Positions 1 to 64,000 of a DNA stretch of 64,000 nucleotides are shown here, in pieces. The DNA is taken from the NCBI RefSeq assembly GCF_002794355.1, contig NZ_PGOI01000013.1, forward strand, positions 1 through 64,000, read 5' to 3'. Under the pieces are notes generated by a model, which did not search any database, was not told the origin of the DNA, and was given only the letters and a program-made list of their open reading frames with translations. Made by a program: the position numbers and the translations under genes. Within the stretch, counting starts at the first letter, position 1, and every line of letters starts with the position of its first letter. This stretch comes from Pseudorhodobacter sp. MZDSW-24AT (GTDB lineage Bacteria > Pseudomonadota > Alphaproteobacteria > Rhodobacterales > Rhodobacteraceae).

Positions 1-375
1 CGCCGCCGCCCGCACCGCCGCCGCCGCCTCGCCGCTGATCTCGGCCAGCCGCGCCTCGGGGGCCAGCGTGTAGGAGGGCACCGCACAGGCCCAGCCGCGC
101 GCCAGCGCCCCCGCCGCCAGATGCGACCAATCCCCCCGGTCAAAGGCCATCCAATAGCCGCCATGCAGGTAGACCATCACCCCGCGCGGCCTGCCTTCGG
201 GCAGGAACAGATCCCAGCGCTGCCGCGCCCCCGGCCCATAGGTCCGCCCCAGATCGCAGCGCGTGGCCTCCCGAAACGCCGCCGCCGCCGCGCGCCACTT
301 CGGCACAAAGCCATCCGCCCCCGGAATAAAGGCCCCATTGGCATAGGCCCGGTCGGCTTCGCTTGCAAAATCCAT
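1..375 (-). CDS. alpha/beta hydrolase, N-terminal part (runs off the left edge)
   Basis: An open frame starts with ATG at 375 and continues to the first base, giving 125 residues of the N-terminus. The diagnostic signal is the oxyanion-hole motif HGGYW, preceded by a hydrophobic strand (GVMVYL), as in alpha/beta hydrolase-fold esterases and kynurenine-formamidase-like enzymes. The nucleophile elbow and the catalytic Asp/His lie outside the window, so the substrate cannot be named. It is divergent from the succinate-semialdehyde dehydrogenase gene, which starts 119 bp away. The fold is well supported and the function is open. Confidence 0.75.
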   Translation of the reverse strand, partial: MDFASEADRAYANGAFIPGADGFVPKWRAAAAAFREATRCDLGRTYGPGARQRWDLFLPEGRPRGVMVYLHGGYWMAFDRGDWSHLAAGALARGWACAVPSYTLAPEARLAEISGEAAAAVRAAA

Positions 376-493
376 CCCACACGCCCCGATTTGATCAAAA
401 ATCAGGCAGCTTCCCGCCCCGCCGCCCTGTCGGAACTGGACAGCCCGCCCGCCCCATGCTTTGCATGAGACACACCGAAATGGGAGGCCCCAC

Positions 494-1972
494 ATGCTCG
501 ATTCCGTGACCGATCTCGCGTCGCTCCTGAAAGATCCTTCGCTTCTCGCCACCAAGGCCTATGTCGCGGGCGAGTGGATCGATGCCGATGATGGCGAAAC
601 CTTCGCCGTGATCAACCCCGCGCGCGGCGACGAAATCGCCCGCGTGCCCAACCTTGGCCGCGCCGAAACCGCCCGCGCCATCGCCGCCGCCAACACCGCG
701 ATGAAAGACTGGGCCGCCCGCACCGGCAAGGAACGCGCGCAGGTCCTGCGCAAATGGTTTGAATTGATGATGGCCCATCAGGACGACCTCGGCACCATCC
801 TCACCGCCGAAATGGGCAAACCGCTGGCCGAAGCCAAGGGCGAAATCGCCTATGGCGCCTCCTTCATCGAATGGTTCGGCGAAGAGGCCAAACGCGTCTA
901 CGGCGAAACCGTCCCCGGCCATCAGCGCGACAAGCGCATCACGGTGCTGAAACAGCCGATCGGCGTGGTCGGCTCGATCACGCCTTGGAACTTCCCCAAT
1001 GCGATGATCACCCGCAAGGCCGGCCCCGCCCTCGCCGCTGGCTGCGGCTTTGTCGCCCGCCCCGCCGCCGAAACCCCGCTCTCGGCGCTGGCCATGGCGG
1101 TCTTGGGCGAGCGCGCGGGCCTGCCAAAAGGCATCCTCTCGGTCATCACCTCGCGCAAATCCTCCGACATCGGCAAGGAATTCTGCGAAAACCCCATCGT
1201 GCGCAAACTCACCTTCACCGGCTCCACCGAGGTGGGGCGCATCCTGCTGCGCCAGGCCGCCGATCAGGTGATGAAATGCTCGATGGAACTGGGCGGCAAC
1301 GCCCCCTTCATCGTGTTCGACGACGCCGATCTCGACGCCGCCGTGGCCGGTGCGATGATGTCAAAGTTCCGCAACAACGGCCAAACCTGCGTCTGCGCCA
1401 ACCGCATCTATGTGCAGGCCGGGGTCTATGACGCCTTCGCCGCCAAACTTCAGGCCGCGGTGGCGAAAACCCGCGTCGGCGATGGCCTCTCCGAAGATGT
1501 GCAATTCGGCCCGCTGATCAACAAAGCCGCCGTGGAAAAGGTCGAAGAACACATCGCCGACGCCACCGCCAAAGGCGCGAAAATCGAAACCGGCGGCAAC
1601 CGCCACGCCCTTGGCGGCAATTTCTTCGAGCCCACCATCCTCACCGGCGTCACCGAGGATATGCTGGTCACCACCGAAGAAACCTTCGGCCCCCTCGCGC
1701 CGCTCTTCAAGTTCGACACCGAAGAGGAAGTCGTGGCCAAGGCCAATGACACCATCTTCGGCCTCGCCAGCTATTTCTACAGCCGCGAGATCGGGCGCAT
1801 CACCCGCGTGCAAGAGGCGCTCGAATACGGCATTGTCGGCGTGAACACCGGCATCATCTCGACCGAACTCGCCCCCTTCGGCGGCGTCAAGCAATCCGGC
1901 CTCGGCCGTGAAGGCAGCCACCACGGCATGGATGACTACCTCGAGCTCAAATACGTCTGCCTCTCGATCTAA
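494..1972 (+). CDS. gabD: succinate-semialdehyde dehydrogenase, NAD(P)-dependent
   Basis: This 492-residue aldehyde dehydrogenase is predicted to oxidise succinic semialdehyde to succinate, feeding 4-aminobutyrate carbon into the TCA cycle. The ALDH hallmarks are present: the substrate/cofactor loop PWNFP, the nucleotide-binding FTGSTEVG, the general base Glu265 in MELGG and the catalytic Cys299 in NNGQTCVC. Length matches GabD. A longer frame opens with TTG at 461, but ATG 494 has a GGGAGG ribosome-binding site about 6 bp upstream and gives the usual N-terminus. The cofactor-site segment reads ARPA where many ALDHs have a lysine in KPA, which may influence NAD/NADP preference. Other short-chain semialdehydes are possible substrates. 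Confidence 0.9.
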   Translation: MLDSVTDLASLLKDPSLLATKAYVAGEWIDADDGETFAVINPARGDEIARVPNLGRAETARAIAAANTAMKDWAARTGKERAQVLRKWFELMMAHQDDLGTILTAEMGKPLAEAKGEIAYGASFIEWFGEEAKRVYGETVPGHQRDKRITVLKQPIGVVGSITPWNFPNAMITRKAGPALAAGCGFVARPAAETPLSALAMAVLGERAGLPKGILSVITSRKSSDIGKEFCENPIVRKLTFTGSTEVGRILLRQAADQVMKCSMELGGNAPFIVFDDADLDAAVAGAMMSKFRNNGQTCVCANRIYVQAGVYDAFAAKLQAAVAKTRVGDGLSEDVQFGPLINKAAVEKVEEHIADATAKGAKIETGGNRHALGGNFFEPTILTGVTEDMLVTTEETFGPLAPLFKFDTEEEVVAKANDTIFGLASYFYSREIGRITRVQEALEYGIVGVNTGIISTELAPFGGVKQSGLGREGSHHGMDDYLELKYVCLSI

Positions 1973-1975
1973 ACC

Positions 1976-2012
1976 AAAAGGGCGCGCGGACCAAAGCCTC
2001 GCGCGCCCTTTT
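1976..2012 (+). terminator. rho-independent terminator after gabD
   Basis: A 13-bp perfect inverted repeat (1976-1988 and 2000-2012, AAAAGGGCGCGCG and its complement) encloses an 11-nt loop and ends in TTTT. It starts four bases after the gabD stop codon. Its A/T ends on both sides would let it act in either direction. Confidence 0.85.
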
Positions 2013-2020
2013 GCCTTTAT

Positions 2021-2069
2021 CTTGGCTTAAATATCCGCAGGGGGTCCAAGGGGGCGGCACGCCCCCTTG
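2021..2069 (+). repeat. intergenic GC-rich repeat, copy 1 of 4
   Basis: An AAATATCC-type box is followed by a G-run, a GCGGCACGCC core and a C-run that can fold back. Related copies lie at 8741-8790, 15014-15078 and 37361-37411, all between genes. This copy is the most diverged and sits between the convergent gabD and DUF1190 genes. Confidence 0.55.
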
Positions 2070-2095
2070 TCCGCACTTGGCCCGAAGTGCGCCGT

Positions 2096-2668
2096 TCAGC
2101 CGCCCACCGACCGCGTCGCCGCCGCGCCGCCAAAGCCGCCCCGGCTTTGCACCGCCGCCCGCGTCATCGGCGGCTGACCGGCCGTCGTCGGGGCCTTGGC
2201 AAAGGCCGCCGTGCCCATCTTGCCGGTGGAATTGAGCCGCGAAAGCTGGGTGCCCCCGGTCGGCGTCGCATAGCCGCCGCCCGCCTTGGGCACCACCGGC
2301 TGCGCCATCGCACGCCCGCCGCCCAGCGCCTGTCCGATCAGATAGCCCGCCAGCAGCGGCATGAAGATGCTGCCGCCGCCGCCGGATCCGGCCGCCGCGT
2401 CGCCGCCGCAATTGCCCACCCCATGCTCTTCCTCGCACAGCTCCCGGCTTTCATAACGCGGCGCGGTTTCCGCGTGCAAAGCCTGCGCCTCGGCAAAGGT
2501 CGCGGCGCAATCTTCCCGCGTGAACCAGCCGCTCTGCGCCGCCGCCGCCACGCAGGACGCCTCATCGGGAAAGGCCGCCGCATCCGTCTGCTCTTCCTGC
2601 TGACAGGCCGCCAGCCCGAACGCCGCCGCTCCCAATATCCCCAGTGACACTGCGCGTGATCTTTTCAT
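2096..2668 (-). CDS. DUF1190 family lipoprotein (YgiB/YjfM-like)
   Basis: This 190-residue protein begins with a lipoprotein signal peptide (MKRSRAVS, hydrophobic core, lipobox LAAC with the lipidated Cys near residue 21). A Cys-containing domain and a low-complexity Gly/Ala tail follow. The family matches E. coli YgiB, which is encoded next to YgiC, and the same pairing occurs here: the start codon follows the stop of the ATP-grasp gene by 4 bp. ATG 2668 is preferred over ATG 2683 because the latter lies inside the upstream gene and would spoil the signal peptide. It is presumably anchored in the envelope. Its molecular role is unknown. Confidence 0.8.
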   Translation of the reverse strand: MKRSRAVSLGILGAAAFGLAACQQEEQTDAAAFPDEASCVAAAAQSGWFTREDCAATFAEAQALHAETAPRYESRELCEEEHGVGNCGGDAAAGSGGGGSIFMPLLAGYLIGQALGGGRAMAQPVVPKAGGGYATPTGGTQLSRLNSTGKMGTAAFAKAPTTAGQPPMTRAAVQSRGGFGGAAATRSVGG

Positions 2669-2672
2669 GGCT

Positions 2673-3854
2673 TCACCCTTCAATGAAATGCGGCTTGAAC
2701 CGCGACAGGTCTTGCGTAATCAGCGCCCGGTCCTCGCGCACCCCCAAGCCCACACAGGCCTCCCCCACCATCCAGGCCCCGATCACCGGGCGAAAGCCGC
2801 CCATCACCGGCAGCGGCTGATAGCCCTGCACGATCATCGGATGCCGGTCATAGTCGCGGTTGGTGGCCCGCTCCAACACCTTCCCTTGCGCGGTGATCGT
2901 CACCGACGCCCCCTCGCGCGAGAAAATCGGCTTGGTCACGTGCCCTGCCAGCATCAGATGCGCGGCATCGGCCAAGCCCTTGGTGTCATCGGCAAAAAAC
3001 GCAGGCAGCAGGTTGGGATGGCCCGGAAACATCTGCCACAGCACCGGCAGGATCGCCTTGTTCGACACCAGCGCCTTCCACGCAGGCTCGATGAACCGGC
3101 ACTGCGCCCCCGCCAGATGCGCCGAAAATTCATCGGCAAACAGGTCTTCCCACGGATAAAGCTTGAACAAGGTCCCGATCACCCGGTCCTCGGCATCGGT
3201 GAACTGGCCCTGATCGCTGATCCCGATCTTCTCCAGATCGGTGTAATGCGCCCCCATCCCTGCCTCGCGCGCGGCCCAAGCCATGGTTTCCACCGTGGCA
3301 TAATCCTCGGGCGCGCCCGCGATGGCGGCGAAATGCAGATCGGTGTCGGGCGGGAAGATCTCGGCAAAGCGCTCCACCAGCGCCTCATGGATGCGGTTGA
3401 ACTGATCACTGCCCTCGGGCAACACGCGGGCAGCGAGCTGATCTTCATACCACAGCCACTGAAAGCTCGCGCTTTCATACAGCGATGTCGGCGTATCGGC
3501 GTTGTATTCCAGCAGCTTGGCCGGTCCCTTGCCATCATAGGCCAGATCGAACCGCCCATAAACCTCGGGCTCGCCCGCCTCCCAACTGTCGCGGATGAAC
3601 TCCCAGCGCAGGCGCGGCAGGCCCATCCGCTCCATCAAGGCCTCATCGGCCAGCACCGCCGCCACCGCCTCACGGCACATGCCGTGCAATTCGGTGCACG
3701 GATCTTCGATCTGGCCTTCGATCTCCTCCAATGTGAAGGCATAGGCCGAGGTCTCGTCCCAATAGGGCTCGCCATGCATGTCGGCAAAGGTAAAGCCAAG
3801 CTCTGCGGCCTTCGCGCGCCACTCCGGACGCTCGGGCAAGGTGATACGGTCCAA
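2673..3854 (-). CDS. glutathionylspermidine synthase-like ATP-grasp protein (YgiC/YjfC family)
   Basis: This 393-residue ATP-grasp enzyme belongs to the family of the synthetase domain of glutathionylspermidine synthase and E. coli YgiC. Recognisable blocks are RWEFIRDSW, the LEYNADTPTSLYE segment and the C-terminal nucleotide-binding stretch ending GAWMVGEACVGLGVRED. Members are thought to form peptide-amine type bonds, but the substrate is not known. The start chosen is TTG 3854 (LDRITLPERP) because AGGAG lies 6 bp upstream and homologues begin there. An in-frame ATG at 3932 would add 26 residues without family support. It forms a two-gene operon with the DUF1190 lipoprotein. Confidence 0.82.
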   Translation of the reverse strand: MDRITLPERPEWRAKAAELGFTFADMHGEPYWDETSAYAFTLEEIEGQIEDPCTELHGMCREAVAAVLADEALMERMGLPRLRWEFIRDSWEAGEPEVYGRFDLAYDGKGPAKLLEYNADTPTSLYESASFQWLWYEDQLAARVLPEGSDQFNRIHEALVERFAEIFPPDTDLHFAAIAGAPEDYATVETMAWAAREAGMGAHYTDLEKIGISDQGQFTDAEDRVIGTLFKLYPWEDLFADEFSAHLAGAQCRFIEPAWKALVSNKAILPVLWQMFPGHPNLLPAFFADDTKGLADAAHLMLAGHVTKPIFSREGASVTITAQGKVLERATNRDYDRHPMIVQGYQPLPVMGGFRPVIGAWMVGEACVGLGVREDRALITQDLSRFKPHFIEG

Positions 3855-3954
3855 CTCTGTCTCCTCGTGCTGGCCCTTGATATGGCCCCGGCTTGGGTGC
3901 GGCGCAACCGGACACACTGTCCCAAGCGCCACAGGCCTCTGCGCCCGGCGCGGC

Positions 3955-4191
3955 TCAGAAGGTGCGGAAGGTCATCGTGGTCAGCGTGCGGCTGATCCCC
4001 GGAATGTCGAACAGTGCCGCGTTCAGGAACTGGCCCACATCCTGATCCTCGGGAATATAGACCTTGGCCATCAGATCATATTCGCCGCTGGTGGAATACA
4101 TCTCCGACACCACCTCCCGGTCCCAGATGGCATTGGCCACCTCATAGGTCTTGCCGGGGGTGCAGCGGAACTGAACGAATACACAGCGCAT
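3955..4191 (-). CDS. Lrp/AsnC-type ligand-binding (RAM) domain protein, no DNA-binding domain
   Basis: This 78-residue protein consists of a single RAM domain, the effector-binding alpha/beta sandwich of Lrp/AsnC regulators. The family pattern is visible in GEYDLMAKVYIP and the ending TTMTFRTF. There is no helix-turn-helix, so it is a stand-alone type that may bind small molecules or form mixed oligomers with full regulators. ATG 4191 follows an AGGAGG site. It lies between the YgiC-like gene and the helicase gene on the same strand. Confidence 0.82.
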   Translation of the reverse strand: MRCVFVQFRCTPGKTYEVANAIWDREVVSEMYSTSGEYDLMAKVYIPEDQDVGQFLNAALFDIPGISRTLTTMTFRTF

Positions 4192-4248
4192 GGGGGGCCT
4201 CCTGTCCTTGACGGTCACCCTAGCGCGCGTGTCCCGCAGGATAAAGGG

Positions 4249-5787
4249 TCAGCCGTCGCTTTGCGCGCGCAGCGTCAGCGGCACCGAAGCAGGCTTCAGA
4301 TCGTCCACCACCAGCGGCCCCAAAGGCCGCGCCAGCCGCGCCCGCACCACCCAGAACAGCCGCTTTTCCGCCCGGGTGATCGCCACATAGGCCAGCCGCT
4401 TCCACAGCGGCAACCCGGCCTCCGACCGCCCTGCCTGCGCGGCGGCAAAAAGATCCGGGGAAAACACCTGCACATTCTCCCACTGGCTGCCTTGCGCCTT
4501 GTGAATCGTCACCGCCGCCCCGTGCAGGAACGCGGCCCCCATGGTGGCGGCACTGGCGATCAGCGGCTCATCCTCATCGGGCCGCTCGATCTTGATGATG
4601 CTGGCGGCCGAAACCTGCGGATCTTCGGCCCCCACCACATGGATCTTGGCAAAACCGGGGCGGTTGCCGGGGCCAAGGTAGATCACCTGCGCCCCCTTGA
4701 TCAGCCCGCGCGCTTCCAGATCGATCCGCTTTTTGCGATGCTTCAAGGGCAGTTCGATCCCGTCACAGATCAAGGGCTCCCCCGGCAACAGCGCGTCATC
4801 CGGCGCGCCATGCGCGGCGCGGAAGGCGGTGATCAGCCGGATGCGGGTGGCATTGCGCCACACAAGCGCGGGCGAGCGCGCCATCATGTCGGCATCCACC
4901 CGCTCGGCCCAGACCACCCGCTCGTCCCGCTTGGCCGCCTCCTCGACCAGCCGCTCGAACTGGTCAAAGCCGATGTCAGGGTCGGCCAAAGCATGGGCCA
5001 GATCCAGAATCGGGTTGTCCTGCGCCTGCCGGTGAATGCGGTTCAGCATCAGCTTCTTGCTGTCGCCCAGCCGGTCAAACACCATGCTGCCCGATTGCCC
5101 CACCGGGGCCAGCTGCGCCGGATCACCAAACAGCACCAGCGTCGGGAAAATCTCGCGCAGGTCGTCAAACTGCCGCTCGTCCAGCATCGAAGATTCGTCG
5201 ATGAACCCCACATCCAAAGGCTCGTCGCGCCGCTTCCAGCCCTTGATGAAATCCGACCCCCGCAACCCCGCCGCCGCCAGCGCCCCGGGGATCGAGGCAA
5301 CCTGCTGATAAAAGGCAAACGCCCGGTCCAACGCCAGATCCGGCAGATCCTCGATCACCGGACGGTCGCCGGTGCCGGTCAGCCACTCGGCAATCTTCTC
5401 ATATTGCGGGTCATAAAGAGGGGTATACAGGATGCGGTGAATGGTGGTCGCGGGCACCCCGCGCATCCGCAGCACACTTGCCGCCTTGTTGGTCGGCGCC
5501 AGCACCGCCAGCGTGCGGCGCTCCTTGCGCTTCTTGCCTTCGTAATCGCCCGAAACCACCTCGACGCCTGCCTCGATCATCGCGCGCGTCAACTGGGCCA
5601 GCAGCATGGTCTTGCCCGACCCGGCCTTGCCCATCACCGCCAGAACGGTGGATTTCCCCTCGCCGGGCGGCGACAGCGCGCCATGGTCCAGATCGATCCC
5701 GGCCGCCAACAGATCGGCGGCCACACGGTCATGCGCTTCGGCCTGATCGTCGGAAAGGGTCAAGGCAAGGGGGGCGGGCTGGGTCAT
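4249..5787 (-). CDS. ATP-dependent RecD-like (SF1) DNA helicase
   Basis: This protein of about 512 residues is a superfamily 1 helicase of the RecD/Dda type. Visible motifs are the Walker A GKAGSGKT, motif Ia APTNKAA, Walker B/motif II IDESSML, motif III GDPAQLAPVG and the C-terminal UvrD-like block VTIHKAQGSQ and YVAITRAEKRLFW. It should translocate on single-stranded DNA during repair or recombination. It lacks the longer N-terminal domain of E. coli RecD. The N-terminus is uncertain: ATGs at 5805, 5793 and 5787 share the frame and none has a clear ribosome-binding site. Confidence 0.86.
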   Translation of the reverse strand: MTQPAPLALTLSDDQAEAHDRVAADLLAAGIDLDHGALSPPGEGKSTVLAVMGKAGSGKTMLLAQLTRAMIEAGVEVVSGDYEGKKRKERRTLAVLAPTNKAASVLRMRGVPATTIHRILYTPLYDPQYEKIAEWLTGTGDRPVIEDLPDLALDRAFAFYQQVASIPGALAAAGLRGSDFIKGWKRRDEPLDVGFIDESSMLDERQFDDLREIFPTLVLFGDPAQLAPVGQSGSMVFDRLGDSKKLMLNRIHRQAQDNPILDLAHALADPDIGFDQFERLVEEAAKRDERVVWAERVDADMMARSPALVWRNATRIRLITAFRAAHGAPDDALLPGEPLICDGIELPLKHRKKRIDLEARGLIKGAQVIYLGPGNRPGFAKIHVVGAEDPQVSAASIIKIERPDEDEPLIASAATMGAAFLHGAAVTIHKAQGSQWENVQVFSPDLFAAAQAGRSEAGLPLWKRLAYVAITRAEKRLFWVVRARLARPLGPLVVDDLKPASVPLTLRAQSDG

Positions 5788-5872
5788 GCTCATGGCCGCG
5801 ACCATAGGGCCAAGCCCCGCCCGGCACCAGAGCAGAGCGCAGCAAAACCCGCCTGCCCCCTGCCCCCGCGGC

Positions 5873-5894
5873 AGGGCGGGGTTAACCCCGCCCT
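5873..5894. terminator. perfect palindrome, probable terminator hairpin after ccr
   Basis: AGGGCGGGGTT followed by its exact complement makes a 22-bp perfect palindrome between the ccr stop and the helicase start. There is no T-run. A near-identical stem (GCAGGGCGGGG plus complement) occurs at 62171-62196, so it may be a dispersed hairpin unit rather than a simple terminator. Confidence 0.5.
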
Positions 5895-5913
5895 ACACCC
5901 GAAAACACAAGGC

Positions 5914-7206
5914 TCACCCCCGGCGGCTCGCCTCCAGCGTGTCATCAAAGGTGCGCAAACCCGTCACCGGCGCCTGCACCAGCACCGCCATATTCCCCGG
6001 CTTGTGCTGGTTGCGCATCATCTTGGTATGCGCCTTCGGAATATCCCCCCAAGGAAACACCTCCGACATGCACGGATCCAGCCGCCGCTCGATCATCAGC
6101 TTGTTCGCCGCCGCCGCCTGTTTCAGATGCGCGAAATGGCTGCCCTGCAAACGCTTCTGATGCATCCACATATAGCGCACGTCAAAGGTGCAGTTGAATC
6201 CGCTGGTGCCCGCACAGATCACCACCATGCCGCCCTTCTTGCACACAAGGCTGCTGACCGGAAATGTCGCCTCCCCCGGATGCTCGAACACCATGTCGAC
6301 ATTCACGCCCTTGCCGGTGATGTCCCAGATCGCCTTGCCAAACTTGCGCGCCTCGGCGAACCAGGCCGCATAGTCCGGGCTCCCCACCTTCGGCAATTGC
6401 CCCCAGCACTTGAACTCGTTGCGGTTGATCACGCCCTTGGCGCCCATCGACATCACAAACGCGCGCTTGCTCTCATCGCTGATCACGCCAATCGCATTGG
6501 CCCCCGCCGTGTTGATCAGCTGGATCGCATAAGACCCAAGGCCCCCGCTCGCCCCCCAGACCAGCACATTCTGCCCCGGCTTCAGATCATGCGGCTCATG
6601 CCCGAACAGCATCCGATAGGCCGTGGCCAGCGTCAGCGTGTAGCAGGCGCTCTCCTCCCACGTCAGATGCTTGGGCCGCGGCATCAACTGCTGCGCCTGC
6701 ACCCGGGTGAACTGCGCGAAAGACCCGTCATGCGTCTCATAGCCCCAGATCCGCTGCGTGGGCGAAAACATCGGATCGCCCCCGTTGCATTCTTCGTCAT
6801 CGCCGTCGTCCTGATTGCAGTGGATCACCACCTCATCGCCCACTTTCCAGCGCTTGACCTTGTCGCCCACCGCCCAGACGATGCCCGAGGCATCCGACCC
6901 GGCAATGTGATAGGGCTGCTTGTGGCCGTCAAACGGGCTGATCGGCTGGCCAAGCCCGGCCCAGACCCCATTGTAATTGATCCCCGCCGCCATCACCAAC
7001 ACCAGCACCTCATTGCTGTCGATGGTCCAGGTGTCCACCACCTCCTGCTGCATGGCCACCTCCGGCTCGCCATGCCGCTCGCGCCGGATCGCCCAAGCAT
7101 ACATCTGCTTGGGCACATGGCCCAAAGGCGGCAGCTCGCCGATTTCATACAGGTCCTTGATCGGCGCCTCATAGGCGGCGATGGCGGTTTGCGTGTCCAG
7201 AGCCAT
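5914..7206 (-). CDS. ccr: crotonyl-CoA carboxylase/reductase
   Basis: This 430-residue medium-chain dehydrogenase performs reductive carboxylation of crotonyl-CoA to ethylmalonyl-CoA with NADPH, the signature step of the ethylmalonyl-CoA pathway for acetyl-CoA assimilation. Seen in the sequence are the long N-terminal domain (HCNQDDGDDEECNGG region), the NADPH-binding GASGGLGSYAIQL and a family-typical ending near KPGNMAVLVQAP. Length and blocks match Rhodobacter Ccr rather than a simple quinone oxidoreductase. An AGGAAGG site precedes ATG 7206. The divergent-side neighbours are an acyltransferase and ecm, and the promoter region carries a GCAATATTGC palindrome (7284-7293). Confidence 0.95.
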   Translation of the reverse strand: MALDTQTAIAAYEAPIKDLYEIGELPPLGHVPKQMYAWAIRRERHGEPEVAMQQEVVDTWTIDSNEVLVLVMAAGINYNGVWAGLGQPISPFDGHKQPYHIAGSDASGIVWAVGDKVKRWKVGDEVVIHCNQDDGDDEECNGGDPMFSPTQRIWGYETHDGSFAQFTRVQAQQLMPRPKHLTWEESACYTLTLATAYRMLFGHEPHDLKPGQNVLVWGASGGLGSYAIQLINTAGANAIGVISDESKRAFVMSMGAKGVINRNEFKCWGQLPKVGSPDYAAWFAEARKFGKAIWDITGKGVNVDMVFEHPGEATFPVSSLVCKKGGMVVICAGTSGFNCTFDVRYMWMHQKRLQGSHFAHLKQAAAANKLMIERRLDPCMSEVFPWGDIPKAHTKMMRNQHKPGNMAVLVQAPVTGLRTFDDTLEASRRG

Positions 7207-7280
7207 GGGGCCTTCCTCCTGCTGTCATCCAATGCCGCGCCGCAGAATCGCCGCGCCGATGCCCAAGGATAAAGACCCAT

Positions 7281-7296
7281 CGCGCAATATTGCAAT
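7281..7296 (-). promoter_or_regulatory. palindromic site upstream of ccr
   Basis: CGCGCAATATTGCAAT contains the perfect 10-bp palindrome GCAATATTGC (7284-7293), 75 bp upstream of the ccr start in an AT-rich stretch. GCGCAA/TTGCGC half-sites recur before ecm, deoD, mcl2 and the SHMT-like gene. It is an operator candidate only, and no regulator is known for it. Confidence 0.35.
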
Positions 7297-7346
7297 AGTA
7301 TCGAACTAATTTTTGTAATTTTATGTCCGCTGCGTCGCAGAAATCC

Positions 7347-8693
7347 TCACGCCGAGGCCGCCTCCCCCAACCGCTGCCGCACGGGGGCCGCATAAAATGC
7401 CAGCAAATCCTCCATTCCCGGCACCACCTGCCCCGCCGCGTCCAGCACACCGCGCAGCTGCAGCGCCGCCCGGCCTTCGGCCTCGGCCTGCGCCTGCCCG
7501 CCCGGCGCCAGCCGCATCACCGCGCCCGCGGCCTCCAGCCGCGCCGCAAGCGCCGCCACCGGCACCCCCATCGCCACCGAGGCCGCCACCAGCGGCACCG
7601 CCAGCACCGGCACCACCCGCTCCACCTCCGCCATCAGCCGCACGCCCAGCGCTTCCAGATCCTGCCCCGTCATCTGATGCGCGCGCAGGGAAATCGGCCG
7701 CCCAAAACCCGCCGCCGCCGTCCCGAACAGAAACCGCCGCCCGCCTGCCCGCTTCACCGCAATCCGCAGCGCCTCCCACAGCACCCGCAGCAAGGGCGCG
7801 CGGAACCGCCGCCCCCCCTCGCGCGCGGCCTTCACCAACAGCGCATCCTCCAGCACCCGGTCATAGGCGAGGCCCACCGGCACGAACACCACATCGCGCC
7901 CGCCGCGCGCCACCGACGCCGGATCGAACTCGGCCCAGATATAGGACAACAGCCCCATGCGCGCCGCGCCCACCCGCCCGGTCAGGCTCAGCCCGCCTTC
8001 GGGAAACACCGCCTGCGTGGTGCCTTCCGCCGTGGTCATCTGCACATAGCGCGACAGCACCCGGCGATAGAGCGCATTGTGGCTGCCGCGCCGGATGAAA
8101 TAGGCCCCCATCGCCCGGATCAAGCGGCTCAACGGCCAGACCCGTGCCCATTCCCCCACCGCATAGGAAATCGCCGCCCGCCCCGACACCAGCCATGTGA
8201 CCAGCACATAATCCATATTGCTGCGGTGGTTCATCACGAAGATCACGGTGGCGCGCGGGTCGATGGCGCGCAGCTCTTCCGCCACCACCCCCACCCGCAC
8301 CCGGAAAAACACCGCCGAAAGCGCCCGGGCCGCCCGGGTGGCAAAGCCGAAGTAAAACAACGCCGAAAACCCCGGCACGATCTCGCGCGCATAGGTGCGC
8401 GCTTCTTCCAGCACCACCTCCCCCGGCACCCCCTTGGCGGCCGCCCGCTCGGCCACCGCCTCCAGCACCGCCGGATCATACAAAAGCCGCACCACCATAT
8501 CCTGCCGCCGCATCAGCTTGAACGGCTCGATCTTGCGCTCCAGCCGCGCATTCACCCGCGCCAGCAACCGCTCCATCCGCCGCCGGAAAAACCAGCGCAC
8601 CCCCGGCCCGATGATCCGGTCCAAAGCCGCCACACCCGGCAGCGCAAACAGCACCACCACCAACCAGACAGGGATCTCAACGGTCTGAAACAT
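7347..8693 (-). CDS. PlsC-type glycerolipid acyltransferase
   Basis: This 448-residue protein has the acyltransferase signature His156-x4-Asp161 (NHRSNMD) and the second block FPEGGLSLTGR near residue 230. A hydrophobic N-terminal segment (residues 8-24) anchors it in the membrane. It is predicted to transfer acyl chains to glycerol-3-phosphate or lysophosphatidate. It is longer than canonical PlsC (about 240 residues) and has a long C-terminal alpha-helical part, more like PlsB-type family members, so the acyl acceptor is uncertain. It lies between ccr and ecm, transcribed in the ccr direction, 140 bp from ccr. Confidence 0.8.
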   Translation of the reverse strand: MFQTVEIPVWLVVVLFALPGVAALDRIIGPGVRWFFRRRMERLLARVNARLERKIEPFKLMRRQDMVVRLLYDPAVLEAVAERAAAKGVPGEVVLEEARTYAREIVPGFSALFYFGFATRAARALSAVFFRVRVGVVAEELRAIDPRATVIFVMNHRSNMDYVLVTWLVSGRAAISYAVGEWARVWPLSRLIRAMGAYFIRRGSHNALYRRVLSRYVQMTTAEGTTQAVFPEGGLSLTGRVGAARMGLLSYIWAEFDPASVARGGRDVVFVPVGLAYDRVLEDALLVKAAREGGRRFRAPLLRVLWEALRIAVKRAGGRRFLFGTAAAGFGRPISLRAHQMTGQDLEALGVRLMAEVERVVPVLAVPLVAASVAMGVPVAALAARLEAAGAVMRLAPGGQAQAEAEGRAALQLRGVLDAAGQVVPGMEDLLAFYAAPVRQRLGEAASA

Positions 8694-8740
8694 GCGCCAA
8701 CCCTACCCCAACCCCGCGCCCGCGCAATCCATTTGCACCT

Positions 8741-8790
8741 TTTCCAAATACTCCGGGGGGGCGCGGCACGCGCGGGGGGCAGCGCCCCCC
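8741..8790 (+). repeat. intergenic GC-rich repeat, copy 2 of 4
   Basis: CCAAATACTCC plus a G-run, the GCGCGGCACGCGCG core, a second G-run and a C-run form a foldable unit almost identical to copy 3 at 15014-15078. Unlike the other copies it lies between divergent genes (acyltransferase and ecm), where a terminator role makes less sense. Confidence 0.65.
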
Positions 8791-8812
8791 TCCCACGCCT
8801 GCCTTCCCGCGC

Positions 8813-8848
8813 CCCCCTCCCACGCCCCCTCCCACGCCCCCTCCCACG
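8813..8848. repeat. three tandem 12-bp repeats (CCCCCTCCCACG)
   Basis: Three exact copies lie head to tail at 8813-8824, 8825-8836 and 8837-8848, with a further similar copy near 8785-8796. They are non-coding and lie 110 bp before ecm. A slippage origin is likely. Confidence 0.7.
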
Positions 8849-8887
8849 CCTCCGGCAATTGCCGCAACGCAGCGAATTGACACAGGC

Positions 8888-8925
8888 ATAATATTTCTCC
8901 TATCTGTCACAAAGAGAAACATTAT
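8888..8925 (+). promoter_or_regulatory. inverted repeat and promoter-like elements upstream of ecm
   Basis: ATAATATTTCTC (8888-8899) and GAGAAACATTAT (8914-8925) are complementary at 11 of 12 positions across a 14-bp spacer. A TTGACA hexamer (8877-8882) lies just upstream, but no strong -10 hexamer is at the ideal distance. The repeat lies 35-72 bp before the ecm start. It is probably an operator for an ethylmalonyl-CoA pathway regulator (inference). Confidence 0.45.
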
Positions 8926-8959
8926 TGCGCGCACCCCGAGTCGCGCGGTGGAGGCTCCG

Positions 8960-10918
8960 ATGACCAAAGACACCCCTTGGCTGTTCCGCACCTATGCCGG
9001 CCACTCCACCGCCGCCGCCTCCAACGCGCTTTACCGCACCAACCTGTCCAAAGGCCAAACCGGGCTTTCCGTCGCCTTCGACCTGCCCACCCAAACCGGC
9101 TATGACAGCGACCATATCCTTGCCCGGGGCGAGGTGGGCAAGGTCGGCGTGCCGGTCGCGCATCTGGGCGATATGCGCGCGCTCTTCGATCAGATCCCGC
9201 TCGATCAGATGAACACCTCGATGACGATCAACGCCACCGCGCCTTGGCTCCTCGCGCTTTATATCGCGGTGGCCGAGGAACAGGGGGCCGAGATCGCGGC
9301 GCTGAACGGCACCGTGCAAAACGATCTCATCAAGGAATACCTCAGCCGGGGCACCTATATCTGCCCGCCGAAACCCAGCTTGCGCATGATCACCGATGTT
9401 GCGGCCTATACCCAACAGCACCTGCCCAAATGGAACCCGATGAACATCTGCTCCTACCATCTGCAAGAGGCAGGGGCGACGCCGGAACAGGAACTGGCCT
9501 TCGCGCTCGCCACCGCCTGCGCCGTGCTGGATGACCTGAAAGGAAAAGTCTCCGCCGCGGACTTCCCCCATATGGTGGGCCGCATCAGCTTTTTCGTCAA
9601 CGCGGGCATCCGCTTTGTGACCGAGCTGTGCAAGATGCGCGCCTTCGTCGACCTCTGGGATGAGATCACGCACAGCCGCTACGGCATCACCAATCCCAAG
9701 TTCCGCCGCTTCCGCTATGGCGTGCAGGTCAACTCATTGGGCCTCACCGAACCCCAGCCCGAAAACAACGTCTACCGCATCCTGATCGAGATGCTGGCGG
9801 TGACGCTCTCGAAAAACGCCCGCGCCCGCGCCGTCCAGCTTCCGGCGTGGAACGAGGCGTTGGGCCTGCCCCGCCCTTGGGATCAGCAATGGTCGCTCCG
9901 CATGCAGCAGATCCTCGCCTACGAAACCGATCTTCTGGAATATGACGATCTCTTCGACGGCAACCCCGCCATCGACCGCAAGGTGGCCCAGCTCAAGGAC
10001 GGCGCCCGCGCCGAACTCGCGCAGATCGATGCCATGGGCGGCGCGGTGGCCGCCATCGACTACATGAAATCCCGTCTGGTCGAGGCGAATGCCGAGCGCA
10101 TCGCCCGCATCGAATCCAAGGAAACCACGGTCGTCGGCGTCAACCGCTTCACCACCACCGAACCCTCGCCGCTCACCACCGGGGATGGCAGCATCATGGC
10201 CGCCGACCCGCAGGCCGAGGCCGATCAGATCGCCCGCCTGCAGGCATGGCGCGCCCAGCGCGACCCAGCCGCCGTCAAATCCGCCCTCGCCGCTCTGGCC
10301 GACGCTTGCGCGAACGGCAGCAACATCATGCCCGCCTCCATTTCTTGCGCCCGCGCCGGTGTCACCACCGGCGAATGGGGCGCCGTGGTGCGCCGTGCCT
10401 TTGGCGAATACCGCGCCCCCACCGGCGTCTCGCGCCACCTCTCCAACCGCACCGAAGGGCTGGAGCCGATCCGCGAAGCCGTGGCCACCCTGTCCTCCAA
10501 ACTGGGCCGCCCGCTCAAGTTCCTCGTCGGCAAACCGGGGCTCGATGGCCATTCCAACGGCGCCGAACAAATCGCCGCCCGCGCCCGCGACTGTGGCATG
10601 GACATCCATTACGAAGGTATCCGCCTCACCCCGGCTGAAATCGTCAGCGCCGCCGCCGACCAGCAGGCGCATGTGATTGGCCTCTCGATCCTTTCCGGCA
10701 GCCACCTGCCGCTCATCACCGAAACGCTGGATCTCATGCGCGCCGCCAACCTCGCGCATATCCCGCTGGTGGTCGGCGGCATCATCCCCGAGGCCGATGC
10801 CGCCCGCCTGCGCGCGCTGGGCGTCGCCGCCGTCTACACCCCCAAGGATTTCGAACTGAACCGCATCATGCGCGACATCGTCGATCTGGTAGAGACCCGA
10901 CCCGTCGCCGCCGAATGA
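8960..10918 (+). CDS. ecm: ethylmalonyl-CoA mutase, adenosylcobalamin-dependent
   Basis: This 652-residue enzyme rearranges (2R)-ethylmalonyl-CoA to methylsuccinyl-CoA. The N-terminal two thirds is a mutase TIM barrel ([32 protein letters not shown]). The C-terminal B12 domain has the base-off motif in [14 protein letters not shown], the SILSGSH block and the GG motif in [10 protein letters not shown]. The compact single-chain architecture and its placement with ccr fit Ecm rather than methylmalonyl-CoA mutase. ATG 8960 has GGAGG 5 bp upstream, while the GTG at 8948 overlaps that site and is rejected. It is divergent from the acyltransferase and ccr. Confidence 0.94.
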
Positions 10919-10923
10919 CCCGC

Positions 10924-10947
10924 CGCCCGCCGCCCCCCGGGCGGGCG
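10924..10947 (+). terminator. GC hairpin after ecm
   Basis: CGCCCGCC (10924-10931) pairs with GGCGGGCG (10940-10947) over an 8-nt loop, 5 bp after the ecm stop. No T-run follows, so termination may be partial or Rho-assisted. Confidence 0.45.
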
Positions 10948-10954
10948 ACAACTC

Positions 10955-10970
10955 GCGCAAACGATTGCGC
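10955..10970. promoter_or_regulatory. inverted repeat GCGCAA-N4-TTGCGC upstream of deoD
   Basis: A perfect 6-bp inverted repeat with a 4-bp spacer lies between the ecm hairpin and deoD (start 11037). It shares half-sites with candidate sites before ccr, ecm, mcl2 and the SHMT-like gene. It is an operator candidate without a known factor. Confidence 0.35.
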
Positions 10971-11036
10971 ACCCTCTTGCCCTCGCCCGACGAAGTGCCT
11001 AAAGGCCGCCCCTTGAAATTCGGATCGAGCACAATC

Positions 11037-11732
11037 ATGACCTTCCACATCGGCGCAAGCCCGGGCGACATCGCCGAAACCTGCCTCCTCCCGGGCGATC
11101 CCTACCGCGCCCGCTGGGCCGCCCAGCGCTTTCTCGACGACGCGCGGCTGGTGTCGGAAACCCGTGGCATGCTGGCCTATACCGGCACCTGGCGCGGCAA
11201 CCGCGTCACCATCCACGGCACCGGCATGGGGATGCCCTCGCTCTCGATCTATGTGAACGAACTGATCCGCGACTACGGCGCCCAAACGCTCATCCGCATC
11301 GGCTCCTGCGGCGCGCTGCAACCCCATATCGCGGTGCGCGATGTGGTGCTGGCGCAAGCGGCCTCCACCATCGGCTCGCCCTCCACCAGCATTTTCCGCG
11401 AAATGCACTTCGCGCCCGTTGCCGACTTCGGCCTGCTGTCAAAGGCGCATGCCGCCGCCACCGGCCCGGTGCATGTGGGGGGCATCTTCACCTCCGACAC
11501 CTTCTATGACGAACGCAAGGATCTGAACGACCAGCTTCAGCGCCACGGCTGCCTCGCGGTGGAAATGGAAACCGCCGAGCTTTACACCCTCGCCGCCCGC
11601 TACCAACGCCGCGCGCTCTCGGTGCTCACCGTGTCGGATCACATCCTGACCGGCGAGGCCCTGCCCAGCGCCGACCGCGAAACCAGCTTTGCCGCCATGG
11701 TCGACATCGCGCTGCACGCCGCCTTTTCCTAA
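11037..11732 (+). CDS. deoD: purine-nucleoside phosphorylase, hexameric type
   Basis: This 231-residue DeoD-type phosphorylase cleaves purine (deoxy)ribonucleosides with phosphate to base and (deoxy)ribose-1-phosphate. Family features are the phosphate-site [14 protein letters not shown], the ribose-binding VEMETAELY and the catalytic Asp in SDHILTG. The frame extends upstream to a TTG at 10965, but ATG 11037 ([11 protein letters not shown]) matches the family start and length. The stop codon overlaps the convergent LysR stop by 4 bp. The coding sequence is intact. Confidence 0.93.
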
Positions 11733-12592
11733 GGCGCGCGCAAGGCTTCGGCCACCCGCGCCGCCGCCTCTCCTGCCCGCAGGGGCCGCGCCGACCACAG
11801 GCGCAGCCCGGCGGGCAGCACCACCTCGCACGCAAAGGGCCGCACCAGCCGCCCTTGCTCCAGATGCCGCGCCACCAAGGGCGCGTGCCCCATCACCACC
11901 CCGCCGCCGTTCACCGCCTCTTCGACCGCCAGCGCATAAAGCGAAAACACTGGCCCCAAAGGCACCAGCTCCACACCTGCCGCCGCCAGCCACAGCCCCC
12001 AATCGCCGCGCCATGTCGCATCGCTCAGGCAAGGCACCCCGGCCAGATCCTCCACCCTGCGCAACCGCGCCGCCATCCCCGGCGCGCAGACCGGGAAAAT
12101 CCGGTCCTCGGCCACCACCTCGCCCAACGCCCGCCCGGGAAACAGGCACAGATCATACCCCGCCCGCTTCAGGTTCGGCGGCGCTTCCATCGCGGTGATC
12201 GACAGGGAAATCTCGGGATGGGCCGCGCGCAAGGCGGGCAGACGCGGCGACAGCCACAGCTGCGCAATCGCGGGCAAGGTGGCAATATGCACCGCACGCG
12301 GCCGTGCCTCGGCCCGCAAACGCCGCCCCACCGCGCCCAAAGCGTCAAAGGCCGCCGACAGCTCGGGCAGCACCCGCGCGCCCAAGGGCGTCAGCGCCAC
12401 CCCGCGCGGCCCGCGCACAAACAGCGCCGCGCCCAGCACCGCCTCCAATTGCTTGACCTGCGCCGTCACCGCGCCCGGCGTCACCCCCAACTCGGCCGCC
12501 GCCGCCGCAAATCCTCCCAGCCGCGCCGCCGCCTCAAAGGCCCGCAGCGCGTTCAACGGCAGATCCGGCAGGCGGGGCGGGGAAACAGCCAT
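11729..12592 (-). CDS. LysR family transcriptional regulator (GcvA-like)
   Basis: This 287-residue LysR protein has an N-terminal winged helix-turn-helix ([38 protein letters not shown]) followed by a periplasmic-binding-like effector domain. The shape is closest to GcvA/AmpR-type regulators. ATG 12592 has TGAGG upstream, while an earlier in-frame ATG at 12619 lacks one. It is divergent from the SHMT-like gene with 94 bp between the starts, so by the usual LysR arrangement it probably controls that gene and the aldo/keto reductase. A TTGCGCGCAA palindrome lies in the gap. Confidence 0.88.
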
Positions 12593-12635
12593 CAAAGCCT
12601 CAGGTTTTCTAACCCTCATATTTCTGAAAACTCAT

Positions 12636-12645
12636 TTGCGCGCAA
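12636..12645. promoter_or_regulatory. palindrome TTGCGCGCAA between the LysR gene and the SHMT-like gene
   Basis: A perfect 10-bp palindrome sits in the 94-bp divergent region, 44 bp from the LysR start and 42 bp from the SHMT-like start. It is a plausible LysR operator, inferred from position and symmetry only. Confidence 0.4.
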
Positions 12646-12686
12646 TCCCCGCCCCCCGCATCCTGCCCCCATCACAGGAGATTGCC

Positions 12687-14000
12687 ATGCCCCACCAAGC
12701 CCCCCGCCCTTGGGTTCCCACCGACGCTTTCGTCCAGACCCTCGCCACCGCCGCCGCCGCCCCTTCGGCCCACGTCAACGCCCGCATCGACGCCCTGATC
12801 GCCGCCAATCTTCAGATTCACGATCAGGACTGCTTCAACCTCAACCCCGCCACCAATGTGATGAACCCCCGCGCCGAAGCCGCCCTCGCGCGCGGGCTCG
12901 GCTCCCGGCCAAGCCTCGGCTACCCCGGCGACAAATATGAAATGGGGCTGGAGGCGATCGAAGAGATCGAGGTCATCGCCGCCGAACTCGCCTGCGAAAT
13001 CTTCGGCGCGCGCTACGCCGAAATCCGCGTGGGCTCAGGCGCGCTGGCCAACCTTTATGGCTTCATGGCGCTGGCCAAACCCGGCGATTGCATCATCGCG
13101 CCCCCCGCCGCCGTCGGCGGCCATGTCACCCACCACGCCGCCGGCTGCGCGGGCCTCTACGGCCTTGTCACCCATCCCGCCCCCGTCAACCCCGATGGCT
13201 ACACCCTCGACCTGCCCGGCCTGCGCGCGCTCGCCCAGCGCACCCGCCCCAAGATCATCACCATCGGCGGCAGCCTCAACCTCTTCCCGCATCCGGTCTC
13301 CGAGATCCGCGCCATCGCGGATGAGGTCGGCGCCCATGTCCTGTTTGACGCCGCCCATCAATGCGGCATCATCGCGGGCGGCACCTGGGGCAACCCCTTG
13401 GCCATGGGCGCGCATCTGATGACGATGAGCACCTATAAATCCCTCGGCGGCCCCGCCGGCGGCTTGATCGTCACCAACGACGCCACCATCGCCGAGCGGC
13501 TGGACCAGATCGCCTTTCCGGGCATGACCGCCAATTTCGACGCCGCCAAATCCGCCGCCCTCGCCATCACCCTGCTCGACTGGCGCGATCACGGCGCGGC
13601 CTATGCAAAGGCCATGGTCGCCCTCGCCCAAGCCCTTGCGCGCGAACTTGATGCCCTCGGTTTGCCCGTCTTCGCCGCCGACCGCGGCGCCACCCAAACC
13701 CACCAATTCGCGATCGAGGCCGCCCCCTTCGGCGGCGGTCAGGCCGCCTCGAAAACCCTGCGCAAGGCGGGCTTTCTCGCCTGCGGCATCGGCCTGCCCC
13801 TGCCCGACGTGCCGGGTGATATGAACGGCCTGCGCATCGGCGCGCCCGAGCTTGTGCGCCGCGGCGTCACCCCCGCCGACGCCCCCGCCCTTGCTTCCCT
13901 CATTGCCAGCGCGCTACGCTCCAACGCAGCCGAAACCCTCGCCCCGCAGACCCGCGCCTTGCGGGCGCGCTTCACGGGCCTGCATTATATCAACGCCTGA
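12687..14000 (+). CDS. SHMT-fold PLP-dependent enzyme, probably tetrahydrofolate-independent
   Basis: This 437-residue protein aligns along its length with serine hydroxymethyltransferase. PLP-site landmarks are conserved: the SGSQAN-equivalent GSGALANLYG, GGHVTHH, the Asp-x-x-His of DAAHQCG, the Schiff-base Lys251 in STYKSLGGPAGG and the carboxylate-binding RRG near the C-terminus. The folate contacts are not: the catalytic Glu of AEGYPGKRYY is Leu77, the second Tyr of that motif is Glu85, and the THK motif is TYK. That suggests an aldolase or alpha-methylserine-type reaction without folate (inference). AGGAG precedes ATG 12687. It forms an operon with an aldo/keto reductase and is divergent from a LysR gene. 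The substrate is unknown. Confidence 0.82.
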   Translation: MPHQAPRPWVPTDAFVQTLATAAAAPSAHVNARIDALIAANLQIHDQDCFNLNPATNVMNPRAEAALARGLGSRPSLGYPGDKYEMGLEAIEEIEVIAAELACEIFGARYAEIRVGSGALANLYGFMALAKPGDCIIAPPAAVGGHVTHHAAGCAGLYGLVTHPAPVNPDGYTLDLPGLRALAQRTRPKIITIGGSLNLFPHPVSEIRAIADEVGAHVLFDAAHQCGIIAGGTWGNPLAMGAHLMTMSTYKSLGGPAGGLIVTNDATIAERLDQIAFPGMTANFDAAKSAALAITLLDWRDHGAAYAKAMVALAQALARELDALGLPVFAADRGATQTHQFAIEAAPFGGGQAASKTLRKAGFLACGIGLPLPDVPGDMNGLRIGAPELVRRGVTPADAPALASLIASALRSNAAETLAPQTRALRARFTGLHYINA

Positions 14001-14019
14001 CATCACCAAAGGGGCCGCC

Positions 14020-15003
14020 ATGAATCACCGCACACTCGGGTCCAGCGGCCCCACCGTCTCGGCCTTGGGCCTCGGCTGCCTGTCCTTCGGCGGCCTCTTC
14101 GGCGCGACCGACACGGCCACCTCGCTTGCCTGCCTCGATGCCGCTTGGGACCACGGCATCACCTTTCTCGACGTCGCCAATGTCTATGGCAACGGCACGT
14201 CGGAATCCGTCATCGGCCAGTGGCTCGCCAGCCGCCGCCACCGCCCGGTGATCGCCACCAAAGCAGGCATCGTCTCGGGCGCGCAGCGCGGCGTGAACAA
14301 CAACCCCGCCCACCTGCGGGCCGAGCTCGAAGGCTCGCTCCGCCGCTTGGGCACCGATCATGTCGATCTTTTCTACCTCCACCGCCACGACCCCGGCACC
14401 CCCATCGCCGAGGTGGCAGGGCTGATGGGCGACCTGATCCGCGAAGGCAAGATCGGCGGCTATGGCCTGTCGGAAATCGCGCCCTATACCTTGCGCCGCG
14501 CCCATGCCGAACAGCCCGTGACGGCGGTGCAGAACGAATACTCGCTTTGGACCCGCCAACCCGAACTCGGCCTGCTGCAGGCCTGCGCCGCCTTGGGCGT
14601 CGCCTTCATCCCCTTCTCGCCGCTGGCGCGCGGTGCCTTCGGCCAACCGATGCTCGACCCCGATCAGCACGACCTCGGCCCTTTCCGAAGCCAGATCCCC
14701 CGCTTCGCGCCGGAACACTGGCCGCAGAACAAACCCTACCTCCTCGCCTTCCAGCGCCTCGCCGCTGATTTGGGCCACCACCCCGCCGCCCTCGCCCTCG
14801 CATGGTGCCTGCACCAGGGCGACCACCTGATCCCGATCCCCGGCACCCGCAGCGCGCGCCACCTCGCCGCCTGGGCCAAAGCCCCGCAGATCACCCTCTC
14901 CGCCGCCGAGCTTCAGGCGATCGACACCACCCTCCCCGTCGGCTGGGCCTCGGGCGACCGCTACAATGACGCGATGGCCGCCTCGGTCGAGCGCTACAGC
15001 TGA
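14020..15003 (+). CDS. aldo/keto reductase
   Basis: This 327-residue TIM-barrel NADPH-dependent oxidoreductase has the full catalytic tetrad: Asp51 and Tyr56 (LDVANVYG), Lys81 (ATKAG) and His121 (LHRHD). The cofactor-binding C-terminal segment IPIPGTRSARHL is present. It starts 19 bp after the SHMT-like gene and is probably co-transcribed, so it may reduce an aldehyde or keto product of that enzyme (inference). It resembles the L-glyceraldehyde-3-phosphate reductase/voltage-gated-channel-beta branch of the family. The precise substrate is not predictable. Confidence 0.9.
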   Translation: MNHRTLGSSGPTVSALGLGCLSFGGLFGATDTATSLACLDAAWDHGITFLDVANVYGNGTSESVIGQWLASRRHRPVIATKAGIVSGAQRGVNNNPAHLRAELEGSLRRLGTDHVDLFYLHRHDPGTPIAEVAGLMGDLIREGKIGGYGLSEIAPYTLRRAHAEQPVTAVQNEYSLWTRQPELGLLQACAALGVAFIPFSPLARGAFGQPMLDPDQHDLGPFRSQIPRFAPEHWPQNKPYLLAFQRLAADLGHHPAALALAWCLHQGDHLIPIPGTRSARHLAAWAKAPQITLSAAELQAIDTTLPVGWASGDRYNDAMAASVERYS

Positions 15004-15013
15004 CCCCGCCCCC

Positions 15014-15078
15014 GCTCATCTGTTTTCAAATATCCTCGGGGGGGCGCGGCACGCGCGGGGGGCAGACAGCCCCCCTCC
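15014..15078 (+). repeat. intergenic GC-rich repeat, copy 3 of 4
   Basis: GCTCATCTGTTTTCAAATATCC, a G-run, the GCGCGGCACGCGCG core, a second G-run and a C-run form a potential hairpin between the convergent aldo/keto reductase and GST genes. The first 20 bases are nearly identical to copy 4 at 37361. Confidence 0.7.
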
Positions 15079-15132
15079 ACCGCCGGACACCCGCGCGTCC
15101 GGTTATCGCCGCGCGTGTCCCCGCCGCAGCGA

Positions 15133-16107
15133 TCAGCCGCGCCCGTGCGGCGCCGCGTAATCCAGCACCGGGTTGATCGGAATTATCCGGTTCGGATTGA
15201 TGGTGTCATGGCTGTAATGGTAATGCCGCACGAAATGATCCACCCGCACGGTCTCGGCCACGCCGGGCCATTGGTAAAGCGCGCGCGTGAACCCCCACAG
15301 GTTGGGGTAGTCCACGATCCGCCGCCGATTGCACTTGAAATGCAGGTGATACACCGGATCAAAGCGGATCAGCGTCGGGAACAGCCGCCAATCGGCCTCG
15401 GTCACCCGGTCCCCGGTCAGATAGCGGCGTTGCCCCAGCAGATCCTCCAGCCAGTCCAGACTGTCGAACAGCGCCACCACCGCCTCGTCATAGGCCGCCT
15501 GCTTCGTCGCAAACCCGGCCTTGTAGACCCCGTTGTTCACCGTGTCGTAAATCCGCGCGTTCAGAGTCTCGATCTCCCCGCGCAACGGCTCGGGCCAGTA
15601 ATCCTCCCGGTTGCCCGTCACCCCGTCAAAGGCAGTATTGAACATGCGGATGATCTCGGCGGATTCATTGCTCACGATCCGCCCGCTCTCCTTGTCCCAC
15701 AACACCGGCACCGTCACCCGGCCCGACATATCCGGCGTGTCGCGCAGATAGATGTCGCGCAGGAACGGCAGCCCGAACTGCCGATCCCCGGTGGCGCCGT
15801 CAAAATCCGTGTCAAAGGTCCAGCCCTCGGACAGCATGTCCGGATGCACCACCGAGATGTCGATATGCGGGGCCAAGCCTTTCAGCGCGCGAAAGATCAG
15901 CGTGCGATGCGCCCAAGGACAGGCCAGCGAGACATACAGATGATAGCGCCCGCTCTCCGCCTTGAACCCGCCCTCGCCACTTGGTCCGGCCGATCCATCC
16001 GCCGTCACCCAATTGCGAAAGGTCGATTGCTTGCGCTCGAAGGCGCCCCCGGTCTTGGCAGTGTCATACCATTCGTCATGCCAGACCCCATCCACCAATT
16101 GTCCCAT
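15133..16107 (-). CDS. glutathionyl-hydroquinone reductase-type glutathione S-transferase (Xi class)
   Basis: This 324-residue protein has the Xi-class active site CPWAHR with catalytic Cys63, a thioredoxin-like N-domain (VSNESAEII cis-region) and an all-helical C-domain ending in HYHYSHDTINPNRIIPI. This family (E. coli YqjG, Sphingobium PcpF) reductively removes glutathione from glutathionyl-hydroquinones. AGGGGGAC precedes ATG 16107. It stands alone on the minus strand, convergent with the aldo/keto reductase. Family assignment is confident. The physiological quinone is unknown. Confidence 0.92.
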   Translation of the reverse strand: MGQLVDGVWHDEWYDTAKTGGAFERKQSTFRNWVTADGSAGPSGEGGFKAESGRYHLYVSLACPWAHRTLIFRALKGLAPHIDISVVHPDMLSEGWTFDTDFDGATGDRQFGLPFLRDIYLRDTPDMSGRVTVPVLWDKESGRIVSNESAEIIRMFNTAFDGVTGNREDYWPEPLRGEIETLNARIYDTVNNGVYKAGFATKQAAYDEAVVALFDSLDWLEDLLGQRRYLTGDRVTEADWRLFPTLIRFDPVYHLHFKCNRRRIVDYPNLWGFTRALYQWPGVAETVRVDHFVRHYHYSHDTINPNRIIPINPVLDYAAPHGRG

Positions 16108-16221
16108 GCCGTCCCCCTGTCGCTGTTGCTCCTGCCAAGGCTAGCATCCCGGCGCGGCCCCGTGGGGGCCAAGTCTTCGCGCTCGCGCACAAAGACCCGC
16201 TCGAAACCGGGCAAGCCCGCC

Positions 16222-16413
16222 CTAGTCGCGGGGCCGCAGACAATCGCGCGGAGCCACTCCGCCCGGCACCACCGCCCCACAGGAAACACAACGCCACTGC
16301 CCCGCCGCGCGTTCCTGCCGCCAGCGACAGGCCCGCGTCAGCGTGGAATTGCGCCGGGTGATCCACATATAGCCCAGCACCGCCAACAGCAGGATCAGCA
16401 GAAGAACCGGCAT
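16222..16413 (-). CDS. small membrane protein with zinc-ribbon-like cysteines
   Basis: This 63-residue frame begins with a strong transmembrane segment (MPVLLLILLLAVLGYMW) and continues into a basic tail with a CxxC pair (RCVSCGAVV) and a later Cys (RDCLRPRD), like half of a zinc ribbon. It starts 6 bp after the BLUF gene's stop on the same strand, which supports it as a real co-transcribed gene. It is too short for a family call. No function can be assigned. Confidence 0.6.
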   Translation of the reverse strand: MPVLLLILLLAVLGYMWITRRNSTLTRACRWRQERAAGQWRCVSCGAVVPGGVAPRDCLRPRD

Positions 16414-16419
16414 CGGCGG

Positions 16420-16815
16420 CTAGATCGCCAACCGGCCAAAGACCGAGACAACGCCTTCCATCCCCGCCGCTTCCGGCACGCCCACCGCCACTTCCTCGCG
16501 CGTCCACACGGGCGAGTCCGCCGGATCGTATTTCATCGCCCAATGGCTGAACATCCGCGCGGTATCGGCAATCTCGCGCCGCATCAGCGTGCGCACATGC
16601 TCGTGCCGTTTGTCGGCGCAGATACGGGCATAGGTGGCCTCCACCGCCTCCGCCGGGCCTTCCAGCAGTTGCAAGAACAGGTCTTCACGGCAGATCAGCG
16701 CCCCGGTGATCTGGTCGCGCATGTTGCAGCGGCGCGCTTCGATCAGGATCGCAGTCAGGACGCCGCCATCATATTCGACAGGGCGGGACGCATAGGCAAG
16801 TTGCAACAGAGGCAT
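16420..16815 (-). CDS. BLUF-domain blue-light photoreceptor, short type
   Basis: This 131-residue protein is essentially a single BLUF domain that would bind FAD and sense blue light. All photochemically important positions of AppA can be matched: Tyr8 (AppA Y21), Ser10 (S23), Asn31 (N45), Gln49 in LFLQLLEG (Q63), Trp92 (W104) and Met94 (M106). About 35 residues follow with no output domain, so it should signal by protein-protein contact. Start is ATG 16815 with AAGGA upstream, and the TTG before it is ignored. It is followed immediately by a membrane micro-protein, a possible partner. Confidence 0.9.
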   Translation of the reverse strand: MPLLQLAYASRPVEYDGGVLTAILIEARRCNMRDQITGALICREDLFLQLLEGPAEAVEATYARICADKRHEHVRTLMRREIADTARMFSHWAMKYDPADSPVWTREEVAVGVPEAAGMEGVVSVFGRLAI

Positions 16816-16953
16816 CAAATCAATCCTTTCAGGGCGCCCAAGCCGGCGCCCGGCCCGACATTATGCAACCAGACCTGTCAAGACCAGTGGTCACCACGCA
16901 AAAGGCCCCGGAAATACCGGGGCCTGACTTCGCGTCATCCTGTCAGCGGGGCC

Positions 16954-17730
16954 TTACACCACCCGCTCGACCATCATCTTCTTGATCTCGGCAATCGCCT
17001 TGGCCGGGTTCAGCCCTTTGGGGCAGGTCTTGGCGCAGTTCATGATCGTGTGGCAGCGATACAGCTTGAACGGATCTTCCAGATCGTCCAACCGCTCGCC
17101 CGTCGCCTCATCGCGGCTGTCGATGATCCAGCGATAGGCATGCAGCAAGGCGGCTGGCCCCAGATATTTGTCGCCATTCCACCAATAGCTCGGGCAAGAC
17201 GTGCTGCACGATGCGCACATCACGCATTCATACAGACCATCCAGCTTTTCCCGGTCCTCGATCGACTGACGCCATTCCTTGGCCGGGCGGTTGGTCTTGG
17301 TTTCCAGCCACGGCATGATGCTGGCATGCTGCGCATAGAAATGCGTCAGGTCCGGGATCAGATCCTTGATCACCGGCATATGCGGCAGCGGATAGATCTT
17401 CACATCGCCTTTCACCTCGTCCAACCCATAGATACAGGCCAGCGTGTTGATGCCGTCGATGTTCATCGCGCAAGACCCGCAAATCCCTTCACGGCAGGAC
17501 CGGCGGAAGGTCAGCGTCGGGTCGATCTCATTCTTGATCTTGATCAGCGCGTCCAGAACCATCGGGCCGCAGCTGTCCATATCGACGAAATAGGTGTCGA
17601 CCTGCGGGTTTTTCCCGTCATCGGGATTCCAGCGATAGATCTGGAATTTCCGCACATTCTTGCCCTCCGGCTTCGGCCATGTCTTGCCGGTGCGGATGGT
17701 GCTGTTCTTGGGAAGCGTGAATTGAACCAT
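16954..17730 (-). CDS. sdhB: succinate dehydrogenase iron-sulfur subunit
   Basis: This 258-residue subunit carries the electron-transfer clusters of complex II between FAD in SdhA and quinone. The plant-type [2Fe-2S] motif [15 protein letters not shown] and the C-terminal ferredoxin Cys clusters ([16 protein letters not shown] and [15 protein letters not shown]) are complete. It is last in the minus-strand operon sdhC-sdhD-sdhA-lipoprotein-lipoprotein-sdhB, 3 bp after the preceding lipoprotein gene, with GGAAGGGA as ribosome-binding site. Confidence 0.97.
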
Positions 17731-17733
17731 GGT

Positions 17734-18030
17734 TTATCCCTTCCAATCCGGGAATGAATAGAGCGGGCGGCTGGGGGCCTGCCCGGATTTCTGATAGACG
17801 CAAGAGTCGTAAACCACAGACGGGTCACGCCCCATGATGAAGTCAGACGTGACCTCCAGCTTGATCCGGCCCACCGCACGGCCACCCGTGCCCACGCCAG
17901 CCCCAATCTCGCCGCGCGGTTGCTGTGCCAGACGCGCCCGCTCATAGCATTGCTGCTCGGCCTGTGGCAGCGGGATCGGGCCGCAGGCGACCAGCAACAG
18001 CGGCAGCCCCAACAGCAGCGCCCGCCTCAT
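17734..18030 (-). CDS. small lipoprotein encoded between sdhA and sdhB
   Basis: This 98-residue protein has a lipoprotein signal peptide (MRRALLLGLPLLLVACG, lipidated Cys16) and a compact domain with two further Cys (QQCYERARLA, YDSCVYQKSG). Its start overlaps the preceding lipoprotein gene by 4 bp and its stop lies 3 bp before sdhB, indicating tight co-translation with succinate dehydrogenase. The family is not recognised with certainty. A role in the envelope linked to complex II is only an inference from position. Confidence 0.8.
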   Translation of the reverse strand: MRRALLLGLPLLLVACGPIPLPQAEQQCYERARLAQQPRGEIGAGVGTGGRAVGRIKLEVTSDFIMGRDPSVVYDSCVYQKSGQAPSRPLYSFPDWKG

Positions 18031-18344
18031 GGCCGCACCTGTGGGACGCCATTGGCGGCAAAGCAGGCCGAAGCCTCGGGACGCAGCGCGATGCCCCGGA
18101 TCGTGGCCTTGGTCGAAGACCCGGCCACCACCGCCACATCACGGGCCAGCGCTTGCACTTCGGCGGCGGTCGCATTGCGCACGATGCAATCGGTGGCCCG
18201 CTGCGCCAAAGGCGTCGGCATATCCAACTGCACCACCGGCAACACCACCGAAGCCGCAATCCGCCGTCCGGCCTGATCGGCCATCTGCTGCGGATCACAG
18301 GCGGCCAAGGCCATCACCGCCCCCACCAGAACCACCGAACGCAT
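18027..18344 (-). CDS. small lipoprotein downstream of sdhA
   Basis: This 105-residue protein starts at ATG 18344, preceded by GAGGGGGAG. The signal peptide MRSVVLVGAVMALAAC ends in a lipobox with lipidated Cys16. The mature part has a Cys pair (ATDCIVRNAT and EASACFAANG) likely to form a disulfide. A longer frame to 18467 lacks a signal peptide and is rejected. It overlaps the next lipoprotein gene by 4 bp (ATGA) and lies 122 bp after sdhA. Function unknown. Confidence 0.78.
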   Translation of the reverse strand: MRSVVLVGAVMALAACDPQQMADQAGRRIAASVVLPVVQLDMPTPLAQRATDCIVRNATAAEVQALARDVAVVAGSSTKATIRGIALRPEASACFAANGVPQVRP

Positions 18345-18466
18345 CTGCACTCCCCCTCGCGCCTGTTTGCGCACAGGATGCCCCAAGCGCCCCGCCACGC
18401 CAGCCCCCTCCGTCGCACATTTGCGTGCGACGGCGGAAACGGGCCGAAGGAGCGACGCCATCTGCA

Positions 18467-20269
18467 TCAGAACTTCCGCTCTGCCGGGGCGATTTTCTTC
18501 AAGGAAATCCCGCCGTCGGCCTCAGAGGTCAGCGGTTCCACATGCACCGCGCGATAGCTCAGCGTCACCTTGTTGCCATCGACATGGGCAAGGCTGTGCT
18601 TGCGCCAGTTGGCATCGTCGCGCTGCGGATAATCCTCATGCGCATGGGCGCCACGGCTTTCGGTGCGCGCATGCGCCCCATAGATCGTGGCCAGCGCATT
18701 CGGCATCAGATTGGTCAGCTCCAGCGTTTCCATCAGGTCGCTGTTCCACACCAGACTGCGGTCGGTCACCTTCAGATCCGCCACACGTCCGGCGATCTCG
18801 GTCATCTTGCGCTCGCCTTCGGCCAGCGTCTTGTCGGTGCGGAACACCGCCGCATCGGCCTGCATGGTCTTTTGCATGTCCAGCCGCAGGTCGGCGGTCG
18901 GGATCGCGCCATTCGCATGGCGCAAGCCGTCAAAGCGCGCCAGCGCCCGCTCCACTTCCACCTTGTTGGTGGCGGGCGTCGCCTCGTCGGGGTTCACCAC
19001 CTTGCCCGCGCGGATCGCTGCCGCACGGCCAAACACCACAAGGTCGATCAACGAATTCGAACCCAGACGGTTCGCGCCATGCACCGAAGCACAGCCCGCT
19101 TCGCCCACCGCCATCAGGCCGGGGAACACCGCATCCGGGTTGTCGGCGGTCGGGTTCAGCACCTCGCCCCAATAGTTGGTCGGAATGCCGCCCATGTTGT
19201 AATGCACGGTCGGCAGCACCGGGATCGGCTCTTTCGTCAGGTCAACGCCCGCGAAAATCCGCGCGCTTTCCGAAATCCCCGGCAGACGCAAATCCAGCGT
19301 CTCCTTCGGCAAATGGTTCAGGTGCAGGCTGATATGGTCGCCATTCGGCCCCACACCGCGCCCTTCGCGGATCTCCAGCGTCATGCAGCGCGACACATAA
19401 TCGCGCGGGGCCAAGTCCTTGTAATGGGGCGCATAGCGCTCCATGAACCGCTCGCCGTTGCTGTTGGTCAGATAGCCGCCCTCACCACGCGCGCCTTCGG
19501 TGATCAGACAGCCCGAGCCATAAATCCCCGTCGGATGGAACTGCACGAATTCCATATCCTGCAGCGGCAGCCCCGCGCGGGCCACCATGCCGCCGCCGTC
19601 GCCGGTGCAGGTATGGGCCGAGGTCGCGCTGAAATAGGCGCGGCCATAACCGCCCGTCGCCAACACCACCATCTTGGCGTTGAAGACATGCATGGTGCCA
19701 TCATCCAGCTTCCACGCCACCACACCCGTGCAACGCCCGTCGGTGATGATCAGATCCAGCGCGAAATACTCGATATAGAATTCCGCGTTGTTCTTCAGGC
19801 TCTGGCCATAGAGCGTGTGCAGAATGGCATGCCCCGTCCGGTCAGCGGCGGCACAGGTGCGCTGCACCGGCGGGCCTTCGCCATATTCCGTGGTATGGCC
19901 GCCGAACGGGCGCTGATAGATCTTGCCCTCTTCGGTGCGGCTGAACGGCACACCGTAATGCTCCAGCTCATACACCGCCTTGGGCGCCTCGCGCGCCAGA
20001 TATTCCATCGCATCCGTGTCGCCCAGCCAGTCGCTGCCCTTCACGGTGTCATACATGTGCCACTGCCAGCTGTCGGGCCCCATGTTCCCAAGGCTCGCCG
20101 CAATGCCGCCCTGCGCCGCCACCGTATGGCTGCGCGTGGGGAACACCTTGGTCACACAGGCCGTGCGCAAGCCTTGTTCGGCCATGCCCAGCGTGGCGCG
20201 CAAGCCTGCGCCGCCCGCCCCCACCACGACCACATCATAGTCATGCACTTCATAAGGATATGCCGTCAT
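18467..20269 (-). CDS. sdhA: succinate dehydrogenase flavoprotein subunit
   Basis: This 600-residue subunit oxidises succinate to fumarate on covalently bound FAD. Visible are the dinucleotide fold [13 protein letters not shown], the FAD-attachment segment [11 protein letters not shown] (His), the active-site region [21 protein letters not shown] and the C-terminal block with THAR-type residues. ATG 20269 ([12 protein letters not shown]) has AAGGAAAG upstream. The longer frame to 20305 overlaps sdhD and is rejected. It is the third gene of the sdh operon. Confidence 0.97.
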
Positions 20270-20279
20270 CTTCTTTCCT

Positions 20280-20651
20280 TCACAGCGCCATGCGCACAAG
20301 GGCAAACAGCCCCGTCGCCGCGATCGCCCAGGCCAGGCAGGTCACCAGAATGACCGCCACCTTGCGCGCCGAGCCCTGCACATAATCTTCAATCATCATC
20401 TGCGCGCCGCTGGCGAAATGCTTCATTCCCACCACCAGCACCAAAGCCGTCAGGATCGCCGGCAGCGGCCGCCCGAAGGTGGCCAGCACCTCCGCCTGCG
20501 TCCCGCCCAGCGCCGAGCCAAAGACATAGAGCCACGCCGGAATCATCAAGGCCAGCGCCACCGCCGACACCTGCATCGCCCAGTGATGCGCCGTGCCGGT
20601 GCCCGAAGCCCCTTTGCCGACCGCCCGCTTCCGATCCGTGATATACCGCAT
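20280..20651 (-). CDS. sdhD: succinate dehydrogenase hydrophobic membrane anchor subunit
   Basis: This 123-residue protein has three transmembrane segments. The heme b/quinone-site signature [13 protein letters not shown] carries the proximal His and the conserved Asp-Tyr. With SdhC it anchors SdhAB and forms the quinone site. ATG 20651 lies 11 bp after the sdhC stop. An in-frame ATG at 20666 would overlap sdhC and is less likely. Confidence 0.93.
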
Positions 20652-20662
20652 CGCCCCGCTCC

Positions 20663-21049
20663 TCACTGCACCAGAAGAATTGTGATCACGGTCAGCACCA
20701 CCGACCCGATGATGACCCCCCAGCCCAGCTTTTCCGCCGTGGGAATATCAAGGCCCTTGCCCGCATCGAAATACAGATGCCGCAGCCCGGCCAGATAGTG
20801 ATACCACACCGCCCAAAGCGACCCGGTGAAGACCAGATCCCCGAACCAGCCCGTCGCCACCGCATTCGCCGTCGCAAAGGCCTCGGGCGACACCGCCGCC
20901 GCCACCAGCCACCACACCGCAAGCAGCGTGCCGACGATCAGCGCATTCCCGGTGATCCGCGTCAGGATCGAGGTGATAGAGGTCAGTTGCGGACGGTAAA
21001 TCTGCAAATGCGGGGAAAGCGGCCGTTTGACCTGCTTTACGTTTGCCAT
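20663..21049 (-). CDS. sdhC: succinate dehydrogenase cytochrome b556 subunit
   Basis: This 128-residue membrane subunit has the family N-terminus RPLSPHLQIYR, a SITSILTRITG segment with quinone-site Ser/Arg and the heme-ligand block HYLAGLRHLYFD. Three transmembrane helices are evident. It is first in the sdh operon, with GAAGGGA before ATG 21049. Two GTGATCAC palindromes lie 168-196 bp upstream and probably control the operon. Confidence 0.95.
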   Translation of the reverse strand: MANVKQVKRPLSPHLQIYRPQLTSITSILTRITGNALIVGTLLAVWWLVAAAVSPEAFATANAVATGWFGDLVFTGSLWAVWYHYLAGLRHLYFDAGKGLDIPTAEKLGWGVIIGSVVLTVITILLVQ

Positions 21050-21216
21050 ATCGGTTCCCTTCGTCGCTGGCTTGTCCCGGCTGGTTTCCCTGAAAGACCG
21101 GTCCGGGGCGCGCTTCGATTATTGTGTCTCTGAATAGCGCTTTTTTTGGGCCTGTCACGCGCCGCAACAGCGCAGTCGCAGCATTTTAGCGATAACACCG
21201 GATATTTTCAGACTTT

Positions 21217-21245
21217 GTGATCACGAATTTTCCGCGCGTGATCAC
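21217..21245 (-). promoter_or_regulatory. paired GTGATCAC operators upstream of sdhC
   Basis: Two perfect 8-bp palindromes GTGATCAC lie at 21217-21224 and 21238-21245, exactly 21 bp apart, in the short AT-rich gap between mch and sdhC. Extended they read TTGTGATCACGA and GCGTGATCACAA. The same palindrome occurs three times at the same 21-bp spacing before sucC (29859-29908). They are probably binding sites for a dimeric regulator of the TCA operons. The factor is not identified. Confidence 0.75.
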
Positions 21246-21264
21246 AAATCCGGGCCACACCGAC

Positions 21265-22290
21265 TCACAGCGGCATCAGCACCCAATAATCCAGATCCAG
21301 CAGCACCTCGGGCAGGTATTTTCCATCCGCCCCCCGCAGCGCAAAGGCCTCGCCCCGGCTGGCCACCAGCCGCAGCCGCAGCGCCCCCACACCCGGTGCC
21401 GCCGTCTCGGCCTTGCCCAGCACTTCCGACCATGCCCGCACCGTATCCCCGGCAAAGCAGGGGTTGGCATGGGCGCCCGCGTTCAGCGCCACAAGCATTT
21501 GCGCATTGGCCAGCCCGTTGAACGACAGCGCCCGCGCCAGACTGATCACATGGCCGCCATAGATCAGCCGCCGCCCGTCTGGCCGTGCCGTGGCGTCGAA
21601 ATGCACTTTCGCGGTGTTCTGCCACAGGCGGGTGGCCAGCATGTGCTCGGCCTCCTCCACCGTCACCCCATCCACATGGTCGATCTGCTCGCCCACCGTG
21701 TAATCGCCCCAGCGGTGGCGCTCTCCGGCTTGGGCAAAGTCGTAGCGTCGGAAATCCAGCCCCTCGGGCAGCACCAGCGCCTCGGGCGCCACCACCGGGG
21801 AAAGCGTGGGCACCACCGTCTCGGGGGCCGGGGCCTCCACCCGCCGCTTGCGCACCATCACCCAGCGCACATATTCCAGCACCGCCCCGCCATGCTGGTT
21901 GATCCCGCGCGTGCGCACCCAGACCACGCCGGATGCGCCGTTGGAATTCTCCTTCAACCCGATCACCGTGCTTTCGGCCCGCAAGGTGTCGCCCGCATAG
22001 ACGGGCGCCAGCCAGCGCCCCTCGGCATAGCCCAGATTCGCCACCGCATTCAGGCTGATGTCGGGCACGCTCTTGCCAAACACCGTGTGAAAGGCGGCCA
22101 GATCCTCGACCGGGGCGCGCGGCAGACCACAGGCCTGCGCAAAAGGGTCCGAGGAATACAGCGCGTGCCGCGCCGGATAGAGCGCGTGGTAAAGTGCCCG
22201 CTCGCCGCCCGAAAGGGTGCGCGGCACCGCATGGGCGATCACCTCGCCCAAACGGTAATCCTCGAAGAAACGCCCCGGATTGGTCTTCAT
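21265..22290 (-). CDS. mch: mesaconyl-CoA hydratase (beta-methylmalyl-CoA dehydratase)
   Basis: This 341-residue double-hotdog protein of the MaoC-like hydratase group is predicted to hydrate mesaconyl-CoA to beta-methylmalyl-CoA in the ethylmalonyl-CoA pathway. Visible are two hotdog halves, the N-terminal GRFFEDYRLGEVIAHAVPRT, the YAGDTLRAESTVIGLKEN strand typical of MaoC domains and a second block with FAGDTVRAWSEVLGK. Length matches Rhodobacter Mch, and the gene order (mch next to sdh, with an mcl2-type gene nearby) agrees with the arrangement I recall from R. sphaeroides. Confidence 0.9.
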   Translation of the reverse strand: MKTNPGRFFEDYRLGEVIAHAVPRTLSGGERALYHALYPARHALYSSDPFAQACGLPRAPVEDLAAFHTVFGKSVPDISLNAVANLGYAEGRWLAPVYAGDTLRAESTVIGLKENSNGASGVVWVRTRGINQHGGAVLEYVRWVMVRKRRVEAPAPETVVPTLSPVVAPEALVLPEGLDFRRYDFAQAGERHRWGDYTVGEQIDHVDGVTVEEAEHMLATRLWQNTAKVHFDATARPDGRRLIYGGHVISLARALSFNGLANAQMLVALNAGAHANPCFAGDTVRAWSEVLGKAETAAPGVGALRLRLVASRGEAFALRGADGKYLPEVLLDLDYWVLMPL

Positions 22291-22338
22291 TTCATCCCCC
22301 TCAGGCCCGGTCTTGGTGGCGTGCGCGCAGGCAGCCCC

Positions 22339-22542
22339 CTAGTGATCGCCCAGCTTGGTCTCGGGTGAATATTCCCCCAGAACTTCCTTGGTTACCGCCT
22401 GCCCACAGCGCATCACCCCGCGCGCGGCGTCAAAGGCATAGGTCGGATCTCCGTGCAGGTGCCAGCCCTTGTTCAGCGCCGCTGTCACCTTGTGACAAAA
22501 GGCCGACGTGTCATCTTCCGACAGGAACCGATAGAGTTTCAT
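22339..22542 (-). CDS. DUF1737 domain protein
   Basis: This 67-residue soluble protein contains the DUF1737 pattern: MKLYRFLSEDDTSAFCHKV followed by LNKGWHLHGDPTYAFD. The function of the family is unknown. It lies 4 bp after nnrU and 48 bp before mch on the same strand and is probably co-transcribed. Confidence 0.8.
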   Translation of the reverse strand: MKLYRFLSEDDTSAFCHKVTAALNKGWHLHGDPTYAFDAARGVMRCGQAVTKEVLGEYSPETKLGDH

Positions 22543-22546
22543 ATCC

Positions 22547-23092
22547 TCACCCCCAAGGCTGCACGCCCATTGCGTTGTGGATCAGCATCACCACAACCGT
22601 CACCACCAGCGTGGCACCGATCGCCACGATTTCCTTCACCGCCGGGCGCGGCGCGGGCGGCACCCATTCGGGCGTCGCGCGGTTGATCACGATCACCTCC
22701 GCCACCGCCCAAGCCAGCAGGCCGCCAAACAGCACAAGGCTCGGCAGATCGCCGTTCACCAGCAGATGCGCCACCGCCCACAGCTTGAACCCGGTCAGTT
22801 GCGGATGCCGGATCTTGCGCGCCAGCCATGTTTTCGCGCCCGAGGCCGCATAGCAATAGATCGCCAGCACCATCAGCAGGTTGTTGATCCCGACCAGCGC
22901 CGGGCTGCGGCCCCACCAGACCGGGCCTTGGGCGGTGCCATAGCCCCAATACATCAGCCCGATGCTCAGAATCAGCAGCGCCGTGACCAGCCCCTTGCCG
23001 CCCGCGCCCATGCGGGCGCGCGCCTCTGGCGCCAGCCGTTTGAAGAAATGCGCGCCCCACCAAAGCGCGACACCAAGAAGAAGAAGGGCCAT
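22547..23092 (-). CDS. NnrU family integral membrane protein
   Basis: This 181-residue protein has about five or six transmembrane segments and the NnrU pattern: ALWWGAHFFKRLAP at the N-terminus, RHPQLTGFKLWAVAHLLVNGD in the centre and a C-terminal helix. NnrU was named for its link to nitric-oxide/nitrite reductase gene clusters and resembles isoprenylcysteine methyltransferase-type membrane proteins. No denitrification gene is visible here. CGGAGGTAA precedes ATG 23092. Confidence 0.88.
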   Translation of the reverse strand: MALLLLGVALWWGAHFFKRLAPEARARMGAGGKGLVTALLILSIGLMYWGYGTAQGPVWWGRSPALVGINNLLMVLAIYCYAASGAKTWLARKIRHPQLTGFKLWAVAHLLVNGDLPSLVLFGGLLAWAVAEVIVINRATPEWVPPAPRPAVKEIVAIGATLVVTVVVMLIHNAMGVQPWG

Positions 23093-23126
23093 GGGTTACC
23101 TCCGGTTGCCTCGCGGCACCATGGCC

Positions 23127-23993
23127 TCAATCCGCCAGCGCCGCAATCGCTTCGGCCCGCGCCAAGGTGGCGCGCGCCGTCTCGACATGCAGGTTCTCGA
23201 CGATCCGCCCGTCGACCACCGCCACCGCCTGCCCTTCGGCCAGCGCCGCCGCGAAAGCCGCAATCTGGCGCCGCGCCAGATCCACCTCTTCCGCGCTGGG
23301 GGCAAAGGCGGCATTGGCGATCTCCAGCTGCGCCGGATGGATCAGCGTCTTGCCGTCAAAGCCCATGTCGCGCCCCTGTTCGCATTCGGCGCGCAAACCC
23401 GCCTCATCCTTGAAGGCGTTATAGACCCCGTCCACGATCACCCGGCCATGCGCCTTTGCCGCCAGCAGGCACAGCCCCAGCCCCGTCAGCATCGGCAGCC
23501 GATCGGCCCGGACACGCGCGCCCAACTCCTTGGCCAGATCATTGGTGCCCATCACCATGCCCCGCAGCGCCGGATGTGCCGCAATCGCGGCGGCGTTCAG
23601 CATGCCCTGCGCCGTTTCCATCATCGCCCACAGCGGCTTGCCCGGCGCCACCGCCGCCACCGCATCCAGATCGGCAGGGCCGTTCACCTTGGGCACCAGC
23701 AGCGCCTCCGCCCCGGGATGCGCCGCGAAAGCCTCGGCATCCGCGCCGCCCCATGGCGTGTCAAAACCGTTGATCCGCACAAGGCGCACCCGCGACCCGT
23801 AATCCGCCGCCAAGGCCTGCGCCAGCACCGCGCGCGCGCCGGCCTTCTCCTCAGGCGCGACCGCATCCTCCAGATCAAAGATGATCGCATCCGCCGGCAA
23901 GCCCCGCGCCTTGTCCAACGCCCGCTCCTTGGAGCCGGGGATATACAGAACCGACCGGAACGGGCGGGCGTCTTTGGCAGCAGGCGATGTCAT
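23127..23993 (-). CDS. mcl2: (3S)-malyl-CoA thioesterase (Mcl2-type CitE/HpcH-fold protein)
   Basis: This 288-residue member of the citrate lyase beta/HpcH superfamily begins with SVLYIPGSKERALDKA and has the metal and CoA motifs IIFDLEDAV, MMETAQGMLNA and MGTNDLAKELG. In Rhodobacter two paralogues exist: Mcl1 (malyl-CoA/beta-methylmalyl-CoA lyase, about 318 residues) and Mcl2, a (3S)-malyl-CoA thioesterase of about 285 residues that completes an apparent malate synthase. Length, N-terminus and position near mch fit Mcl2. ATG 23993 has GAGG upstream, and the frame to 24077 adds an unsupported extension. A lyase activity cannot be excluded. Confidence 0.83.
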   Translation of the reverse strand: MTSPAAKDARPFRSVLYIPGSKERALDKARGLPADAIIFDLEDAVAPEEKAGARAVLAQALAADYGSRVRLVRINGFDTPWGGADAEAFAAHPGAEALLVPKVNGPADLDAVAAVAPGKPLWAMMETAQGMLNAAAIAAHPALRGMVMGTNDLAKELGARVRADRLPMLTGLGLCLLAAKAHGRVIVDGVYNAFKDEAGLRAECEQGRDMGFDGKTLIHPAQLEIANAAFAPSAEEVDLARRQIAAFAAALAEGQAVAVVDGRIVENLHVETARATLARAEAIAALAD

Positions 23994-24162
23994 CGATTCG
24001 ACCTCAAGCAATAATCTTGCGCCAGAAACCCCGATTTCGTCACAAACCGCAAGCCTAAATCCGCCGCACCGCAGCATCGGCGCCGCAAGCCCGCAGGATT
24101 AACCGATTCTACGCATTCCGGGCGCAGCCTTTCCCGCATCTCACCCGCAGCGGAGTCCTCCG

Positions 24163-24474
24163 ATGAACCAAACCCTTCTCGCCTTCTCGCTCGGCGCCGC
24201 CGGGCTCATCCTCGCCGCCACCCAGATCCACGCCGCCCCCCAATGCGGCAAGCGCGATCTCGTCCTGCGCCAATTGTCAGAAAAATACGGCGAAACCCGC
24301 CGCAGCATGGGCCTTGGCGGCGACAACACCGTGATGGAGGTGTTTGCCTCCGCCGCCTCTGGCAGCTGGACCATCACCGTCACCCTCCCCGATGGCATGA
24401 CCTGCCTCGTCGCCTCGGGCCAAGGCTTCGAACCGGTGGTCGAAGAACTCCCCGCCCGCGGCCGCAAGATCTGA
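24163..24474 (+). CDS. small secreted protein of unknown function
   Basis: This 103-residue protein has a cleavable Sec signal peptide ([24 protein letters not shown], cleavage likely before APQC) and a mature part with two Cys (APQCGKRD and GMTCLVASG) likely to form one disulfide in the periplasm. The mature part resembles small, uncharacterised Rhodobacteraceae periplasmic proteins. It is a monocistronic gene with GGAG upstream. No function can be assigned. Confidence 0.75.
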
Positions 24475-24566
24475 CACCGCCAAATTATTCGCGCCCCGGC
24501 CGGAACCCTTTGCCAACGGCCCGCGTTCCTTCCCCAGACAACAGACACTCACGGAAGGAACGCACC

Positions 24567-24758
24567 ATGAGCAGCACCAGCGACAAGATCAAAGGCACCG
24601 CCAACGATGCAATGGGCAACGTGAAGCAGGCCGTCGGCAAGGCCACCGACAACCACAAGCTGCACGCCGAAGGCGTCATGCAAGAGCGTAAGGGCGAAGC
24701 CCAAAAAGCAGTCGGCGAAGCCAAAGACGCCGTCAAGAAGACCATCGACAACGTCTAA
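24567..24758 (+). CDS. CsbD family stress-response protein
   Basis: This 63-residue, highly charged, Cys-free protein shows the CsbD repeat pattern [20 protein letters not shown] followed by [19 protein letters not shown]. CsbD-like proteins are induced in general stress in many bacteria and are probably intrinsically flexible. Start ATG 24567 has GGAAGGAA upstream. It is followed by a strong terminator at 24814-24839. Confidence 0.9.
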
Positions 24759-24772
24759 GGTTGATGGACGAC

Positions 24773-24811
24773 CGGCTTTCCTCAAGGCCAAAAACGGCTT
24801 TCCTCAAGGCC
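24773..24811. repeat. 17-bp direct repeat (CGGCTTTCCTCAAGGCC)
   Basis: Two exact copies lie at 24773-24789 and 24795-24811, 22 bp apart, between the CsbD stop and its terminator. This is probably a local duplication with no evident function. Confidence 0.7.
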
Positions 24812-24813
24812 GG

Positions 24814-24839
24814 AAAAGGGTGCCCTCGGGCACCCTTTT
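24814..24839. terminator. bidirectional rho-independent terminator
   Basis: AAAAGGGTGCCC (24814-24825) pairs perfectly with GGGCACCCTTTT (24828-24839), followed by CTTTTG. It serves the CsbD gene on the plus strand and can equally end transcription of the convergent TauE/SafE gene. Confidence 0.9.
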
Positions 24840-24848
24840 CTTTTGCCC

Positions 24849-25601
24849 CTACCCCAGCGCCCCCGCGACCCCGTCCCAGATCAACTTGGCCGACAGCGCC
24901 AGCAGCGCCCAAGTGACAAAGCGGAAGAAGGCGGCCTCCGGCAACAGCTTCACCAGCTTCAGCCCCACGAACACCGACACCGCCGCCACCGGCATCAAAA
25001 CCACCGCCACCCGCAGATTGGCGGCGCTCAACTGGCCCAACTGCCAATAAGGCACCAGCTTCACCAAATTCACGATAGCAAAGGCAATGGTCGAGGTGCC
25101 CGCATAGACCAGCTTCGGCATCCCCAAAGGCATCGTATACACCTGATAGGGCGGCGCGCCCGCATGGCTCACAAAACTGGTGAACCCGGTCATCGCCCCC
25201 CAGAACAACCCCGGCGCCACCCGTGCCGGGCGCGGACTCACCGGCCCTTTGCGCCGCAGCAACAGATTCAGCGCGAACACCAATCCGATCGCCCCCACCA
25301 GCGCCGTCACCGCCCAGACCGGCACCAAGGCCGCCGTGGCCCAGCCCACGCCCACGCCCGCCACCATCCCCGGCACCAGAATGGCTATCACCCGCGCATT
25401 GAACGCATGGCGATAGGCATAAAGCCCGAACATGTCCGACAGCACATAGACCGGCAGCAACAGCCCCGCCGCCGTCACCGGGTTGATCACCAAGGCCAGC
25501 ACCGGCACGCCCAGAATGCCCACGGCGGGCAAACCGCCCTTGCCCATCCCCACCAAAGCCGCCGCCACCACCGCCGCCGCCCAGAACGCCACACCTTCCA
25601 C
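24849..25601 (-). CDS. TauE/SafE family sulfite/sulfonate exporter-type membrane protein
   Basis: This protein of about 250 residues has eight or so transmembrane segments in two repeats, with the family signature GMGKGGLPAVGILGVPVLAL near the N-terminus and a second conserved block GFTSFVSHAGAPPYQVYTMP. Members export sulfite, sulfoacetate or related organic anions, and the substrate cannot be read from sequence. The start is uncertain: GTG 25601 has GGAGGG 6 bp upstream and is preferred, while a TTG at 25625 would add 8 residues. Confidence 0.88.
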   Translation of the reverse strand: MEGVAFWAAAVVAAALVGMGKGGLPAVGILGVPVLALVINPVTAAGLLLPVYVLSDMFGLYAYRHAFNARVIAILVPGMVAGVGVGWATAALVPVWAVTALVGAIGLVFALNLLLRRKGPVSPRPARVAPGLFWGAMTGFTSFVSHAGAPPYQVYTMPLGMPKLVYAGTSTIAFAIVNLVKLVPYWQLGQLSAANLRVAVVLMPVAAVSVFVGLKLVKLLPEAAFFRFVTWALLALSAKLIWDGVAGALG

Positions 25602-25632
25602 GCCCGTCCCTCCGCCGTTTCCCAACCGCTAG

Positions 25633-26724
<1,092 letters not shown>

Positions 26725-26745
26725 TCGCCGCGACAGCCTGACCTC

Positions 26746-26775
26746 AAACGCGCGCCCTGAAAGGGGCGCGCGTTT
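26746..26775 (+). terminator. rho-independent terminator after mdh
   Basis: AAACGCGCGCCC (26746-26757) pairs with GGGCGCGCGTTT (26764-26775) over a 6-nt loop, followed by TGCGTTT. It separates mdh from the AT-rich segment that follows. Confidence 0.88.
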
Positions 26776-26924
26776 TGCGTTTCGAAACCCTATGATTTAA
26801 AGCGAATGCATAAGTGGCGGCTTTAAGAAATGCTCATTTTTCCCAAGTTACTGGCGATAATCATCGCCCTCTATTAGATATAGAAGTATGACCGTCGTGC
26901 AATTTATCAAAATAAGGACGAAAA
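26776..26924. other. AT-rich non-coding segment before the orphan gene
   Basis: Base composition drops sharply after the mdh terminator. The segment contains stretches such as GCATAAGTGGCGGC and TATTAGATATAGAAG, which could supply promoter elements, and AAGGACG just before ATG 26925. I see no tRNA, integrase remnant or flanking direct repeat that would define an insertion boundary. Confidence 0.5.
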
Positions 26925-27647
26925 ATGATATTGCCAACCGACTGGGGTAACGACGCATTAACACAATACCTCGATGCGCATAGATTTAACCAGCTCGCCA
27001 CGTTTGCCAACAAAAAATCTCAGTTAAACGATCTCATTGAAATTGACTCAATGTTTCGGAAGCTATTGGATGGCGCGATAAACCCCAAACCATTTCTACC
27101 TTTTGGTTTTATATTCAGGGCACATTCTGCATACTTGTCGGCTTGCAGTTCTGTTATGGGCGGGCAGCTTTATGAAGCGCAGTCCCTCCTTCGCGTTGCC
27201 TTGGAGCAAGCCGGATATGGCCACTATATTGGCTCAGATGAAGCTCGCTGGAAGCGCTGGATGGCTCGTGAAGAGCCGCGCAGCCGAAGTCAGAAAGACA
27301 AATGGCGAGAAGAGTTCACACATGGAAAAGTGGCTAAGGCTATCACAGCGGCCGATGGATCCGTTGGTGAAATTTACAATCAACTTTATGAGCGTTCAAT
27401 TTCATATGGAGCACACCCAAACCAACTCGGAGACTCCATGGGTTCAGCGATAGAAGACTTAGAGGACGGGGGAAAACATTTTCTAACAATATATCTACAT
27501 GGCAACGGCATAGCACTTGATTTCGCCATCAAGAGCACATCGCAGGTTGGCTTGTGCGTCCTGAGAATTGCAAAGATCATCTATCCTTTCCGCATGCAAG
27601 CAACCGGGCTAGACTTGGAACTCGACGCCATTTGTCAGAGATTTTAG
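26925..27647 (+). CDS. orphan protein of foreign-looking composition, function unknown
   Basis: This 240-residue, mostly alpha-helical protein has no signal peptide or clear transmembrane segment. Its codon usage (many A/T-ending codons such as TTA, ATA, AAA) is unlike every neighbour, pointing to recent acquisition. AAGGACG lies before ATG 26925. I do not recognise a family. The segment RSISYGAH has an Arg-x6-His spacing reminiscent of HEPN RNase motifs (Rx4-6H), and such genes often ride in defence or toxin cassettes, but the match is weak. It is flanked by mdh and pepT with no partner gene. Confidence 0.75.
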   Translation: MILPTDWGNDALTQYLDAHRFNQLATFANKKSQLNDLIEIDSMFRKLLDGAINPKPFLPFGFIFRAHSAYLSACSSVMGGQLYEAQSLLRVALEQAGYGHYIGSDEARWKRWMAREEPRSRSQKDKWREEFTHGKVAKAITAADGSVGEIYNQLYERSISYGAHPNQLGDSMGSAIEDLEDGGKHFLTIYLHGNGIALDFAIKSTSQVGLCVLRIAKIIYPFRMQATGLDLELDAICQRF

Positions 27648-27863
27648 TTGCCAACGTTAAAGTCCAACTTGGGATCGACTACACCACCCAAGGCCATATC
27701 GAATGTCATTACACTCCCCAACCCTTACCAAATCCTTAACCGCACACCCCCAACCCGTTGATTTCCCTACACTCCCCCTCCTGTAACACAGCGAGACACC
27801 CCGCCCACCCTTGACTTCCTCCCGGCCAAGGGGCCAACTCCGGGCGACCCCAAGGAGGCCCCC
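27648..27863. other. non-coding segment between the orphan gene and pepT
   Basis: Composition returns gradually from AT-rich (before about 27740) to the GC-rich norm. The end of the segment holds AAGGAGG, the pepT ribosome-binding site. I see no inverted repeat strong enough to call a terminator for the orphan gene. Confidence 0.4.
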
Positions 27864-29129
27864 ATGACCCCATTCGACGCCGAGCTGGAAGCCCGCCTGA
27901 CCCGCTACGCCGCCCTCGACAGCCAGAGCGACGCGGCCTCCCCCAGCGCCCCCTCCACCCAGGTCCAGTGGGGCATCCTGCGGCTGCTGGCCGACGAGCT
28001 GACCCAGATCGGCGCCGCCGAGGTGCGGGTGACCGATTACGGGACCGTGCTGGCCACCATCCCAGGCACCGCCCCCGGCCCCACCATCGGCTTCCTCGCC
28101 CATGTCGACACCGCCCCGCAGTTCAACGCGACCGGGGTCAAACCCCGCGTGATCCATGGCTACAACGGGGGCGACATCACCTTTCCCGACGCGCCCGGCC
28201 TGATCCTGTCGCCGGCCGCGTTCCCTTACCTCGCCAGCAAACAGGGCCACACGATCATCACCGCCAGCGGCACCACCCTGCTCGGCGCCGATGACAAGGC
28301 GGGCGTCGCCATCATCATGACCGCCGCGCGCCACCTCTTGGAGACCCCCCAGATCCCGCACGGCCCCATCCGCATCGCCTTCACCCCCGACGAAGAGATC
28401 GGCCGCGGCGTCGACAAGCGCCTGCCTGCCGACCTCGCCGCCGACTTCGCCTATACCTTCGACGGCGGCGCGGTGGGCGAGGTGGAATACGAAAGCTTTT
28501 CCGCCGACGGCGCGGTGGTCAAGATCACCGGCGTCTCCATCCACCCCGGCACCGCCTATGGCCGGATGGTCAACGCGATCCCCCTCGCCGCCAAGATCAT
28601 CGCCGCCCTCCCGCAATCCACCATGACGCCGGAAACCACCCAAGACCGCGAGGGCTTCATCCACGCCACCGACATGACCGGCGGCGCCGCCGAGATGACG
28701 CTCCATTTTATCCTGCGCGATTTCGAGCGTGACGGGCTGGCCCAAAAGGGCGAGATCCTGCGGCACGTCTGCGCCGCGGTGCAGGCCACCGAACCACGGG
28801 CCCAGATCACCTGCACCATCACCCCCCAATACCGCAACATGCGCTATTGGCTGGAAAACGACATGACCCCGGTGACCCTTGCCCGCGCCGCCTGCGCCCG
28901 CATCGGGGTCGCGCCGGTGTCGGTGCCGATCCGCGGCGGCACCGACGGCTCGCGGCTGACCGAGATGGGCATCCCCTGCCCCAACCTTTTCACCGGGATG
29001 CAAAACATCCACGGCCCGCTGGAATGGGTCTCGGTGCAGGACATGGCCAAGGCCACCGAACTTTTCCTTGCGCTGGTGCAGGAAGCCGCAAGCGAAGACA
29101 GCCGTCCGGCAGGACGCGCAGCCCGGTGA
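27864..29129 (+). CDS. pepT: peptidase T, tripeptide aminopeptidase
   Basis: This 421-residue M20B metallopeptidase removes the N-terminal residue from tripeptides. Zinc-site motifs are present: AHVDTAP (first His/Asp), GADDKAG (bridging Asp), TPDEEIGRG (catalytic Glu and ligand) and the C-terminal PNLFTGMQNIHG (His ligand). AAGGAGG precedes ATG 27864. The stop overlaps the GTG start of the methyltransferase gene (GTGA), indicating translational coupling. Confidence 0.95.
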   Translation: MTPFDAELEARLTRYAALDSQSDAASPSAPSTQVQWGILRLLADELTQIGAAEVRVTDYGTVLATIPGTAPGPTIGFLAHVDTAPQFNATGVKPRVIHGYNGGDITFPDAPGLILSPAAFPYLASKQGHTIITASGTTLLGADDKAGVAIIMTAARHLLETPQIPHGPIRIAFTPDEEIGRGVDKRLPADLAADFAYTFDGGAVGEVEYESFSADGAVVKITGVSIHPGTAYGRMVNAIPLAAKIIAALPQSTMTPETTQDREGFIHATDMTGGAAEMTLHFILRDFERDGLAQKGEILRHVCAAVQATEPRAQITCTITPQYRNMRYWLENDMTPVTLARAACARIGVAPVSVPIRGGTDGSRLTEMGIPCPNLFTGMQNIHGPLEWVSVQDMAKATELFLALVQEAASEDSRPAGRAAR

Positions 29130-29797
29130 CCCGCCCTCTTTCCCCCTATCTCGCCCCCGGCTTCTACGACACCGCATTGGCGCAGGGCCGCCACCGCGAG
29201 ATCGTCGGCGGCCGCTGGGAGGAGACGGGGCGGATTCAGATGGAGATCTTGCAAGACGCCGGGCTCCGGTCTGACCACCGCCTTCTTGATATCGGCGCCG
29301 GCAGCCTGCGTCTTGGCTGCAGGGCTGTTCCCTTCCTTGATCCCGGCCATTATTGGGCGACCGACGCCAGCCGCGCACTGATGCTGCGCGGGCGCGCGGT
29401 CGAACTTGCCCAGCCGGACCGCCTGCCCGAAGATCACCTGATCGAAGACAGCACCTTCGCCTTGCCCGGTGTGCCGCCGACGATGGATTATGCCATCGCT
29501 TTTGGCGTCTTCACGCACCTGCCCTTTGCCGTGTTGCAACAGGCGCTGGCGCGGATGCACCCGCGCTTGCCGCACCTGCGCCACCTGTTCGTGACCGTCT
29601 TTCTGGCAGAGGAAAACGAGGCTGCCGCCCCCGTCCGGCAGGCGGATGGGGTGGTCACCCATCCGGACCGTCCCCCCTACCATTTTCGCCTGTCCGACGT
29701 GCAGGCTGCATGCACGGCGGGCGGCTGGCAGGCTCTGCGCGACACGAGGATGTTGCCCCGCGGGCAGGCCCTCTTGCGGCTGACGCGGCAGCTTTGA
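29126..29797 (+). CDS. class I SAM-dependent methyltransferase
   Basis: This 223-residue protein starts with GTG 29126 overlapping the pepT stop. The SAM-binding motif [13 protein letters not shown], an acidic turn after strand 2 ([10 protein letters not shown]) and the motif IV region [14 protein letters not shown] are visible. The substrate is unknown. A longer frame back to 28847 lies inside pepT and is rejected. Coupling to pepT is the only functional clue, and it is weak. Confidence 0.82.
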
Positions 29798-29858
29798 CGC
29801 TCCGAATCAGCTGGGATTCCCGTGCTCTGCACAGAAATCCATGCGACGAATGGTGCAA

Positions 29859-29908
29859 GTGATCACAGCCGCGTTTTCTGTGATCACACTTTTCCAACGT
29901 GTGATCAC
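29859..29908 (+). promoter_or_regulatory. three phased GTGATCAC operators upstream of sucC
   Basis: Perfect palindromes GTGATCAC lie at 29859-29866, 29880-29887 and 29901-29908, each exactly 21 bp from the next (two helical turns). The extended consensus with the two sdhC copies is TGTGATCACA. The last site is 110 bp before the sucC start in a 220-bp non-coding gap. This is strong evidence for a cooperative operator array controlling the suc operon. The regulator is unknown. Confidence 0.8.
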
Positions 29909-30017
29909 AAATGCCGGAATTTACCGCCATTTTGCGCTAACAGGCACGAACCCGTTTGGTTGCCGCCCATATTCATGGCATGAGGCACGCAAATTCACGA
30001 CCCAGAGGACGCTGTTC

Positions 30018-31211
30018 ATGAACATCCACGAATATCAGGCCAAGGCACTCCTGCGGGCCTACGGGGTTCCCGTTTCGGACGGGCGCGTGGTGCTGCGCGC
30101 CGAGGAAGCCAAGACCGCAGCCGGTGAGATGGACGGCCCGCTGTGGGTGGTCAAGGCACAGATCCACGCCGGTGGACGCGGCAAGGGCACCTTCAAGGAA
30201 GCCGAAGCCGGCGAAAAGGGCGGCGTGCGTCTGGCGCGTTCGGTGGAAGAAGCGGCCGAATTCGCCCGCCAGATGCTGGGCCGCACGCTGGTGACGGTGC
30301 AGACCGGCGAGGCAGGCAAGCAGGTCAACCGGATCTACATCGAAGACGGCTCGGACATCGAGCGTGAGCTTTACCTTGCCATGCTGATCGACCGCGCGAC
30401 GAGCCGCATCTCTTTCGTCGTCTCCACCGAAGGCGGCATGTCGATCGAAGACGTGGCGCATGACACGCCCGAAAAAATCCTGTCCTTCACCGTCGATCCG
30501 GCCTCGGGCCTGTCCGATTTCCACGGCCGCCGCGTTGCCTTTGAACTGGGCCTGACCGGCAATCAGGTCAAGCAATGCGTGACCTTGGTCAAGAACCTGT
30601 ATCGCCTGTTCCAAGAAAAGGACATGGAGATGCTGGAGATCAACCCGCTGGTGGTGATGACCGATGGCAACCTGAAATGCCTCGACGCCAAGATGGGCTT
30701 TGATTCCAACGCGCTGTATCGCCACGCCGACATTATGGCGCTGCGCGACGAGTCGGAAGAAGACCCGAAAGAACTGGCGGCCTCGAAGTTCGATCTGAAC
30801 TACATCGCTCTGGATGGCGAAATCGGCTGCATGGTGAACGGCGCGGGCCTTGCGATGGCCACCATGGACATCATCAAGCTCTATGGGGCGGAACCGGCCA
30901 ACTTCCTGGACGTTGGCGGCGGCGCGACCAAGGAAAAGGTGACCGAGGCGTTCAAGATCATCACCTCGGACCCGAACGTCAAAGGCATCCTCGTCAACAT
31001 CTTTGGCGGCATCATGCGCTGCGACATCATCGCCGAAGGCGTGATCGCCGCAGTCAAGGATGTGGGGCTGAAGGTTCCGCTGGTCGTCCGGCTGGAAGGC
31101 ACCAATGTGGAATTGGGCAAGGATATCATCCGCAACTCGGGCCTGAACGTGATCGCCGCCGACAATCTGTCGGATGCGGCCCAGAAGATCGTCAAAGCGG
31201 TAAAAGGGTAA
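30018..31211 (+). CDS. sucC: succinyl-CoA synthetase (ADP-forming) beta subunit
   Basis: This 397-residue ATP-grasp subunit begins [19 protein letters not shown], has the substrate-binding [15 protein letters not shown] and ends with the CoA-ligase block ([25 protein letters not shown]). With SucD it makes succinate plus ATP from succinyl-CoA. The frame extends to 29841, but ATG 30018 gives the standard N-terminus. It is first in sucC-lipoprotein-sucD-sucA-sucB-MAPEG-lpd, downstream of the 21-bp-phased operators. Confidence 0.97.
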
Positions 31212-31215
31212 TCCC

Positions 31216-31413
31216 ATGCGCATCTCGCCCGTTGTCGGACTGGTCAGCCTGATGGGGCTTGCGTCATGCGCAAGCGCTGTCCTGACGCCAGACCGCCACA
31301 CCAGCCACGTCCCTGTCTGTCAGGAACAGTCGGATTGGGCGCGGCTTGGCACCGTCCAAGCGGGCGAGATCGCAATTTCCTGCCCCGATCATGGGATCGG
31401 CGACCACAGATAA
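31216..31413 (+). CDS. small lipoprotein between sucC and sucD
   Basis: This 65-residue frame starts 4 bp after sucC and has a lipoprotein signal ([18 protein letters not shown], lipidated Cys18) and a short Cys-containing tail. Tight spacing and a clear lipobox support it as a gene, but it is short and its family is not recognised. Like the two lipoproteins inside sdh, it sits inside a TCA operon. Function unknown. Confidence 0.65.
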
Positions 31414-31484
31414 CCGTCGCCCGCGCGACGGACGTTCCCCAGCCGCGTGCGGCACAGAACTCACATTTTCTTCAGGAGGCCCCG

Positions 31485-32369
31485 ATGGCCGTTCTCGTAA
31501 ACGAAAACACCAAAGTGATCTGCCAAGGCTTTACCGGCAGCCAAGGCACGTTCCACTCCGAACAAGCCATTGCCTATGGCACCAAGATGGTCGGCGGTGT
31601 GACCCCCGGCAAAGGCGGCAGCACCCATCTTGACCTGCCCGTGTTCAACTCGGTGCACGAAGCCCGCCACGTGACCGGGGCCAATGCCTCGGTGATCTAC
31701 GTGCCGCCGCCCTTTGCCGCCGACTCGATCCTTGAGGCGATCGATGCCGAGATGGAGCTGATCGTCTGCATCACCGAAGGCATCCCGGTGCTGGACATGA
31801 TGAAGGTCAAGCGCGCCTTGGAAGGCAGCAAATCGCGCCTCATCGGGCCGAACTGCCCCGGCGTCATCACGCCCGACGCTTGCAAGATCGGCATCATGCC
31901 GGGCCACATCCACCGTCGCGGCTCTGTGGGGGTGGTGTCGCGCTCGGGCACGCTGACCTATGAGGCCGTGAAGCAGACCACCGATCTGGGTCTGGGCCAG
32001 TCCACCGCTGTCGGCATCGGCGGCGACCCGATCAAGGGGACCGAGCATCTGGACGTGCTGGAAATGTTCCTGGCCGACCCGGAAACCCAATCGATCATCA
32101 TGATCGGTGAAATCGGCGGATCGGCCGAAGAAGAAGCCGCGCAATTCCTTGCAGATGAGAAAAAGCGCGGCCGTTGGAAGCCGACCGCCGGGTTCATCGC
32201 CGGGCGCACCGCCCCTCCGGGCCGCCGCATGGGCCATGCCGGTGCCATCGTGGCCGGTGGCAAAGGTGATGCGGAATCGAAGATCGAAGCCATGCGCAGC
32301 GCGGGCATCATCGTGGCGGACAGCCCCGCCACGTTGGGCGAAGCCGTGATGAAAGCGCTTGGCAAGTAA
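31485..32369 (+). CDS. sucD: succinyl-CoA synthetase (ADP-forming) alpha subunit
   Basis: This 294-residue subunit has the CoA-binding N-domain ([21 protein letters not shown]), [10 protein letters not shown] and the active-site phosphohistidine in [17 protein letters not shown] precedes ATG 31485. The 5' extension of the frame into the lipoprotein region is rejected. It is partner to sucC in the same operon. Confidence 0.97.
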
Positions 32370-32619
32370 CGCAGACCGGGGCTGCGGGTCACCTTGCAGC
32401 CCCAACCACAGGAACACGCCCCGAAATGGGACAAACGCAACCACTCCAGAACGGTGTCAGCGAAAGCCCGCGCTTTCGGCGCGCCGTTTTGTCTGTTTGT
32501 CGCCATCCCACGGCCTTGTCAGTTTCTTATCACCCCCCGCGCCATATAACCGGGCTTTCATCTGTCCCGACTGACCGTTCTCCCCCCCCTGACGGTCCCC
32601 ACCCAGACGAGGTTACCCC

Positions 32620-35580
32620 ATGACCGAGCACTCCCCCAACAGCCAGTTCCGCGCCGGCGCTTTCCTTGACGGGGCCAATGCCGATTATATCGATCAATTG
32701 CAGGCGCGCTATGCCGCCGACCCGGCCTCGGTCGATGCGCAATGGGCTGAATTCTTTCGTGAGCTTGGCGAAAGCGAAGTCGATGCCAAGCGTGCCGCCC
32801 AAGGCCCAAGCTGGGCGCGCGCCGATTGGCCGCCGATGCCCCTGGACGATCTGACCGGTGCGCTGACCGGCGAATGGCCGGTCGCAGCGCCCGCAAAAGA
32901 AGGCCGCGCGGCCGCCGCCAAGATCGCCGCCAAAGCCGAGGAAAAGGGCGTCTCCCTGTCCGACAGCCAGGTGCAGCGCGCTGTGCTTGACAGCATCCGC
33001 GCCCTGATGATCATTCGCGCCTACCGCATCCGCGGCCATCTGATCGCCGATGTCGACCCGCTGAAGATGCGCGATCAGACCCCGCACCCCGAGCTTGACC
33101 CGCGCTCTTACGGCTTCACCGAAGCCGACATGGACCGCCCGATCTTCATCGACAACGTGCTGGGCCTTCAGGTCGCCTCGATGCGCCAGATCATGGACAT
33201 CGTGAAGCGCACCTATTGTGGCACCTTCGCGCTGCAATACATGCATATTTCCGACCCCGAGCAGGCCAGCTGGCTGAAAGAGCGGATCGAAGGCTACGGC
33301 AAAGAGATCCAGTTCACCCGCGAAGGCCGCCGCGCCATCCTGAACAAGCTGGTCGAAGCCGAAGGGTTCGAAAAGTTCCTGCATGTCAAATACATGGGGA
33401 CCAAGCGCTTTGGTCTGGATGGTGGCGAAGCCCTGATCCCCGCAATGGAAGCGATCATCAAGCGCGGTGGTCAACTCGGGCTGAAGGAAGTCGTCGTCGG
33501 CATGCCGCACCGGGGCCGCCTGTCGGTTCTGGCCAATGTGATGGGCAAACCCTACCGCGCCATCTTCCACGAATTCCAAGGCGGGTCGTTCAAGCCCGAG
33601 GATGTCGATGGCTCGGGCGATGTGAAATATCACCTCGGCGCTTCGTCGGACCGCGAATTTGACGGCAACAAGGTTCACCTGTCGCTGACGGCAAACCCCA
33701 GCCACCTTGAGGCTGTGAACCCGGTCGTCCTCGGCAAGGTCCGCGCCAAGCAGGACCAGCTGAATGACACCGACCGCACCATGGTTCTGCCCGTGCTGCT
33801 GCACGGCGATGCGGCTTTCGCGGGCCAAGGTGTCGTGGCCGAATGCTTCGGGCTGTCGGGCCTGAAAGGCCACCGTACCGGGGGCACCATCCATATCGTG
33901 GTGAACAACCAGATCGGCTTTACCACCGCCCCGGCGTTCAGCCGGTCCTCCCCTTATCCAACCGACATCGCCTTGATGGTCGAAGCCCCGATCTTCCACG
34001 TGAATGGCGACGATCCCGAAGCCGTGGTCCATGCGGCCAAGGTGGCCATCGAATTCCGCCAGAAGTTCCACAAAGACGTGGTGCTCGACATCTTCTGCTA
34101 CCGCCGCTTTGGTCACAACGAAGGCGACGAGCCAATGTTCACCAACCCGGCGATGTATACCGAGATCAAGAAGCACAAGACCACCTTGCAGCTTTACACC
34201 GAACGTCTGGTCAAGGACGGTTTGATCCCCGAAGGCGAGATCGAGGATATGAAGGCCGCCTTCCAATCGCGCCTGAACGAAGAGTTCGAGGCCGGCAAGG
34301 CCTTCAAGCCCAACAAGGCCGATTGGCTGGATGGCCGCTGGTCGGGGCTTGAGCGGGAGCGTGACGAATATCAGGCCGGGGAAACCGCGATCAAGGCCGA
34401 GACCATGGCCGAAATCGGGGCCGCGCTCAGCCGCTCACCCGAAAAGTTCGACCTACACAAAACGGTCGCGCGTCTTCTGGACAACAAGGCCAAGATGTTC
34501 GCCGAAGGCAAAGGCTTTGACTGGGCCACCGCCGAAGCGCTGGCCTTTGGCAGTCTGGCCGTCGAAGGCGTGCCGGTGCGTTTGTCAGGTCAGGATTGCA
34601 CCCGTGGCACCTTCAGCCACCGGCATTCGGGCCTTGTCGATCAAACCACCGAAGAGCGGTACTATCCGTTGAACCACATCCGCGCCGGTCAGGCGCGGTA
34701 TGAGGTGATCGACTCGATGTTGTCGGAATATGCGGTGCTCGGGTTCGAATATGGCTATTCGCTGTCGGAACCCAATGCGCTGACGCTGTGGGAAGCGCAG
34801 TTTGGCGATTTCGCCAATGGCGCGCAGATCATGTTCGACCAGTTCATCAACTCGGGCGAATCCAAGTGGTTGCGCATGTCGGGTCTGGTCTGCCTCTTGC
34901 CGCATGGCTACGAAGGCCAAGGCCCGGAGCATTCGTCCGCACGGCCCGAGCGGTTCTTGCAGATGTCGGCAAATGACAACTGGATCGTGGCGAATGTCTC
35001 GACCCCGGCGAACTATTTCCACATCCTGCGCCGCCAGATCCACCGCAGCTTCCGCAAGCCGCTGATCCTGATGACGCCGAAATCCTTGCTGCGCCATCCG
35101 ATGGCCATCTCGGATGCGGCCGATTTCACCACCGGCTCATCCTTCCACCGCGTGCTGTGGGATGATGCGCAAAAGGGCCATTCCGAGCTGACGCTGAAGC
35201 CCGACGCCGAGATCAAGCGTGTGGTTCTGTGCTCGGGCAAGGTCTATTACGACCTGCTGGCCGAGCGGGACAAGCGCGGCGCGGATGACATCTATCTGTT
35301 GCGTCTGGAACAGTTCTACCCCTTCCCGGTTCAGTCGATGTCCAAAGAACTGGAGCGTTTCAAGGGCGCCGAGATCATCTGGTGTCAGGAAGAGCCGAAG
35401 AACCAAGGCTACTGGAGCTTTGTGGAACCCAATATCGAATGGGTGCTGAGCAAGATCGGGGCCACCCAAGGCCGGGCCCGCTATGTGGGCCGCTCTGCCT
35501 CGGCCTCGCCCGCCACGGGTCTCGCCAGCCGGCACAAGGTGGAACAAGACGCGCTGGTCAACGAAGCGCTGACGTTCTGA
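32620..35580 (+). CDS. sucA: 2-oxoglutarate dehydrogenase E1 component
   Basis: This 986-residue thiamine-diphosphate enzyme decarboxylates 2-oxoglutarate and passes succinyl to SucB. The N-terminus carries the short E2-binding peptide region (GANADYIDQLQARYAADP). ThDP/Mg motifs lie around GMPHRGRLSVLANV, DVKYHLG and NNQIGFTT, and the C-terminal half has HSSARPERFLQM and the NCSTPANYFH-equivalent NVSTPANYFHILRRQ. It is 250 bp after sucD. The gap shows no GTGATCAC site and no T-tailed terminator. Confidence 0.97.
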   Translation: MTEHSPNSQFRAGAFLDGANADYIDQLQARYAADPASVDAQWAEFFRELGESEVDAKRAAQGPSWARADWPPMPLDDLTGALTGEWPVAAPAKEGRAAAAKIAAKAEEKGVSLSDSQVQRAVLDSIRALMIIRAYRIRGHLIADVDPLKMRDQTPHPELDPRSYGFTEADMDRPIFIDNVLGLQVASMRQIMDIVKRTYCGTFALQYMHISDPEQASWLKERIEGYGKEIQFTREGRRAILNKLVEAEGFEKFLHVKYMGTKRFGLDGGEALIPAMEAIIKRGGQLGLKEVVVGMPHRGRLSVLANVMGKPYRAIFHEFQGGSFKPEDVDGSGDVKYHLGASSDREFDGNKVHLSLTANPSHLEAVNPVVLGKVRAKQDQLNDTDRTMVLPVLLHGDAAFAGQGVVAECFGLSGLKGHRTGGTIHIVVNNQIGFTTAPAFSRSSPYPTDIALMVEAPIFHVNGDDPEAVVHAAKVAIEFRQKFHKDVVLDIFCYRRFGHNEGDEPMFTNPAMYTEIKKHKTTLQLYTERLVKDGLIPEGEIEDMKAAFQSRLNEEFEAGKAFKPNKADWLDGRWSGLERERDEYQAGETAIKAETMAEIGAALSRSPEKFDLHKTVARLLDNKAKMFAEGKGFDWATAEALAFGSLAVEGVPVRLSGQDCTRGTFSHRHSGLVDQTTEERYYPLNHIRAGQARYEVIDSMLSEYAVLGFEYGYSLSEPNALTLWEAQFGDFANGAQIMFDQFINSGESKWLRMSGLVCLLPHGYEGQGPEHSSARPERFLQMSANDNWIVANVSTPANYFHILRRQIHRSFRKPLILMTPKSLLRHPMAISDAADFTTGSSFHRVLWDDAQKGHSELTLKPDAEIKRVVLCSGKVYYDLLAERDKRGADDIYLLRLEQFYPFPVQSMSKELERFKGAEIIWCQEEPKNQGYWSFVEPNIEWVLSKIGATQGRARYVGRSASASPATGLASRHKVEQDALVNEALTF

Positions 35581-35663
35581 TCTCATTCTGACCGCCGCGG
35601 GGCCGCCACAGGCCCCGCCCGCCCCTGAAAAGAACGCCCCGTGTGGTGTAGAGGAAGACAAAG

Positions 35664-36884
35664 ATGACTGATGTAATGGTCCCCGCCCTTGGTGAATCGG
35701 TTTCCGAGGCCACCGTTTCGACCTGGTTCAAGAAGGTCGGCGATGTGGTGAAACAAGACGAGATGCTGTGCGAGCTGGAAACCGACAAGGTGTCGGTGGA
35801 AGTGCCCGCCCCGGCCTCGGGCGTGCTGGCCGAGATCTTGGTGCAGGAAGGCGAAACCGTCGCCGCCAACGCCCGCCTTGGCATCATCTCGGAAGGCGCC
35901 GCCGCCCCGGCCACCAAGGACGAGCCCAAGGCGAAAGAGGCCGCAGCCGTGAACTCGCCCGGTGCCGGGCCGGAAACGCCCGCGCCGCGCAAGGACGTGG
36001 AAGATGCGCCTTCGGCCAAGAAAGCCATGGCCGAAGCCGGCGTCAGCCGCGATCAGGTGCAAGGCTCGGGCCGGGATGGCCGCGTGATGAAGGAAGATGT
36101 GGCCAAGGCGGCAAGCGCGCCCGCGGCCTCGCCCGCCCCGGCCCCCGCCGCGATGCCGCGCGGCCCGGTCAGCAGCGATGACGCCAGCCGCGAAGAGCGG
36201 GTCAAGATGACCCGCCTGCGCGCCACCATCGCCCGCCGCCTGAAAGACGCGCAGAACACCGCCGCGATGCTGACCACCTATAACGAGGTGGACATGTCGG
36301 GCATCATGGCGCTGCGCAACGAATACAAGGACGCCTTCGAGAAAAAGCACGGCACCAAGCTGGGCTTCATGTCCTTCTTCGTGAAGGCCTGCACCCATGC
36401 GCTGAAAGAAGTGCCCGAGGTGAATGCCGAGATCGACGGCGGCGACATCATCTACAAGCACTACGTCCACATGGGCGTGGCCGTGGGCACCCCGAACGGT
36501 CTTGTGGTGCCGGTGGTGCGCGACGCCGACCAGATGGGCTTTGCCGCGATCGAGAAGAAGATCGCCGAACTGGGCCTGCGCGCCCGTGACGGCAAGCTCA
36601 GCATGGCCGAGATGCAAGGCGGCTCCTTCACCATCTCGAACGGCGGTGTCTATGGCTCGCTGATGTCCTCGCCGATCCTGAACCCGCCGCAATCGGGGAT
36701 TCTGGGCATGCACAAGATTCAGGACCGCCCGGTGGTGGTGAACGGCCAGATCGTGATCCGCCCGATGATGTATCTGGCGCTGTCCTACGATCACCGCATC
36801 GTCGACGGCAAAGGCGCCGTGACGTTCCTTGTCCGCGTCAAGGAAGCGCTGGAAGATCCGCGCCGCCTGCTGATGGATCTGTGA
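35664..36884 (+). CDS. sucB: dihydrolipoyl succinyltransferase (2-oxoglutarate dehydrogenase E2)
   Basis: This 406-residue protein has three domains: a lipoyl domain with the lipoylated Lys in [12 protein letters not shown], an Ala/Pro-rich linker, a peripheral subunit-binding domain ([20 protein letters not shown]) and the catalytic domain with the active-site HxxxDG in [12 protein letters not shown]. It follows sucA by 83 bp. It transfers succinyl to CoA in the 2-oxoglutarate dehydrogenase complex. Confidence 0.97.
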
Positions 36885-36960
36885 TCGGTCGGGCGGGGGT
36901 CCCCCCCGCCCGCCTCCCCCCGCCCGGCGGCGGTGACCGTCGCCCCAACTCAGGCGCGCC

Positions 36961-37356
36961 ATGACACCCGAACTCACCGTCCTCGCCCTCGCAGGCCTGC
37001 TTCAGGCGCTGCAATTCGTCTCTTTCGCGATCCCCGCGAACAAGGAGCTGGGCACCGGCTACACCTCCTCGGCCCGGGACAAGCCACCCTCGCGCCCGCT
37101 GTCGCTGCGCACGGCCCGGCTTCAGCGCGCCTTGAACAACCATTTCGAAGGGCTGATCCTCTTCACGCTGGCCGTCGTGGTCGTCACCTTGGGTGACCAG
37201 TCCACCCCCGTCACACAGACCGCCGCCTGGGTCTTCCTCGCGGCCCGGGTCCTTTACATCCCCGCCTATGCCTATGGCCTGCGCCCTTGGCGCTCGGCGA
37301 TCTGGGCAGTAGGCTTCTTCGCAACCGTCACGATGATCGCCGCAGCCCTGATCTGA
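36961..37356 (+). CDS. MAPEG family membrane protein
   Basis: This 131-residue protein has four predicted transmembrane helices and the MAPEG pattern [16 protein letters not shown] (Arg/Asn/Glu motif) followed by [17 protein letters not shown]. Eukaryotic MAPEG members are glutathione transferases and peroxidases, while bacterial members are poorly characterised. It lies between sucB and lpd on the same strand, and a copy of the intergenic repeat separates it from lpd. Confidence 0.88.
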
Positions 37357-37360
37357 CCGC

Positions 37361-37411
37361 GCTCATCTGTTTACAAATATCCTCGGGGGGTCCGGGGGGC
37401 GAAGCGCCCCC
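37361..37411 (+). repeat. intergenic GC-rich repeat, copy 4 of 4
   Basis: GCTCATCTGTTTACAAATAT, CCTCGGGGGG, TCCGGGGGGC and GAAGCGCCCCC form a foldable unit beginning 5 bp after the MAPEG stop and ending 31 bp before lpd. Its first 20 bases match copy 3 with one difference. It may attenuate read-through into lpd. Confidence 0.65.
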
Positions 37412-37441
37412 GGCGTCCCGGCCCGCATAAGGAGACGACCC

Positions 37442-38830
<1,389 letters not shown>

Positions 38831-38835
38831 TCTTG

Positions 38836-38860
38836 GGCGGGGGGCACCACGCCCCCCGCC
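38836..38860. terminator. GC-rich hairpin between lpd and the convergent gene
   Basis: GGCGGGGGGC (38836-38845) pairs with GCCCCCCGCC (38851-38860) over a 5-nt loop, 6 bp after lpd. There is no T-run, so it may work as a bidirectional barrier rather than a classical terminator. Confidence 0.55.
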
Positions 38861-38865
38861 TGCCC

Positions 38866-39612
38866 TCAGGGCGTGATCTTCTCCGGCGTCAGCGCCGCCG
38901 TCTCGGGCAGCGCCACCGGCTGAAGCAGCGGAAAGCCCGCCGCCATGAATTGGGCGGTATCCGTATAGTCAAACAACGCATTGAACCGATCCAGCCCGAA
39001 GGCATCCAGTGTCAGATCGGCATAGCGCGCCACGATCTGCGCATAGTTGCGCTCCAAGACCCGGGATTTCGGGTCCAGCCCGCTGACCAGCACCAAGCCC
39101 GTCGGGGCAGCATCCAAAACCGTCAGGCGCAAATCCGGGCGGTGCTCCATCAAGATCGGGATGAGCTTCCAGACATCCCCCGTCCAGGCCTGTTTGGGGA
39201 TGGCAGACAGGTCGCGGGTCGTCATCGCATGGTCAAAAGGGCAGCAATCATGCAACGCGATCACGCCTTTGAGGTCGCTGGCCTTTTCGGTTGCGATGAA
39301 ATCGCGCAGCAGGAACTCGCACAAATGCATGCCGTCCAGAAAACTGAAGGAGAGCTTCACCTTCAGCGCCTTCAGGAACCCGCTTGCGAAAAAGGCATCG
39401 CTGGTCTGCTGGAACACATGCAAGGCGGGCTTTTTGCCAATGATATTGGCCTCGGCGCGAAAGAACGGGTCCACGGCAATCGTCTTGCCCCGCGCCGGGG
39501 CAAAGATGCGCCCGGTGCGGCAGCCCACCTCCAGATACCAGTCGAACAGCAGGTCCCGGTGCAAGGCCGACATGAAGGCCGTATACTTAAGTCCCTTGGC
39601 TTGCTTGAACAT
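38866..39612 (-). CDS. methyltransferase-like protein (methyltransf_24-type)
   Basis: This 248-residue protein has a SAM-methyltransferase-like layout: YLEVGCRTGRIFA for motif I, KTIAVDPFFRAE for the acidic loop and SFLDGMHLCEFLLRDF for the central Asp strand, then LHDCCPF. It resembles class I methyltransferases found with glycan genes. GGGAGAGG precedes ATG 39612. It overlaps the end of the GT61-family gene by 26 bp, so the two are translationally linked. The substrate is unknown. Confidence 0.72.
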   Translation of the reverse strand: MFKQAKGLKYTAFMSALHRDLLFDWYLEVGCRTGRIFAPARGKTIAVDPFFRAEANIIGKKPALHVFQQTSDAFFASGFLKALKVKLSFSFLDGMHLCEFLLRDFIATEKASDLKGVIALHDCCPFDHAMTTRDLSAIPKQAWTGDVWKLIPILMEHRPDLRLTVLDAAPTGLVLVSGLDPKSRVLERNYAQIVARYADLTLDAFGLDRFNALFDYTDTAQFMAAGFPLLQPVALPETAALTPEKITP

Positions 39613-40699
39613 GCCCCTCTCCCTTGCGCCGTGCCGCGCGCTCTGCCTTCAACCAGTCGGCCCGTGCGTGTGCATCCAGCACCCTTTCCCCGGGGCGCAA
39701 TCCGGCCGCCAATGAGGCCGCGACCTGCGCATCCGAAGGCGCGTGCCAGCCTGTCCCCTTGATCAGGCCAAGCGCCCGCAACCCCTCCTGCAAGACATCA
39801 AAATCCAGCTCGGACAGGCCCAGATGCTCGCCCCGTCGCGGTGGCCACCACAGCGCCCGCACCGCATTGATCGCTTGCGTCGGCGTCCCGGCCCGATCCG
39901 CCATCTGCGCGACCATCACCTCGGGCAAGCGGTCGCGCCGGTGGATCACCGCCGAGACCTGCCCGGGCTGCCGGATCAGCGCAAACAAATGCAGCGCCGA
40001 ACCTTCGGCAAAGATCAGCTTTCCCGCCGCCTGAAAGCTGCGCACCTGATGGGCGATGTCATGCGCCTCGGGCTGATAGATCTCATAGCCTTCTGCCGCC
40101 AGCAGCGCCTCGAGATGGCTTTCACAGGCATACCGCCCCGCCTGCGGGCCCAGACCGCTGCGCGTCACATAGATCTTGCGGTCTGGGTCAGGCGGCCCGG
40201 CGGGGGGCCAGCGCCGGTCAATCCAGTCGTAGAAACCGGGCAAGGCGGTGCCCGCATGGCATTCGCCAAAACGCTCGGCGGCCGTGTAAAGCCGCTCAAA
40301 GCGAAGTGCCCCTTCGGTCACCAGCACCGGATGTGACAGTCCAAGCCCGCGCAGGACGGCAGGCAGCACGGCATAGCCGGGGGCACGCGCTTGCGGCTTG
40401 GCGGCAAAGACAAGCAGCGTTTCCGGCGGCACCTCCTCCAGCGCCCACAGACGGCCCAACGCGTTCAGCAGCACAAAGCCGAACTGCTTGTCGACCGAAC
40501 CGGCAAACAGCGCAGGGCCAAAGATCAGCGGCGACTCGTTTTGCGGCACGGCGCGGGGCAAGGGTTGGTTTGTCCACGCGGCGGTGCGGATTTCACACTC
40601 TGGCAGCAACTGGCCCTCTGCCCCGTAAATCCCAAGGCGGGTGGTGCGTCGGTCGATCCGGTCACCGGGGATCAGGAAGGCATGTTCAGATGCGATCAT
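39587..40699 (-). CDS. glycosyltransferase family 61 (DUF563) protein
   Basis: This protein of about 370 residues has the GT61 block KIYVTRSGLGPQAGRYACES, followed by EIYQPEAHDIAHQVRSFQAA and FAEGSALHLFALI. Such proteins transfer sugars to surface glycans. ATG 40699 (MIASEHAF) is chosen, while an in-frame ATG at 40756 adds 19 residues without family support. The 3' end overlaps the methyltransferase-like gene by 26 bp. The sugar and acceptor are unknown. Confidence 0.8.
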   Translation of the reverse strand: MIASEHAFLIPGDRIDRRTTRLGIYGAEGQLLPECEIRTAAWTNQPLPRAVPQNESPLIFGPALFAGSVDKQFGFVLLNALGRLWALEEVPPETLLVFAAKPQARAPGYAVLPAVLRGLGLSHPVLVTEGALRFERLYTAAERFGECHAGTALPGFYDWIDRRWPPAGPPDPDRKIYVTRSGLGPQAGRYACESHLEALLAAEGYEIYQPEAHDIAHQVRSFQAAGKLIFAEGSALHLFALIRQPGQVSAVIHRRDRLPEVMVAQMADRAGTPTQAINAVRALWWPPRRGEHLGLSELDFDVLQEGLRALGLIKGTGWHAPSDAQVAASLAAGLRPGERVLDAHARADWLKAERAARRKGEGHVQASQGT

Positions 40700-40768
40700 G
40701 GCGCCCCATGCGAAACGCGCGCGCAAGACTCTCGGACGGCCCTCTTGCAAGGGCAACAGAGTTTCGCC

Positions 40769-41419
40769 TCAGCCCGCAAGATGGCGCAGCCCCTGCGTCA
40801 CATCCGTCCGCACCGCCAGCCTCAAGCCGGGCTCATCCCCGGCCTTGAGCGCCGCAAGGATCAGGCGGTGGTGTTGCGGCGGCTCTTTGCGGCGCAGGCG
40901 CGAATAAAGCGCACGCATCGTCGGCCCCAGCTGCAACCACACCGTCTCACAGATCGCCAGCATCGCAGGGGCCTGTGCCCGCAGATACAGCGTGCGGTGA
41001 AATTCCAGATTGGTGCGCACATAGGCCACCGCATCCTGCCGCTGCACCGCTTCGGCGTTCAGCGCATTGATGGCGGCCAAACGGTCGATCAGCGCGAAAT
41101 GCGCACGCGGCAGCGCCCGCGCCGCCATCTCGGGTTCCAGAAGCGCGCGAATGGCGGCCAGTTCCTCGATACGCTCGGGCGTCAGCTCGGGCGTCGACAC
41201 CCGCCCCGAGCTGGAAATGGTCAACGCGCCTTCGGCCACCAGACGGCGGATCGCCTCGCGCGCTGGGGTCATCGACACACCATGTTCCTTGGCCAGACCG
41301 CGCAAGGTCATCGGTTGACCGGGGCCCACCTCGCCATGCATCACCTGCTGACGCAAGCTGCGATACAGGCGCTCATGCGCGGCGGCGTTGGGGTCTGTCA
41401 GGCGGGGCGTGATGGGCAT
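40769..41419 (-). CDS. GntR family transcriptional regulator (FadR/FCD type)
   Basis: This 216-residue regulator has an N-terminal winged helix (LYRSLRQQVMHGEVGPGQPMTLRGLAKEHGVSMTPAREAIRRL) and a C-terminal all-helical FCD effector domain with metal-ligand-like residues (HFALIDRLAAIN, NLEFHRTLY, HHRLILAAL). FCD regulators often sense organic acids. It stands between the GT61 gene and the YgjP-type peptidase. The target is not evident, but GntR proteins bind short palindromes, so it is one candidate for other sites in the window. Confidence 0.92.
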   Translation of the reverse strand: MPITPRLTDPNAAAHERLYRSLRQQVMHGEVGPGQPMTLRGLAKEHGVSMTPAREAIRRLVAEGALTISSSGRVSTPELTPERIEELAAIRALLEPEMAARALPRAHFALIDRLAAINALNAEAVQRQDAVAYVRTNLEFHRTLYLRAQAPAMLAICETVWLQLGPTMRALYSRLRRKEPPQHHRLILAALKAGDEPGLRLAVRTDVTQGLRHLAG

Positions 41420-41452
41420 GATCGCCAGCCAAGCACCGCTTTTGCACCGGGG

Positions 41453-42157
41453 TCAATCCGTCGCATCGCTTTGCGCCCCAAAGACATAGCCATGCAGCGC
41501 CTGACCTTCGCTGTGCAACCAGTTGCGCTGCACCTGCCAGCGGGGGAACAGCTGCTCCACCACCGCCCAAAATGCGGGGGAGTGGTTCATCTGCTCCAGA
41601 TGCGCCACCTCATGCGCCGCGACATAGTCCAGCACCGAGGCAGGGGCCATGATCAGCCGCCATGAGAACATCAACGCCCCGTCCTGCGCGCAAGACCCCC
41701 AGCGCGACCGCGTGTCCCGCAGGGTCAGCCGGGTATAGCGGCGCCCCAGCCGGGCCGCATACCGGTCACAGGCCGCAGCCAGACGGTCCCGCGCCATCAG
41801 CTTGAGAAAGGCCCCCACCCGTACGCCTGCCTGCGCCGGGTCCCCCGGCACCAGCAGCGAATCACCCTCCAGCCGCACAGATCGCCCGCCGCCTGCCGCC
41901 ACTTGCCGCAACTGTCCTTCCACCGGCACCCAGTCTCCCACACGCACCACCTGCCGCGTCGGCATCTGGGCAAGGGTCTGCCGGATCCAGCTTTCCTGCG
42001 CGGCGGCAAAGCGCAAGGCCTCGGCCTCTTTCGCACGCAGCGGCATCGACAAGGTGACACGGCCATCAAGCCGCGAGACACGCAAGGAAAACCGCTTGCT
42101 GCGGGCCGAGCGGCGCAACGTGATCTGAAGGGGGGGCATTCCGGGAATTTGGGGCAT
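41453..42157 (-). CDS. YgjP-type (DUF45/M48) zinc metallopeptidase
   Basis: This 234-residue protein has the C-terminal zinc motif HEVAHLEQMNHSPAFW (HExxH plus a later His) and the preceding family block TRSRWGSCAQDGALMFSWRL. ATG 42157 (MPQIPGMPP) has AAGAG upstream, and the much longer frame reaching 42736 crosses the divergent TIGR02300 gene and is rejected. It is predicted to be cytoplasmic with unknown substrate. Confidence 0.88.
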   Translation of the reverse strand: MPQIPGMPPLQITLRRSARSKRFSLRVSRLDGRVTLSMPLRAKEAEALRFAAAQESWIRQTLAQMPTRQVVRVGDWVPVEGQLRQVAAGGGRSVRLEGDSLLVPGDPAQAGVRVGAFLKLMARDRLAAACDRYAARLGRRYTRLTLRDTRSRWGSCAQDGALMFSWRLIMAPASVLDYVAAHEVAHLEQMNHSPAFWAVVEQLFPRWQVQRNWLHSEGQALHGYVFGAQSDATD

Positions 42158-42292
42158 AAGTCGCTCTTGCAAGGCCGATCCAGAATAGCCACCTTGACAA
42201 AGGTCGCAATGGGGCCAAAAGCCTTTGACAGACGCGGGCCCTTGTGGCAAGCGACGCCATCTTTTCATATCCGTAGCCTTAAGGGAACCACT

Positions 42293-42625
42293 ATGCCCAA
42301 GGAAGAATGGGGTACGAAGCGTATTTGCCCGACCACCGGGAAACGCTTCTATGACCTGAACCGCTCGCCGATCATCAGCCCCTATACCGGCGAGGTCGTG
42401 GATATCGAATCTGCGCGCCGCAAGATGGCGGCTTCCGTCATCGCGCGGGTTGCCCCCGAAAAAGACGAAGAGGTTCTGGTCGACGATCTGGAAGCCGATG
42501 ACGATCTGCTGGAAACCGCATCGGATGATGCGGATCTGGATGATGATCTGCTGGAAGACGATGCAGACGACAATGTCTCGCTCGATGAACTGGCCGATGT
42601 GGCCGGGGATGAGGACGAGGTCTAA
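42293..42625 (+). CDS. TIGR02300 (FYDLN acid) family protein
   Basis: This 110-residue protein has an N-terminal conserved block WGTKRICPTTGKRFYDLNRSPIISPYTGE that looks like a small metal-binding or rubredoxin-like fold, and a very acidic Asp/Glu-rich C-terminal tail. The family is widespread in alphaproteobacteria and of unknown function. Start ATG 42293 has AAGGGAA upstream. It is followed by tRNA-Ala. Confidence 0.93.
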   Translation: MPKEEWGTKRICPTTGKRFYDLNRSPIISPYTGEVVDIESARRKMAASVIARVAPEKDEEVLVDDLEADDDLLETASDDADLDDDLLEDDADDNVSLDELADVAGDEDEV

Positions 42626-42728
42626 GTATTTGCAAGGGCGTGGGGAAGATTGCAAAAAAACCACTTGCACCCCCCCACGCCCTCGCCTAAATACCGCCCA
42701 TCGAAACGGAAACGTGACGATACCCGGT

Positions 42729-42804
<76 letters not shown>

Positions 42805-42811
42805 ATTTAAC

Positions 42812-42836
42812 AAAAGCCGCCTTCGGGCGGCTTTTT
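42812..42836 (+). terminator. rho-independent terminator after tRNA-Ala
   Basis: AAAAGCCGCC (42812-42821), tetraloop TTCG, GGCGGCTTTTT (42826-42836). It is a textbook stem with T-run directly after the tRNA, and lies close to the convergent exonuclease-fusion gene. Confidence 0.92.
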
Positions 42837-42858
42837 GTTGTTTTGGCTGTTCGGCCTG

Positions 42859-44934
42859 TCAGTTCAGATCCTTGAGCAGGCGGCCATGGCGGCGCACTTC
42901 CGTCAGAACCGCGCCGAATGTGGCAAAACCCATGCCTTGCAGCATCGGCATCAGCTTCAGGAACGCATCGGCGGTGGCGATTGTGTCGCCAATCGCGGTG
43001 TGGCGTGCCTCTTCGGGAATCGTCAGCCCCAGACGATGGGTCAGCGCATCAAGGCTGTGAACCGCATGCTGGCCAAACACCACCGCCGACAGCAACACCG
43101 TGTCCAGCACCGGATTGTCGAATCGCACCCCCAAGCCCGGCTCCAGACGGCGCAGAAAAGCCATGTCGAAAGGCGCATTATGCGCAACCAGCACCGCGCC
43201 CTTGGCAAAGGTGTGAAAGCGCAAGGCCACCTCTTCGATCAGCGGCGCATCCTGCACCATGGCATCGGTGATGCCATGCACCTCGGTCGATGACAGGGGA
43301 ATCGGGCGGCGCGGATTGACCAGCGTGTTGAACACCTCGCCCTCCACCCGGCGGCCATTCACGACGCGCACGGCTGCGATCTGCACGATCTCATCCCCCT
43401 GCCCCGGCAAAAGCCCGGTCGTTTCGGTATCGAACACCACATAGGTCAGATCCGGCAGGCGCGTGTCCTGCACTTTGGCGCTGCGCGCCTTGGACAACAG
43501 ATCAAAGTCGTAAACCACCGGGCGCGCAATCGGCTCGGGTCGGCGCACCACACGGCGGGCTTGCGGAATCGGCATGCACAGGCTGTTTTCAGCCGCACCC
43601 ACGGCCTCGGGCCAGATTTCGGTGGCATGGCCTTCCAGAACCGAGCGGCGCGGCAAGGCCGTCAGCCCCGGTTCCAGCGGCGCATCCAGCCAACGCTCCA
43701 GCTCTGCCATCGGCAGCGCAGGCCCCTGCCAGATCAGCCGGATCAGCGCGCCGGTGCCGTCTTCTTCCACCGTCAGCCGAAAGGCCCGCGCAAGGCCCGC
43801 CTGCGCGATGGCATCGGTCAGTCCCGACAGCAGCGCAATCACCTCAAACGCATTGCATCGCAGCAGCAGCGCATCGGCGCGTGTCTCCACGCCAAGGCCT
43901 GCCCCTTCCATCCGCGCGCGCAGACTGTCCAGCAGATCCGAGGCGCGGATCATCGCCAGCGTCCATCCCTCGCCGCGCCCTTCGTCATGGCGGCGGCTCA
44001 GATCGGTGACGGCAGCGGTCAGGGTGGCCACCTCTTCGCGCAGCGCAGTGTCCAGCCGCCCGGGGCCAGCAGCCCCTTCCGGAATCGCCGCAAGAAGAGT
44101 GCTCAGGTTGGCAGCGGGGCGGCGCACCCGATCAAACACCTCCGTCAAAAGCGCCTCGCGCCGTGTGTGGGCGGCATGCTCGACGGTGACATCCCGCAAC
44201 GTCAGCACATACCCCGGCAGGGCGCCCTCCTCGGCCGCCATCAGACGCATCCGGGCCGAAAGCACCCGGTTCCCCGCCCGCGTGGCGCACAGGATGTCAG
44301 ACGCCGCGTCCGTGTCGCCTGTGGCCATCAGGCGCTCATGCGCCAAAAGGATCGGGCCTTCCCGCAGATAATCGAACAGGCGACGGTCCAAGCCGGGGGT
44401 GGCCAGACCGGCACCCATCAGATCCACCGCCTGCCCGTTGTAAAAGACCAGCGCATGATCGCCCGAGCACAGGACGACCCCGGCATCGACATCCGAAAGC
44501 AGCGTCTCCAGCCGCGCCTTTTCCCCGGACAAACGCGTGGTCTCCCGCGCCACAGCCTCGGCCAGCGCCGTGCGGGTTTCCTGAAGCGTCGCGGCGGCGG
44601 CCTTTGCCGCCGGGGCCAGATCCCCCAGATAGGCCGCAATATTCGCGTCAATCCCGCCGTTGGCATCGGAATGCGCCCGCACCCGCAAGGCCCCGGCCAG
44701 CTGGTCGATGGGCTTGGCCACATTCAGGTCGAACAGATACCAGACCCATGCCAGCCCCCCCAGACTGGCGAATGCAGCCACCACACCGCTTTGCACAAAC
44801 GCATCCAGTGCGGCGGCGTCGCCCAATCGCTGATAGCCCAGCACCAGACCGGTCACGAGAGCGGCAAGCACCACCGCTGCCAGCCCTGCAAACAGCAGGA
44901 AAAGGCGCAGGCGCAGCGACAGGCGCAACAGCAC
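42859..44934 (-). CDS. degenerate sensor kinase fused to a DnaQ-type 3'-5' exonuclease
   Basis: This 691-residue fusion has two transmembrane helices (about 9-33 and 48-68), a HAMP-like linker (70-120), a PAS-like domain (145-250), a DHp/ATPase-like region (255-440) and a C-terminal DEDDh exonuclease (about 495-690). The nuclease is complete: Asp502/Glu504 (FDTETTGL), Asp590 (HNAPFD), His645 and Asp650. The kinase part is degenerate. The H-box position reads FDRVRRP with Asp268 where the phospho-His should be, and no clear N or G boxes remain. It is last in the symporter/DUF294/response-regulator cluster, 3 bp after the receiver gene. A membrane-tethered nuclease regulated by a sensor input is the inference. 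Confidence 0.85.
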   Translation of the reverse strand: MLLRLSLRLRLFLLFAGLAAVVLAALVTGLVLGYQRLGDAAALDAFVQSGVVAAFASLGGLAWVWYLFDLNVAKPIDQLAGALRVRAHSDANGGIDANIAAYLGDLAPAAKAAAATLQETRTALAEAVARETTRLSGEKARLETLLSDVDAGVVLCSGDHALVFYNGQAVDLMGAGLATPGLDRRLFDYLREGPILLAHERLMATGDTDAASDILCATRAGNRVLSARMRLMAAEEGALPGYVLTLRDVTVEHAAHTRREALLTEVFDRVRRPAANLSTLLAAIPEGAAGPGRLDTALREEVATLTAAVTDLSRRHDEGRGEGWTLAMIRASDLLDSLRARMEGAGLGVETRADALLLRCNAFEVIALLSGLTDAIAQAGLARAFRLTVEEDGTGALIRLIWQGPALPMAELERWLDAPLEPGLTALPRRSVLEGHATEIWPEAVGAAENSLCMPIPQARRVVRRPEPIARPVVYDFDLLSKARSAKVQDTRLPDLTYVVFDTETTGLLPGQGDEIVQIAAVRVVNGRRVEGEVFNTLVNPRRPIPLSSTEVHGITDAMVQDAPLIEEVALRFHTFAKGAVLVAHNAPFDMAFLRRLEPGLGVRFDNPVLDTVLLSAVVFGQHAVHSLDALTHRLGLTIPEEARHTAIGDTIATADAFLKLMPMLQGMGFATFGAVLTEVRRHGRLLKDLN

Positions 44935-44937
44935 CGC

Positions 44938-45330
44938 CTAGCCCTCCGACACAAGAAGCCGCCGCACCTCTGCCCGCAATTCCTTCAACTCGAAGGGCTT
45001 CGAGATGAACCCATCCGCACCAAGCGCCAGCCCCTTGCGCCGCTCGATGGCCGATCCGCGCGCGGTCATCATCAGGATCTTCACATCCGAAAGCGCAGGG
45101 TCCAGCCGCACGCCTTGGCAGATTTCATAGCCTGAAACCTCGGGCAGCATCACATCCAGCAGCACCAGATCGGGGCGCGTGTCCCGGATGCGCGCCAGCG
45201 CCTCGGCCCCATTGGCGATCCGGTCATGCTCATAGCCTTCGCGGGTCATCAGATAATCCAGCGCGATGGCGATATTGTCCTCATCCTCGACCACAAGCAC
45301 CCGATGCCGCTTTGCCGCTGGGGTTGTCAT
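44938..45330 (-). CDS. single-domain response regulator (receiver only)
   Basis: This 130-residue CheY-like receiver has the acidic pair (VEDED), phospho-acceptor Asp in LLDVMLP, the Thr in MMTARG and Lys in ISKPF. There is no output domain, so it must act through a partner. ATG 45330 has GGGAGGG upstream. It lies 3 bp before the pseudokinase-exonuclease gene, which lacks a phospho-His, so its phosphodonor is probably elsewhere. Confidence 0.93.
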   Translation of the reverse strand: MTTPAAKRHRVLVVEDEDNIAIALDYLMTREGYEHDRIANGAEALARIRDTRPDLVLLDVMLPEVSGYEICQGVRLDPALSDVKILMMTARGSAIERRKGLALGADGFISKPFELKELRAEVRRLLVSEG

Positions 45331-45343
45331 CCCACCCTCCCTG

Positions 45344-45865
45344 TCAGGCTGTTCCGCAGGCCGTGGCCTGAAACTGGTCATTTTCTGCCGCCGTCACCCA
45401 ATCGGTCCCCTGCAACTGGCCGTCTTCGGTGATCGAGATGCCTTCGGTCACCAGAACCTGCCGCCCCGCGGCGCAATCGAACACCATCAGCGTGTTGTCC
45501 ATCGGCTGCCAGCGGACGAAGTTGAACAGTTGCGCCATGCGCAGATTGGCATTGTTGGGATGCGCGGCGATGTCGCGGGTGTTCATGGCGATAAAGCGCG
45601 TGGTCATCGGGGCCGCCATCGTCCAAGGCCGCAGGGCAGAGACCTCTTGCGACTGCCAGACCACCGTCATTCCTTCGGGCAATTCGGCGCTGACGCGGTC
45701 AAACCAGTTGTATTCCAGATAGACCGTCGTTCCGATCAACCCAAGCGCCGCCGCCGCGCTGACGGTCCAGGCGGGCAGTGCGCGCCCCGACAAACGGCGC
45801 ACAAGGTGCATCATGCCTCCACAGGCAAAGGCGGCGATGATCGCAGCGACAAGTTCAAAGGCCAT
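45344..45865 (-). CDS. membrane-anchored protein of unknown function
   Basis: This 173-residue protein has two N-terminal transmembrane segments (residues 4-20 and 32-50) and an extracytoplasmic domain ending in a Cys-containing tail (VFDCAAGRQV, FQATACGTA), possibly one disulfide. It lies between the DUF294 gene (18 bp away) and the receiver gene (13 bp away), all one strand, so it is part of the same operon. The family is not recognised. It could provide periplasmic input to the sensor-exonuclease (inference). Confidence 0.8.
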   Translation of the reverse strand: MAFELVAAIIAAFACGGMMHLVRRLSGRALPAWTVSAAAALGLIGTTVYLEYNWFDRVSAELPEGMTVVWQSQEVSALRPWTMAAPMTTRFIAMNTRDIAAHPNNANLRMAQLFNFVRWQPMDNTLMVFDCAAGRQVLVTEGISITEDGQLQGTDWVTAAENDQFQATACGTA

Positions 45866-45883
45866 TCAGGGCGTCTCCGGCAG

Positions 45884-47707
45884 TCAGTTTCGGGCACCGC
45901 GGGCCTGACCCACGGCAGATTGCATGGTGCGCACCACCACAAAGGCATCGCGCAAGTGGCTTCGTTCAAAGTCCGACATGTCGGAGGGCGCAAGGAAATT
46001 GTCCGGCTTGCGCCCCGACCGCACAAGGCGCGCCTGACTTTCCAGCCGGGTCTGTGCGATCAGATCATAGGCCTCGATCAGATCCCGCGCGCCCGAAACG
46101 CTGATCACCCCGGCCGCCTCGGCGGCGTCCAGCCGGGCGCGGGTGTTCACCGCCTCCAGTTGTCCGATCAGCGCGTAGATGCGGCCAAGGTCCACCACCG
46201 GAACCACGCCGTTCAGCTTCATGTCGATGTGGTTCTTGTATTCGCCCGAACGGATGGTGGCAAAGCCACGCAGCAGCCCCAGCGGCGGCGTATGTTTCAG
46301 GCTGTTGCTGATCATATGCGCAACAAAGATCGAGTTGCGCGCCGCCATGTCCAGCGTCTCATGCTGAAGGTCAGTGAACAGGCTGGGCTGACCGCCAATC
46401 GGGCGCAGATCGAACATCACCGAAGACAGCATTTGCGCCATCGGGTCGGGGGTCTGCACCCATTTGTGGAAATAGCCGCGCCACACGGTCATCCGCTGGC
46501 ACCACTGCGGATTGGTCGCCATCATATCGCCGGGGCAATAGACATAGCCACAGGCATGCAAACCGTCCGACACGATCTTGGCCAGATCCTGGAAATAGCC
46601 CATGTCGTCCTCGGTGGCGCGGTCATCGATCATCAGGCAATTGTCCTGATCTGAAACCCCCGTCTGCTCTTGCCGCCCTTGGCTGCCACAGGCCAGCCAC
46701 AGATAGGGCACCGGCGCTGGCCCCAGCTCAGCCTCGGCCATCGCCAGCAGGCGGCGGGTCACGGTGTCCGCCACATCGGTGATCAGCCGTGTCACCACCT
46801 CATGCGCGCTGTTGCCGCCCACCAGCTGCACCAACAGGCGCGGAATGCGCGCCGTGACAGCCGCCATCTCTGCCACCGTCTCGGCCGTGGCCGCATCGCG
46901 CACCAGCTGGGCCGAGCTGACGGCCTGAAACCGGGTCAGGTCGGTCTGGGTGATCATACCCACAAGCCTGCCCTGCTCGACCACAGGCAAATGCCCGATC
47001 CGACGCTCCAGCATGATGTGCAGGATGTCAGATCCCAAAGACTCCGGGCGCAAGGCAATCGGATCCGCCGTCATCACCTCGGCAACCGGGGTGGCAGGGT
47101 CCAACCCATCGGCAAGCACCCGGTTGGTCATGTCGCGCGTGGTCAGGATGCCCAGAAACCGCCCCTCCTCCACCACGCCCAGCGAGGAAACCTTGGCGTC
47201 CCGCATCTTTTGCGCCGCCATCCGCACCGTCTCGGTCGGTCCCACGACCACCGGCTTGCGCGCCATCAGGTCGCCCACCTTCTGCAAGGTCAGATCCCCG
47301 CCACGGCTCTCATGCCCGCGGCCCCGGCTGAAGAACCGCTCAAAGGCGGGAGAGCTGGCAATCAGGCGCCGGTATTCCAGCACGGGCAGCAACAACAGAA
47401 CGGTGTCTTCCATCGTCCGCGCATGGGTCACGGCCAGCCCGTCCCGCGCCAGCCCCCGCTCGCCAAAGCTGTTGCGCGGCCCCAGAAGCGAGATCACCTG
47501 CCCCGAAGGCTCCTGCACCTCGACCGAACCGCGCTTGACCAGATACAGCCCCTTGAGCGGTTCGCCCGCCCGGTAAACCTCTTCACCGGCGGCATAGTCC
47601 CTGCGGCTGAAAGACGTGGCGACACGCACCAATTCGTCCCGCGGCAGGGTGTCGTAAGGATGGACCGTTTCCAGAAATCCGATGATCGTGTGCAGCGGGT
47701 GATCCAT
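45884..47707 (-). CDS. cNMP-binding/CBS/DUF294 nucleotidyltransferase-like signalling protein
   Basis: This 607-residue protein has, in order, a cyclic-nucleotide-binding-like beta-roll (about 15-130, FGERGLARDG), a pair of CBS domains (about 155-275, VMTADPIALRP and GMITQTDLTR), a DUF294 nucleotidyltransferase domain with the GlnD-like signature GSQGRQEQTGVSDQDN, and a C-terminal DUF294_C helical region. The architecture implies nucleotide sensing coupled to nucleotidyl transfer onto a protein, by analogy with GlnD. It is encoded after the SLC5 symporter with a GC hairpin between (47730-47755). The target is unknown. Confidence 0.93.
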   Translation of the reverse strand: MDHPLHTIIGFLETVHPYDTLPRDELVRVATSFSRRDYAAGEEVYRAGEPLKGLYLVKRGSVEVQEPSGQVISLLGPRNSFGERGLARDGLAVTHARTMEDTVLLLLPVLEYRRLIASSPAFERFFSRGRGHESRGGDLTLQKVGDLMARKPVVVGPTETVRMAAQKMRDAKVSSLGVVEEGRFLGILTTRDMTNRVLADGLDPATPVAEVMTADPIALRPESLGSDILHIMLERRIGHLPVVEQGRLVGMITQTDLTRFQAVSSAQLVRDAATAETVAEMAAVTARIPRLLVQLVGGNSAHEVVTRLITDVADTVTRRLLAMAEAELGPAPVPYLWLACGSQGRQEQTGVSDQDNCLMIDDRATEDDMGYFQDLAKIVSDGLHACGYVYCPGDMMATNPQWCQRMTVWRGYFHKWVQTPDPMAQMLSSVMFDLRPIGGQPSLFTDLQHETLDMAARNSIFVAHMISNSLKHTPPLGLLRGFATIRSGEYKNHIDMKLNGVVPVVDLGRIYALIGQLEAVNTRARLDAAEAAGVISVSGARDLIEAYDLIAQTRLESQARLVRSGRKPDNFLAPSDMSDFERSHLRDAFVVVRTMQSAVGQARGARN

Positions 47708-47729
47708 GGCGGTGGTCCTTGAAAGAGGC

Positions 47730-47755
47730 GCGCCCCCGGCCGGAACCGGGGGCGC
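47730..47755 (-). terminator. GC hairpin between the symporter and DUF294 genes
   Basis: GCGCCCCCGG (47730-47739) pairs with CCGGGGGCGC (47746-47755) over a 6-nt loop in the 57-bp gap. With no T-run it probably partly terminates or stabilises the upstream transporter mRNA, giving lower expression of the downstream signalling genes. Confidence 0.6.
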
Positions 47756-47764
47756 AGCGATGGC

Positions 47765-49711
47765 TTAGTGGGCGTGCGCCTTACCCGCACCTTTCGGCAC
47801 GCGGATCGACTGGATCAGATCCTGCACGTCCTGCGGCGGAGCCTTGGTCATCATCGACACCAGATAGGCGCTCGCGAAGTTCAGGATCGCGCCAATCGGG
47901 CCAAAGGCTGCGGGCGAAATGCCCATCCAATGTGCGTCCGGGGTGTTCGGCAGCATGTTGGTGCCCGGGATGAAGAACCAGCCCAGATAGATGAAGATGT
48001 AGACGGCGGTCGAGACCAGACCGACGATCATCCCCACGATCGCGCCTTCCTTGGTGACGACGGTCGAGAAGATCCCCATCATCAGCACCGGGAAGATCGT
48101 CGCAGCTGCCAGACCGAAGGCCAAGGCCACCACCTGCGCGGCAAAGCCGGGCGGGTCAAGGCCAAGCCAGGTCGCCAGCACGATGGCAAAGGCCATCGAG
48201 ATGCGGGCTGCCAGCAGTTCGCCCTTTTCGCTGATATCGGGCTTCAAGGCGCCCTTGATCAGGTCGTGGCTGATGGCCGAGGAAATGGCCAGCAACAGGC
48301 CCGCTGCGGTGGACAAAGCCGCCGCCAGACCACCTGCCGCCACAAGTGCGATCACCCAACCCGGCAGAGCCGCGATTTCAGGGTTCGCAAGAACCATGAT
48401 GTCGTTGTTGACGGTGGTCAGCTCGTTGCCGACGATGCCCTGAGCCGCCAAAGACTGACCGCCCAAGTTGGTTTCAGCCAGAACCGCATCCCGTGCGGTG
48501 ATGGCGGCGGCAACGGCGGCTTCCAGCGGGGCCTTGTCCGCGTCGGCCGCAGCAGCAGCAAGCGCAGCATTGGCATCGGTCACGGCCTTGTTGGCAGCCA
48601 CCAGCGGCGCAGGCTCGTTGAAGTATTGGATCAGCCCGTCGCCGTTCTTGTCAGAGAACGCCAGAAGACCGGTCTTTTCCCAGTTGCGGATCCACGCCAG
48701 ATCCGGGTTGCTGTCGATTTCGGCGATAGACAGCGCAGGCGCGCTGAAGGTTTCGCCCTGAACCGCGCCGGGCCAGAAGGTGGTGGTGATGTTCAGACGC
48801 GCCATCGACCCGACTGCCGGAGCAACCGTGTAGAGCAGTGCGATGAACACCAGTGCCCAGCCCGCCGAGATCCGGGCGTCAGACACTTTGGCCACGGTGA
48901 AGAAGCGGATGATCACGTGCGGCAGACCCGCGGTGCCGATCATCAGCGACATGGTCACAAGGAACATGTTCAGCATGTTCGAGGTGTCAGCGGTATAGGC
49001 CGCAAACCCAAGGTCCGTCACCACCTGGTCAAGCTTGTCCAGGAAGTAGACATCGCCACCGCTTGGCGCATAGCCGCCGATCAGACCCAGCTGCGGAATG
49101 ACATTGCCCGTCAGGCTGAGCGAGATGAACAGCGCCGGCACCGTATAGGCGCAGATCAGCACCACATATTGTGCCACCTGCGTATAGGTGATGCCTTTCA
49201 TACCGCCGAACACGGCATAGGCGAACACCACTGCCGAACCGATCAGCAGACCGGTGGTGGTCGACACTTCAAGGAAGCGGGCAAAGGTCACGCCCACGCC
49301 CACCATCTGGCCGATGACGTAGGTGATCGAGATCACCAGAAGGCAGATCACCGCCACCATGCGGGCCGAGGTGGAATAGAAGCGGTCGCCCACGAATTCC
49401 GGCACGGTGAACTTGCCGAACTTGCGCAGATACGGGGCGAGCAGCAGGGCAAGCAGCACATAGCCGCCGGTCCAGCCCATCAGGAAGACCGAGTTGTTGT
49501 AACCGCCAAAGGCGATCAGACCGGCCATCGAGATGAACGAGGCCGCCGACATCCAGTCAGCCGCCGTTGCCATGCCGTTGACCACGGGGCCAACGCCTTG
49601 GCCTGCCGCGTAGAATTCGGCGGTGGACCCTGCACGGGCCCAGAACGCGATACCGAAATACAGCGCGAAAGACAGGCCGATGACGATAAGGTTAAGGGTA
49701 AACTGATCCAT
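47765..49711 (-). CDS. sodium:solute symporter (SLC5, VC_2705-type) with EF-hand-like loop
   Basis: This 648-residue protein has about 13 transmembrane helices and the SLC5 pattern ATAADWMSAASFISMAG, FVGDRFYSTSARMVA and GLPHVIIRFFTVAK. It co-occurs with DUF4212 just upstream, as typical for this subgroup, and probably imports a small carboxylate such as acetate with Na+ (inference from the acs context). One extramembrane loop contains DKNGDGLIQYFNE (residues 354-366), an EF-hand-like calcium loop, followed by an Ala-rich coiled segment to about 425. The fused kinase seen in CrbS-type homologues is absent. Confidence 0.92.
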   Translation of the reverse strand: MDQFTLNLIVIGLSFALYFGIAFWARAGSTAEFYAAGQGVGPVVNGMATAADWMSAASFISMAGLIAFGGYNNSVFLMGWTGGYVLLALLLAPYLRKFGKFTVPEFVGDRFYSTSARMVAVICLLVISITYVIGQMVGVGVTFARFLEVSTTTGLLIGSAVVFAYAVFGGMKGITYTQVAQYVVLICAYTVPALFISLSLTGNVIPQLGLIGGYAPSGGDVYFLDKLDQVVTDLGFAAYTADTSNMLNMFLVTMSLMIGTAGLPHVIIRFFTVAKVSDARISAGWALVFIALLYTVAPAVGSMARLNITTTFWPGAVQGETFSAPALSIAEIDSNPDLAWIRNWEKTGLLAFSDKNGDGLIQYFNEPAPLVAANKAVTDANAALAAAAADADKAPLEAAVAAAITARDAVLAETNLGGQSLAAQGIVGNELTTVNNDIMVLANPEIAALPGWVIALVAAGGLAAALSTAAGLLLAISSAISHDLIKGALKPDISEKGELLAARISMAFAIVLATWLGLDPPGFAAQVVALAFGLAAATIFPVLMMGIFSTVVTKEGAIVGMIVGLVSTAVYIFIYLGWFFIPGTNMLPNTPDAHWMGISPAAFGPIGAILNFASAYLVSMMTKAPPQDVQDLIQSIRVPKGAGKAHAH

Positions 49712-49723
49712 CTGCCCCCCCCC

Positions 49724-49981
49724 TTACTCGTCGACGCCGTGGTCGCGGTCGATCTTGTTCATCTTGGCCGCATAGGCAAAGATCAACACGAGGAACACGT
49801 AGATCGACCCGTTCTGGGCGAACCAGAAGCCAAGGTCAGCACCCCCGATCGAAATGCCCGAAAGCGCGGGCCGCAACAGAATACCGATACCGAACGAGCA
49901 GATGAACCAGATCGCGAGTGAGATATAGATCACGCGCAGGTTCGCGGCCCAATAGGCGCTGGACGATGATTTGTCCGCCAT
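49724..49981 (-). CDS. DUF4212 small membrane protein, symporter partner
   Basis: This 85-residue protein has two transmembrane segments (YISLAIWFICSFGIGILL and IYVFLVLIFAYAAKM) and the DUF4212 pattern YWAANLRVIYISL. It ends 12 bp before the symporter start. Such small subunits pair with SLC5 carriers, comparable to DUF485/ActP. A direct role in assembly or stability is an inference. Confidence 0.93.
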   Translation of the reverse strand: MADKSSSSAYWAANLRVIYISLAIWFICSFGIGILLRPALSGISIGGADLGFWFAQNGSIYVFLVLIFAYAAKMNKIDRDHGVDE

Positions 49982-50041
49982 GAAAGCAACTCCCTGAGTT
50001 TTTTCTCCACACCCGCACCCCCTCGGGATGCAGGCCTCCCC

Positions 50042-50713
50042 TTAGTGCGCCGTCACCTGCCCGATGATGGACCCAAGACGCCCCCGGATCGCGGCGATGT
50101 CACCCATCGCATCGATCCGCTCCAGCACGCCCTTGTCCGCGTAATAGGTGATCAGCGGTGCCGTCTGCGCATGATAGGCTTTCAGCCTTTCCCGCACGGT
50201 CTCGGCGTTATCGTCGGCCCGGCGCTTGAACGCCGTGCCGCCGCATTTGTCGCAAGTGCCCGCCACCGCGGGCTGCTTGAATTCATCATGATAACCTTCG
50301 CCGCAGCCGCCACAGGTGTAACGCCCTGCGACACGCCCGATCATGGCCTCGTCATCCACCTCCAGGCTGATGACGGCGTTCACCCGCTGCCCGGCCTCGG
50401 CCAAAAGACCGTCAAGCGCCACCGCCTGCCCATCGGTGCGCGGGAAACCGTCAAGGATGATGCCGCGCGCCACATCGGGCTGGCGCAGCCGGTCTTTCAG
50501 GATCGCCAGAACGATGGCATCGCTGACAAGCCCCCCGGCCTCCATCACCGCCTTGGCCTGCTGGCCCGCCGCACTCCCCGAGGCCGCAGCGGCGCGCAAC
50601 AGATCCCCGGTCGACAGCTGGACCAGACCGAAATCCTCTTCCAGCATCCGCGCTTGCGTGCCCTTGCCTGCCCCGGGCGGGCCCAGCAGGATCAGAACCA
50701 TCGGGGAGGTCAT
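50042..50713 (-). CDS. adk: adenylate kinase, zinc-binding LID type
   Basis: This protein of about 223 residues has the P-loop GPPGAGKGTQ, the AMP-binding LSTGDLLRAA, DGFPRTDGQA and a long LID with four Cys (CGGCGEGYHDEF and CDKCGG) for zinc. It converts AMP plus ATP into two ADP. It begins 14 bp after acs, and since acetyl-CoA synthetase releases AMP, this pairing makes metabolic sense. ATG 50713 is chosen, though an ATG 12 bp downstream (MVLILLG) is also possible. It may be a second copy besides the housekeeping adk usually found with ribosomal genes. Confidence 0.93.
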   Translation of the reverse strand: MTSPMVLILLGPPGAGKGTQARMLEEDFGLVQLSTGDLLRAAAASGSAAGQQAKAVMEAGGLVSDAIVLAILKDRLRQPDVARGIILDGFPRTDGQAVALDGLLAEAGQRVNAVISLEVDDEAMIGRVAGRYTCGGCGEGYHDEFKQPAVAGTCDKCGGTAFKRRADDNAETVRERLKAYHAQTAPLITYYADKGVLERIDAMGDIAAIRGRLGSIIGQVTAH

Positions 50714-50727
50714 GTCGCGCACCGCCC

Positions 50728-52692
50728 TCAGCCCCGGTTCATCCGGTTTTCGATCAGCTCATCCACCACCGACGGATCGGCCAGCGTCGAGGTGTCGCCC
50801 AAGGCCCCGAAGTCGTTCTCGGCGATCTTGCGCAGGATGCGCCGCATGATCTTGCCCGAACGGGTTTTCGGCAGACCCGGCGCCCATTGGATCAGATCCG
50901 GCTTGGCGATCGGACCAATCTCGGTGCGGACCCAAGCCTCCAGCTCCTTGCGCAACTCGGGCGTCGGATGGATGCCGTTCATCAAGGTCACATAGGCATA
51001 GATCCCCTGCCCCTTGATGTCATGCGGATAGCCCACCACCGCCGCCTCGGCCACGGCCTCATGCGCCACCAGCGCCGATTCCACCTCAGCCGTCCCCATC
51101 CGGTGGCCCGAGACGTTGATCACGTCATCCACCCGCCCGGTGATCCAGTAATCCCCATCCGCATCGCGGCGGCAGCCGTCACCGGTGAAGTAATAGCCGC
51201 GATACTGCGCGAAATAGGCCTCTTCGAACCGCGCGTGATCGCCCCACAGAGTGCGCATCATCCCCGGCCAAGCATCGGCGATGCACAAGACGCCTTCGGC
51301 GGCGGGCGCGGTCTGCACTTCGGCATTGGCCGGGTCCAGCACCACCGGCTTGATCCCGAAGAACGGCTTGGTGGCCGCACCGGGCTTTTGCGCAATCGCG
51401 CCGGGCAGCGGGGTGATCAGATGCCCGCCCGTCTCGGTCTGCCAGAACGTGTCCACGATCGGGCATTTCCCCTTGCCGACATGGGTGTTGTACCAGTTCC
51501 ACGCCTCGGGGTTGATCGGCTCGCCCACCGAACCCAAAAGCTTCAGCGACGACAGGTCATGCTTTTCCACCCATTCCGCACCCAGCCCCATCAGGCTGCG
51601 GATCGCAGTCGGCGCTGTGTAGAACTGGTTGACCTTGTGCTTGGCGCAAACCTCCCAGAAGCGCCCGGCATCGGGATAGGTCGGCACGCCCTCGAACATG
51701 ATCGTGGTCGCGCCATTCGCCAGCGGGCCATAGATGATGTAGCTGTGCCCCGTCACCCAACCCACATCGGCGGTGCACCAGAACACATCCCCATCATGGT
51801 AATCAAAGGTGTATTGATGCGTCATCGACGCATAGACCAGATAGCCGCCCGAGGTGTGCACCACCCCCTTCGGGCGCCCGGTAGACCCCGAGGTGTAAAG
51901 GATGAACAGCGGATCTTCCGCTCCCACCTCGACATAGGGGCAATAGGGCTTGGCGGCGGCCATTTCCGCCTTCACATCCACATCGCGCCCGTCGATCCAA
52001 GTGGTCTGGTCGCCGGTGTGCTTGACCACAAGGCATTTCACCCGGTCCGAGCAATCGAACAGCGCCTTGTCGGTGTTGGATTTCAGCGCCGTCTTCTTGC
52101 CGCCGCGCGGGGCGAAGTCGGCGGTGATCACCACCTTGGCGTCCGAGTCGTTGATCCGGTTGGCCAGCGCATCGGGCGAGAAGCCCGCAAACACCACCGA
52201 ATGAATGGCCCCGATCCGCGCGCAGGCCAGCATCGCATAGGCCGCCTCGGGGATCATCGGCAGATACAGCACCACGCGGTCGCCTTTGGTCACGCCCTGC
52301 GCCTTGAGCACATTCGCCATCCGCGAGGTGTTTTCCAGCAACTGGCGATAGGTGATGTGCTGCGCCGGTGTCTTCGGATCATCCGGCTCCCAGATGATCG
52401 CGGTCTGATCGGCCCGCGTCAGCATATGGCGGTCGATGCAATTGGCGCTGACGTTCAGCGTGCCATCCTCGAACCATTTGATCGAGACATCACCGAAATC
52501 GAACCGCGTGTTCTTCACCTTGGTGAACGGCTTGATCCAATCCACCCGCTGCGCCTCAGCGGCCCAAAAGGCATCCGGATCGCTGACAGAGGCTTCATAC
52601 ATCCGCGCATAGCCTTCGGCATCCACATGTGCCTTGGCGATGAAATCGGGCGAAGCGGTGTAAACGCCCGATGCTGAAGCCTGATCTGTCAT
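50728..52692 (-). CDS. acs: acetyl-CoA synthetase (AMP-forming)
   Basis: This 654-residue adenylate-forming enzyme activates acetate to acetyl-CoA. Core motifs are [15 protein letters not shown] (P-loop), [33 protein letters not shown] and the acetylation-controlled Lys in [19 protein letters not shown] precedes ATG 52692, and the in-frame start at 52719 is rejected. It heads the minus-strand block acs-adk-DUF4212-symporter-DUF294-membrane protein-RR-exonuclease. A 353-bp AT-rich upstream region likely carries its control elements. Confidence 0.96.
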
Positions 52693-53045
52693 ATCTTGTC
52701 TCCTCTTCGCAGGCCGCAACCGACCCGTTCCTTGCAGGCTTGGCGCATGCGATCCGCACCCAAAGCCGCCCTCTACCCGTAATCAGTCTACTCCTTGGTC
52801 AATTTTAATGTAACCCCTTTTGTTAAATGGATATTTCTGTAAATTAGTTTTCCAAATACATGTCAAAAATGTAAATTCCAGAAAATTTGCAGAAATTTGA
52901 CAAGGCTTTTCAAAGTCCTGCCAGATCACGGGGCGGTGATCGGCGCAGGACGGAGCCACGCAGGCAAAAGAGGGGTTTCAGAGACCGGTTTACGCGGCGT
53001 CCGGGCGGAAAACCTCACCGCCTTGCGTTCCGAATCATGCTGGCG
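52693..53045. other. acs upstream region without genes
   Basis: No credible gene is present. About 52790-52910 is markedly AT-rich and, read towards acs, contains several similar TTTACA/TTTCTG words and a TTGACA, so it probably holds the acs promoter and activator sites. The half next to the SulP gene is GC-rich and shows no convincing terminator with T-run. No GTGATCAC site occurs here. Confidence 0.5.
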
Positions 53046-54701
53046 CTAACGGGCGGCCTCTGCCGCATCGACACTGTCAAGATCGGGCAGAAAGCTCACC
53101 AACGGCGCACGCGCCCCTTGCGCCATCAGCGCCCGGCGCACCTCAGGCCGCGCGCCGATCAGATAAAGCTGCCCGCCTTTGCGCGCCACCTTATGCGCCA
53201 AAAGCTCAAAGGACCGCGCGCCCGAGGAATCGACGAAAGGCACATCGCTGAAATCCACCACAAAGGCGCGCGGATACTCCGCGATCCGGTCCAGCACACC
53301 GCCCAACCGCGCCGCCGCGCCAAAGAAATAAGGCCCCCGCAAGCGATAGACCACACGGTTCCGGTTGGCGCCATCAGTGGGTGCCACCTCCGGGGTCTCG
53401 GCCGTCTCCACCTCGGCCGTCTCCGACATCCGCCGGATGAACACCAGCCCCCCCAAGGCAAAGCCCACGATGATGCCTTCGGTCAGGTCGCGGAAAACCA
53501 CCAGCAGGAAGGTCACCACCACCACCATCGCATCCCCTTTCGAGGATTTCAGCAGCCCCCAGAATTCCTCTTTCTCGGCCATGTTCCATGCGACAACGGC
53601 CAGCAACCCCGCCAACGCCGCCAAGGGGATAAAGGCCGCCAGCGGCGCCGCGACCAGCATGAAGGCCAGAACGAACAGCGCATGCAGCATCCCCGACACC
53701 GGCCCCCGGCTGCCCGCCCGCACATTCGTCGCCGTGCGGGCAATCGTGCCCGTCACGCAGAACCCACCAAACAAGGCCGACCCCATATTGGCCACCCCTT
53801 GCGCCACCAACTCGGCATTGCTGCGGTGCTGGCGTCCGCTCATGCCATCCGCGACAACCGCCGAAAGCAGCGATTCAATCGCCCCCAGCAGGGTAAAGCT
53901 GATCGCAAAGGGCAAGGCCGCCAACAGCGCCTCGGCGCTGAGCATGGGCAGGGCGGGCAAAGGCGGCAAACGCGGCAAAGCCCCAAAGCGCGACCCGATG
54001 GTCTCGACCGGCAGCCCCGTCACCGCCACGCCCGCCGCCGCCACGACTATGGCAATCAACAGGCTTGGCCAACCCGGCCGCAAGCGCTTCAGCCCAAGGA
54101 TCAGCGCAATGGTCGCCACAGCCACCGCAACGGCAGCGGCAGAGGCCGTGCCGCGCGCGGCCCAAAGCGCGCTGACCTTTTGCAGGATCTCGGCCGGTTC
54201 CTGTGAAGGAAGCGTCAGCCCGAACAGATCCTTCATCTGGCTGGCAAAGATGATCACCGCGATCCCTGCGGTAAAGCCCACGGTCACCGGATAGGGGATG
54301 AACTTGATATAGGTGCCCAACCGCAGCGCCCCCGCCGCCACCAGAAACAGGCCCGACAGAAACGTAGCCAGAATCAGCCCCTGAAGGCCGATCTGCATGA
54401 CGCAGGCAGACACCAGCACGATAAAGGCCCCCGCAGGTCCGCCGATCTGAAAGCGGCTTCCCCCCAAGGCCGAGACCAGAAACCCTCCGATGATCGTGGT
54501 GTAAAGTCCCCGCTCCGGCCCCACGCCGCTTGCAATGGCAATCGCCATCGACAGCGGCAAAGCGACGATCGCCACCGTCAGCCCCGCCAGCACATCCGCC
54601 CGGAAATCCTGCGCGGAATAGCCTTCGCGCACCACCGTCACCAGTTTCGGAAGAAACTCGGATGCCTGCTCGCGGCCCCTGTTGTGTGGCATGCTCGTCA
54701 T
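53046..54701 (-). CDS. SulP family anion transporter with STAS domain
   Basis: This 551-residue protein has a SulP transport core (about 10-12 helices, GLTVAIVALPLSMAIAIASG, GGSRFQIGGPAGAFIV, the AESLLSAVVADG-like AIESLLSAVVADGMSG) and a C-terminal STAS domain (about 425-535, FVVDFSDVPFVDSSGARSFE). SulP proteins carry sulfate, bicarbonate or dicarboxylates, and the substrate is not clear. ATG 54701 is chosen, since the frame to 54782 overlaps the divergent gene's start. It lies next to, but is not clearly part of, the acs block. Confidence 0.92.
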   Translation of the reverse strand: MTSMPHNRGREQASEFLPKLVTVVREGYSAQDFRADVLAGLTVAIVALPLSMAIAIASGVGPERGLYTTIIGGFLVSALGGSRFQIGGPAGAFIVLVSACVMQIGLQGLILATFLSGLFLVAAGALRLGTYIKFIPYPVTVGFTAGIAVIIFASQMKDLFGLTLPSQEPAEILQKVSALWAARGTASAAAVAVAVATIALILGLKRLRPGWPSLLIAIVVAAAGVAVTGLPVETIGSRFGALPRLPPLPALPMLSAEALLAALPFAISFTLLGAIESLLSAVVADGMSGRQHRSNAELVAQGVANMGSALFGGFCVTGTIARTATNVRAGSRGPVSGMLHALFVLAFMLVAAPLAAFIPLAALAGLLAVVAWNMAEKEEFWGLLKSSKGDAMVVVVTFLLVVFRDLTEGIIVGFALGGLVFIRRMSETAEVETAETPEVAPTDGANRNRVVYRLRGPYFFGAAARLGGVLDRIAEYPRAFVVDFSDVPFVDSSGARSFELLAHKVARKGGQLYLIGARPEVRRALMAQGARAPLVSFLPDLDSVDAAEAAR

Positions 54702-54774
54702 GATGTCGCCCGGTCCCTTGCCTCTGGCAGTCAAGCGCCGCACAAAGCCCTGTGTCAACCGCCTTGGAGAGCCC

Positions 54775-55260
54775 ATGCCCACCCGACCCGATCCCGTGGC
54801 CCCGGCAGATGAAGATGCCCGTCAGCAGGCGCGGCAATTGCTGGCCGCGTCCCATGCGGCCTTGGCCTACACCGACGCGCAGACCGGCACCCCGGGGATC
54901 AGCCGCATCGCCTTTGGCCGCGCGCCAGACGGCGGCCCGATGACGCTGATCTCGGCCCTTGCGCCGCACAGCGCCGCCTTGCGCGCGCAGCCCGCCTGCG
55001 CCGTCCTTCTGGGAGAGCCGGGGGCCAAAGGCGACCCGCTGACCCACCCCCGCCTGATGCTGCAAGCCCGGGCCGAATTCATCGCGCCCGACGCCGCCGA
55101 GCGCCCCGCCTTGCGCGACCATTGGCTCGCCCATCACCCCAAGGCCAAGCTGTATATCGATTTTGCCGATTTTGCGCTTGTCCGCCTCGTGCCGGTCGCG
55201 GCCTTGCTCAACGGCGGCTTCGGGCGGGCCTTCCGCCTGCTGCCCGAAGATCTGGCCTAG
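54775..55260 (+). CDS. pyridoxamine 5'-phosphate oxidase-fold (HugZ-like) protein
   Basis: This 161-residue protein has the split-barrel flavin-binding pattern LLAASHAALAYTDAQTGTPGISRI, a central LISALAPHSAALRAQPACAVLL and AKLYIDFADFALVRL near the C-terminus, as in HugZ-type heme-utilisation or PNPOx-like proteins. TTGGAGA precedes ATG 54775. It is divergent from the SulP gene. The substrate or cofactor (FMN or heme) is not resolved. Confidence 0.85.
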   Translation: MPTRPDPVAPADEDARQQARQLLAASHAALAYTDAQTGTPGISRIAFGRAPDGGPMTLISALAPHSAALRAQPACAVLLGEPGAKGDPLTHPRLMLQARAEFIAPDAAERPALRDHWLAHHPKAKLYIDFADFALVRLVPVAALLNGGFGRAFRLLPEDLA

Positions 55261-55299
55261 CGGCACAAGGGGCGGCCCGGCGCCGCCCCTGCCCCCTTC

Positions 55300-57588
55300 T
55301 CACGTCGGGTTGTCGCAGCGCAAGGTGGCCAGCACCTTGCCCTTCACCGCCGCAGGCCAGCGCAGATGCACCAGATTGCGCGCCGTGCCTTGCTCGTTGA
55401 GCACAAAGGGCATCGCATATTGCGCCACATCCGCCGCCGTGGTGATCGCCCCTTCTGCCACCAGACTTTGGGTGTTGCGCACCCGCGCGCCAAACGGCAT
55501 GAACGCCCCGCCCTCCACCACCCATGTATCGGCGGCCGTATTTTGCGTGTGCAAAAGGGTCAGCGGATTCATCACGATCTGCGACACCCCGTTGAACACA
55601 TTCCCCGTAAAGTTCACATTGCGAAAGCGGCTGAAATCCAGCGTGCCATGCGTGGTGTCCACCGCCTCCACCCGATCCACCGCCCCATTGATGGTGCGAA
55701 AGGTATTGTCCGAAACCGTCAGCCCCTGAACGAACTGGCCCGACCCTTTCGGCGCAATGACAATCCAGCGGAACCACGGCGCGACATCGCTGGCAAAGAA
55801 ATGGTTCGCCGCGATCGAGACATTGCCAAAGCTGAAGCCGGTCGTGAAATCCGGGTCGGCGTCATGCTCATTCGACCATTCGATAAAGCAGTTGTCGACA
55901 TAATTGCCCGTAAAGGTCAGGCGCGGATTGGTCTGCGTCACGATCAGCCCGGCACGCCGCAGGCCCGCCGCCGCGCTGTCGCCTTGGAAGAAATGGTTGC
56001 CGCTGATCAGGTGCCCCCCGCCGTTCGCCACCATGAAATGCGCAAAGCGCACCACCCGGTTTGACCGGATCTTCGCGTCATTCGCATTGATGTTCAGCGC
56101 GATGGAGCTGCGATCCTGCGCCAGCATCGCTTGCTCATTCGACCAGAACTGGCACCCGTCGACGATCAGGCCCTGACAGCCCGATCCGATCGAGGTGATG
56201 CCACGATCCTTCGGGCGGTTGAACACGCAATCCCCGATCCGCAAGGTCAGGCCGATGCGCGGCAGCATGATCCCGGAACACAGACCGTTGCAGTTCAGGT
56301 CCATCCGGTCGATCTCGAAGCGCGACAGATCCTCGAACCCCGAGAAATCCAGCAGATACTTATAGCGCGTAAAGGTCAGCGTGCGCGTGCCCGCCCCGCC
56401 CCACAGCGGCTGGCTCAGCGTCAGCGTGCCGGTGCCGATGTTCTTGGCCACCACATAGACTTCGCGCCCCACACCCGGGCCGCTCACCCGCGCGCCCAGC
56501 GGGATGGTGGAAACACTGGCCACCGCTGTCAGCTGCAACGGGGCAGAGGGGCTATAGGTCGCGCTCGCCGTGACCACCCCATCATCCCAGCCCGGACCGG
56601 CCACCGCGTTCAGCTGCCCATTGGTCAGAAAGCGGCGCTGCGCAAAAGTCGTGAGCCCCGCAATCGCCGCCACGTCCAAAGGCTCCACCAGATCCACCCG
56701 GCGGTCCGAAAGGTCCAGCGCCACATGGTCGGTGAAATAGAACAAGGCCTGCAATGCCTTGCGAAATCCCAGCAATTCGTTGCCAAAGGCACTGGTGTAG
56801 CTGTCCAGATCATAATTGCGCGTCAAGGCCAGCCGCACCTCGTCGGGTTGCACCAGAGTGCCCTGAAAGCGGATCGGGTTGTTGATCGTCAGGTTCCCCG
56901 CAATCCGGTAGGTCCCCGCCGGAACCGTGATCGTGCGGCCTTGCGCGGCACTGTCCGCCGCGGCAAAGGCCGCGGTGTCATCCGCCACCCCATCGCCGCG
57001 CGCGCCAAAATCGCGCACATCCACCGCGTCGAAAATGTCGCGCAGGTAAATCCCGGTGATGTCCTCGATCTCGATGTCGTCGATGCGCACCACGCCCCCG
57101 TTCGGCCCGGTCAGATCCAGACCGATATGGCCATAGGCCGCCGTCGCGCCCCAAGCCATCGTCACCCCGCCCCGGTTGCCCGCGCCGATGATCGCCGTCA
57201 CCTCAACCACTTGCCCATATTGCGTCAGTGCCACCGAAGGCCCCGACTGCACGACCCCCGGCACGTTGCTGCCATTCGACCGCCCGGCCCAGCCTGCGAT
57301 CCGCACCGAAGGCAAGGCGCCCGACACACATTTCACCCGCACCGTGACGCGCAGATACAGCCCCGGCTGCATCGGAATCTGCTGGAAACAGCGCAACTTC
57401 TGCGTCGCCGAGGTCTTTTGCAACTCCAGCGCGCCGCCGAAATCCTGATCCGCAGGCACAAAGGCGGCATTGGCTTGGTCCGCATAGGACCCCTGCCCCG
57501 GCACACCATCCTCACGCGACCACAGGTTCAGCCCCGCAGAGAAGGCAGGCGGCATCAGCACCAGCCCGTCGGTAATCGCCTTGTTCAT
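55300..57588 (-). CDS. right-handed parallel beta-helix protein (pectate-lyase superfamily type)
   Basis: This 762-residue protein has an N-terminal beta-sandwich carbohydrate-module-like part (about 1-180), then the pectate-lyase-3 entry motif DVRDFGARGDGVADDTAAF near residue 190 and a long series of beta-helix rungs with Asn-rich turns (for example GDCVFNRPKDRG, SDNTFRTING). There is no signal peptide, so export may use a non-classical route or the protein may be phage-tail-like. ATG 57588 is used. It lies 90 bp after a glycosyltransferase gene on the same strand, suggesting a link to surface polysaccharide. Confidence 0.78.
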   Translation of the reverse strand: MNKAITDGLVLMPPAFSAGLNLWSREDGVPGQGSYADQANAAFVPADQDFGGALELQKTSATQKLRCFQQIPMQPGLYLRVTVRVKCVSGALPSVRIAGWAGRSNGSNVPGVVQSGPSVALTQYGQVVEVTAIIGAGNRGGVTMAWGATAAYGHIGLDLTGPNGGVVRIDDIEIEDITGIYLRDIFDAVDVRDFGARGDGVADDTAAFAAADSAAQGRTITVPAGTYRIAGNLTINNPIRFQGTLVQPDEVRLALTRNYDLDSYTSAFGNELLGFRKALQALFYFTDHVALDLSDRRVDLVEPLDVAAIAGLTTFAQRRFLTNGQLNAVAGPGWDDGVVTASATYSPSAPLQLTAVASVSTIPLGARVSGPGVGREVYVVAKNIGTGTLTLSQPLWGGAGTRTLTFTRYKYLLDFSGFEDLSRFEIDRMDLNCNGLCSGIMLPRIGLTLRIGDCVFNRPKDRGITSIGSGCQGLIVDGCQFWSNEQAMLAQDRSSIALNINANDAKIRSNRVVRFAHFMVANGGGHLISGNHFFQGDSAAAGLRRAGLIVTQTNPRLTFTGNYVDNCFIEWSNEHDADPDFTTGFSFGNVSIAANHFFASDVAPWFRWIVIAPKGSGQFVQGLTVSDNTFRTINGAVDRVEAVDTTHGTLDFSRFRNVNFTGNVFNGVSQIVMNPLTLLHTQNTAADTWVVEGGAFMPFGARVRNTQSLVAEGAITTAADVAQYAMPFVLNEQGTARNLVHLRWPAAVKGKVLATLRCDNPT

Positions 57589-57678
57589 ATCCCGTGTCCC
57601 TTGCTTGGTCCCATCGGCCAGCGGAAGCCTCCACCGCCATGCGCGGCACAGGGCTATCAACAAGGGGTTAACGCAGGC

Positions 57679-58830
57679 TCAGCCCAGCGCGCGCTGCGCC
57701 GCAAGGCACTGCGCAAAATGCGCCATGCGCGCGGCGAATTCCGTCTCGAAACTGTGGGCTTGCGCAAAGCGCAGGCCAGACGCCGCCGCCGCGTGCAAGG
57801 GGCTGCGCTCTTGCGCCAGCCCGATCAGCCGATCCGACAGCGCCCGCCGGTCCCCCAAGGGCAGCGCCCAACCGCCCCCCGACGCAGCCGCCATCTGCCC
57901 CCACATCTCATTGGCATAGCCCAGCACCGGAACCCCGCAGCCCAGACTTTCCAGATAGGTGCAGGACGGATCTGCCTGCCTGTGACAGCTCAGGAACAGG
58001 TCGGCCTCTGCCCGCATGCGCGGCACCAGCACGCGTTCAAAATCCACCGGCGCATGCAGACGCATCTGCCCGCCCAGCGTCTCGGCGCCCTGCCGCACCT
58101 CCGCCTCCAAGGCGCCCGTGCCGTAAACGTCCAGCGTGAACGCCACACCCGCCGCCTGCAACGCCCGCGCGATCGGCACCAGATCCTGCGCGCCCTTCAT
58201 CGGCTCCAGCCGCCCGGAATGCACGATCCGCAACGGCCCGGCATAGGCCTGCTTCGCCACCATCTCCGCTGGCGTGGCCATCATCCCGGCGCGCATCCGG
58301 CCATCCAGATACAGCATCGCCCGCGCGTTCAGCCCGCGATAGGCGTCAAAGGCCGGGTATCCGTTGCATTGAACCCCGGCCGCCCGGCGAAACGCGGCCT
58401 TCCGCCGGGCCTCCATCCGCAGATTCCACAGCGCAGACCAAGCCTTGCGCACAGGCCCCCTGTCCCGGTCCATCGCCACGATCCGCAGCCGTGTCCCGAT
58501 CGTGTATTCCACCACAAACACCACAGGCACGCGGCCCTCGGCCAGATGCAAGGCCTCGGCCATATCGGCGGGGGCCGCGATCAGATCGGCGGCCATGGCG
58601 GGCAGGGACGCGCCTGCGGGCAGCACCGTCAGATCGAACCCCAGATCCTCGGGCGCATATTCCGCGCCAAAGGGCACAGCGGCCGCCCCTTCCCAGATCA
58701 CGGCCGAAACCCGCCCCTCCCACAGCACCGCATGCGCCCGCATCCCTTCCACATATTTCACATCCAGCCGCAGCCGCCCGTCGGGCAGGCGGATCACAGG
58801 CGCGGGTGCTAGCATCATCAGCTGCGGCAT
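57679..58830 (-). CDS. glycosyltransferase (GT4 type)
   Basis: This 383-residue GT-B fold protein has a C-terminal domain with the LRIVHSGRLEPMKGAQDL start and the nucleotide-sugar acidic motif in DPSCTYLESLGCGVPVLGY (ESLGCGVPV). GGAGG lies before ATG 58830. It is the first gene of a probable two-gene unit with the beta-helix protein. It probably builds an extracellular or capsular polysaccharide. Donor and acceptor are unknown. Confidence 0.85.
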   Translation of the reverse strand: MPQLMMLAPAPVIRLPDGRLRLDVKYVEGMRAHAVLWEGRVSAVIWEGAAAVPFGAEYAPEDLGFDLTVLPAGASLPAMAADLIAAPADMAEALHLAEGRVPVVFVVEYTIGTRLRIVAMDRDRGPVRKAWSALWNLRMEARRKAAFRRAAGVQCNGYPAFDAYRGLNARAMLYLDGRMRAGMMATPAEMVAKQAYAGPLRIVHSGRLEPMKGAQDLVPIARALQAAGVAFTLDVYGTGALEAEVRQGAETLGGQMRLHAPVDFERVLVPRMRAEADLFLSCHRQADPSCTYLESLGCGVPVLGYANEMWGQMAAASGGGWALPLGDRRALSDRLIGLAQERSPLHAAAASGLRFAQAHSFETEFAARMAHFAQCLAAQRALG

Positions 58831-58902
58831 GAAGCCTCCGGCGGTTGCCCAATCGCTGCCATCTCATCGCCCGCCATTCTGGCCAGATCAAGGCCACAGA
58901 CG

Positions 58903-58930
58903 AAAAGGGGCGGCCCTTGCGGACCGCCCC
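58903..58930 (-). terminator. rho-independent terminator after groL
   Basis: On the minus strand GGGGCGG pairs with CCGCCCC (58907-58913 and 58924-58930) and is followed by TTTT. It lies 45 bp after the groL stop, between groL and the glycosyltransferase gene. Confidence 0.85.
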
Positions 58931-58974
58931 CTGTTTCCTGACGGAAACGACTGTTCAGATGTGCAAGCCGCAGC

Positions 58975-60976
<2,002 letters not shown>

Positions 60977-61011
60977 CTGGTAACACTCCCTTAGGTTCCA
61001 GGTTGAATCTT

Positions 61012-61038
61012 TTAGCACTCACCCAAGGCGAGTGCTAA
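61012..61038 (-). promoter_or_regulatory. CIRCE element (HrcA operator) of groESL
   Basis: TTAGCACTC (61012-61020), 9-bp spacer, GAGTGCTAA (61030-61038) is an exact match to the CIRCE consensus. It lies 36 bp before groS and directly downstream of the -10 hexamer, so HrcA binding would block initiation. Confidence 0.97.
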
Positions 61039-61045
61039 CGAGGCT

Positions 61046-61074
61046 TATCTAAGCACCGCATCCGAGTCTGTCAA
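61046..61074 (-). promoter_or_regulatory. housekeeping-sigma promoter of groESL
   Basis: On the minus strand TTGACA (61069-61074), a 17-bp spacer and TAGATA (61046-61051) form a near-consensus sigma-70-type promoter. The expected start is around 61039, at the edge of the CIRCE repeat. Confidence 0.88.
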
Positions 61075-61163
61075 CCGGCAGGACCCCGCCCGTTGTGCGC
61101 AATTTTACTTGGCTTCCCCGCCCCTGCCTGACACCCTCTCCCCCCTGACCGAAAGGGAGATTG

Positions 61164-62165
61164 ATGCGCATCCTGTTGACCTTGCTGTGCGCCTTCGCCA
61201 GCCCCCTCACCCTTGCCAGTGCCGCCGTCGCGGCCTGCACGGGCACCAATCTTTTCACCCAGATGGACCCGGACCGCCGGGCCGCGCTCGAAGAGGCCGC
61301 CGCCGCGCAGCCCTTCCACCAAGGAAACTTCTGGCGCGCCACCAAGGACGGGCAGGAAATCACCCTGATCGGCACCTATCACCTGTCAGACCCCCGCCAC
61401 GATGACATCATGGCCCGCGTGACGCCTCTGCTCGACGCGGCCAGCACCCTGCTTGTCGAGGCTGGCCCGGATGAGGAAGAGGCGCTGGTCGCCGCCGTCG
61501 CCAAGGACCCCACGCTTTTCGTGATGCCCGACACCACCCTCCCCACCCTGATGCAGCCGCAGGATTGGGAGGCGCTCTCCGATGCCCTGTCCCGCCGGGG
61601 CATCCCCGGCTTCATGGCGGCCAAGTTTCAGCCGTGGTATATCACCGTCCTCCTCGCCGTGCCGCCCTGCATGATGGCCGAGGTTCAGGCGCAAGACCGC
61701 AACGGGCTCGACCATCGCATCATCGATCACGCCAAGGCCCGCGGCCTGCCCGTCCAAGGGCTGGAGCCTTACGACACCGTCTTCACGCTTTTCGACAGCT
61801 TCTCCCGCGAAGATCAGATCTCGATGCTGCGCGCCTCGCTCGCGATCGAAGATCAGGCCGAAGATTACATCGCCACCCTGGCCGACAGCTACTTCGCCGG
61901 AGAATCCCGGCTGATCTGGGAACTGATGCGCGATCTGTCCTTGCAGATGCCCGGCTACACGACCGAGCAGGTGGAAGCCGACCTCGCCAAGATGGAACAA
62001 GCCCTTCTGGTCGAGCGCAACGCTGGCTGGATTCCGGTGATCGAGGCTGCGGCACAGGCGGGCCCCGTGGTCGCCGCCTTCGGCGCGCTGCACCTGCCGG
62101 GCGAACACGGCATCCCCGCCTTGTTGCAAGACCAAGGCTGGACGCTCACCCCGCTCGCCCCCTGA
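61164..62165 (+). CDS. TraB/GumN family protein, secreted
   Basis: This 333-residue protein has a Sec signal peptide (MRILLTLLCAFASPLTLASAAVAA, possibly lipobox-like before Cys) and the two GxxH motifs of the TraB/GumN (Tiki-like) metalloprotease family: GTYHLSDPRH near residue 70 and AFGALHLPGEHG near the C-terminus. GGGAGA precedes ATG 61164, and the TTG before it is ignored. It is probably periplasmic. The substrate is unknown. Confidence 0.9.
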   Translation: MRILLTLLCAFASPLTLASAAVAACTGTNLFTQMDPDRRAALEEAAAAQPFHQGNFWRATKDGQEITLIGTYHLSDPRHDDIMARVTPLLDAASTLLVEAGPDEEEALVAAVAKDPTLFVMPDTTLPTLMQPQDWEALSDALSRRGIPGFMAAKFQPWYITVLLAVPPCMMAEVQAQDRNGLDHRIIDHAKARGLPVQGLEPYDTVFTLFDSFSREDQISMLRASLAIEDQAEDYIATLADSYFAGESRLIWELMRDLSLQMPGYTTEQVEADLAKMEQALLVERNAGWIPVIEAAAQAGPVVAAFGALHLPGEHGIPALLQDQGWTLTPLAP

Positions 62166-62170
62166 TGGCC

Positions 62171-62196
62171 GCAGGGCGGGGGGAACCCCGCCCTGC
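62171..62196. terminator. GC hairpin after the TraB/GumN gene
   Basis: GCAGGGCGGGG (62171-62181) pairs perfectly with CCCCGCCCTGC (62186-62196) over a GGAA loop, 5 bp after the stop. It is nearly the same stem as at 5873-5894. There is no T-run. Confidence 0.6.
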
Positions 62197-62289
62197 CCCG
62201 CGCAGCCACATCCGGGGCCGCCGGGCAGGTGACAAGGCCAGACCGAGCGCCTATAAGCCGCCTCAGATCTCTTGCCTCAAGGTGCTTGC

Positions 62290-63210
62290 ATGACCACACT
62301 TGTTTTCGGCCACAAATCCCCCGACACCGACTCCACCGGATCGCCCCTCATCTGGGCGTGGTATCTGACCCATGTGCAAAACACCCCGGCCAAGGCCGTG
62401 CTTCTGGGGGAGCCGAACACCGAAGCCGCCTTCATGCTCAAGCACTGGGATCTGCCCAAGCCCGAGATCATTGCCGATGTCACCGCCGATGATACCGTGG
62501 TGATCGTCGACACCAACAATCCGGCGGAACTGCCGCCCTCGATCAACGAGGCCAAGATCACCGGCATCATCGACCACCATCTGCTGGTCGGCGGCATCAA
62601 GACCAAAACCCCGATCAACATCACCATCCGCCCGCTCGCCTGCACCGCCACCATCCTACACGATCTGATGGGCGATGCGCTGGCGCAGGCCCCGCGCGCC
62701 ATCAAGGGCGCCATGCTGTCCTGCATTCTCTCCGACACGCTGGAATTCCGCTCGCCCACCACCACCGCGCATGACCGCGCCGTGGCCGAAAAACTGGCAG
62801 CCGATCTGGGCGTCAGCATCCCCGAACTCGCCACCGCGCTGTTCGAGGCAAAATCCGACGTCTCCGCCTTCACCGATGCGCAACTGCTGCGGATGGACTC
62901 CAAGGAATACACCGTCGCGGGCAAGGATCTGCGAGTCTCGGTCCTCGAAACCACCGCGCCCAAGATCGTGCTCGACCGCAAGGCCAGCCTGATGGCCGCG
63001 ATGGACGCCGTGGCGCAAGAAGACGGCGCCGATCAGGTGCTGTTGTTCGTCGTCGACATCCTGCGCGAAGAGGCCACGCTCTTGGTCCCCAACGATCTGG
63101 TCCGCCAGATGGCCGAAGCCTCCTTCGGCTGCACCGTTCAAGGGGACAGCGTGGTGCTGCCCGGCGTGATGAGCCGCAAAAAGCAGATCATTCCCGCCCT
63201 CAAACTCTGA
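62290..63210 (+). CDS. ppaC: manganese-dependent inorganic pyrophosphatase (DHH family)
   Basis: This 306-residue enzyme hydrolyses pyrophosphate to phosphate. Motifs are TLVFGHKSPDTDSTGS (metal site), VIVDTNNP, the DHH motif IIDHHLLV and the C-terminal SRKKQIIP (substrate-binding Arg/Lys). ATG 62290 has AAGG upstream. Soluble Mn-type pyrophosphatase would pull PPi-producing reactions such as acetyl-CoA synthetase. It is a single gene on the plus strand. Confidence 0.96.
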   Translation: MTTLVFGHKSPDTDSTGSPLIWAWYLTHVQNTPAKAVLLGEPNTEAAFMLKHWDLPKPEIIADVTADDTVVIVDTNNPAELPPSINEAKITGIIDHHLLVGGIKTKTPINITIRPLACTATILHDLMGDALAQAPRAIKGAMLSCILSDTLEFRSPTTTAHDRAVAEKLAADLGVSIPELATALFEAKSDVSAFTDAQLLRMDSKEYTVAGKDLRVSVLETTAPKIVLDRKASLMAAMDAVAQEDGADQVLLFVVDILREEATLLVPNDLVRQMAEASFGCTVQGDSVVLPGVMSRKKQIIPALKL

Positions 63211-63320
63211 AAAACACGCCATCAGGCGTCGTGCCCACAGCGCATGACGCCTGCCATACGTTGACCATACGCAAACCAGACGCAGAACTCCCCCTCGTCT
63301 CGCCCCGAAAGGCCCGTCGC

Positions 63321-64000
63321 ATGACCCAGATCATCCGTTCCCTCGCCGACCTGTCGGGCCGCTATGACGCGCTGTTCTGCGATCTCTGGGGCTGCCTGCA
63401 CAATGGCGTGACCCCGTTTCCGGCCGCCGTCGCCGCCTTGCAAGCCTTCCGCGCCCAAGGCGGCAAGGTCATCCTTGTCACCAATGCGCCCCGCCCAAAA
63501 TCCAGCATTGTCAAGCAGTTGGATGCCATGGGCCTGCCCCGCGACACGTGGGATGATGTGGCCTCCTCGGGCGACGCCACCCAAGCGGCCATGCTGTCAG
63601 GCGCGGCAGGGTCGCAGGTCTACCACATCGGCGCGCCCAAGGATGAACCCTTCTTTACCGATTTCGAAGATGATCTGGCCGCTCTGGCAGCCACCAGCAC
63701 CATCACCCGCGTCCCCCTCGACCAAGCCACCGGCGTGATCTGCACTGGCCTCGCCGACGACCTGACCGAAACGCCCGAGGATTACCGGGCCAAGCTCTTG
63801 ATGGCAAAGGCAAAGGGGCTCAAAATGCTTTGCGCGAACCCGGATATCATCGTCGATATGGGCGAACGGCGCCTCTACTGCGCCGGAGCGCTCGCCAAGG
63901 CTTACGAAGACATGGGCGGCGAGGCACTTTACTACGGCAAGCCGCACCCCCCGATTTACGATCTCGCCCGCAAGCGTCTCGGGATGGAGGAGGCCCGCAT
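63321..64000 (+). CDS. HAD superfamily hydrolase, TIGR01459 type (runs off the right edge)
   Basis: The first 226 codons are present and the frame is open to the end. The HAD motif I appears as FCDLWGCLHNG, motif II as ILVTNAPRP, and the late block YYGKPHPPIYDLA carries the catalytic Lys region. This subfamily (class IIA, TIGR01459) is common in alphaproteobacteria and its substrate is unknown. Start ATG 63321 has GAAAGG upstream. Confidence 0.88.
   Translation, partial: MTQIIRSLADLSGRYDALFCDLWGCLHNGVTPFPAAVAALQAFRAQGGKVILVTNAPRPKSSIVKQLDAMGLPRDTWDDVASSGDATQAAMLSGAAGSQVYHIGAPKDEPFFTDFEDDLAALAATSTITRVPLDQATGVICTGLADDLTETPEDYRAKLLMAKAKGLKMLCANPDIIVDMGERRLYCAGALAKAYEDMGGEALYYGKPHPPIYDLARKRLGMEEAR

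Follow-up and report, generated by a model that had tools for sequence, protein, structure and literature searches.

Tandem operators with 21-bp phasing upstream of the sdh and suc operons of a Pseudorhodobacter genome: a probable new example of the AkgR regulon

The window (the whole 64,000-nucleotide stretch of Pseudorhodobacter DNA that was analysed) carries the sdh genes, the suc genes with lpd, and a gene for a GntR/FCD regulator; these features and the grounds on which they were named are collated in Table 1. Gene order and shared strand suggest that sucCDAB-lpd is transcribed as one unit. Palindromes of the sequence GTGATCAC lie in two gaps that are non-coding by the open reading frames (ORFs) read, two of them between mch and sdhC (mch stop at 21265, sdhC start at 21049) and three before sucC (preceding ORF ending at 29797, sucC ATG at 30018). 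All five coordinates given in an earlier note on this DNA were borne out, as was the exact phasing that it described, all three neighbour distances being 21 bp.

Table 1. Features of the sdh and suc loci and the candidate regulator gene (positions within the window).
Feature	Position	Strand	Basis or remark
sdhB	16954-17730	-	NCBIfam NF004616 over cut-off
sdhA	18467-20305	-	NCBIfam TIGR01816 over cut-off
sdhD	20280-20666	-	position only; no NCBIfam family matched
sdhC, first gene of sdhCDAB	20663-21049	-	name from the earlier note and position before sdhD/A/B; tblastn homologs in relatives
Predicted sdhC core promoter, GTGACA-N16-TATTCA	21131-21158	-	58 bp downstream of proximal operator
Proximal sdhC operator GTGATCAC, the one nearer to the promoter of the sdh operon (minus strand)	21217-21224		word scan; leader analysis
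sdhC-distal operator GTGATCAC	21238-21245		21 bp from operator at 21217
sucC operator GTGATCAC, most distal of three	29859-29866		word scan
sucC operator, middle, full TGTGATCACA	29880-29887		word scan
sucC operator, promoter-proximal, TGTGATCACAAA	29901-29908		word scan
sucC, succinyl-CoA synthetase beta	30018-31211	+	NCBIfam NF001913 over cut-off
sucD, sucA (32620-35580), sucB (35664-36884), lpd (37442-38830)	31266-38830	+	NCBIfam models over cut-off
akgR ortholog, GntR/FCD regulator P0001	40769-41419	-	Pfam GntR PF00392 and FCD PF07729 over cut-off

The word GTGATCAC was observed eight times in the window (0.88 expected; maximum of four in 100 shuffles), and when the 256 palindromic 8-mers were compared, it alone had any pair 9-60 bp apart there. 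In the 3.86-Mb genome the pattern GTGATCACN{10,16}GTGATCAC was found at the sdhC and sucC loci only (reversed control: 0). The view that the array is a specific sdh/suc co-regulation signal is upheld. The extended consensus TGTGATCACA is exact at only two of the five sites; the whole genome holds four occurrences, two of them at sucC, and the solitary ones elsewhere (L036, L037) fall within ORFs that carry Pfam domains. The majority sequence at the promoter-proximal operator in the sucC leader alignment is GTGATCACAAA. Solitary intragenic GTGATCAC words exist, as had been noted; the one in the ORF that the earlier note calls groL lies at 60095-60102 rather than at 60096, and a third (52124-52131), inside an acetyl-CoA-synthetase-type ORF (50728-52719), had been missed.

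Pairs of GTGATCAC were found in 268 of 295 family genomes, compared with 1 for the reversed control, and the spacing is exactly 21 bp in 249 of these 268. Most of the genera sampled within the family show the arrangement. Conservation upstream of sdhC and sucC, on which the earlier note had made its reading depend, held in all 20 fetched 20-kb regions, pairs directly preceding these genes (sucA in L085, in whose stretch no sucC or sucD was found). Spacing and distance were surveyed at 85 loci chosen as sdh/suc-type arrays, the search being confined to the 700 bp that precede sdhC or sucC (sucA in L085); since the loci were preselected and the search restricted, the 108 arrays recovered from 57 genomes are informative on spacing and distance and not on the frequency of pairs elsewhere. 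Such pairs were left out of the survey (e.g., G092:C23, G044:C27, G044:C57, G069:C45, G125:C6, three in G135, and nine in G265). An array precedes sdhC in 51 of the 57 genomes with selected loci analysed. The triple at sucC was also present in G135, the only same-genus genome searched, and a third 21-bp pair was found before fumC in G042. Outside the family, GTGATCAC pairs adjoin other GntR genes (L249, L271).

The distance from array to promoter at sdhC is largely fixed: in 37 of 51 genomes a GTGAC stands 57-60 bp beyond the proximal operator, and in the matrix consensus it is followed after 16 bp by a TA-rich -10. The promoter match was not significant in eight of the 14 sdhC leaders off this main cluster; significant matches in the other six stand at 78, 79, 80, 58, 60, and 15. 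The mean deviation of these six from whole helical turns (p=0.0035) suggests, and no more than suggests, that the sdhC array keeps its helical phase to the core promoter: two of the values, 58 and 60, fall within the main cluster, and the three at 78-80 may share descent. Class II activation at -41.5 was considered and rejected: the hexamer CGCTAA, about 26 bp past both window arrays and first taken as the -10, is unconserved in an alignment of 23 sdhC and 22 sucC leaders. At sdhC the better fit is the GTGAC-N16-TA element, and CGCTAA looks more like one half of a CceR-like palindrome.

The product of the regulator gene, P0001, contains both a GntR helix-turn-helix and an FCD domain and is very probably the ortholog of RSP_0981 of Rhodobacter sphaeroides, which we take to be AkgR. 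Orthology was assessed by proxy: the R. sphaeroides protein was represented by a GntR protein of Cereibacter johrii whose gene lies 5 kb from the sdh array of C. johrii, where synteny would place RSP_0981. P0001 is 84.8% identical to this C. johrii protein over 211 aa; the next best among 29 GntR proteins extracted from the same genome as P0001 reaches 38.8%. Synteny was drawn from Cereibacter because a home-built GntR profile matched nothing in the 20-kb sdh-suc regions of the relatives (20 of 20) when akgR was sought next to sdh.

Co-occurrence of array and akgR was scored in the 295 family genomes. At an AkgR match cut of 1e-60, picked after the values were seen, 261 genomes have both, 7 the array only, 4 akgR only, and 23 neither (Fisher p=3e-24); at a cut of 1e-20 the corresponding counts are 265, 3, 13, and 14 (p=4e-14), and the Fisher p overstates independence because the genomes are related. 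Regulator and operator agree in presence except in 11 of the 295 genomes, and in two of these exceptions the array is one mismatch from perfect. The array-only genomes at the 1e-60 cut are G019, G033, G096, G114, G256, G264, and G273, four of these being less than 90% complete. The one-mismatch arrays belong to two of the four akgR-only genomes, both at sucC and in G040 also at sdhC; in G155 and G147, AkgR is present and no array was found near suc or sdh at the one locus checked per genome. Near matches were also located in 13 genomes in which akgR was scored absent, and in none of them does the best such locus adjoin any of the window's TCA genes. The C. johrii match and this co-occurrence both favour the GntR/FCD protein that the earlier note had named as one candidate.

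The statement in that note that no named regulator with this palindrome was known proved wrong, as GTGATCAC is reported among the binding sites of AkgR, a transcriptional activator, in an excerpt of PMC6365646. The GntR-family protein RSP_0981 was predicted in a 2015 network paper (PMC4344238, excerpt) to regulate the sdh, sucCD, and 2-oxoglutarate dehydrogenase genes of R. sphaeroides, and the NCBIfam gene identities show the same genes behind the arrays here. On the strength of the published sites and targets, the probable orthology of P0001, the palindromes upstream of both operons, and the co-occurrence of array and akgR, the sdh/suc array is most likely a new example of the known AkgR regulon. 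With a probability of roughly 0.9, the palindromes are tandem AkgR operators from which AkgR, encoded in the window, activates sdhCDAB and sucCDAB-lpd jointly from upstream. Each (T)GTGATCAC(A) palindrome would be bound by one AkgR dimer, and two or three dimers would line up on one face of the helix at intervals of two turns, with a sigma-70-type core promoter downstream of them. The centre of the proximal site is predicted at about -97 for sdhC and at about -87 for sucC, the latter value resting on a -10 picked by eye; joint activation would then proceed from a class-I-like upstream position, presumably with cooperativity and contact to RNA polymerase. Autoregulation of akgR is hinted at by GTGATCAC in the 150 bp ahead of the gene at 4 of 30 loci and by a GTGATCAC pair 9 bp before its start in G187; at the other 26 loci, that of the genome analysed here among them, the operator is absent upstream of the gene.

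A repressor or dual role of AkgR in this system is unlikely, the sdhC array being placed 58 bp ahead of the predicted -35, even though FCD regulators are often repressors and the GntR/FCD family is better known for repression. The pair so close to the akgR start codon in G187 does occupy a position that is usual for repressor sites. The designation of AkgR in PMC6365646 (excerpt) is that of an activator. Still less probable is the binding of the array by a different regulator, alone or shared with AkgR, such as another FCD protein or the AkgR paralog G000:C20 (L029, 39% identical): across the family the presence of the array closely follows that of AkgR, seven genomes without a strong AkgR match notwithstanding, and AkgR is the protein named for the published binding sites, although PS417_07240 of Pseudomonas simiae is also proposed to bind GTGATCAC (PMC6365646, excerpt). 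The pairs beside other GntR genes outside the family suggest that several members of this regulator subfamily may recognise the palindrome. CRP/FNR-type sites, whose half site TGTGA/TCACA the palindrome resembles, are very improbable and were rejected, since at all five sites the halves are contiguous, as the earlier note had held, and TGTGA-N6-TCACA is absent; the linked regulator is, moreover, of the GntR/FCD class. A functionless repeat or word-frequency artefact has a negligible chance: word-rich genomes do exist (the relative G265 has 11 GTGATCAC pairs, nine not at 21 bp), but eight words against 0.88 expected, pairs in 268 genomes against one reversed control, and their fixed position at the same genes in the regions read speak against it.

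An apparently orphan operator array is now linked to a named regulator, and the pairs in 268 of 295 genomes show that AkgR-type arrays before sdh and suc characterise the family as a whole and are not peculiar to R. sphaeroides. The two-site pattern is reliable for annotating sdh and suc operons, and the strict 21-bp spacing together with the fixed promoter distance offers a simple, testable model of activation by a GntR/FCD protein. In a search that did not extend to the primary AkgR paper, no printed description was found of the tandem sites with their phasing, of how nearly universal they are, or of their fixed distance to the sdh core promoter; of the papers matching TGTGATCACA, none was on this regulon, as judged by title. 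We tentatively suggest, at somewhat less than an even chance, that in Rhodobacteraceae the TCA steps leading from 2-oxoglutarate to fumarate stand under an obligatory tandem AkgR array, with two (sometimes three) dimers on sites exactly two turns apart, far-upstream activation, and preserved promoter phase (57-60 bp, three genomes being longer by about two turns). Such a phased, enhancer-like architecture would have originated together with AkgR early in the history of the family and disappeared where AkgR was lost.

Several known systems invite comparison. The LacI-family regulator CceR (RSP_1663) is also predicted to control sdh, together with mdh, in R. sphaeroides (PMC4344238, excerpt); a CceR-like palindrome is present in both leaders here, but the CceR motif is GTT-N6-8-AAC and the regulator family is another. 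For PS417_07240, the regulator of a deoxyribonate cluster, to which AkgR is 32% identical, GTGATCAC is likewise proposed as the operator, but the single reported site spans -47 to -40 relative to the start codon in a catabolic cluster, with no TCA genes (PMC6365646). By sequence, the closest solved structure is that of GntR-type McbR of Escherichia coli (4p9f, best PDB match, E=6.7e-21). The operator and targets of McbR differ. The AkgR regulon of R. sphaeroides (RSP_0981), reportedly described by Imam, Noguera, and Donohue in 2015, has, as far as the excerpts go, the same palindrome and the same targets (sdh, sucCD, and 2-oxoglutarate dehydrogenase) under an apparently orthologous regulator; in the arrays described here the sites are tandem at exactly 21 bp, with three at sucC.

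The contiguous 8-bp palindrome GTGATCAC was found in eight copies in the window, against 0.88 expected and a maximum of 4 in 100 shuffles. Five of the eight are located in two gaps, that between mch and sdhC and that before sucC, where they form tandem arrays of putative AkgR operators. The distance from neighbour to neighbour is 21 bp throughout both arrays, and the phasing claimed in the earlier note was thus borne out at every pair. Among all 256 palindromic 8-mers, GTGATCAC was the sole one to form pairs at a distance of 9-60 bp within the window; across the 3.86 Mb of the genome, in 26 contigs, the sdhC and sucC loci alone had pairs separated by 10-16 bp, and the reversed control gave no such pair. 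The solitary words had been recorded less accurately: that at 52124 had been overlooked, and the coordinate of the word in the ORF named groL was off by one.

Positions of the features in the window
Feature	Position	Remark
BLUF gene	16420-16818	
GTGATCAC	20682	
mch-sdhC gap	mch end 21265; sdhC start 21049	sdhC on minus strand
GTGATCAC array	21217, 21238	mch-sdhC gap
CceR-like palindrome	21185-21196	sdhC leader
CceR-like palindrome	25628-25639	upstream of mdh
Gap before sucC	upstream ORF end 29797; sucC ATG 30018	
GTGATCAC array	29859, 29880, 29901	gap before sucC
CceR-like palindrome	29930-29941	sucC leader
P0001 (putative akgR ortholog)	40769-41419	minus strand
GTGATCAC, solitary	52124	inside acetyl-CoA-synthetase-type ORF
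CceR-like palindrome	53039-53050	upstream of acs-type ORF
GTGATCAC	60095	in ORF named groL by the earlier note

Pairs with a 3-33 bp gap were detected in 268 of 295 Rhodobacteraceae genomes (294 genera; reversed control 1) and pairs at exactly 21 bp in 249 (control 0). The scan of relatives suggested in the earlier note thus found the phased pairs conserved; the arrays had rightly been called functional, and the observation is solid. All 20 of the 20-kb regions fetched carry pairs before sdhC and sucC, with sucA in place of sucC at one locus (L085, genome G177), where the second pair directly precedes sucA and neither sucC nor sucD was found in that TCA stretch. Arrays were measured at 85 selected loci from 57 genomes and were sought only upstream of sdhC, sucC and sucA, loci with pairs elsewhere being left out of the set; this yielded 108 arrays (51 at sdhC, 56 at sucC, 1 at sucA). 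The proximal pair was exact at both sites in 105 of these, one site carrying one mismatch in the other three. Spacings at sdhC were 21 bp (48 times), 20 bp (4), 22 bp (1) and 25 bp (1), those at sucC were 21 bp (53) and 20 bp (6), and that at sucA was 21 bp. A third site, with at most one mismatch, made the array a triple in 3/51 cases at sdhC and 3/56 at sucC; the sucC triple of the window is shared by G135, the single same-genus genome searched. One small family genome (G265; L239, L247) contains 11 GTGATCAC pairs, just two of them at 21 bp.

The earlier note had stated that no named regulator was known, and this was corrected: the regulator is most likely the already named AkgR, a GntR/FCD transcription activator that we take to be RSP_0981 and that was reportedly demonstrated as an activator of TCA genes by Imam et al. 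in mBio in 2015. The genome gave 32 matches to the GntR domain, of which 28 exceeded the family cut-off, and 29 GntR proteins were extracted from it for comparison. Cereibacter johrii JA192, a close relative of R. sphaeroides, was used as the reference for AkgR; both of its arrays lie on a single contig, and the GntR gene 5.3 kb from its sdh array was taken as akgR because this position fits the numbering RSP_0974-6 (sdh) and RSP_0981. P0001, of GntR/FCD domain class, is 84.8% identical to the C. johrii protein over 211 aa, against 38.8% for the runner-up among the 29, so that this candidate of the earlier note is very probably the AkgR ortholog. By sequence, E. coli McbR is the nearest protein of solved structure. 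Two positions of P0001, presumed metal ligands by comparison with solved FCD proteins and usually Asp and His there, are Asn and Asp, identical in 30/30 akgR loci by pattern check; the ligand site of P0001 may be unusual.

Downstream of the arrays, sdhA, sdhB, sucC, sucD, sucA, sucB and lpd were assigned by NCBIfam matches over cut-off, and sdhC and sdhD by position and homology, without a family model. Immediately 3' of sdhB is a short gene for a BLUF blue-light sensor. PMC4344238 gives sucCD, sdh and the genes for alpha-ketoglutarate dehydrogenase as predicted targets of the GntR regulator RSP_0981, and the window genes downstream of the arrays are the same set. As judged from its sequence, the Pseudorhodobacter genome adds a new example to the AkgR regulon.

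AkgR was counted as present if its match was better than 1e-60, a cut chosen after the values had been seen. Of the 295 family genomes, 261 then had both array and AkgR, 7 the array only, 4 AkgR only and 23 neither (Fisher p 3e-24), the corresponding counts at 1e-20 being 265, 3, 13 and 14 (p 4e-14); the genomes behind both p values share phylogeny and hence are not independent events. In a hand-made list of 261 genomes at least 90% complete, the counts were 237, 3, 3 and 18. A near-match search (at most two mismatches) of 21 array-less genomes gave pairs in 17. The best locus lay beside sucC only in G040 and G291, both with AkgR, and G040 has a further near-match array before sdhC; the other 15 best loci had no window TCA gene adjacent, and 13 of them came from genomes in which AkgR gave no strong match. 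Two genomes, G155 and G147 (73% complete), were the exceptions left over.

At sdhC, 37 of 51 genomes have a GTGAC element that begins 57-60 bp past the proximal site (the array site nearest the promoter), the offset in the window being 58 bp; most of the 37 also show TA 16 bp downstream of the hexamer. A matrix prepared from the 37 leaders was significant in 6 of the 14 others, at 78, 79, 80, 58, 60 and 15 bp, the first three lying about two turns further out, and had no match in the remaining 8. At sucC, 23 of 56 genomes have a GTTT 45-46 bp beyond the proximal site, and in 37 of 56 the array lies 105-117 bp from the start. From the promoter offsets, the proximal site is predicted to be centred near -97 at sdhC (arithmetic from the predicted promoter) and near -87 at sucC (-10 chosen visually); these centres differ by about one turn, and the predicted layout is class-I-like. 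AkgR dimers would occupy the palindromes along one helical face and would assist in the recruitment of RNA polymerase. CceR-like palindromes (GTTAGCGCTAAC, two mismatches) are present in both window leaders, 20-21 bp past the AkgR arrays, and twice more in the window; two-mismatch sites were found in 6/51 sdhC and 5/56 sucC leaders, where shuffles predict about 0.2.

Four of 30 akgR loci carry GTGATCAC in the 150 bp preceding the gene; the corresponding stretch before the window's own akgR contains no such site. In G187 (L342), two words separated by 13 bp stop 9 bp short of the akgR start codon, a placement that suggests negative autoregulation of this gene. A third 21-bp pair in G042 (L240) precedes fumC, a further TCA gene. 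The akgR upstream sites, the G187 pair and the fumC pair support AkgR as the reader of GTGATCAC. Among 380 alphaproteobacterial genomes from outside the family, 24 had any GTGATCAC pair, with scattered spacing and exactly 21 bp in two (G442, G497); the reversed control gave 42 matches in G369 and 1 in G526. The G442 pair (L249) adjoins a GntR/FCD gene. The G407 pair (L271) departs from the 21-bp spacing and adjoins a GntR gene whose product shares 38% identity with P0001. The members of an AkgR-like subfamily may therefore have this palindrome in common. At E 1e-40, P0001 matched 5 of 190 class genomes (three from the family, and two others at 38-43% identity), 165 of the matchless ones being of unlisted kinship.

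The tandem phased architecture was not found in the available portions of the literature matched to TGTGATCACA, AkgR or GTGATCAC, a scope outside which the primary AkgR paper falls. Provided that this paper describes neither, the novelty lies in the tandem phasing and in its being fixed across the family; the probable regulator itself is already known as AkgR.
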